Shown here one piece after another: positions 1 to 27,620 of a stretch of 27,620 nucleotides of DNA. The notes under the pieces were generated by a model. That model was not told the origin of the DNA, ran no database searches, and saw only the letters and a program-made list of their open reading frames with translations. This stretch comes from a virus, in the IMG/VR virus record IMGVR_UViG_3300043015_002664, positions 1 through 27,620 of that record. One strand, given 5' to 3'. Position numbers and translations under genes: made by a program. Positions within the stretch are counted from its first letter, which is position 1. Every line of letters starts with the position of its first letter.

Positions 1-1
1 T

Positions 2-835
2 AACTTCCGAGATGTAGAGATTCTTAAAGCACTAGATGAAAAATTTGAGTATATTGGTCTTGTAAAAAACCTATCACATAAAGGAAAACATAATTATGGT
101 GAGGTTTATGCCAATACTAAAACCCAGGATGGGGCTATTTCAGCCTATTTGTTAGGACAAAACATTGTTCCACCTGCTAGAGATAGAAATCCACTTACTA
201 AAAAGAATTATGCTGGTGGTTATCTATTTTGTCCTGCAGCAGGTCTTTACAAATATATGTTTGATGAGGATTTGACCTCACTATACCCTTCAATTATTAT
301 GTCTCTTAACATTGGTAAAGAAACATATGTTGGTAGGGTATTAGATCTTATGGATGATAGAAATAACCGTTTAGGACTAAATGATCTTAAAGCAATGGAT
401 CCTAGTAAGGAATTGTGTGTTGAAAATGTTCAACGTAAACAAAATTATATCCGTTGTGATAGAATTATTAAAACAATTGAAGATAATAATTTAGCTATTT
501 CAGCTAATGGAGTAATGTACCGTACTGATAAATCATCAGTTCTGTCAACAATACTTTCTAAATGGTTTGATGAACGAGTTGAATATAAGGGCTATATGAA
601 AAAAGCTTATAAAGCAGGTGATAAAGAAAAGGGAGCGTTTTGGCACCAACGTCAACACACAATGAAAATTTTGTTAAACAGTTTGTATGGCGCTACTGCT
701 CTTGGTAGCTTTAGATATGGTAGTGTAATTCTTAGCGAATCAATTACGCTTTCAGGACAACGAATTATTCAGGAATCAGCTTTGTGTGCTAATAGGCATA
801 TGAATAAAGTAATGCGTGGGCAGATAGAATTATGA
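2..835 (+). CDS. 43: Family B DNA polymerase gp43, upstream piece (5'-truncated by window)
   Basis: This is the upstream part of a T4-type replicative DNA polymerase. The frame is open from base 2, so the gene begins before the window and only 277 residues are visible; the ATG at 149 is internal. Motif A (DLTSLYPSII, bases 269-298) supplies the first metal-binding aspartate. Motif B (KILLNSLYG, 665-691) lies on the fingers helix that contacts the incoming nucleotide. The frame stops about 45 residues after motif B, before motif C with the second catalytic Asp pair. That motif is in the next gene, which overlaps by 4 bases (ATGA). The 3'-5' exonuclease domain expected upstream is outside the window. 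Family assignment is secure. Whether the break is real or a one-base sequence error is open. Confidence 0.92.
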   Translation, partial: NFRDVEILKALDEKFEYIGLVKNLSHKGKHNYGEVYANTKTQDGAISAYLLGQNIVPPARDRNPLTKKNYAGGYLFCPAAGLYKYMFDEDLTSLYPSIIMSLNIGKETYVGRVLDLMDDRNNRLGLNDLKAMDPSKELCVENVQRKQNYIRCDRIIKTIEDNNLAISANGVMYRTDKSSVLSTILSKWFDERVEYKGYMKKAYKAGDKEKGAFWHQRQHTMKILLNSLYGATALGSFRYGSVILSESITLSGQRIIQESALCANRHMNKVMRGQIEL

Positions 836-1758
836 AACATTTAGAAGAAACTCCTTGGTGGATTTGTGACGAAGGTGACTATAACTTTTGTGCCTACGTA
901 GACACAGACTCTAACTACTTTAATGCTGAACCTCTACTAAAACATTTATATCCTAACTTTGAGGAAATGAGTGAGGAAGAAAAGGACGATGTGTTAGAAC
1001 AAGTAGCTCTCAAATACCAAGATATTATTACTGAGTATTATGATGAGTTAGCACGTGATTGTTTTAATGTTCAAGAACACAGACTTGAAATGAAAACAGA
1101 ATGTGTTATTCGCTCAGCATATTTTAGAGCCACTCGTAGGTATGCTCAGTGGATTACTAAACAAGAAGGTATTGCTAAAGAATCACTTGATATTAAAGGA
1201 CTTGAATTTAGAAAAGCTAATTTTCCTCCTATATTTGGTAAGTTTTTTAATGATATTCTTGAAATGATTCTAAAGGGTACCGAACAAAAAGAAATTGATG
1301 ATTTAATTCTTAACTTTAGAAAAAAGATTATGTCTAAGGATACAGACATTACTTTACTTGGTAACCCAACTTCAGTAAAGACACTTAATGAGTATGTTGG
1401 ACGTAAACCAAGAGCGGGTGAGGTAATGACTGAAATTAAAAAAGGAGCACCTGCCAATGTTAAAGCAGCTATTCGTTATAATGATCTACTTAAATTTTGG
1501 AATATTAAAGGACATAGTGAGATTGTTCAAGGTGATAAAATTAAATGGATCTATTTAATAGATAACCCTTATAAAATAGACGCAATTGGTTTTCTAAGTT
1601 TTGATATGCCAGATAAGATGCGTACATTCCTAAATGACTATGCAGATAGAAAAAAATCATTTGAAACCATCCTTGAATCAAAATTAGAAAACTTTTATAA
1701 TGATCTAGGATGGACATTAAATTTAAATCCAAACATTAATAAATTCTTTAGCTTCTAA
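832..1758 (+). CDS. 43: Family B DNA polymerase gp43, downstream piece with motif C
   Basis: This 308-residue protein carries the rest of the polymerase. Motif C (YVDTDS, DTD at 901-909) lies about 24 residues from the start and supplies the catalytic aspartates that complete the palm, so neither piece could polymerise alone. The rest is consistent with lower palm and thumb (for example KTECVIRSAYFRATRRYA and DIKGLEFRKANFP). The C-terminal tail ends NKFFSF, which could be a clamp-binding peptide; that is inference. The ATG overlaps the upstream stop in a -1 register, so translational coupling is likely. I see no intein, intron or slippery heptamer at the junction. Inserting one base near 830 would fuse the two frames into one plausible protein, so an indel cannot be ruled out. 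Confidence 0.9.
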   Translation: MKHLEETPWWICDEGDYNFCAYVDTDSNYFNAEPLLKHLYPNFEEMSEEEKDDVLEQVALKYQDIITEYYDELARDCFNVQEHRLEMKTECVIRSAYFRATRRYAQWITKQEGIAKESLDIKGLEFRKANFPPIFGKFFNDILEMILKGTEQKEIDDLILNFRKKIMSKDTDITLLGNPTSVKTLNEYVGRKPRAGEVMTEIKKGAPANVKAAIRYNDLLKFWNIKGHSEIVQGDKIKWIYLIDNPYKIDAIGFLSFDMPDKMRTFLNDYADRKKSFETILESKLENFYNDLGWTLNLNPNINKFFSF

Positions 1759-2510
1759 TGATAGCAAAAAATACACTCCAATCTATTATCTCTAAGTATT
1801 ATCTTGGAGGTAAAGTAGAATCAGTTAAATGGGTAGTAGAAGATAAAAAATTACACATTGACTTTATGGCTCCTACTAAGGATATGATTGGTAGATTGTC
1901 ATGTAATAATTTCCCATTAGCTGAAAATGGTACTTTAGCTATTTTTAATACAACTCAACTTAATAGGCTGTTAAATGTATTAGCTGGTGATTTGATACTT
2001 GATGCTGAACGTACTAAAGCAATTCTTACTAAGCTCACTATTCAGGACGCTAAAGCATCTATCAATTATTCACTTGCTGACCCACTTATGATTCAAAAAG
2101 TGGGTGAGGTTGATGAGGATATTGATTGGAAAGTACAAGCAACACTTGAAAATGAGGATTTCCATACATTTGTTAGAGCAGCATCCGCTATTCAGGGAAA
2201 TGAAATTGTAACGCTTGCTGCTTCTAAAGATTCTATTGATACACCAATTATTAATTTTGTATTTGGTGAGCGTATGGAATTTTCAAACAAAGTAGAGTTT
2301 CAAGTAAATGCCTCATTTGGAGATGATGTTAGAGAGGATAATAAAATCCCATTTAATAGTGAAATGCTTAGAGAAATTTTTAATGCAAACAAAACGTCAG
2401 ATGAATGTCATTTGAGTTTTGTGGATGATGGTTTGCTTCGCCTTATCTTTACATCGCAAGATGAAGGTATAGACACAACATATTTTGTTGTACGAAAAGC
2501 AGATTACTAA
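1758..2510 (+). CDS. 45: Sliding clamp, T4 gp45-like
   Basis: This 250-residue protein is predicted to be the trimeric DNA sliding clamp that tethers the polymerase and, in T4, also activates late transcription. It is assigned from overall gp45-like character: an N-terminal segment like LQSIISKYYLGGKVESVKW, alternating beta-strand pattern, LNRLLNVLAGDLIL near residue 70, and an FVVRKADY end. Position supports it, since its ATG overlaps the polymerase stop (TAATG) and clamp-loader genes lie downstream. T4 gp45 is 228 residues, so the length fits. In T4 the order is 43-regA-62-44-45; here the clamp directly follows the polymerase. No regA-like gene is visible. Confidence 0.8.
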   Translation: MIAKNTLQSIISKYYLGGKVESVKWVVEDKKLHIDFMAPTKDMIGRLSCNNFPLAENGTLAIFNTTQLNRLLNVLAGDLILDAERTKAILTKLTIQDAKASINYSLADPLMIQKVGEVDEDIDWKVQATLENEDFHTFVRAASAIQGNEIVTLAASKDSIDTPIINFVFGERMEFSNKVEFQVNASFGDDVREDNKIPFNSEMLREIFNANKTSDECHLSFVDDGLLRLIFTSQDEGIDTTYFVVRKADY

Positions 2511-2521
2511 TATTTATTGAC

Positions 2522-2935
2522 ATGAATCAATCAAAATGGAGAAACTTTGTTGTAGGAGCTATGCTACATGAAGGCGTCAGACAAGAAGGTGACAAATATA
2601 TTGTAAGCATTTCAGATTTAACTTTTGATTTGCTTAAAGATACTTTTCCAACTAAATATCAAAATTTAACGGGTGCTGATACTAGTAGACCTATGTATAG
2701 GGATGCTGTTTACCTTCCAAAAGGTGATGGTAGTTCAAAAGGTATTATCGATACTATTGCTTTAGACGATTACAAAGACTATATTATGTCAAGAGTAGGA
2801 AACGTAGATATTATTTTAGATCCTACTACTAATAAAGCAACTATTGAAGATCCTAAGTACAAAGAAAGAGAAGCTAGGATTGGAAAAGACATTATGTCTT
2901 ACTATGATGATACCGGAAGGTATCAAGGAGACTAA
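2522..2935 (+). CDS. Hypothetical protein, 137 aa
   Basis: I do not recognise this protein. It is soluble-looking, mixed alpha/beta, without signal peptide, membrane segment or cysteine motif. The C-terminal third is charged (DPKYKEREARIGKD) and ends in an acidic, Tyr-rich tail. The start follows the clamp stop by 11 bases, with an AATATTTATTG box just upstream that resembles other promoter-like boxes in this window. The ATG is the only sensible start. Lying between the clamp and hsp20, it may be expressed with the replication genes, but position alone does not give a function. Confidence 0.65.
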   Translation: MNQSKWRNFVVGAMLHEGVRQEGDKYIVSISDLTFDLLKDTFPTKYQNLTGADTSRPMYRDAVYLPKGDGSSKGIIDTIALDDYKDYIMSRVGNVDIILDPTTNKATIEDPKYKEREARIGKDIMSYYDDTGRYQGD

Positions 2936-2961
2936 TTTTATGTATATGTATAAGTGACTTT

Positions 2962-2973
2962 AGGGCACCAACC
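2962..2973 (+). repeat. Left arm of a 12-bp inverted repeat flanking hsp20
   Basis: AGGGCACCAACC here is the exact reverse complement of GGTTGGTGCCCT at 3463-3474. The arms lie outside the two ends of hsp20. A second, similar GC-rich stretch (AGGGGGCAC) occurs near 3004, just before hsp20. The arms could pair in the transcript or act as protein sites. With a spacing of nearly 500 bases, chance is not excluded. Confidence 0.5.
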
Positions 2974-3025
2974 AAAGTTATATTTTTTATAAACCGTTAC
3001 CTTAGGGGGCACAAAACAAAATAAA

Positions 3026-3457
3026 ATGACACACGTAAATCTCTTTGATCAGGGGTTTGCTTCACCTCTGGATGTTCTTGTAAAGAACTTTTTCGACAAA
3101 GAAGCAATTTTTGATAAACCAACACGCACAAGTGTTACACATCCAATTGATGTGTTTGAAGATGAAAACGGTCTTACTTTTGAAATAGCATGTGTAGGCC
3201 TAGATAAAAAGGATGTAAAGATCAGTATTGAATCAGATATCCTTAAAGTATCCTATGATAAAGGATCCCAACAAAAATCAACTCCAGAAAAGCGCTATTA
3301 CCACACTGGTGTAAGAAAAAGCAGCTTTAATTTGGGATGGAAAGTAGCCCGTCGATTTAACCTTGCTAAAGCAAATGCTGAAATGGTTAACGGATTGCTC
3401 TGTATCCAAATCCCACTCGCGAACGAAGCGAAACCAAAAACTTTAACAATTAAGTAA
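3026..3457 (+). CDS. hsp20: Small heat-shock protein Hsp20 (alpha-crystallin family)
   Basis: This 143-residue protein is a predicted ATP-independent holdase chaperone that binds unfolding proteins. The central alpha-crystallin domain runs from about residue 38 (HPIDVFEDENGLTFEIACVGL) to the strand NGLLCIQIPL. The VGLDKKDVKISIESDILKV segment is typical, although the usual loop between strands carries the unusual insert RKSSFNLGWKVARRF. The short tail KTLTIK resembles the I-x-I/V anchoring motif used in oligomerisation. The leader is A-rich without a Shine-Dalgarno sequence. Hsp20 genes are common in marine T4-like phages, including cyanophages. Here it is followed by one small gene and then groES-groEL, making a three-part chaperone block. 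A role in folding virion or replication proteins is inference. Confidence 0.88.
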   Translation: MTHVNLFDQGFASPLDVLVKNFFDKEAIFDKPTRTSVTHPIDVFEDENGLTFEIACVGLDKKDVKISIESDILKVSYDKGSQQKSTPEKRYYHTGVRKSSFNLGWKVARRFNLAKANAEMVNGLLCIQIPLANEAKPKTLTIK

Positions 3458-3462
3458 TTAAA

Positions 3463-3474
3463 GGTTGGTGCCCT
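3463..3474 (+). repeat. Right arm of the inverted repeat flanking hsp20
   Basis: GGTTGGTGCCCT lies 6 bases after the hsp20 stop and is the exact reverse complement of 2962-2973. It also overlaps the TGG that sits at the -33 position of the downstream promoter-like box at 3484-3495, so it could be part of a regulatory site. Confidence 0.5.
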
Positions 3475-3495
3475 GAGGACTTCTTCGTATATTTA
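3465..3495 (+). promoter_or_regulatory. Putative promoter before the groES-groEL operon
   Basis: TTG (3465-3467) is followed after 20 bases by TATATTTA (3488-3495), and TTCG directly precedes the box. This spacing and sequence resemble the Bacteroidota promoter (TTTG, about 19-21 bases, TAnnTTTG). The next ATG, at 3520, is 25 bases beyond the box. The same TCGTATATT core occurs at 24947 and 25172. Confidence 0.5.
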
Positions 3496-3519
3496 CACGT
3501 ATTAAAAAATTAACAAGTT

Positions 3520-3771
3520 ATGGAGTTTATTAAAGACCCGGCGCTCGGCCAGTATTTTATTCAAATTGACGACCTGAACTATTCAGCGTTTCAAAAGATT
3601 GTTCCTGATAGTGGAATCCCTTATGATTCGTGTGTAGGTCATTTTAGCACTTTGGGTAGAGCACTTGAACGAATTGCCGAACATAAGGTGCGTCAGCAAT
3701 CTTATGATACTATTAAAGAGTATATTGAAGAATTGAAAGCAATTAAAAACGAATTAAAAAATATTGTATAA
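3520..3771 (+). CDS. Hypothetical protein, 83 aa, upstream of groES
   Basis: I do not recognise this protein. It has a beta-like N-terminal half (YFIQIDDLNYSAFQKIV) and a helical, charged C-terminal half (residues about 45-83) rich in Glu, Lys and Ile that could form a coiled coil. No membrane segment is seen. The leader is A-rich and the ATG is 25 bases past a promoter-like box. The stop is directly adjacent to the groES ATG, so it is probably the first gene of the chaperonin operon. That makes a chaperonin-related role possible but unproven. Confidence 0.65.
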   Translation: MEFIKDPALGQYFIQIDDLNYSAFQKIVPDSGIPYDSCVGHFSTLGRALERIAEHKVRQQSYDTIKEYIEELKAIKNELKNIV

Positions 3772-5684
<1,913 letters not shown>

Positions 5685-5693
5685 ATTTAGATA

Positions 5694-5963
5694 ATGTCTG
5701 AATTTCAAACAGTAGAGAACAAACAGCTTATTGCCCAGCGAGTCCCCCCAGGGGACCGCTGGCAATTAGTTGCTGACCCCTCAGGAACGGTACATGAATC
5801 GCTTACTGACACTTTAGAGACATACTTCCAAAAAACCAAGTTTAATGCTGCTTTTTATTTAGACCCTCTTGGAGGTGCCTTATACGCAGTTGAACGAACC
5901 GAAGTAGAAATCCAACCTGAACCAATCAAAACATTTGACTTTTATGGAGATGGCTATCAATAA
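5694..5963 (+). CDS. Hypothetical protein, 89 aa, between groEL and gp44
   Basis: I do not recognise this protein. It has no signal peptide or membrane segment. Visible features are PPGDRW near residue 18, a stretch of alternating hydrophobics (FNAAFYLDPLGGALYAVE) and an acidic, aromatic C-terminus. It starts 9 bases after the groEL stop, and its 3' end overlaps the clamp-loader gene by about 20 bases. It is therefore probably cotranscribed with both. Confidence 0.6.
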   Translation: MSEFQTVENKQLIAQRVPPGDRWQLVADPSGTVHESLTDTLETYFQKTKFNAAFYLDPLGGALYAVERTEVEIQPEPIKTFDFYGDGYQ

Positions 5964-6870
5964 TAGTTTGTGGGTAGAAAAATACCGATCACAAAAACTA
6001 GAGGATTATGTAGGGAATGATCACCTTAAGGATGTTATGGCTAAGTATATCACTAGCAATGACATGAACAATATGATCTTTTATGGACCTGCTGGTACAG
6101 GAAAGACAACGCTAGCTAAGCTTTTGGTTAATAACCTCAATTGTGAGTACCTTTACATTAACGCTAGTGATGAGAGAGGTATTGAAACTATTAGAGATAA
6201 AGTATCTGGGTTTGCTAGTACTATGTCGTTTAAACCACTTAAAGTAGTAATTCTTGATGAGGCTGATTTCCTTACAATCCAAGCACAGGCTTCTCTCCGC
6301 AACGTTATTGAGACATTCTCTAAGAGTACTCGGTTCATTTTAACTTGTAATTATGTAGAACGTATTATTGATCCACTTCAATCACGTTGTCAAGTACTTA
6401 AAATTGTACCCCCTAGTAAAGGTGAAGTAGCAAAGCATATTTTTAAAGTACTTTCTAACGAAAATGTTCAACATAGTACAGACCACCTTAAAGACCTAGT
6501 AAATCAATATTACCCAGATGTACGTAAAATGCTTAACGTATGTCAAATGTCTACTAAGGATGGTGAGTTGGAATTAGATAAACAAACACTTGTATCATCT
6601 AATTACGTTGATAAAGTAATTGAGCTATTGCCTAATAAAAAGTCATTTAAGCAAATTAGACAAGTAATTGCTGATTCCAATGTACAGGATTTTGAAGCGC
6701 TATATAAAGCTTTATACGAGCGTATGGATGAGTACACTTCACGTCCCGCGGAAGCTATTATTATTATTGAGGAATATATGTATCACTCTAATTTCCGAAT
6801 TGATAAAGAAATTAATGTGATGGCTTGTATTTCTAAACTACTTGATATCTCTGGTAAAATTGTTCTATAA
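5944..6870 (+). CDS. 44: Clamp loader large subunit, T4 gp44-like AAA+ ATPase
   Basis: This roughly 308-residue AAA+ protein is the ATPase subunit that opens and loads the gp45 clamp with gp62. The N-terminus LWVEKYRSQKLEDYVGN is the usual clamp-loader opening. Walker A is GPAGTGKTT (6085-6111), Walker B is VVILDEAD (6244-6267), sensor 1 lies in FILTCNY, and the SRC motif with its arginine finger is near 6380. The C-terminal part is the helical collar. T4 gp44 is 319 residues. Starts at 5944 (chosen) and 5950 are both ATG and equally plausible; a TTG at 5935 is less likely. The start overlaps the preceding gene. Confidence 0.93.
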   Translation: MEMAINNSLWVEKYRSQKLEDYVGNDHLKDVMAKYITSNDMNNMIFYGPAGTGKTTLAKLLVNNLNCEYLYINASDERGIETIRDKVSGFASTMSFKPLKVVILDEADFLTIQAQASLRNVIETFSKSTRFILTCNYVERIIDPLQSRCQVLKIVPPSKGEVAKHIFKVLSNENVQHSTDHLKDLVNQYYPDVRKMLNVCQMSTKDGELELDKQTLVSSNYVDKVIELLPNKKSFKQIRQVIADSNVQDFEALYKALYERMDEYTSRPAEAIIIIEEYMYHSNFRIDKEINVMACISKLLDISGKIVL

Positions 6871-7069
6871 AGATATTATAGAATTTGGAGATAGAAAATT
6901 CTTGTTGTATCGTACGGTAAGAATAACAGATAAAATTGATGCCAACTTATTAAAAGAATATTGGCATTGTAACACAGTATTAAAAAAAGAAAACACATAT
7001 TATTTTTGTAACGAAATTAAATCTATAGATTATGAAGAAATCAGAAATGACCCAACAACCTCAAATTGA
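6860..7069 (+). CDS. Hypothetical protein, about 69 aa, overlapping the gp44 end
   Basis: I do not recognise this protein. The open frame has no ATG. It would have to start at TTG 6860 (chosen; MFYKDIIEFGDRKF) or TTG 6842, inside the 3' end of gene 44. The sequence is beta-rich and charged, with two cysteines and Tyr-rich patches (YWHCNTVLKKENTYYFCNEI). It overlaps the next gene by 38 bases. No alternative gene covers 6871-7031, and the residue composition looks protein-like, so I think it is real although the start is uncertain. Confidence 0.5.
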   Translation: MFYKDIIEFGDRKFLLYRTVRITDKIDANLLKEYWHCNTVLKKENTYYFCNEIKSIDYEEIRNDPTTSN

Positions 7070-7274
7070 TTTGAGCAAAACCACGTCTATTCCTAACTCT
7101 GAAGGAGGACATATTTTCCAACAAGGATTTGTCCTTCGTAAGGTTTCCCGTTTCATTACAGGAGGCACTGAAGACTCAGTACTGCCAATTCCTGTATTCT
7201 ACGACCCAGAAACTGGTAAAGTTTTGGGAGAGGGTTTGCCACCTGAACTCCGTAGTGAGTATGACACTATTTGA
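7032..7274 (+). CDS. Hypothetical protein, 80 aa, upstream of gp62
   Basis: I do not recognise this protein. It has a polar N-terminus (MTQQPQIDLSKTTSIPN) and a proline- and glycine-rich middle (GGTEDSVLPIPVFYDPETGKVLGEGLPPELRSEYD), suggesting a small, partly extended protein. The ATG at 7032 is used here; a second at 7047 is possible. It overlaps both neighbours and lies between the two clamp-loader subunit genes, so it is probably expressed with them. Confidence 0.6.
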   Translation: MKKSEMTQQPQIDLSKTTSIPNSEGGHIFQQGFVLRKVSRFITGGTEDSVLPIPVFYDPETGKVLGEGLPPELRSEYDTI

Positions 7275-7671
7275 TTGGTTAAAAGAATTAACAGGTAAAA
7301 AGCGAGATTGGGACTCCTTCACCGATAAGGAGAAGGAGTCCTTTAATCCTTATATGGTTAATCGTTTTTTATCTATGAATGAACCTTTTATTGAACTAGT
7401 TAACTATGTTCAAACCATTCCTTATACTGACAAGAAAAAATACTACACAGTATATTGTCAGTTACTTCCTAAACAAAATGTTTGGCTTAAATATATCAAA
7501 TCAAAAATGAAACAACCTACTATAGAATTAGTATCCGCTATTGCTGAAATTATGGAATGTTCTAGACGTGAAGCCGCTAATGCTGTTATGGTACTAGATA
7601 ATGATCATTTAGAAGAAGTATTGTATAAAGCAGGTTATCAGTCTAGTGAGGTAGCTAAAATGTTTAAGTAA
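7261..7671 (+). CDS. 62: Clamp loader small subunit, T4 gp62-like
   Basis: This 136-residue protein is the likely partner of gp44 in the clamp loader. Features consistent with the short gp62 forms in marine T4-like phages are the N-terminal FDWLKELTGKKRDW, then NPYMVNRFLSMNEPFIELVNYVQ and a C-terminal helical part with CSRREAANAVMVLD. T4 gp62 is longer (187 residues). I start at ATG 7261, although the frame is open from 7129, because upstream sequence belongs to the preceding gene and residue 1 onward fits gp62. Position close behind gp44 is the main support; the sequence itself diverges fast in this family. Confidence 0.75.
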   Translation: MTLFDWLKELTGKKRDWDSFTDKEKESFNPYMVNRFLSMNEPFIELVNYVQTIPYTDKKKYYTVYCQLLPKQNVWLKYIKSKMKQPTIELVSAIAEIMECSRREAANAVMVLDNDHLEEVLYKAGYQSSEVAKMFK

Positions 7672-8507
7672 TGGAACCTACTCCACATAAAATATTATGT
7701 ATACTTCCTGTATATAATGGGGAAGGAGTAGTAGATAAAGCTATATATTCTATTTTAAATCAATCTTATAAGCTATGGCACTTGGTAGTAATTGATGATG
7801 GGTCTAATGATAATACTGGAAAAATTTTAAACCAATTTTCTAACCATAATCAAGTTACAATATTAAATAATAAAACCAATAAAGGAACTTATTATAGTAT
7901 CAATAAAGCTCTCCATAAATTTAAAGATACTGATTGGACTTTATTTACTGTACATGGAGCTGACGATACATCCTCCCCAAATAGGTTTGCTTGTTTATTA
8001 GAGTGTTTTTATTCTTCTGATGTATTAGCAGGAGTGTCTGCTTGGAGTGGAAAAACATATATTCCTAGTAAAGTAGGTATTACTTATAAAATTGAAAAAC
8101 AAACTGCTAATTATGTTAAATTAAATATTGAATATCCTGTAAAACTAGCTTATATTAAAGGGGAAAAATTAGCAGGTAAAAATATGTTTGAAAATGGGTT
8201 AGCTATATACAGTAGAAAAGTTTTTAATTTAATAGGATATTTTGATTCTACTACTAGACACAGTGGAGATATAGAATATTTACACAGACTTTACGCTTTT
8301 TGTAAAAAAAATTCAACTTCATTTCAAATTAAAGCTTTAGATCCTGAAAAATATTCATATACTTATGTAACAGGGTTTCATAAAACTACTCAAAATTTAG
8401 GGCAAAAATATAATAAATATATAAAGGAAAAATATATCAATAAAACAGAATCTATCCATTTCACTTCTCAGACCCCAGAAGATTTTTATTATAATTTTAA
8501 TTTATAA
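7671..8507 (+). CDS. Family 2 glycosyltransferase (GT-A fold)
   Basis: This 278-residue enzyme is predicted to transfer a sugar from a nucleotide-sugar donor. The N-terminal half has the GT2 pattern: CILPVYNGEGVVDKAIYSIL, then VIDDGSNDNT (nucleotide binding), NKGTYYSINKAL, and a metal-binding DxD-like site in TVHGADDTSSPNR. The C-terminal half is less conserved and probably sets acceptor choice. No membrane segment is present, so it is likely cytoplasmic. It opens the glycan island; its ATG overlaps the gp62 stop (TAATG). Donor and acceptor cannot be read from the sequence. Confidence 0.85.
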   Translation: MEPTPHKILCILPVYNGEGVVDKAIYSILNQSYKLWHLVVIDDGSNDNTGKILNQFSNHNQVTILNNKTNKGTYYSINKALHKFKDTDWTLFTVHGADDTSSPNRFACLLECFYSSDVLAGVSAWSGKTYIPSKVGITYKIEKQTANYVKLNIEYPVKLAYIKGEKLAGKNMFENGLAIYSRKVFNLIGYFDSTTRHSGDIEYLHRLYAFCKKNSTSFQIKALDPEKYSYTYVTGFHKTTQNLGQKYNKYIKEKYINKTESIHFTSQTPEDFYYNFNL

Positions 8508-8512
8508 AAAAT

Positions 8513-9244
8513 ATGCCTCTCTATCCCTTAATATCATTAGCCCTTCCTACATGGAATTCTTCTCCTATACTTTGGTTAGCTCTTGAAGGATTATGTAACC
8601 AAAAAACCCAATACCCATGGGAGCTTATAGTATGTGAAGACCCCTCAGAAAAGTTTAGTGGGAAAGAATATTTTACTCCCTATATGGGTAGATTAAAAGA
8701 AGCAGGGTGTGTTAACTTTAAGTTTATAGATCTTGATGTTTGGGTTCCTTTAAGTTACAAATGGAAAATTTTAGCAGATTATATTTCTACTGAAAATTTT
8801 TTATTAGTAGCTTCTGATAATTATTCCCCCCCGGATAGAATTGAAATTACTTATGAGGCATTACAACAGCATGATTGGGTTGATTGGTCTGAGGGACTTT
8901 TTGTAAATCTTAATAATTTTGAACAAGCCAAATGGGTTAGACCAGATAAAAACAAAACAGGTTTATACATGGGTACTAAAACATCTTTCATTAAAGAATT
9001 ACAACCCCCTTACCCTTTAAGAGGAATTGATGGATGGATTAGGGATCAAAGAAATATTACAAACCGGTATCATATTTCTTCTTTTCCATTGGGAATTCAT
9101 ACTGACGGTGCTAATAATATAAGTCACCATCGAAAGAATCATTATACTGATCCAAAATCACCTTTTGTTCCATTTTTAGATAATTTGGAAGAAGTAATCC
9201 CTTTGCGTATTTTAGATAAATTAAAACAACAATTTAATTCTTAA
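8513..9244 (+). CDS. Glycosyltransferase-like protein (GT-A type)
   Basis: This 243-residue protein looks like a diverged GT-A glycosyltransferase. The start, ISLALPTWNSSPILWLALEGL, is the GT2 opening strand and helix, followed by WELIVCEDPSE in place of the usual DDGS segment. The metal-site region is FLLVASDNYSPPDR, with SDN in place of a classical DxD. Later HTDGANNISHHRKNHYTD is rich in His and Asp. It is soluble. It starts 5 bases after the previous glycosyltransferase and its stop overlaps the epimerase start. Activity is likely but not assured because the canonical DxD is altered. Confidence 0.65.
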   Translation: MPLYPLISLALPTWNSSPILWLALEGLCNQKTQYPWELIVCEDPSEKFSGKEYFTPYMGRLKEAGCVNFKFIDLDVWVPLSYKWKILADYISTENFLLVASDNYSPPDRIEITYEALQQHDWVDWSEGLFVNLNNFEQAKWVRPDKNKTGLYMGTKTSFIKELQPPYPLRGIDGWIRDQRNITNRYHISSFPLGIHTDGANNISHHRKNHYTDPKSPFVPFLDNLEEVIPLRILDKLKQQFNS

Positions 9245-10257
9245 TGAAGAAAATTATTCACATAGTAGGAACTAGACCTAATTATATTAAATTATTTCCT
9301 ACGTATTTAGCATTAAAAAATCATTTTGATAATATTATTGTAGATACCAATCAACATTATGATGATAATATGTCTAAAGTTTTTTTCGAGGAATTAAATC
9401 TTCCCCCTGCTAAGTATAATCTTAACATAGGATCGGGAACTCATGGGTACCAAACTGGGGAACTTATAAAACTAATAGAATCCTTATTGATTAAAGAAAA
9501 CCCTGATAGTGTAATAGTATACGGTGATGTAAATTCTTCCTTATCAGGGGCAATTGCTTCTGTAAAGTTAGGAATACCAATACTACATGTTGAAGCTGGT
9601 GCTAGAAGCTTTGATAGAGATATGCCCGAAGAAATCAATAGGATGCTTATAGATCAAATGTCTACAATTAACTTTTGCGCTCAGAAAACTCATGTTTCGA
9701 ATTTAATTAAAGAAAATATTTTTAATGGTAATTTAGTAGGAAATGTTATGGCAGACGCTGTTCACCTGTTAAAAAACCATTTAAAAAATCCATTAGGTTT
9801 TAAATATTATTTGTGTACTTTACATAGACCTTTTAATGTAGATTATCCTAATAGATTACATAAAATCCTTGCTAACTTAGAAACTTGGTCACATAAAGTA
9901 ATATTCCCGACTCACCCTAGAGTAAAAAATAAACTAACCAAAAATTATACAAATATAATTTTCACAGAACCTTTAGGATATGCTAATATGTTATCCCATA
10001 TAAAACACAGTGAAGGAGTTATATCAGATTCAGGAGGGGTACAATGTGAAACTACAATATTAAAGACCCCTCTTCAAACAGTCAGACCCTCAACGGAACA
10101 TACTGTAACTTTAGGTATGAATAATAAATTAGTTAGTGTAGATACCTTAAGTGAAGATAATTTTTTTATAAAAAATTACAATCTTCCTAAAATTTGGGAT
10201 GGTACCTCTTCCCAAAAAATATTTGAAACTATTTCTCAATTCTTAAAAACTAATTAA
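9244..10257 (+). CDS. UDP-N-acetylglucosamine 2-epimerase family (WecB/WbpI-like)
   Basis: This 337-residue GT-B-fold enzyme belongs to the family that inverts C2 of UDP-GlcNAc or UDP-GlcNAc(3NAc)A to the manno form. Seen motifs are VGTRPNYIK at the N-terminus, NMSKVFFEELNLP, IGSGTHGYQTGELI, VYGDVNSSLSGA, HVEAGARSFDRDMPEEINR (conserved catalytic-region acids), and SDSGGVQCETTILKTP with RPSTEHTVTLGMN near the C-terminus. It is slightly shorter than typical bacterial members (about 350-380). The family cannot be split into WecB and WbpI by eye. The WbpD-, WbpE- and WbpB-like genes downstream make WbpI-like use plausible. Overlaps join it to both neighbours. Confidence 0.9.
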   Translation: MKKIIHIVGTRPNYIKLFPTYLALKNHFDNIIVDTNQHYDDNMSKVFFEELNLPPAKYNLNIGSGTHGYQTGELIKLIESLLIKENPDSVIVYGDVNSSLSGAIASVKLGIPILHVEAGARSFDRDMPEEINRMLIDQMSTINFCAQKTHVSNLIKENIFNGNLVGNVMADAVHLLKNHLKNPLGFKYYLCTLHRPFNVDYPNRLHKILANLETWSHKVIFPTHPRVKNKLTKNYTNIIFTEPLGYANMLSHIKHSEGVISDSGGVQCETTILKTPLQTVRPSTEHTVTLGMNNKLVSVDTLSEDNFFIKNYNLPKIWDGTSSQKIFETISQFLKTN

Positions 10258-10448
10258 TGGATAGCATAGTTACCTCAGTTATAGAACAATTTAAAACTCG
10301 ATCAGAGTTTGGTGAAAAAAAGTATGGTGTTAATATGGATCGTGAAGATCTAGATTTTAGTGAGTGGGTTACTCACATGAAAGAAGAACTTATGGACGCT
10401 ATACTTTATTTAGAAAAATTAGAAAAATTAAAAAAATTAAACAAATGA
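10257..10448 (+). CDS. MazG-like mini-protein, 63 aa
   Basis: This short helical protein resembles a single conserved segment of phage MazG-like NTP pyrophosphatase-related proteins: FGEKKYGVNMDREDLDFSEWV followed by MKEELMDAILYLEKL. In the full family EExxD-type helices bind Mg and nucleotide, but only one such helix (EELMD) is clear here, so enzymatic activity alone is doubtful. The C-terminal end is a Lys/Leu repeat that could be a helical tail. It overlaps the epimerase stop and the next start. It could be a small regulator or a subunit. Confidence 0.5.
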   Translation: MDSIVTSVIEQFKTRSEFGEKKYGVNMDREDLDFSEWVTHMKEELMDAILYLEKLEKLKKLNK

Positions 10449-11011
10449 ACAACCAAAATCCTAAAATCTTTATTACAGGATGTGCTAAAACAGGTACTAC
10501 TTTAGTTAGAAGACTTTTTAATGCTTTTGACTTAAAAGTATATAATAAGGCTGAGGTCCCCTTTAAACAATTTATAACCCCCAATTTCCCTTCCCAGGTA
10601 GCAAAAAGAGCAGATGGGATTTATAGTGGTGAATTAAGCACAGAATTAATTCAATGGTACATAGAGCAAATTCAAAAACATAATATAAAAATTGTAAATG
10701 TTACTAGAAAAGAAGCTGATACTTTAAAAAGTTATAACGGTTATGTAACAAAATCTAGATATGATGGTTGTGTACAACAAATGGTTCAATACCCTGAATA
10801 TATTACATGTAATGTTAGATATGAAGAATTAATGGTAAATCCTGATGCCGTGCAAAATTATGTAGCTGAAGTTTTAAACTTAAAAATCATTCATAAATGG
10901 TCTGATTACCCCACTTGGTTTACAGATACAGATGATGACCCAAACCTCAAACTTTCCAAGTTTAAAATTGATTATTCTTTAAGAAAAATAGGTGCACCTA
11001 AAAATGCCTAA
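10445..11011 (+). CDS. Sulfotransferase-like P-loop protein
   Basis: This 188-residue protein resembles PAPS-dependent sulfotransferases, which add sulfate to sugars or other acceptors. The N-terminal IFITGCAKTGTTLVRRLFNAF has the 5'-phosphosulfate-binding loop (KTGTT). CNVRYEELMVNPDAVQ resembles the RYEDL-x-x-P segment that follows the 3'-phosphate site in the family. It is shorter than most sulfotransferases (250-300), so it may be a minimal form or a related kinase-like P-loop fold. ATG 10445 is chosen over the open frame from 10364 because the P-loop lies near the N-terminus. It overlaps the mini-protein before and the nuclease after. A role in sulfating the phage glycan is inference. Confidence 0.65.
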   Translation: MNNQNPKIFITGCAKTGTTLVRRLFNAFDLKVYNKAEVPFKQFITPNFPSQVAKRADGIYSGELSTELIQWYIEQIQKHNIKIVNVTRKEADTLKSYNGYVTKSRYDGCVQQMVQYPEYITCNVRYEELMVNPDAVQNYVAEVLNLKIIHKWSDYPTWFTDTDDDPNLKLSKFKIDYSLRKIGAPKNA

Positions 11012-11927
11012 AAAACCCCAAATACTAAAAGAGATACAGAATAAAGAATTGCCTGAGGTAAACTACGCTTACCAAAAAACAATTTCTTATTCACAAATGT
11101 CTATGTATAGAAGTTGCCCACACAAGTGGGCACTTCAATATAAAGATGGACATTATGATGATTCTCCTTCAATCCACTTTACATTTGGTACTGCTATGCA
11201 CGAGGTAATCCAAGATTGGCTCACAGTGTTATATGAAGAATCAGCTACTAAAGCAGACCAAATCAACTTAGAGGAACAATTCCAGGAAAAGTTTATAGGA
11301 CTCTATAAAGAAAGTTATTCTAAAAACAGTGAAACTCACTACTCGTCACCCGAAGAACTTAGAGAGTTTTTTGAAGATGGAGTAGCAATCCTTGATTTTA
11401 TTAAGAAAAAACGAAACCAATACTTTAGTAAGCGTGGTTGGCACCTTGCAGGTATTGAGTTACCAATTGTAATGAACGTTGGTAGAAACTTAATGTACAA
11501 GGGTTTTATTGATTTAGTATTATACCATGAACCTACAAATAAGTTTTATATCTACGATATAAAAACGTCTACTAGGGGATGGAATGCTAAAGCCAAATCA
11601 GACGAAAATAAGCAAATGCAACTTGTGCTTTACAAGAAGTTTTTTAATGAACAATATGGAATTCCACTTGAAAATATTGAAGTAGAATTTTTTATTGTAC
11701 GTAGAAAAGTTTGGGAAAATAGTGATTACCCAATTTATAGAGTACAACAACACAAACCAGCTGCAGGTCGTAATAAACTTAAAAAAGCAGATAAAATACT
11801 TGATGAGTTTATTACTGAGTGTTTTACACCTAAAGGAAAGTATCAAGAAAGAGAACACCCTAAAGTAATATCTTCTCTATGTAAATGGTGTCCTTTTAAT
11901 GGTAATAAAGAATTATGTAATAAATGA
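11004..11927 (+). CDS. PD-(D/E)XK nuclease, Cas4/AddB-like, probably Fe-S containing
   Basis: This 307-residue protein looks like a RecB-family exonuclease. Motifs in order are [14 protein letters not shown] (motif with Cys), FGTAMHEVI (GxAxHE), [10 protein letters not shown] (catalytic Asp), IYDIKTS (D-x-K) and [11 protein letters not shown] (motif with Gln). A C-terminal [13 protein letters not shown] cluster plus the N-terminal Cys gives four cysteines, as in the 4Fe-4S nucleases Cas4 and AddB. No CRISPR array or Cas1/Cas2 is in the window, so a CRISPR role has no support here. DNA end processing in phage recombination or packaging is plausible. ATG 11004 is used; GTG 10992 would add four residues. 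It overlaps its neighbours on both sides. Confidence 0.85.
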
Positions 11928-12316
11928 TACACGAAACAGCAAACATATACCCTTCGGCCCAAATAGATTCTACTAGTAAAGTAGGAGCATTTGCTGAAAT
12001 TGGACATAAAGTAATAATAGGTAAAAATTGCTCTATTGGATTTGGGGCTTTTATCCCTGAAAATGTAGAAATAGGTGATAATGTTTTTATAGGTCCTGGA
12101 GTAGTATTTACTAATGACAAATATGCTCCTTCTAAAGGTAAGTGGAGAGAAGATCCACCAACAAAAGTTCAAGATAACGTGACTATTGGAGCTAATTCTA
12201 CTATCTTACCCTCATTAATCATAGGAACCAACTCTAGAGTAGGAGCAGGTTCTGTAGTTACTAAAAATATCCCTAAAAACTCAATTGTATACGGAAACCC
12301 AGCAAAATGCCAATAA
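11924..12316 (+). CDS. Left-handed beta-helix N-acetyltransferase (WbpD/WlbB-like)
   Basis: This 130-residue protein is built of hexapeptide repeats ([LIV]-G-x4), the mark of trimeric left-handed beta-helix acyltransferases. It matches the family acetylating the 3-amino group of UDP-GlcNAc(3NH2)A: start [13 protein letters not shown], then [36 protein letters not shown] (the VFTND segment near the acceptor and acetyl-CoA sites), [11 protein letters not shown] and the end YGNPAKCQ. It is shorter than Pseudomonas WbpD (about 190). Overlap with the aminotransferase and its place next to a WbpB-like dehydrogenase strongly favour this assignment over a generic sugar O-acetyltransferase. Confidence 0.8.
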
Positions 12317-13125
12317 TTGTAAGAAATATTTTCGAAGATTACGTAAAAGAACGTTTTGATCTTCAAGACTGTATAGCAGTAAACAATGGGAGTAGTGCTA
12401 TTATAGCACCTTTGTGGTCTATGGATTTAAAACCAGACGATGAAGTAATAACAACTCCTTTTACTTTTATATCAACAGTTACTTCAATAGTAATTGCGGG
12501 TGCTAAACCTGTATTTGTAGATATAAATGAGGGTAATTATTTAATCAACCCAGACCTTATCGAACAAGCTATTACTCCTAAAACTAAAGCAATTATGCCG
12601 GTCCACTTGTTTGGGCAAGTGTGTGATATGGATAGGATAAATGAAATAGCTAAAAAACATAACTTAGTAGTTATTGAAGATACATCCCAATCATTTGGGG
12701 CTAAATCAGAAGGTAGAATGGCGGGAATGATGTCTGATGTAGGAACTTTTTCATTCCAAAAAACTAAAAACATCAATACGTTTGAAGGAGGAATGATTTG
12801 TATCCCTAAAGACTCCAAACTAGATGCTGATAAAATTAGAGCTATCTGTAACCAAGGACAAACCAGCAAATACCACCACGAGTATTTAGGATTTAACTTT
12901 AGAATGGCTGAACCGCTTTGCCTATTAGCTTATAGCCAAATGAAGCTCCACATGAAAGGTATTGAAGCAGAACTTGGATTTAGAACTATTAAAAATGGTC
13001 ATTATCCTTACGTTGCTTATGATCAACCTGCTATTAAACGTTTAGGAATTACAGGTGACTGCCCTATAGCTGAAAAAACAGCTAAGTTTATTAAGGAAAA
13101 TTATTTTAAGGGAACCACAACATGA
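12307..13125 (+). CDS. DegT/DnrJ/EryC1 aminotransferase, shortened (WbpE-like)
   Basis: This PLP enzyme is predicted to transaminate a 3-keto UDP-sugar with glutamate. Recognisable are [65 protein letters not shown] and [16 protein letters not shown] with the PLP lysine. LGFNFRMAE supplies the conserved Asn. At 272 residues it is far shorter than family members (about 360). Compared with WbpE from memory, the N-terminus lacks about 35 residues. A further roughly 55 residues are missing between MKGIEAEL and [12 protein letters not shown]. The key residues survive, so it may still be active. It overlaps its neighbours by 10 and 4 bases. Confidence 0.8.
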
Positions 13126-13985
13126 AAAAATTTGCTTTAATAGGAGGAGCAGGGTATATAGCTCCAAGGCACGTTCAAGCCATACAACACACAGGCAATG
13201 ACTTAGGAGCCATTTTAGATCCATATGATGGTGTAGGATATATTGACAAGTATTTCCCTAAAGCATCATATTTCAGTGAAGCAGAACGATTCGATAGACA
13301 CCTCTACAGACATAAAAAAGAATATGATTATGTTTCTATTTGTTCCCCTAATTATTTACATGATGCCCATATCCGTTTAGCATTGCGAAATGAATGTGAT
13401 GTCATTTGTGAAAAACCTTTAGTCCTTAATACTCGACATTTAGATTCTCTCCAAGAATTAGAAAATGAAACAGGTAAATCTATCAATACTATCCTTCAAC
13501 TTAGGTACCACGACGCTATTATAAATCTTAGGGAAAAATACAAAAATACTAAACAGATTCATAAGGTTACTTTAGATTATATTACTCCTAGGGGTAAATG
13601 GTATGATTACTCGTGGAAAGGTAATCTAGACAAATCCGGGGGGGTAACATGTAATATAGGAATCCATTTTTTTGATATGCTTATTTGGATTTTTGGGGAT
13701 GTTATAAGTTTTGATGCTATTAATACTGCTACTTCTTCCAAAGGCAAAGTCTATTTAGAACACGCTGAAGTGGACTATAACCTAAGTATCAACCAGGAGG
13801 AATTACCTTGGGATGAGTGGAAACCTTACAGAAATATAACTATAGATAATAATCCCTTAGAATTTTCTGAAGGGTTTACTGAGTTACATAATAGAAGTTA
13901 TGAACAAATATTAAATGGGAATGGGTTTGGAATTAAAGATGTTTATCCTTCTATAGCCTTAGTAGATAAATTAAAAAGAATATAA
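13122..13985 (+). CDS. NAD-dependent UDP-sugar 3-dehydrogenase (WbpB/WlbA-like, Gfo/Idh/MocA)
   Basis: This 287-residue protein is close to the WbpB/WlbA type, which oxidises C3 of UDP-GlcNAcA to give the 3-keto substrate of the aminotransferase. The NAD-binding GGAGYIAPRHVQAI, VSICSPNYLHDAHI, the catalytic-lysine motif VICEKPLV, the ILQLRYHDAII segment, KWYDYSWKGN and NIGIHFFDMLIWIFGD are seen; the last part LEFSEGFTELHNRSYEQILNGNGFGIKD also matches remembered WbpB sequence. Length fits the lower end of the family (about 290-340). It overlaps the aminotransferase by ATGA and is the last gene before a 40-base gap. The pathway context makes this one of the firmest assignments in the island. 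Confidence 0.9.
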   Translation: MKKFALIGGAGYIAPRHVQAIQHTGNDLGAILDPYDGVGYIDKYFPKASYFSEAERFDRHLYRHKKEYDYVSICSPNYLHDAHIRLALRNECDVICEKPLVLNTRHLDSLQELENETGKSINTILQLRYHDAIINLREKYKNTKQIHKVTLDYITPRGKWYDYSWKGNLDKSGGVTCNIGIHFFDMLIWIFGDVISFDAINTATSSKGKVYLEHAEVDYNLSINQEELPWDEWKPYRNITIDNNPLEFSEGFTELHNRSYEQILNGNGFGIKDVYPSIALVDKLKRI

Positions 13986-14000
13986 TTTTTCTAACTCCAT

Positions 14001-14012
14001 ACATATTTATAT
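14001..14012 (+). promoter_or_regulatory. ATATTTA-type promoter-like box before the RHH gene
   Basis: ACATATTTATAT ends 13 bases before the ATG at 14026, in a 40-base gap between the WbpB-like gene and the RHH gene. An almost identical 11-base string (ACATATTTATA) precedes the HNH gene at 25815. No clear -33 element is seen. Confidence 0.35.
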
Positions 14013-14025
14013 CAAAATATATGCT

Positions 14026-14211
14026 ATGAAAAAAGATATGACCCTAACAAGTGTAAAAATTCAAAGTGAGTTATTTGAAGAATTTAAGATCGCATGTGTA
14101 AGACATAAGTTTTCTTTCCAAAAACTTGCTGATCGTTGTGTTCATTTGTATCTCACTGATGAAGAGTTTAAAAAGCAAATACACAACCACAACAATTTAG
14201 ATTTAAAATAA
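14026..14211 (+). CDS. Small ribbon-helix-helix-like protein, 61 aa
   Basis: The protein has the layout of a ribbon-helix-helix DNA-binding domain: a short strand (LTSVKIQ, about residues 6-12), a helix (ELFEEFKIACVRHK), a turn and a second helix (FQKLADRCVHLYLTDEEFKKQI). RHH dimers bind operators through the paired strands, so this may be an autoregulator or an island regulator. It has its own promoter-like box. The ATG fits an A-rich leader. It is followed by 20 bases and the next glycosyltransferase. No target can be read from the sequence. Confidence 0.55.
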   Translation: MKKDMTLTSVKIQSELFEEFKIACVRHKFSFQKLADRCVHLYLTDEEFKKQIHNHNNLDLK

Positions 14212-14231
14212 AAAACGTATTAAAAAACAAA

Positions 14232-15686
14232 ATGGTTACGAAAATGGAAGGATACGTTCCTAAGGAGGAGCGTAAAAAAATCCTATTAATGTGTGATGAT
14301 CTTAGAACACACTCTGGGATAGGTACAATTGCTAAAGAAATAGTACTCCATACTGCCCACAGATATAATTGGGTACAAGTAGCAGCTGCTATTGAACACC
14401 CTGAAAAAGGCAAACGTTTAGATATTAGTGAAGATACTAACAAACATTTGGGAATAGACGATGCTTCTATAATTTTATACCCATCAAGTGGGTATGGAAC
14501 CCCAGATTTAGTTCGACAACTACTTCAAGTTGAAAAACCTGATGCTATTTTCTTATTTACTGACCCCAGATATTGGGTTTGGTTGTTTCAAATTGAAAAT
14601 GAGATAAGAAAACAAATTCCTATAGTTTATCTAAATATTTGGGATGACTATCCTGCTCCCATGTACAATAAAACTTATTATGAATCATGTGATGCTTTAC
14701 TTGGAATTTCTAAGCAAACTGTAAATATTAACAATTTAGTACTTGGGGATAAAGCAAAAGATAAACTTATTTCATATGTTCCTCATGGGCTTAATCATAA
14801 AATGATGTTTCCTATTGATGAATCATATGAACAATATGATAAATTTAAAGAATTTAAACAAAACCTATTCCAAGGTAAAGAATATGATTTTGTAGCTCTT
14901 TACAATTCTAGAAATATTAGACGTAAACAAGTACCTGATACTATTTGGGCTTTTAAACAATTTGTTGACAAGCTATCCTTAGAACAAGCTAAAAAGTGTG
15001 CCTTAGTTCTTCACACCCAACTTGTAGACCCTAATGGAACAGACCTCCCAGCTGTCGTAGAAATGCTTTGTGGGAATGATCCTGAAAGGTATAATGTTAT
15101 TTTTTCTTCAAATAGGTTAGATACCCAACAAATGAATTGGTTATACAATTGTACAGATGTTCAAATCCAACTTACTTCTAATGAAGGATGGGGTCTTAGT
15201 TTAACAGAAGCAATTTTATGTGGTAATCCTATTATTGCTAATGTTACAGGAGGTATGCAAGACCAAATGAGGTTTGAAGATGACAATGGTAATTGGTTTA
15301 CACCTACTAAAGATCTACCATCTAACCATACTAAAAAATACACTAAACACGGAGAATGGGCGTTCCCAGTTTTCCCCACTAGTAGATCAATAGTAGGTTC
15401 ACCTGCTACCCCTTATATTTTTGATGATAGATGTGAGGCGAGCGATGCTGCTGATCAATTATATAATGTTTATCAATTAGATAAAGCTGAAAGAAAGTCT
15501 CGAGGGTTAAAAGGTAGAGAATGGGCTCTAAGCGATGAAGCAGGACTCACCTCCGAAAAAATGTCTTATAAAGTAATAGAAAACATTGATACCTTATTAG
15601 ACACCTGGAAACCCAGAAAAAAATACGAATTAATTAAAGTAACTAATCAAAGCCCAAAGGCTGTACCTCATAATCTAGTATATTAA
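14232..15686 (+). CDS. Glycosyltransferase, GT-B fold (GT4-like)
   Basis: This 484-residue protein has the two-domain GT-B layout. The N-terminal domain starts KKILLMCDDLRTHSGIGTIAKEIV, with a glycine-rich acceptor-side loop. The C-terminal domain contains FVALYNSRNIRRKQVPDTIWAFKQF, LVLHTQLVDPNGTD and the nucleotide-binding NEGWGLSLTEAILCGNPIIANVTGGMQDQ, which is the E-x7-E-type GT4 signature. It is soluble. Starts at 14232 or 14244 are both ATG; the upstream one sits in an AAAACAAA leader. The stop overlaps the next gene. The pair of adjacent GT-B enzymes suggests successive sugar additions. Confidence 0.87.
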   Translation: MVTKMEGYVPKEERKKILLMCDDLRTHSGIGTIAKEIVLHTAHRYNWVQVAAAIEHPEKGKRLDISEDTNKHLGIDDASIILYPSSGYGTPDLVRQLLQVEKPDAIFLFTDPRYWVWLFQIENEIRKQIPIVYLNIWDDYPAPMYNKTYYESCDALLGISKQTVNINNLVLGDKAKDKLISYVPHGLNHKMMFPIDESYEQYDKFKEFKQNLFQGKEYDFVALYNSRNIRRKQVPDTIWAFKQFVDKLSLEQAKKCALVLHTQLVDPNGTDLPAVVEMLCGNDPERYNVIFSSNRLDTQQMNWLYNCTDVQIQLTSNEGWGLSLTEAILCGNPIIANVTGGMQDQMRFEDDNGNWFTPTKDLPSNHTKKYTKHGEWAFPVFPTSRSIVGSPATPYIFDDRCEASDAADQLYNVYQLDKAERKSRGLKGREWALSDEAGLTSEKMSYKVIENIDTLLDTWKPRKKYELIKVTNQSPKAVPHNLVY

Positions 15687-16987
15687 TGAAACCAACATTT
15701 GTAATAAGTTGCCCTATTGACACCTATTCGGGTTATGGGGCACGTTCTCGAGATCTAGTTAAAGCTATTATTGAACTAGATAAGTATGATGTTAAAATTT
15801 TACCACAAAGATGGGGGAACACTCCATGGAATTTTATAAAAGACCATCAAGAAGAATGGGGTTTTCTAACTGAACATTTATTAAGTGCTCCTCAATTGCC
15901 TAAACAACCTGAAATTTGGGCACAAGTAACTGTTCCTAATGAATTCCAAGCCGTAGGAAAATATAATATAGGATTTACTGCGGGTATTGAAACTACCACC
16001 TGTGCTCCTCAATGGATAGAAGGTGTAAATAGGATGGACCTCACCTTAGTTTCTTCAGAACATGCTAAATATGTTTTTACTAGTACTAGGTTTAACCAAG
16101 AAAATAATGGTAAATTAGTAGGTGAAGTTTTTGTAAAAAAACCTATAGAAGTTTTACTTGAAGGAGCGGATTTAACTAAATATTTCCCATCCAAAGAAAA
16201 AAGCTCTATTGACTTAAGCAATATTAAAGAATCATTTGCTTATCTATTTGTAGGTCATTGGATGAAAGGAGACATAGGTGAAGACAGAAAAAATGTAGGA
16301 TTGCTTGTAAAATTGTTTTATGAAACTTTTAAAAACAAGAAAAATGTTCCTGCCTTAATTCTTAAATGTAGTGGGGCAGGCGCTTCCTACATAGACAGAG
16401 AAACTATTCTTGATAAAATAAACCAGGTTAAATCTACAGTTAAAGCTGATACTTATCCCAATGTTTATCTTCTCCACGGTGAGTTTTCAGATAAAGAAAT
16501 GAATGATCTTTATAATCACAAAAAAGTAAAGGCAATGGTTTCTTTAACTAAAGGTGAAGGATTTGGCCGTCCATTACTTGAGTTTAGCTTGACTAAAAAA
16601 CCTATTATTACTACTAATTGGAGTGGGCATATAGACTTTTTAGACCCTAAATTTACAACATTAGTAGGGGGTGAAGTTAAACAAATTCATTCTAGTGCTG
16701 TAGTTCAGGATATGCTAATCCCAGAAAGTGGGTGGTTTGCTCCTGATGTTCAAGAAGTAGTTAACCATTTACAAAATATGTTTGTTAATTACAAAGGGTA
16801 TGAAAAAGGAACCATGCTTCAGTATCATAAAAGTAAAAACAATTTTAGTTTTACATCAATGAAAAAGACCCTTAATTCTTATTTAGATATTTACCTCCCC
16901 GAATTTGAAATGGTGGAAAATATTAAACTAGAATTACCTAAATTAAATTTACCAAAACTTAAAAAATTAGAAAATGTCGAAGGATAA
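15686..16987 (+). CDS. Glycosyltransferase, GT-B fold (GT4-like), second copy
   Basis: This 433-residue protein is a second GT-B enzyme. It begins PTFVISCPIDTYSGYGARSRDLVKAI. The Rossmann-like C-terminal domain carries YLFVGHWMKGDIGEDRKNVGLLVKLF, LILKCSGAGAS and the donor-binding TKGEGFGRPLLEFSLTKKPIITTNWSGHIDF. Its C-terminal tail is a Leu/Lys/Pro repeat (LELPKLNLPKLKKLEN) of unknown purpose. It overlaps the previous glycosyltransferase (TAATG) and the next gene by 14 bases. Sequence is not close to the first copy, so this is not a recent duplication. Donor and linkage are unknown. Confidence 0.85.
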   Translation: MKPTFVISCPIDTYSGYGARSRDLVKAIIELDKYDVKILPQRWGNTPWNFIKDHQEEWGFLTEHLLSAPQLPKQPEIWAQVTVPNEFQAVGKYNIGFTAGIETTTCAPQWIEGVNRMDLTLVSSEHAKYVFTSTRFNQENNGKLVGEVFVKKPIEVLLEGADLTKYFPSKEKSSIDLSNIKESFAYLFVGHWMKGDIGEDRKNVGLLVKLFYETFKNKKNVPALILKCSGAGASYIDRETILDKINQVKSTVKADTYPNVYLLHGEFSDKEMNDLYNHKKVKAMVSLTKGEGFGRPLLEFSLTKKPIITTNWSGHIDFLDPKFTTLVGGEVKQIHSSAVVQDMLIPESGWFAPDVQEVVNHLQNMFVNYKGYEKGTMLQYHKSKNNFSFTSMKKTLNSYLDIYLPEFEMVENIKLELPKLNLPKLKKLENVEG

Positions 16988-17426
16988 TTTAACTGTTTGT
17001 CCCAGATGTGGGAGTGATGCTTGCTACGAAACTGATTTAGGAGCAGATTATAAAATAAATATGTGTTATGGTTGTGGGTTTACAACTAACACTTTAATGA
17101 CAAACGAGAGCCAGTTCTTAGAAGAACAACTTGAAGTTCTTCCTGAACTTTACAAAGATTTAGTTTATGAAGATGAAAATGGACAACATTGGATGCCTTC
17201 TACTATTAATAACCCTGAACAAGGGATGATTTTTATTGATGGTACCTCAGTAGATGATTGGAGGTGGGCTGCTTGTAAAGGAATAGAACTTACCCAAGAA
17301 GAAAAAGAAAGATTCCCAGAAGATGCTACTCACAAAATGGACATGAGTACCGTAAAATATTTTGCTGAGCGTGATTTTATAGAAGCTCTTGATTATATTG
17401 GAGTTTTCGAAAATAAAGAACAATGA
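16974..17426 (+). CDS. Zinc-ribbon protein of unknown function, 150 aa
   Basis: The N-terminal 35 residues form a zinc ribbon: CPRCGSDAC, then about 15 residues later CYGCGF, giving four zinc ligands. The rest (EEQLEVLPELYKDLVYEDENGQHWMPSTINNPEQGMIFIDG, VDDWRWAACKGIELTQEEKERFP) is acidic with tryptophans and is not a family I recognise. It overlaps the neighbouring glycosyltransferase genes by 14 and 4 bases, so it is an integral operon member. A role as a regulator or adaptor in glycan synthesis is possible only by position. Confidence 0.65.
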   Translation: MSKDNLTVCPRCGSDACYETDLGADYKINMCYGCGFTTNTLMTNESQFLEEQLEVLPELYKDLVYEDENGQHWMPSTINNPEQGMIFIDGTSVDDWRWAACKGIELTQEEKERFPEDATHKMDMSTVKYFAERDFIEALDYIGVFENKEQ

Positions 17427-18049
17427 AAATAAGCTACGCAATTCCTGTTTGTAATGAGTGGAAAGAGATAAAATACCTTATGGATTATCTTTTTAAACAC
17501 AAGCGTGAACAGGATGAAATTGTAGTACAATGTGATAAGGGTAATACTACTTCTGAAGTATATGGAGTACTGAAGCATTACTCTGAATTCAATATGCCCT
17601 ATAAACTTATTGAATTTCCATTGAATGGTGATTTTGCTGCGTTTAAAAATAATTTAAAAGACAATTGCTCTGGGGATTATATCTTTCAAATTGATGCCGA
17701 TGAATATCCTGAGGAATATTTAATGAGTACTATTGAGTGGTTAATAAAAAATAACCCGGGTACAGATGTGTTTTGGGTCCCTCGTATTAATACTGTTAAA
17801 GGGTTAACTCAAGAACATGTAAACAAATGGGGGTGGAATGTTTGTCCTAAAGGAAGAGTAAATTTTCCCGATTACCAATGTAGAATTCTTAAAAATGTAA
17901 AAAGGATTAAATGGAAAAACAAGGTTCATGAAGTACTCACAGGACACAAAACCGAATCCAAACTCCCAGCCAATGATGAGTTTTGTATTCACCATCCCAA
18001 AACTATAGAGCGTCAAGAAAAGCAAAATCAATTTTATAGCACCTTATGA
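17423..18049 (+). CDS. Family 2 glycosyltransferase
   Basis: This 208-residue GT-A enzyme starts ISYAIPVCNEWKEIKYLMDYL, the usual GT2 opening. FAAFKNNLKDNCSGDYIFQIDADEYP contains the DAD metal-binding triad followed by the family's E. CRILKNVKRIKWKNKVHEVLTG resembles the W...HE acceptor-side motif seen in LPS-type and SunS/WaaE-like GT2 enzymes. It is short but complete for a single-domain GT2. The ATG overlaps the previous stop. It is probably cytoplasmic. Confidence 0.85.
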   Translation: MKISYAIPVCNEWKEIKYLMDYLFKHKREQDEIVVQCDKGNTTSEVYGVLKHYSEFNMPYKLIEFPLNGDFAAFKNNLKDNCSGDYIFQIDADEYPEEYLMSTIEWLIKNNPGTDVFWVPRINTVKGLTQEHVNKWGWNVCPKGRVNFPDYQCRILKNVKRIKWKNKVHEVLTGHKTESKLPANDEFCIHHPKTIERQEKQNQFYSTL

Positions 18050-18855
18050 GCAAATTGTTAATTTATGTTGTTTCTTACCAAAGGAAATCTTACACCCAAG
18101 GTACTATTGAACTTCTTCACCAAACTAAACCTTCTAATTCACAGATAATTGTTTGTGATAATGGTTCTACAGACGGAACAAGGGAATGGCTTGAAAAAAA
18201 TCAAGAAAAATATGAACTAGGGCTTGTATTCCCCAATCAAAATCTTAGATGTCCTGGATCTTGGAAGTTATTAACTAAATATTTTTCCCCTGGGGATTTT
18301 GACTACGTACTTCTTTTAGATAATGATGGGTGGTTTTTACCCCAAGAAACAAACTGGTATTCTCAATGCTTAGATCTTTTCAACTCAGACCCTACTATAG
18401 GTTCTTTGGGATTACATCATGAAATGAAACCAGGGCATATAGTTTTTGGAAGAGACTTAGATCCTAATTTTAATAAAAAATATACTTTTAAAAACTTTGA
18501 AGTATACGATACTCCTTTATATGCTGCCTTTAGGTTAGATAAATTTTCACTATTCCACCAAACTATGAAAAATTGGCCCCACCAATTTATAGGGGATAAA
18601 ATAGGTAGACACTATAATAGTTTAGGATATAGAACTCTTAAAATCACCCCAGGATTTATAGTAGACATTTCTGAGTATAATTTTAATAACAAAGACCATG
18701 AAGAATATAATAAGTGGTTTTTTGATAGAGAAAGAGATGGAAAAAATGGATCTGCTTATCAATTTAAAATGTCTCTAACTTATAACTCCAAAGATACTAA
18801 GTCCTTTGTTTCAGAAAAATTTGGAGAAGAATATGTAAACCTTTTAACAAAATGA
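18046..18855 (+). CDS. Family 2 glycosyltransferase
   Basis: This 269-residue GT-A enzyme shows LIYVVSYQRKSYTQGTIELL, IIVCDNGSTDGTREWLEKN (the nucleotide-binding DNGSTDGT), NLRCPGSW and YVLLLDNDGWF with the DND metal site. The C-terminal region (EYNFNNKDHEEYNKWFFDRERDG) is charged and specific to this protein. ATGA-type overlap with both neighbours shows tight coupling. It is distinct in sequence from the enzyme before it. Confidence 0.85.
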   Translation: MSKLLIYVVSYQRKSYTQGTIELLHQTKPSNSQIIVCDNGSTDGTREWLEKNQEKYELGLVFPNQNLRCPGSWKLLTKYFSPGDFDYVLLLDNDGWFLPQETNWYSQCLDLFNSDPTIGSLGLHHEMKPGHIVFGRDLDPNFNKKYTFKNFEVYDTPLYAAFRLDKFSLFHQTMKNWPHQFIGDKIGRHYNSLGYRTLKITPGFIVDISEYNFNNKDHEEYNKWFFDRERDGKNGSAYQFKMSLTYNSKDTKSFVSEKFGEEYVNLLTK

Positions 18856-19430
18856 TAAATTTAGAACATAAAGTAAACGAGTTATATCAAACTCCTTCTG
18901 ATATAAACCAACATATTCCTACTTTGATAAAGTATGGGCAAGAATGTTCCCACATAACAGAAATGGGGGTTAGAGGAATAATATCAACTTGGGCTTTTTT
19001 AGGAAGTGCCCCTAAAAAAATGATTAGTTACGATATTCAGGATCCTAAAGAATGGGAACAAAATATTAATGATGTATATAAAACAGCAGAGTTATATGAA
19101 TTAGATTTTACTTTTATTCAAGCTGATGTTTTAGAGATTGAAATTGAACCTACTGAATTATTGTTTATAGACACATGGCATGCTTATAAACAATTAAAAG
19201 CAGAATTAAACCTCCATGGTAATAAATCTTCTAAATATATTATTCTCCATGATACAACTTCATTTGAATATGATGATGAAACTTCATATGAAATGTGGGG
19301 AGATAAATGGAAGGGGGAAGGAATTGGACTTTGGCCGGCTATTGAAGAATTTTTAGAATCTAACCCCCACTGGACGTTACATGAAAGATTTTTTAATAAT
19401 AACGGTTTAACTATCCTAAAAAGATTGTAA
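18852..19430 (+). CDS. Class I SAM-dependent methyltransferase-like protein
   Basis: This 192-residue protein has a class I methyltransferase layout. ITEMGVRGIISTWAFL is the SAM-binding E-x-G-x-x-x-G strand-loop, KKMISYDIQDP places the acidic residue that binds the ribose, FTFIQADVLEIEI is the next motif, and LLFIDTWHAYKQLKAEL plus YIILHDTTS complete the core. The pattern resembles methyltransferases that act on sugars in phage and bacterial glycan clusters. It ends next to the following gene without a gap. Substrate is unknown; sugar O-methylation is inference from the neighbours. Confidence 0.75.
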   Translation: MINLEHKVNELYQTPSDINQHIPTLIKYGQECSHITEMGVRGIISTWAFLGSAPKKMISYDIQDPKEWEQNINDVYKTAELYELDFTFIQADVLEIEIEPTELLFIDTWHAYKQLKAELNLHGNKSSKYIILHDTTSFEYDDETSYEMWGDKWKGEGIGLWPAIEEFLESNPHWTLHERFFNNNGLTILKRL

Positions 19431-20075
19431 ATGGCTAATGGTATTTACAAAGTAACTGAAGAATTCGAACACGAATTATGTAAGTATACAGGAGCAAAAT
19501 ATGCTGTTACTGTAGATAATGCGAGTAATGGTTTATTCCTTGCTTTATATTATGAAAACCACATTAAAAAACGTATTAAAGGGGGGGAAGTCGGTTGTCC
19601 TTCAAGAACTTATCCTTCGGTACCTTGTGAAATAATTCATGCTGGATTAAAAGTAAATTGGGAACCTGTTGAAGGGGAAACTCTAACAGGAGCTTACCAA
19701 TTGACAGGTAGTCGTGTTTGGGATTCTGCTCTTAGATTTACAGCAGATATGTACATTCCAAAAAGTCATATGTGTGTTTCTTTTACAGGTCCTTATAAAC
19801 ATTTTAAATTATCTAAAGGGGGAGCTATATTAACAGATGATTATAAAGCTTATCTTTGGTTCAAACGAGCTCGTTACTCAGGAAGAAGAGAATGTTCTTA
19901 CCACGATGATAATTTTGATATGTTAGGGTGGAATTTTTATATGATGCCTGAATTAGCAGCTAGAGGACTCCTTTTAATGGGTCAGTTCTATAATTTAGAT
20001 GGAACTAAAAAAGTCAACGATGATTTGGAATTACCTTACCCTGATTTATCTAAATTTAAAATTTATAAAAATTGA
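19431..20075 (+). CDS. Short DegT-type aminotransferase-like protein, 214 aa
   Basis: The N-terminal two-thirds follows the DegT fold: EFEHELCKYTGAKYAVTVDNASNGLFLALYY, GCPSRTYPSVPCEIIHAGLKVNWEPV, then GPYKHFKLSKGGAILTD in the place of the PLP-lysine segment. The lysine is probably one of the two in YKHFKLSKGG, but the usual spacing is altered. The D-x-A-Q motif before it is replaced by VWDSALRF. The protein is about 145 residues shorter than family members and lacks most of the C-terminal domain. It may be a reduced enzyme, a binding protein or a non-catalytic subunit. It begins directly after the methyltransferase stop and precedes a NeuD-like gene. Confidence 0.6.
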   Translation: MANGIYKVTEEFEHELCKYTGAKYAVTVDNASNGLFLALYYENHIKKRIKGGEVGCPSRTYPSVPCEIIHAGLKVNWEPVEGETLTGAYQLTGSRVWDSALRFTADMYIPKSHMCVSFTGPYKHFKLSKGGAILTDDYKAYLWFKRARYSGRRECSYHDDNFDMLGWNFYMMPELAARGLLLMGQFYNLDGTKKVNDDLELPYPDLSKFKIYKN

Positions 20076-20650
20076 AAAGAGCTTTAATAGGATATGGGGG
20101 ACATGCTAGAGAGGTTTTAGCACAAATGGGGGTCACCCTCCCATGTTTTGTTACAGATGAGTTAGTTACTCAAGAAACTTTACCTTTATCTAGTTTTGAT
20201 CCTAAAGAACATGAAGTTTTAGTAGCGGTAGGAGATAGCCAACTTAGAAAAAAAATAGTAGACAATTTGCCCCCTCAAACCAAATTTTTTACATTTATTC
20301 ACCCTACAGCTTTAATAATGGATTCTAATATAAAAATAGGTAAAGGAAGTTTTATTGGAGCTTATAGTATTTTAACTACTAACATTACACTAGGAGCTCA
20401 CGCTTTATTAAATAGGGCAATTCATATAGGACATGATAGCAATATAGGAAACTATTTTAGTGCTATGCCCGGATCTGTAATATCAGGGAATGTCAATATT
20501 AAAGATAGAGTTTATTTAGGTACTAATTCCTCCATCAAACAAAAACTTACTATATGTTCAGACTGTGTTATTGGGCTGGGATCAGGGGTAATAAATAATA
20601 TTTATAAATCTGGAACTTATGGGGGCGTTCCTGCTAAATTTATTTTCTAA
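20072..20650 (+). CDS. NeuD/PglD-like sugar O/N-acetyltransferase
   Basis: This 192-residue protein has the NeuD/PglD layout. An N-terminal Rossmann-like strand and loop, ALIGYGGHAREVLAQMG, binds the nucleotide-sugar. After LVAVGDSQLRKKIV comes a left-handed beta-helix of hexapeptide repeats: FIHPTALIMDSNIKIGKGSFIGAYSIL, the catalytic His region AIHIGHDSNIGNY, and YGGVPAKFIF at the end. Start is TTG at 20072, overlapping the previous stop (TTGA); residues from there match the family opening M-K-R-A-L-I-G, so this unusual start is well supported. Acetylation of an amino sugar in the phage glycan is likely, but the substrate is unknown. Confidence 0.87.
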   Translation: MKRALIGYGGHAREVLAQMGVTLPCFVTDELVTQETLPLSSFDPKEHEVLVAVGDSQLRKKIVDNLPPQTKFFTFIHPTALIMDSNIKIGKGSFIGAYSILTTNITLGAHALLNRAIHIGHDSNIGNYFSAMPGSVISGNVNIKDRVYLGTNSSIKQKLTICSDCVIGLGSGVINNIYKSGTYGGVPAKFIF

Positions 20651-21333
20651 TGAAGATTCATATTTTATATAGACACTTTAATATAGAAGGAAACGATCAT
20701 AAAAACCGACCTAACTGGTTTGACTTTGAAAAGTGTTTTATAAATTTATTAGACACTATAAAAGGGAAAAATGTAGACCTCCATTTAATTATGGATGGTA
20801 ATGTTGATAGTAATTTTATAAACAAGTATAAAAATAATTTTACATTACATTCTATAGTAGCAGGTAAAGATCAAGTATCTTTTAACAAAACTTGGGAAAT
20901 TGCTAATACATTAAACATTAGAGAAAATGATTTAATTTATTTTTTAGAAAATGATTATCTTCATGTAGAAAATTGGGTGGAAAAAGTAACTGAAGTGTTT
21001 TCAACATTTGAAGGTTTAAATTATATCTCTTTATATGACCATAATGATAAGTATTTTCTTCCAATGTATGAAAATTTAGTGTCTAAAATTTTTACTACCA
21101 AAACCCACCATTGGAGAACAACTCCTAGTACATGTGGTAGTTTTATAATTTCTAAAAACATCTTTAAAGAAGATTTTATAGACCATACTACTATAAGCGG
21201 AGACCACAATAAATTTCTCCAGTTAGCCCAAACTAAAAACAGATTTATTCTCACCCCAATCCCAGGGCTTAGTACTCATTGTATGAAAAACTTACTGAGT
21301 CCTTGTATAGATTGGGAACAAATTAACAAGTAA
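20650..21333 (+). CDS. Glycosyltransferase-like protein (GT-A type, diverged)
   Basis: This 227-residue protein has a GT-A-like pattern. HILYRHFNIEGND opens the fold, DLHLIMDGNVDSNFI replaces the DDGS segment, DLIYFLENDYLHVENWVEKV has an END motif in the place of DxD, and WRTTPSTCGSFIISKNIF resembles the acceptor-side region. The N-terminal half carries many Asn and Lys. It overlaps both neighbours by one base. The assignment rests on pattern, not on a familiar family name, so activity is likely but unproven. Confidence 0.6.
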   Translation: MKIHILYRHFNIEGNDHKNRPNWFDFEKCFINLLDTIKGKNVDLHLIMDGNVDSNFINKYKNNFTLHSIVAGKDQVSFNKTWEIANTLNIRENDLIYFLENDYLHVENWVEKVTEVFSTFEGLNYISLYDHNDKYFLPMYENLVSKIFTTKTHHWRTTPSTCGSFIISKNIFKEDFIDHTTISGDHNKFLQLAQTKNRFILTPIPGLSTHCMKNLLSPCIDWEQINK

Positions 21334-22109
21334 TGATTTCAGTAATTATCCCTACCTACAAAGAGCCTGAAGCTCTAGATTTATGTTTAACCTCTGCTAT
21401 TAAAGGTCAAACTCAAGAAAACCAAATTATAGTAGTAGTAGATGGTTTTTATGATTTGAATAAAGATATTCTTGAAAAACATAAAGAACATATTGAAATC
21501 CTTAATCTAGAGGAAAATCTAGGGCTTTGTAAAGCTACCAACCTAGGTGTTTACAATGCTAGATCAAACAAAATCCTTATCGTTAATGATGATAATGTAT
21601 TTCCTGATCAATGGGATGTAGCTTTGGTATCTAATTACTCTCCGGGGTGTGTATTAGCTCCAAATCAAATTGAACCTAATCCTAGTATGTTTAAACAATT
21701 CCATATTAAGGATTTAGGTAGGGATCCTAAAACATTCGATTTAGAAGCGTTTTGGGAATATGAAGAAAGTATTATAGAAGAAAATAAAGTCGAAGAAACG
21801 GGGTGTACTTTACCTATTTTTATGAACAAATGGGATTACATGGCAGTTGGAGGTTGGGATGAATCTTACCCAGGAGCCTGGGTAGTAGATTGGGATTTTT
21901 TCCTTAAGTGTGAAATAGCAGGTTTTCAAATGCTTAGAACTCATGAGTGTCATTTTTATCATTTTGTGTCATTAGGTACTGAGGCTACTTATGAAGAAAA
22001 ATTAGCTAAGCAAAACAAAGAACAAGCTTGTCACGAGTATTTTAAATACAAATGGGGTCAATGGGCTAAGCACAACCCAGATAATAACTCGAAGATGCTA
22101 GACTTCTAA
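21333..22109 (+). CDS. Family 2 glycosyltransferase, last gene of the glycan island
   Basis: This 258-residue GT-A enzyme is typical: ISVIIPTYKEPEALDLCLTSAI, IIVVVDGFYD, LGLCKATNLGVYNARSNKILIVNDDNVFP with the NDD metal site, ETGCTLPIFMNKWDYMAVGGWDESYPGAWVVDWDFFLKC (the GG-x-D-E and W-D-x-D segments of GT2 enzymes). It is soluble. The gene ends the island; 46 bases and a new promoter-like region separate it from the next unit. Confidence 0.88.
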   Translation: MISVIIPTYKEPEALDLCLTSAIKGQTQENQIIVVVDGFYDLNKDILEKHKEHIEILNLEENLGLCKATNLGVYNARSNKILIVNDDNVFPDQWDVALVSNYSPGCVLAPNQIEPNPSMFKQFHIKDLGRDPKTFDLEAFWEYEESIIEENKVEETGCTLPIFMNKWDYMAVGGWDESYPGAWVVDWDFFLKCEIAGFQMLRTHECHFYHFVSLGTEATYEEKLAKQNKEQACHEYFKYKWGQWAKHNPDNNSKMLDF

Positions 22110-22110
22110 A

Positions 22111-22138
22111 TATTTATAAACGATAAACGATCGTTAAC
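22111..22138 (+). promoter_or_regulatory. Promoter-like box with tandem and palindromic operator-like site
   Basis: TATTTATA (22111-22118) is followed by two tandem copies of AAACGAT (22118-22124, 22125-22131). The second forms the perfect palindrome AACGATCGTT (22126-22135), and GTTAAC follows. It is in the 46-base gap between the glycan island and the small-gene unit starting at 22156. A repressor site or start region is a reasonable reading, but the binding protein is unknown. Confidence 0.4.
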
Positions 22139-22155
22139 CTCCCAAACTTGAAATT

Positions 22156-22500
22156 ATGAAAAATAAAAAAGAAAGAGAGATACTCTCTATAGAAATACTC
22201 TACGATGACAAGGAGGAATTAAATGAACTAGTTGATAGTGAAGATTTTAATAGACTTATGTTTGAAGAAGCAATTGCTACTATTAAAAACGCTATTAACA
22301 AACAACGTGAAACAGCTAGAATGTTCTACATTCCTAATATTGATTGTTCGGTTATGCTTGAACAACGTAATTTTAAATTAGTATTAGATACCGCAATTAA
22401 GTTTTATGAGCAACAGGAAGAATACGATAAATGTGCTGAATTAGTTACTTTAAAAAAGAAGATAGATGGATCAAAGAAAAGAGATAAAAGAAGCACTTGA
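22156..22500 (+). CDS. Hypothetical protein, 114 aa
   Basis: I do not recognise this protein. It is charged and helical: an acidic stretch (YDDKEELNELVDSEDFN) is followed by FEEAIATIKNAINKQRETARMFYIP, then LDTAIKFYEQQEEYDKCAELVTLKKKIDGSKKRDKR, which resembles a TPR-like or coiled-coil helix. No signal peptide is seen. The ATG follows the operator-like site by 17 bases. The end overlaps the next gene by 35 bases, so this is the first gene of a new unit. Confidence 0.6.
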   Translation: MKNKKEREILSIEILYDDKEELNELVDSEDFNRLMFEEAIATIKNAINKQRETARMFYIPNIDCSVMLEQRNFKLVLDTAIKFYEQQEEYDKCAELVTLKKKIDGSKKRDKRST

Positions 22501-22873
22501 ACAAATATTAGGCTCTAGCATTACTATGAGGGATGATGGGAGCGATCCTGTAGATGAGTTAAAAAATGACTTTATTAAGTTAATAGATCTATACGAAAGT
22601 GTTTGGAAACGCCAGAATGATTTACTAGAAGTACAAGGACTAGATTTCACTTCATATGATGAAAATTACTTTAGGTTAGTTGAAGGATTTATTCATTTTT
22701 GTTTTGAAGGTGTAGCTGCTGATGCTATTTTATTTTATATCTATTCTAGAAAAGATGAAGATGGTACTTTACATCCATTTATGGATTCTAAAGGACAAGA
22801 ACATACATTTGAAACCATAGATGATTTATGGGAGTTTTTATTATATTGGGCTGAAGAAATGATGAGACCATAA
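22466..22873 (+). CDS. Hypothetical protein, 135 aa
   Basis: I do not recognise this protein. It is acidic and helical, with many aromatic residues in the middle (FRLVEGFIHFCFEGVAADAILFYIYSRKDEDG) and WEFLLYWAEEMM at the end. Such composition resembles small T4-like phage proteins of unknown role. It overlaps the gene before by 35 bases and shares a base with the next ATG. No catalytic motif is visible. Confidence 0.65.
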   Translation: MDQRKEIKEALEQILGSSITMRDDGSDPVDELKNDFIKLIDLYESVWKRQNDLLEVQGLDFTSYDENYFRLVEGFIHFCFEGVAADAILFYIYSRKDEDGTLHPFMDSKGQEHTFETIDDLWEFLLYWAEEMMRP

Positions 22874-23499
22874 TGCCAAAAGCAAAACCACTTAGTAAAC
22901 AACAAATTGTAGCTGCTGTTAATAAAACTAAAAGTAACAGAGCAGCTGCTAGGTATTTAGGTGTTTCTTATATTCACTACAAGAAATGGGCTAAAAACTA
23001 CGATGCTACTGAGGAGGGTTATGAAAATATATTTGAACAGCATAAAAACCAAAGTGGTAAGGGGATCCCTAAATTCTTAAATGGGGGTAAAAAAAATCCG
23101 GCTATACTTGATATCATTGAAGGTAGAGTTGATCCCTCCCACTTTGATGCTGCTAAAATTAAGGATAAATTAATAGCTGACGGATACCTTGAAGAGTGTT
23201 GTACTAATTGTCAATTTAGTGAACGTAGAGTGTTAGACTATAGAGTTCCTTTAATTATGCACTTTAAAGACGGTAGTAAAAAGAATTATAAATTAGATAA
23301 CGTAGAATTGTTGTGTTATAATTGTTATTTCCTCCAAGTTGGAAACATATTTAATAACAAACAAATCCAGGGCTTAGAAGAACATAGGCCAATAAATGAG
23401 AGTAAAGTTGATTGGGAAATCGATGATTATCATTTACAACGCTTAAAAGAACTTGGACTTGAAGAAGACGATGAACTAGATTTAATTTCAAGAATATGA
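22873..23499 (+). CDS. Helix-turn-helix protein with an eroded HNH zinc domain
   Basis: The first 40 residues contain a Fis-type helix-turn-helix (KQQIVAAVNKTKSNRAAARYLGVSYIHYKKW). From about residue 108 the layout of an HNH domain follows: CTNC, then PLIMHFKDGSKKNYKLDNVELLCYNCY. The four cysteines and the N are kept. The usual HH before the DG is HF, and the last His of the motif (normally CPNCH) is Tyr. The protein may therefore bind DNA or zinc without cutting. Mobile endonuclease remnants and regulators can look like this. The stop overlaps the next ATG. Confidence 0.7.
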   Translation: MPKAKPLSKQQIVAAVNKTKSNRAAARYLGVSYIHYKKWAKNYDATEEGYENIFEQHKNQSGKGIPKFLNGGKKNPAILDIIEGRVDPSHFDAAKIKDKLIADGYLEECCTNCQFSERRVLDYRVPLIMHFKDGSKKNYKLDNVELLCYNCYFLQVGNIFNNKQIQGLEEHRPINESKVDWEIDDYHLQRLKELGLEEDDELDLISRI

Positions 23500-23654
23500 A
23501 GCGTAAGAAAAAACACCAAAAACTAATGGATGATTACGACACTCAGAAACGTAAACATCTTGAAAAACTTGCCACAAAAAGTTTGGAAAACGATGAAAAA
23601 ATGCGTAAATTTAAAGCAAGACAAATAAACGATAAATTTCTAGATTTATTCTAA
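23496..23654 (+). CDS. Very small, Lys-rich protein, 52 aa
   Basis: Translating from ATG 23496 gives an uninterrupted 52-residue protein starting MKRKKKHQKLMDDYD and ending FKARQINDKFLDLF. It is strongly helical and charged with about one Lys in four residues. The ATG overlaps the preceding stop by 4 bases (ATGA), and the stop at 23652-23654 is one base before the next GTG, which supports a real gene. Function is unknown; an RNA- or DNA-binding peptide is possible. Confidence 0.55.
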   Translation: MKRKKKHQKLMDDYDTQKRKHLEKLATKSLENDEKMRKFKARQINDKFLDLF

Positions 23655-23655
23655 A

Positions 23656-23967
23656 GTGGTATATGTGAAAAAAATTACAGTTGAGAATTACAGTGATTTC
23701 CTAGAAATGGCACTTAACCAAAAATTTACCTTTTCTCAAGGAATAGTAGAAACCATATTAGATAATATAAACACTAGAAAAAAACAAATCCCAGTATTTG
23801 AAATTGAAGTAGATAGTGAAGGAGCTACCTATACACTTTCAGTAGAAAAAGATGAATTTATACACATACTAAAAACAAACCTTATTCATTTTGAGAATGA
23901 AGAGGCCTATGAAGGTTGTCAAAAAATTATTGAAGCAATAAATTATTTAAAAACTAAAAATGCCTAA
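23656..23967 (+). CDS. Hypothetical protein, 103 aa
   Basis: I do not recognise this protein. It starts at GTG 23656 (or GTG 23665), with no ATG available near it. The sequence KKITVENYSDFLEMALNQKF is followed by a helix and a beta-rich stretch (VFEIEVDSEGATYTLSVEKDEFIHILKT), then a helical end. It resembles a small phage helix-strand protein. It overlaps the next gene by 8 bases. Confidence 0.55.
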   Translation: MVYVKKITVENYSDFLEMALNQKFTFSQGIVETILDNINTRKKQIPVFEIEVDSEGATYTLSVEKDEFIHILKTNLIHFENEEAYEGCQKIIEAINYLKTKNA

Positions 23968-24097
23968 AAAAATTAGTGCTTTCGAGTACACCAAATCTAA
24001 CAAGGTGTCGCGTCCTGGAGTTCACGCTAAAACAAAAACTTCAAAACACAAAAAATCTCCTAATTACAAAAAAGCCTATAGAGGACAAGGACGATGA
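23960..24097 (+). CDS. Very small basic protein, 45 aa
   Basis: ATG 23960 opens a 45-residue, extremely basic protein (MPKKISAFEYTKSNKVSRP, then Lys- and Ser-rich, ending AYRGQGR). It overlaps the previous gene and shares an ATGA with the next. Net charge suggests binding to nucleic acid. The overlap pattern on both sides makes a real coding gene likely. Confidence 0.55.
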   Translation: MPKKISAFEYTKSNKVSRPGVHAKTKTSKHKKSPNYKKAYRGQGR

Positions 24098-24267
24098 GCA
24101 AGAACTCTAACAAACAGCGCCTCGATCAACTCAAGGAGTGGGATCGTTGGATGCAAAACGAGTATCCTAACTATAAGGAGCGCAAGAAAAAAGTCAAGTT
24201 TAAGCCACCACAATACATGGGTGGGGCTGATGAGGATTTGGCTGATTATTATGACGGAAAACTTTGA
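24094..24267 (+). CDS. Small charged protein, 57 aa
   Basis: ATG 24094 gives a 57-residue protein starting MSKNSNKQRLDQLKEWDRWM and ending DEDLADYYDGKL, with a Lys-rich middle (YKERKKKVKFKPP). The N-terminal part is likely helical. It is ATGA-coupled to the gene before and overlaps the next gene by 17 bases. Function unknown. Confidence 0.55.
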   Translation: MSKNSNKQRLDQLKEWDRWMQNEYPNYKERKKKVKFKPPQYMGGADEDLADYYDGKL

Positions 24268-24526
24268 GATACAAACTGTAAGTGAAGCTATGAAGACCAT
24301 GTCTGATGAGGATTTGGCCTTCATAGCAGCTTATAACCCTAAAGCTATGCGTAGCCTTTGTACTATGTGGGCTTTAGAATTAGAACTCAAAAAAGAAGGT
24401 AAACTTTCAAGTCATACTCCCGTCAAATTAAAAACTAAGAAACCTAGAAACTGGTTTGTATATTTACGCATAAAGTTACAGACATGGCTATTTTCAAGGT
24501 TATTAAGGATGGTGTCGAAGAGATAA
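24251..24526 (+). CDS. Hypothetical protein, 91 aa, with basic C-terminus
   Basis: I do not recognise this protein. Start is ATG 24251, although the frame is open from 24221, because upstream sequence belongs to the previous gene. The N-terminal half is acidic and helical (SEAMKTMSDEDLAFIAAYNP). The C-terminal half is basic with tryptophans (KTKKPRNWFVYLRIKLQTWLFSRLLRM), which could be an amphipathic helix contacting membrane or nucleic acid. Its last 43 bases overlap the SWIM gene, and the SWIM promoter-like box lies inside it. Confidence 0.5.
   Translation: MTENFEIQTVSEAMKTMSDEDLAFIAAYNPKAMRSLCTMWALELELKKEGKLSSHTPVKLKTKKPRNWFVYLRIKLQTWLFSRLLRMVSKR
24458..24467 (+). promoter_or_regulatory. 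GTATATTTAC box inside the upstream gene, before the SWIM gene
   Basis: GTATATTTAC is identical to the box before the groES operon (3487-3496). It lies 16 bases before the ATG of the SWIM gene and inside the coding sequence of the gene before. No TTG is found at the expected -33 distance. Confidence 0.35.
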
Positions 24527-24912
24527 TTACTCAAGAATCATCTGCTTATACTTTTAAACCAGACGGAAAAACCAAATCGTATGCTGTACAGCGAGTTATG
24601 TACAAACATGATCACTGGATGCCCCCAGCAATTGTTCGTGTTAAAGGTAAACAATATCTAGTACCTACTTGGACCGAGGTCCATCCAGAAGCACAGTTGA
24701 GTGATGTTATGTGGAAACGACCTGAACGTAAAGTTCAAAAGCCTAATGTAACTACTAAACAGTTTACTTCAAAGAGTAATCCTGATATTACTTACACCGC
24801 AAAGAAAACAGTGTTGCCTACTGGTAAAGTACAGTATAGCTGTAACTGCCCTGGTGTGTGGCGATCAAAGACACGTGAGTGTAAGCATATGAAGGATATG
24901 AAGTCATCTTAA
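24484..24912 (+). CDS. SWIM zinc-finger-like protein, 142 aa
   Basis: The C-terminus carries YSCNCPGVWRSKTRECKHMKDM, which matches the SWIM pattern C-x-C-x(n)-C-x-H, a zinc-binding module found in DNA- and protein-binding proteins. The N-terminal part (KVIKDGVEEIITQESSAY, then KHDHWMPPAIVRVKGKQYLVPTW) is beta-rich and not recognised. Start ATG 24484 follows a GTATATTTAC box. No nuclease or helicase domain is attached. A stand-alone SWIM protein in a T4-like phage may bind nucleic acid; that is inference. Confidence 0.7.
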   Translation: MAIFKVIKDGVEEIITQESSAYTFKPDGKTKSYAVQRVMYKHDHWMPPAIVRVKGKQYLVPTWTEVHPEAQLSDVMWKRPERKVQKPNVTTKQFTSKSNPDITYTAKKTVLPTGKVQYSCNCPGVWRSKTRECKHMKDMKSS

Positions 24913-24926
24913 AGTCATTTTAAAAG

Positions 24927-24962
24927 GTGGAATTTTAAAACCCCCATCGTATATTCATGGGG
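24927..24962 (+). promoter_or_regulatory. Promoter-like block A with CCCCAT...ATGGGG arms
   Basis: GTGG (24927-24930) and TATATTCA (24950-24957) are separated by 19 bases, close to the Bacteroidota -33/-7 arrangement. The box is framed by CCCCAT (24942-24947) and ATGGGG (24957-24962), inverted arms around a 9-base core. The block matches 25152-25186 at 28 of 35 positions. It precedes the 55-residue gene at 24996. Confidence 0.5.
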
Positions 24963-24995
24963 TAAGGTTGAGAAAGAAACAAAAAACAAATTGAT

Positions 24996-25163
24996 ATGTG
25001 GCTTGACGATTGTGTGCATTACGAAGTAGCGAAAGCGATGGTGATCCGAGACATCATGAATGAGCGTGAAGCTGAAAAGCCTAAAGAAACATTCCGTGAG
25101 TACTGGGAACGTACCCGTGGTGAAAAGCTTGATAAAAATTTCCAAAAAGAAGTGGGATCTTAA
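24996..25163 (+). CDS. Small charged protein, 55 aa, between two promoter-like blocks
   Basis: ATG 24996 gives an uninterrupted 55-residue, helix-like, charged protein (MWLDDCVHYEVAKAMVIRDI, then EREAEKPKETFREYWERT, ending FQKEVGS). The leader is A-rich without a Shine-Dalgarno sequence. The TAA lies inside promoter-like block B. I do not recognise it. The reading frame and the leader make a real gene likely. Confidence 0.6.
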   Translation: MWLDDCVHYEVAKAMVIRDIMNEREAEKPKETFREYWERTRGEKLDKNFQKEVGS

Positions 25164-25186
25164 AATCCCGTTCGTATATTTAAGGG
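25152..25186 (+). promoter_or_regulatory. Promoter-like block B, before the tRNA cluster
   Basis: GTGG (25152-25155) and TATATTTA (25175-25182) have exactly the spacing seen in block A, and the TTAAAA and CCC positions match too. Between them GGGAT (25154-25158) and ATCCC (25165-25169) form a short inverted repeat. The box lies 44 bases before tRNA-Leu, so it is the natural candidate for driving the tRNA array. No other long transcript unit starts here. Confidence 0.55.
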
Positions 25187-25225
25187 TTGTTTTGAGCGCA
25201 GAGCAACCAAGTTGATTGAAATTAT

Positions 25226-25311
25226 GCCCGGGTGGTGGAATTGGTAGACACGACAGACTTAAAATCTGTTTCGCCGAACGGTGAGTGCGGGTTCGAGCCC
25301 CGCCCCGGGTA
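25226..25311 (+). tRNA. tRNA-Leu (anticodon UAA)
   Basis: Acceptor arm GCCCGGG pairs with CCCGGGT (first pair G-U). The anticodon stem CAGA/TCTG carries the loop CTTAAAA, giving anticodon TAA (reads UUA). A long variable arm and GGTTCGAGCC T arm are as expected for tRNA-Leu. CCA is not encoded. Confidence 0.95.
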
Positions 25312-25319
25312 CTAGATAT

Positions 25320-25392
25320 GCGTCCGTAGCATAATGGATAATGCAACAGCCTTCTAAGCTGTCGATTGCTGGTTCGAGTCCAGCCGGACGTA
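25320..25392 (+). tRNA. tRNA-Arg (anticodon UCU)
   Basis: Acceptor GCGTCCG pairs with CGGACGT. Anticodon stem ACAGC/GCTGT has the loop CTTCTAA, giving TCT (reads AGA). The T arm is GGTTCGAGTCC. CCA is not encoded. Confidence 0.95.
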
Positions 25393-25469
25393 CAAAGTTC
25401 TTTGACATTTTAGCAGTTTTTTAATTCGCTGATGACGTCACTACGTAATTAAACGTGACGCACCAATAT
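25393..25469 (+). other. 77-base spacer with a 6-bp hairpin, between tRNA-Arg and tRNA-Ile
   Basis: This is the longest spacer between adjacent tRNAs. It holds the 8-base palindrome TGACGTCA (25433-25440) and the inverted pair CGTCAC (25436-25441) and GTGACG (25455-25460) around a 13-base loop containing TACGTA. It may be a processing, terminator or protein-binding site; there is no T-run after the hairpin. No open reading frame is present. Confidence 0.35.
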
Positions 25470-25543
25470 GGGGACGTAGCTCAATTGGTTAGAGCATCAA
25501 GCTTATATCTTGAAGGTCACAGGTTCAATTCCTGTCGTCCCTA
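25470..25543 (+). tRNA. tRNA-Ile (anticodon UAU)
   Basis: Acceptor GGGGACG pairs with CGTCCCT. Anticodon stem TCAAG/CTTGA holds the seven-base loop CTTATAT, giving anticodon TAT (reads AUA), with T33 in place. D and T arms are normal. Most bacteria read AUA with a CAU tRNA modified by TilS, so an encoded UAU is uncommon. CCA is not encoded. Confidence 0.92.
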
Positions 25544-25554
25544 CACAACTATTT

Positions 25555-25628
25555 GATCTCGTAGCTCAGCTGGCTAGAGCATCTCACTTTTAATGAGAGG
25601 GTCGTCGGTTCAAGCCCGACCGGGATCA
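25555..25628 (+). tRNA. tRNA-Lys (anticodon UUU)
   Basis: Acceptor GATCTCG pairs with CGGGATC (one G-U). Anticodon stem TCTCA/TGAGA with loop CTTTTAA gives TTT (reads AAA/AAG). T arm GGTTCAAGCC. CCA is not encoded. Confidence 0.95.
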
Positions 25629-25649
25629 CAGCGTGTGAGGCGAATTAAA

Positions 25650-25722
25650 GCCACTATAGCTCAGTTGGTAGAGCAGCTGATTTGTAATCAGCCGGTCGTC
25701 AGTTCGAGTCTGGCTAGTGGCT
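25650..25722 (+). tRNA. tRNA-Thr (anticodon UGU)
   Basis: Acceptor GCCACTA pairs fully with TAGTGGC. Stem GCTGA/TCAGC with loop TTTGTAA gives TGT (reads ACA). T arm AGTTCGAGTCT. Discriminator base is T. CCA is not encoded. Confidence 0.95.
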
Positions 25723-25739
25723 CCTGAAGACTGCGCCCA

Positions 25740-25813
25740 GCTTCCTTAGCTCAGTTGGTTAGAGCAGTAGACTGTTAATCTATTGGTCGGAGGTTCGAGT
25801 CCTCCAGGAAGCG
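25740..25813 (+). tRNA. tRNA-Asn (anticodon GUU)
   Basis: Acceptor GCTTCCT pairs fully with AGGAAGC. Stem TAGA/TCTA with loop CTGTTAA gives GTT (reads AAC/AAU). Discriminator is G. CCA is not encoded. Confidence 0.95.
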
Positions 25814-25814
25814 C

Positions 25815-25826
25815 ACATATTTATAC
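25815..25826 (+). promoter_or_regulatory. ACATATTTATAC box before the HNH gene
   Basis: The 11-base string ACATATTTATA is shared with the box at 14001. It starts 2 bases after tRNA-Asn and ends 26 bases before the HNH ATG. It could give the endonuclease its own transcript. No -33 element is clear, and the site overlaps the tRNA 3' end region. Confidence 0.35.
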
Positions 25827-25852
25827 TCGAAATCCAATTAAAAATTTAGAGT

Positions 25853-26263
25853 ATGAAGAAATGTAGTAAGTGTAAACAGGAAAAACCATTCACAGAGTTC
25901 TATAAGGGAAAACATAAACCTGATGGATACCAAAATGAATGTAAAACTTGTGGAAAGGAAAGATATAAAAAATATTATCCTGAAAACAAACAATATTATG
26001 TTGATAGAACCAAAGATTATATTGAACGTAATAGAAAATTTGTTAACAGATATAAAAAAATATACGGCAAGTGTGTTGACTGTGGTATAACAGATTATAG
26101 AGTACTACAGTTTGACCACACCAGAGATAAATTAAATGATGTATCAGATTTAGTTAGCACTAACAAAGCTGGTATAAAAACGATAAAAGAAGAAATCAGA
26201 AAATGTGAGATGAGATGTGCTAACTGCCATCAAATTAAAACATATCATGGGGGTATCGCATAG
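25853..26263 (+). CDS. Free-standing HNH endonuclease inside the tRNA cluster
   Basis: This 136-residue protein has an N-terminal zinc ribbon (CSKCKQEKPFTEFY ... CKTC), a Tyr-rich charged linker, and a C-terminal HNH domain: CVDCGITDYRVLQFDHTRDK with the catalytic His, then EEIRKCEMRCANCHQIKTYHG with the last His. All zinc cysteines and catalytic-type residues are present. This is the usual shape of mobile HNH enzymes in phages. It lies between tRNA-Asn and tRNA-Tyr, and its last 15 bases, including the stop, are the first 15 bases of tRNA-Tyr. It has its own ATATTTA-type box. Homing into the tRNA cluster is a plausible role but is inferred. Confidence 0.88.
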   Translation: MKKCSKCKQEKPFTEFYKGKHKPDGYQNECKTCGKERYKKYYPENKQYYVDRTKDYIERNRKFVNRYKKIYGKCVDCGITDYRVLQFDHTRDKLNDVSDLVSTNKAGIKTIKEEIRKCEMRCANCHQIKTYHGGIA

Positions 26264-26328
26264 TGGCAATTGCGGCTGACTGTAAATCAGCTCCTTCGGG
26301 TTCGGTGGTTCGAGTCCATCTACCCCCA
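26249..26328 (+). tRNA. tRNA-Tyr (anticodon GUA)
   Basis: Acceptor GGGGGTA pairs fully with TACCCCC. Stem CTGA/TCAG with loop CTGTAAA gives GTA (reads UAC/UAU). The long variable arm (CTCCTTCGGG region) fits a class II tRNA. Its first 15 bases also code for the C-terminus and stop of the HNH gene. CCA is not encoded. Confidence 0.93.
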
Positions 26329-26334
26329 CAATTA

Positions 26335-26408
26335 GGTCTCTTAGCTCAGTTGGTTAGAGCATCTGGCTTACATCCAGAAGGTCGCTGGTTCGAATCCGGC
26401 AGGGACCA
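26335..26408 (+). tRNA. tRNA-Val (anticodon UAC)
   Basis: Acceptor GGTCTCT pairs with AGGGACC (one G-U). Stem TCTGG/CCAGA with loop CTTACAT gives TAC (reads GUA). T arm GGTTCGAATCC. CCA is not encoded. The next gene starts 3 bases after it. Confidence 0.95.
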
Positions 26409-26410
26409 CT

Positions 26411-26677
26411 ATGAAAACTACATACAAAAACCGATACGGAGATACCCACACGTTTGAACTAAACGAGCGAGGTAACATCGATTGGAAAGGTAATTTTGAT
26501 CATTGTCGTTTTGGATATAATGACAATCGTGATGATATTATTATGGTAGATCCAAGTGGTGGTCCTTATATTACTTTAGAATGTGATATGGGACTGCTTG
26601 GAGATGAGTTGAAGGGTAAGAAAGTTAACGGCTTTATTTGGAGAGATGACTACTATGAAATTGTAACTGAAAAATGA
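26411..26677 (+). CDS. Hypothetical protein, 88 aa, directly after the tRNA cluster
   Basis: I do not recognise this protein. It is beta-rich and aromatic, with YGDTHTFELNERGNIDWKGNFDH, DDIIMVDPSGGPYITLECDMG and a final GFIWRDDYYEIV. No membrane segment is present. The ATG is 3 bases after tRNA-Val, and the stop overlaps the next ATG by 4 bases. The frame runs in a register different from the tRNA-spanning frame I rejected. Confidence 0.65.
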   Translation: MKTTYKNRYGDTHTFELNERGNIDWKGNFDHCRFGYNDNRDDIIMVDPSGGPYITLECDMGLLGDELKGKKVNGFIWRDDYYEIVTEK

Positions 26678-26895
26678 AAGCAAAATTAGAATTTGATCTA
26701 CCAGAAGAGCGAGTTGAATTTGATCTTGCTGTAAATGGTAGTAACTGGTCGTTTGTAGTTTGGAAATTGGACCAAGAACTCCGAGGTAAAATTAAGCACT
26801 CCGAAAATATTACTGAAGAGCAAAGAGAAATTTATCAAGAAGTAAGAGATAGAATCCACGAGTTTATGAATCACTATGGATTAGATTGGGAATAA
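26674..26895 (+). CDS. Hypothetical phage protein, 73 aa
   Basis: This small, acidic protein has LEFDLPEERVEFDLAVNGSNWSFVVWKLDQELRGKIKH and a helical tail (YQEVRDRIHEFMNHYG). A similar architecture (LP-E-E-x-x-E-F, then W-x-x-D-x-x-LR) is found in many phage proteins of unknown function, as far as I recall. The ATG overlaps the previous stop and its TAA overlaps the next ATG. Role unknown. Confidence 0.7.
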   Translation: MKAKLEFDLPEERVEFDLAVNGSNWSFVVWKLDQELRGKIKHSENITEEQREIYQEVRDRIHEFMNHYGLDWE

Positions 26896-27077
26896 TGAAA
26901 GTAGGAGATAAAATAAAATTTTTTCTATTTGGAGTGGAGCAGGTAGGAGAAGTTTATAACATTAACAAAACAGAAAAAACAGTTGGTGTTATATTTGAAG
27001 GATTTAAATATCCTAGTGTACAAACCTTTAAAACATTACCTAAAAAAGACGTACCACCTTGGTACATTAAAAAATAA
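26895..27077 (+). CDS. Hypothetical protein, 60 aa
   Basis: ATG 26895 overlaps the stop of the previous gene by one base (TAATG), so I use it rather than the open frame from 26886. The protein starts MKVGDKIKFFLFGVEQVGEVYNI, like a small SH3-type beta barrel, and ends in a basic PPWYIKK. Role unknown; binding to nucleic acid or another protein is possible. Confidence 0.6.
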   Translation: MKVGDKIKFFLFGVEQVGEVYNINKTEKTVGVIFEGFKYPSVQTFKTLPKKDVPPWYIKK

Positions 27078-27082
27078 TTGTC

Positions 27083-27331
27083 ATGAAAAAAGTATTTATT
27101 ATTGCAGCATTTGCTGGTTTGATGTCCTGTGGACATGAAGAAAAACCTATTATTATGGGTACTCAATTTGATTTTACTCAAGATGAAGGAGTTAATGACT
27201 CACTAGTATATGGTGAGTGGGAACCTGTCGATTCAACTGATATGTTTGGTCCTTTCCTCCCTGGTGAAATAGATTCACTTGAAACTGTAAATGAGCTTCT
27301 AGATTATCTTGAAACAGTCCCTGTACAGTGA
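27083..27331 (+). CDS. Predicted phage lipoprotein, 82 aa
   Basis: The N-terminus MKKVFIIAAFAGLMSC is a lipoprotein signal peptide with lipobox LMSC, so residue 16 would become the lipidated +1 Cys. GHEEK follows, with an acidic pair at +4/+5; in Bacteroidota an acidic stretch right after the Cys is known to promote surface export. The mature part is short and acidic (Glu, Asp), without a known fold. Phage lipoproteins are often involved in superinfection exclusion or host-surface change; that is inferred. The stop overlaps the next gene (GTGA). Confidence 0.8.
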   Translation: MKKVFIIAAFAGLMSCGHEEKPIIMGTQFDFTQDEGVNDSLVYGEWEPVDSTDMFGPFLPGEIDSLETVNELLDYLETVPVQ

Positions 27332-27489
27332 AAAATTTCTTGATTAAAGTTGGGCTCTTGGTATTGATTTTGTTACCTTTCATGGATACGAAATCAAAGC
27401 AAACAAACCGTTGTTATAAGCGCTACAACGGAGCTCAAATTGAAGAACTAATTTTGACTATTAATCATTTACAAAAACCAATCAAATGA
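27328..27489 (+). CDS. Small membrane-anchored or secreted protein, 53 aa
   Basis: GTG 27328 overlaps the stop of the lipoprotein gene (GTGA), giving a 53-residue protein. Residues 2-18 (KNFLIKVGLLVLILLPF) form a hydrophobic segment, either a transmembrane helix or a signal peptide. A basic part follows (KSKQTNRCYKRYNGAQ), then a helical tail. It is probably cotranslated with the lipoprotein, so the two may act together at the envelope. Function unknown. Confidence 0.55.
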   Translation: MKNFLIKVGLLVLILLPFMDTKSKQTNRCYKRYNGAQIEELILTINHLQKPIK

Positions 27490-27620
27490 AACTGTTTAGC
27501 ACAGTCCTCATCCCAGAGGCAAAAAAGGGAATGGAGTATGTAGTTACTGCTCAAGTAGATAGTGTAAATCCTGAAATGGATTCACGAAAAGGACCTTATT
27601 ACTTTATTCAAGAAGTACGT
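27486..27620 (+). CDS. Partial gene at the window end
   Basis: ATG 27486 overlaps the previous stop (ATGA) and the frame stays open to the last base (45 codons). The visible part starts MKLFSTVLIPEAKKGMEYVV and reads on as a soluble, beta-like protein. I do not recognise it, and too little is visible to say more. Confidence 0.6.
   Translation, partial: MKLFSTVLIPEAKKGMEYVVTAQVDSVNPEMDSRKGPYYFIQEVR

What the first reader, a model, noticed from the sequence alone, without database searches (positions are those of the whole stretch)
665..909. DNA polymerase broken between catalytic motifs B and C, at an ATGA overlap
Motif A and motif B are in one frame and motif C (DTDS) is in the next, joined by a 4-base overlap. 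The two pieces would have to assemble to be active. Split T4-type polymerase genes are known, to my recollection, in Aeromonas phages, but there the pieces are separated by other DNA. Here the junction lies in the palm, between a helix and the catalytic strand. One missing base near 830 (TTAATG read as TTATG) would fuse the frames into a continuous protein, so a sequencing or assembly indel is a direct competing explanation.
Basis: partly seen in the sequence, partly recalled or inferred. Interest (0 to 1): 0.7.

Follow-up and report, generated by a model that had tools for sequence, protein, structure and literature searches.

The report
Phage DNA polymerase in two proteins
A whole lineage of uncultured, mostly marine T4-like phages (probably of Flavobacteria) makes its replicative DNA polymerase as two separate proteins, cut between two active-site motifs, so the two halves must meet to rebuild the catalytic centre; the break is real and conserved, not a sequencing error.

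Summary
In detail: motifs A and B of a T4-type (family B) DNA polymerase lie in one frame (2-835) and motif C in the next (832-1758), joined by ATGA. The indel explanation is refuted. Of 168 non-redundant related loci from many metagenomes, every one is split at the same place. In 43 the seam is the same 4-base overlap, including the closest relative L072 (about 90% DNA identity, dS about 0.6). In 7 the pieces abut (-1 to +20 bp), and in 118 about 200-1900 bp of other genes lie between them. Both pieces are under strong purifying selection. Piece 2 always starts at the same codon, with a conserved new leader (MKHLE-TPWWICD). The large genomes carry one copy of each half and no intact polymerase B. 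The seam maps to RB69 gp43 residue 608|609, just before catalytic D621/D623. This differs from the Aeromonas 43A/43B split (residue 512) and the RM378 split (exonuclease|polymerase). A fused relative (L297, 888 aa, same gene order) is the outgroup, so one ancient fission is most likely. There is no intein, no conserved slippery site, and no homing endonuclease in the window seam. Best reading: an obligate two-chain replicative polymerase, a new variant of a known kind. Activity and assembly were not tested.

The parts
2..835 (+). piece 1 of a T4-type family B DNA polymerase (end of exonuclease domain, palm with motif A, fingers with motif B); its N-terminal ~284 aa lie outside the window
   Evidence: Pfam DNA_pol_B 4e-23, phrog_262 6e-62; full homologue in L072 is 561 aa and folds like RB69 gp43
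269..292 (+). motif A, DLTSLYPS
   Evidence: read from sequence; motif A pattern found in 161 of 168 loci
665..691 (+). motif B, KILLNSLYG
   Evidence: read from sequence; motif B pattern found in 162 of 168 loci
832..835 (+). ATGA seam: start of piece 2 overlaps stop of piece 1
   Evidence: same 4-base overlap in 43 of 168 non-redundant loci; flanking bases vary, the overlap does not
832..1758 (+). piece 2 of the polymerase (motif C hairpin, rest of palm, thumb, C-terminal tail)
   Evidence: phrog_262 positions 565-852 and phrog_1918; model of homologue L068 matches RB69 gp43
832..870 (+). new conserved N-terminal leader of piece 2, MKHLEETPWWICD
   Evidence: M1, H3, P8, W9, I11, C12, D13 invariant in 14 divergent members; same start codon position in all 168 loci
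895..912 (+). motif C, YVDTDS (catalytic aspartates)
   Evidence: read from sequence; motif C pattern found in 167 of 168 loci
1738..1755 (+). C-terminal NKFFSF, resembling a clamp-binding tail
   Evidence: position and sequence only; inference from T4 gp43, not tested
1758..2510 (+). sliding clamp (T4 gp45-like) gene directly downstream
   Evidence: phrog_223, DNA polymerase processivity factor, 1e-4
5935..6870 (+). clamp loader large subunit (T4 gp44-like)
   Evidence: phrog_168, 3e-84
7129..7671 (+). clamp loader small subunit (T4 gp62-like)
   Evidence: phrog_225, 5e-13

Best explanation
This is an intact, functional replicative polymerase of a T4-type phage, encoded as two polypeptides. 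Piece 1 (about 560 aa) carries the N-terminal and exonuclease domains, motif A and the fingers with motif B. Piece 2 (308 aa) carries motif C and the thumb. The gene split once in the ancestor of a large clade of uncultured phages, in the palm loop that leads from the helix after motif B to the motif C hairpin. The two chains must assemble non-covalently to bring the catalytic aspartates of motif A (piece 1) and motif C (piece 2) together. In this window the two frames are probably translated from one mRNA by stop-start coupling at ATGA. Shown: the split, its conservation, selection on both halves, and the absence of an intact copy in the large genomes. Inferred: assembly, activity, translational coupling, and the role of the new leader in the joint.
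For: 168 of 168 non-redundant loci are split at the same codon position, with ATG (164) or GTG (4). Window versus L072: dN/dS about 0.036 for piece 1 and 0.014 for piece 2 at dS about 0.6. Catalytic motifs are kept on both sides of the break. 118 loci have 200-1900 bp of other genes between the halves, so two chains are unavoidable there. Large records (101-173 kb) hold one piece 1 and one piece 2, no second polB and no family A polymerase over the cut-off, alongside a T4-type gp23 capsid in three of five tested. The seam maps to RB69 608|609. The piece 1 model is confident except residues 355-376, just before and at the start of motif A; the piece 2 model is confident in the thumb but not in residues 1-36 with motif C, as expected if the palm sheet needs both chains. 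The fused outgroup L297 has the same gene order.
Against: No biochemical evidence that the halves bind or polymerise. The complex could not be modelled here. The piece 2 alignment was shallow (14 rows, pLDDT 65) and was folded for the relative L068, so low confidence near motif C may be a method effect. No isolate of this clade is in the phage collection searched.
Confidence: 0.9

Rival explanations
1. Sequencing or assembly indel in a normal single-frame polymerase gene.
For: Only one base separates the two frames; a one-base difference would rejoin them.
Against: 43 non-redundant loci from separate metagenome assemblies have the same ATGA seam although their flanking sequence differs. 118 loci have genes between the halves. 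Piece 2 has its own conserved start and leader.
Confidence: 0.01
2. Programmed -1 ribosomal frameshifting makes a fused polymerase from the ATGA form.
For: The two frames overlap in the sense that a -1 shift needs.
Against: No X XXY YYZ heptamer in 40 of 43 ATGA seams, and those in the other three are not shared across the clade. Close relatives with genes in the seam cannot use it. The -4 overlap comes and goes on the tree, at least 9 changes.
Confidence: 0.04
3. A split intein or trans-splicing rejoins the two pieces covalently, as in N. equitans PolB or phage MIJ3 PolB.
For: Inteins occur in related polymerases: an apparent intein before TDS in LR756508 and one in the exonuclease part of L086.
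Against: Piece 1 ends only a few residues after its last helix, and piece 2 starts about 23 residues before motif C. There is no room for intein domains on either side, and none in the seam inserts examined.
Confidence: 0.01
4. The fission was caused by a homing endonuclease that invaded the gene and was later lost from most members (a rival about origin; it does not conflict with a working two-chain enzyme).
For: GIY-YIG endonuclease genes sit in the seam of L019, L063, L086 and L280, and an HNH-type gene in L038 and L046. Piece 1 tails of several of these carriers are altered. Precedent: Aeromonas phage 25 (PMC2988022).
Against: Only 6 of 168 loci carry one. Two different endonuclease families are involved, which looks like repeated later invasion. 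Parsimony leaves the ancestral seam as ATGA or as the small ~87-aa gene, not as an endonuclease.
Confidence: 0.2
5. Decaying pseudogene, with replication done by another polymerase.
For: A frame break is how decay starts.
Against: Strong purifying selection on both halves, motifs kept, no alternative polymerase found in the large genomes searched.
Confidence: 0.01

Closest known systems
Aeromonas phage 44RR / 25 split gene 43 (43A, 43B)
   Same: T4-type gp43 encoded as two polypeptides; 43A and 43B of phage 25 co-purify and have polymerase activity (PMC2988022, citing Petrov et al. 2010)
   Different: Cut in the fingers between motifs A and B (RB69 residue 512); there motifs B and C stay on one chain, here they are parted
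Rhodothermus phage RM378 (Far-T4) polymerase
   Same: T4-type polymerase of a Bacteroidetes phage in two genes
   Different: Split between exonuclease and polymerase parts, genes ~57 kb apart in the record
Methanothermobacter split PolB and Nanoarchaeum equitans split PolB
   Same: Natural two-gene family B polymerases (Kelman 1999 and Choi 2006, cited in PMC4104785)
   Different: Cellular archaeal PolB3; attributed to faulty intein excision or rejoined by a split intein (PMC4104785). From memory the Mth cut also lies near motif C; its exact site was not tested here
Pseudomonas jumbo phage MIJ3 PolB
   Same: Phage PolB in two ORFs
   Different: Split intein with HNH endonuclease at the break (PMC6892783); no intein here
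Microcystis phage Mel-JY01 polymerase (PP395634)
   Same: Nearest polymerase in the annotated phage collection, 34-36% identity
   Different: One 848-aa chain with a short loop at the seam position

Membership tests
T4-type (gp43) family B DNA polymerase | motifs A, B and C of family B polymerases | tested here: met
   DLTSLYPS, KILLNSLYG, YVDTDS in window and relatives
T4-type (gp43) family B DNA polymerase | sequence and fold match to RB69/T4 gp43 on both pieces | tested here: met
   piece 1 E 8e-22 by sequence; piece 1 homologue by fold E 1.5e-30, TM 0.76; piece 2 homologue by fold E 1.5e-7; piece 2 by sequence alone found no related solved structure but matches phrog_262
T4-type (gp43) family B DNA polymerase | T4-type replisome neighbourhood (clamp, clamp loader) and gp23 capsid in the genome | tested here: met
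   window clamp and loader genes; gp23 in three large relatives' genomes
T4-type (gp43) family B DNA polymerase | polymerase and exonuclease activity | not testable with these tools
   needs expression of both pieces
Aeromonas-type split gp43 (43A/43B) | cut in the fingers before motif B (RB69 ~512) | tested here: not met
   cut maps to RB69 608
RM378-type split (exonuclease | polymerase) | cut between exonuclease and palm | tested here: not met
   exonuclease and motif A are on one chain in L072; RM378 arrangement
Split-intein polymerase | intein N- and C-domains at the break | tested here: not met
   tails too short on both sides; none in the seam inserts examined
Programmed -1 frameshift gene | conserved slippery heptamer before the overlap | tested here: not met
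   absent in 40 of 43 seams
Homing-endonuclease-interrupted gene | endonuclease gene between the halves | tested here: not met
   none in the window's seam; present in 6 of 168 relatives

The most novel reading that the evidence does not exclude
The split is itself useful. The polymerase is assembled from two separately made and separately inherited subunits, and the ~87-aa QSIR protein encoded between the halves in most members is a third, assembly or regulatory partner. Halves are exchanged between lineages, as the conflicting trees of the two pieces suggest.
Probability: 0.1. Interest if true: 0.75.

Novelty: new variant of a known kind. Interest (0 to 1): 0.55.

Why it matters
It shows that the catalytic palm of a replicative family B polymerase can be cut between motifs B and C, parting the two halves of the metal-binding site, and still be kept across a large phage lineage. 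It gives many natural designs of a split polymerase, which could be tested directly and could be useful for controlled or split enzymes. It also gives a clear series (fused outgroup, ATGA seam, seam with genes) for studying how gene fission proceeds. A practical point: gene callers and annotation may list such polymerases as truncated or broken.

Tried and rejected
Indel or assembly error: rejected by relatives. Programmed frameshift: no conserved slippery site. Intein or trans-splicing: no intein sequence at the seam. Membership in the Aeromonas-type split: different site; PHROG 2062/1918 look like the two halves of that other split. Vibrio phages whose hits list two features under the match (H8): checked in F86, a normal single polymerase gene overlapped at its end by another ORF. 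Immutovirus (Flavobacterium phage, shares the GroES/GroEL and glycosyltransferase neighbourhood): has a family A polymerase, so no help. DNA-level search of isolate phages: no match. Recombination exactly at the seam: the two pieces' trees conflict (AU test), but identity along the gene shows scattered mosaicism, not a breakpoint at the seam; the groups were chosen after seeing the trees, so the p-values are indicative only. Ancestral seam state: parsimony cannot choose between ATGA and small-gene-in-seam. The rate analysis used a simple pairwise method (NG86).

Full report
What was claimed and what is there. The window starts inside a T4-type polymerase gene. Frame 2..835 carries motif A (269-292) and motif B (665-691) and stops at 833-835. 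Frame 832..1758 starts with ATG at 832 and carries motif C (895-912). They overlap by ATGA. Both frames are family B polymerase and match consecutive parts of one PHROG (phrog_262, 314-566 and 565-852 of 856).

Not an artefact. Searching IMG/VR with each piece gave 74 and 80 loci, a profile gave 80 more of 570 confirmed relatives, and the genome collection gave 7. After removing duplicates there are 168 loci that hold both pieces; all are split. Piece 2 starts at the same codon position in all (ATG in 164, GTG in 4). In 43 the seam is the ATGA overlap, in 7 the pieces abut (-1 to +20 bp), in 118 they are separated by about 200-1900 bp. The nearest relative, L072, is about 90% identical in DNA, differs at dS about 0.6, and has the same seam. 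An indel in this contig cannot explain that.

Both halves are under selection. Against L072 the dN/dS is about 0.036 for piece 1 and 0.014 for piece 2. Against seven other relatives, with or without genes in the seam, it is about 0.05-0.12. Motif patterns A, B and C are found in 161, 162 and 167 of 168 loci; some of the shortfall is from pieces cut off by contig ends. The first 13 residues of piece 2 (M-H-----PW-ICD) are invariant at seven positions in 14 divergent members. Fused polymerases such as RB69, T4 and Mel-JY01 have a shorter loop there.

Where the cut is. Aligned to RB69 gp43, the cut lies at residue 608|609, 13 residues before catalytic D621 (D621/D623 numbering from general knowledge). 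In the AlphaFold model of the L072 piece 1 the last helix runs to residue 555 of 561 and the chain ends there. Piece 1 matches RB69 gp43 structures (E 1.5e-30). The piece 2 model, made for the relative L068, matches RB69 gp43 too (E 1.5e-7). When folded alone, piece 1 is uncertain only at 355-376, just before and at the start of motif A, and piece 2 is uncertain mainly in residues 1-36, with motif C, and 94-139, while its thumb is confident. This is what one expects if the palm sheet forms only when the chains meet, but the piece 2 alignment was shallow and the inference is weak.

It is the phage's replicative polymerase. The window continues with a clamp, GroES/GroEL and both clamp loader subunits. 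In nine large relatives' records (101-173 kb) piece 1 occurs once (in one record it is reported as two stretches of one frame), and no family A polymerase passes the cut-off. Piece 2 occurs once in each of 12 records tested. Three of five genomes tested carry the T4-type capsid gp23. Contigs of this clade were binned with Flavobacteriales/Flavobacteriaceae genomes in four of seven cases, which suggests Bacteroidetes hosts. T4-like phages of marine Bacteroidetes have been proposed (PMC7198788), without mention of a split polymerase.

What sits in the seam. Of 118 gapped loci, 107 carry a small ~87-aa gene (QSIR...KMLKQGG) of unknown function. Others carry a DUF6165 gene, a mannose-6-phosphate-isomerase-like cupin, a cytidylyltransferase, a PLP enzyme, an Smr-like gene, and in six cases a homing endonuclease. 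In three ATGA genomes (G001, G006, G007) the small gene lies about 8-11 kb from piece 2. So genes move into and out of the seam without harm to the polymerase.

Origin. A natural fused relative exists: L297, 888 aa, 55% and 47% identical to the two pieces of split relatives, with the same order polymerase, clamp, GroES, GroEL, clamp loader. In the tree the fused sequences are separated from all 168 split ones by one change, SH-aLRT 94; L297 is a long branch, so its exact place is less sure. The ATGA state needs at least 9 changes on starred branches (14 in all). Parsimony leaves the first seam as ATGA or small gene. A one-base change of frame that created ATGA in the loop is the simplest start. 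Homing endonuclease invasion is possible but is seen in few members and in two unrelated families.

How it works, most likely. The two frames are translated from one message, here by stop-start coupling, and the chains associate to form the palm. Frameshifting is unlikely because 40 of 43 ATGA seams have no slippery heptamer. Protein splicing is unlikely because no intein parts flank the seam. Precedent for function: phage 25 gp43A and gp43B co-purify and are active (PMC2988022).

Relation to what is known. Split archaeal PolB is known too (PMC4104785). The site between motifs B and C in a phage, the lack of any intein, and the conservation across a large clade appear to be new; the literature search was limited to open papers. 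I therefore rate it a new variant of a known kind.

A further hint. Trees of the two pieces conflict in the window's own clade, so the halves have partly separate histories. Identity along the gene shows scattered mosaicism, not a breakpoint at the seam, so I do not claim that subunit exchange is special to the split.

Noticed in passing
seams of 107 of 118 gapped loci, e.g. L033, L120, L007; elsewhere in G001 121458-121643, G006 32824-33000, G007 41462-41644: A conserved ~87-aa protein family (QSIR...FF[KR]KMLKQGG) with no Pfam match sits between the two polymerase halves in most members and about 8-11 kb away in some ATGA genomes.
   Followed up: partly
L019, L063, L086, L280 (GIY-YIG) and L038, L046 (HNH): Homing-endonuclease-like genes inserted in the polymerase seam; in L019, L038, L046 and L086 (and in L060, which has no endonuclease) the tail of piece 1 is replaced by another sequence.
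   Followed up: partly
L086, piece 1 (946 aa): An apparent ~378-residue intein in the exonuclease domain, ending ...VKTHN|CDYFDIPYL.
   Followed up: partly
L157 (LR756508.1): A 484-kb uncultured phage polymerase with an apparent intein directly before TDS of motif C.
   Followed up: no
window 3772-5684 and 7671-21333, compared with L158: GroES/GroEL followed by a long glycosyltransferase cluster resembles the gene order of Flavobacterium phage immuto, which has a family A polymerase instead: possibly a replication module swap.
   Followed up: partly
window 25226-26409: Eight tRNA genes (Leu, Arg, Ile, Lys, Thr, Asn, Tyr, Val) with a cysteine-rich, HNH-like ORF (25853-26263) among them; the ORF has no Pfam match.
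   Followed up: partly
L003, L014, L017, L012, L019 and the window: Trees of piece 1 and piece 2 conflict strongly within the window's clade, pointing to recombination inside the polymerase region.
   Followed up: partly
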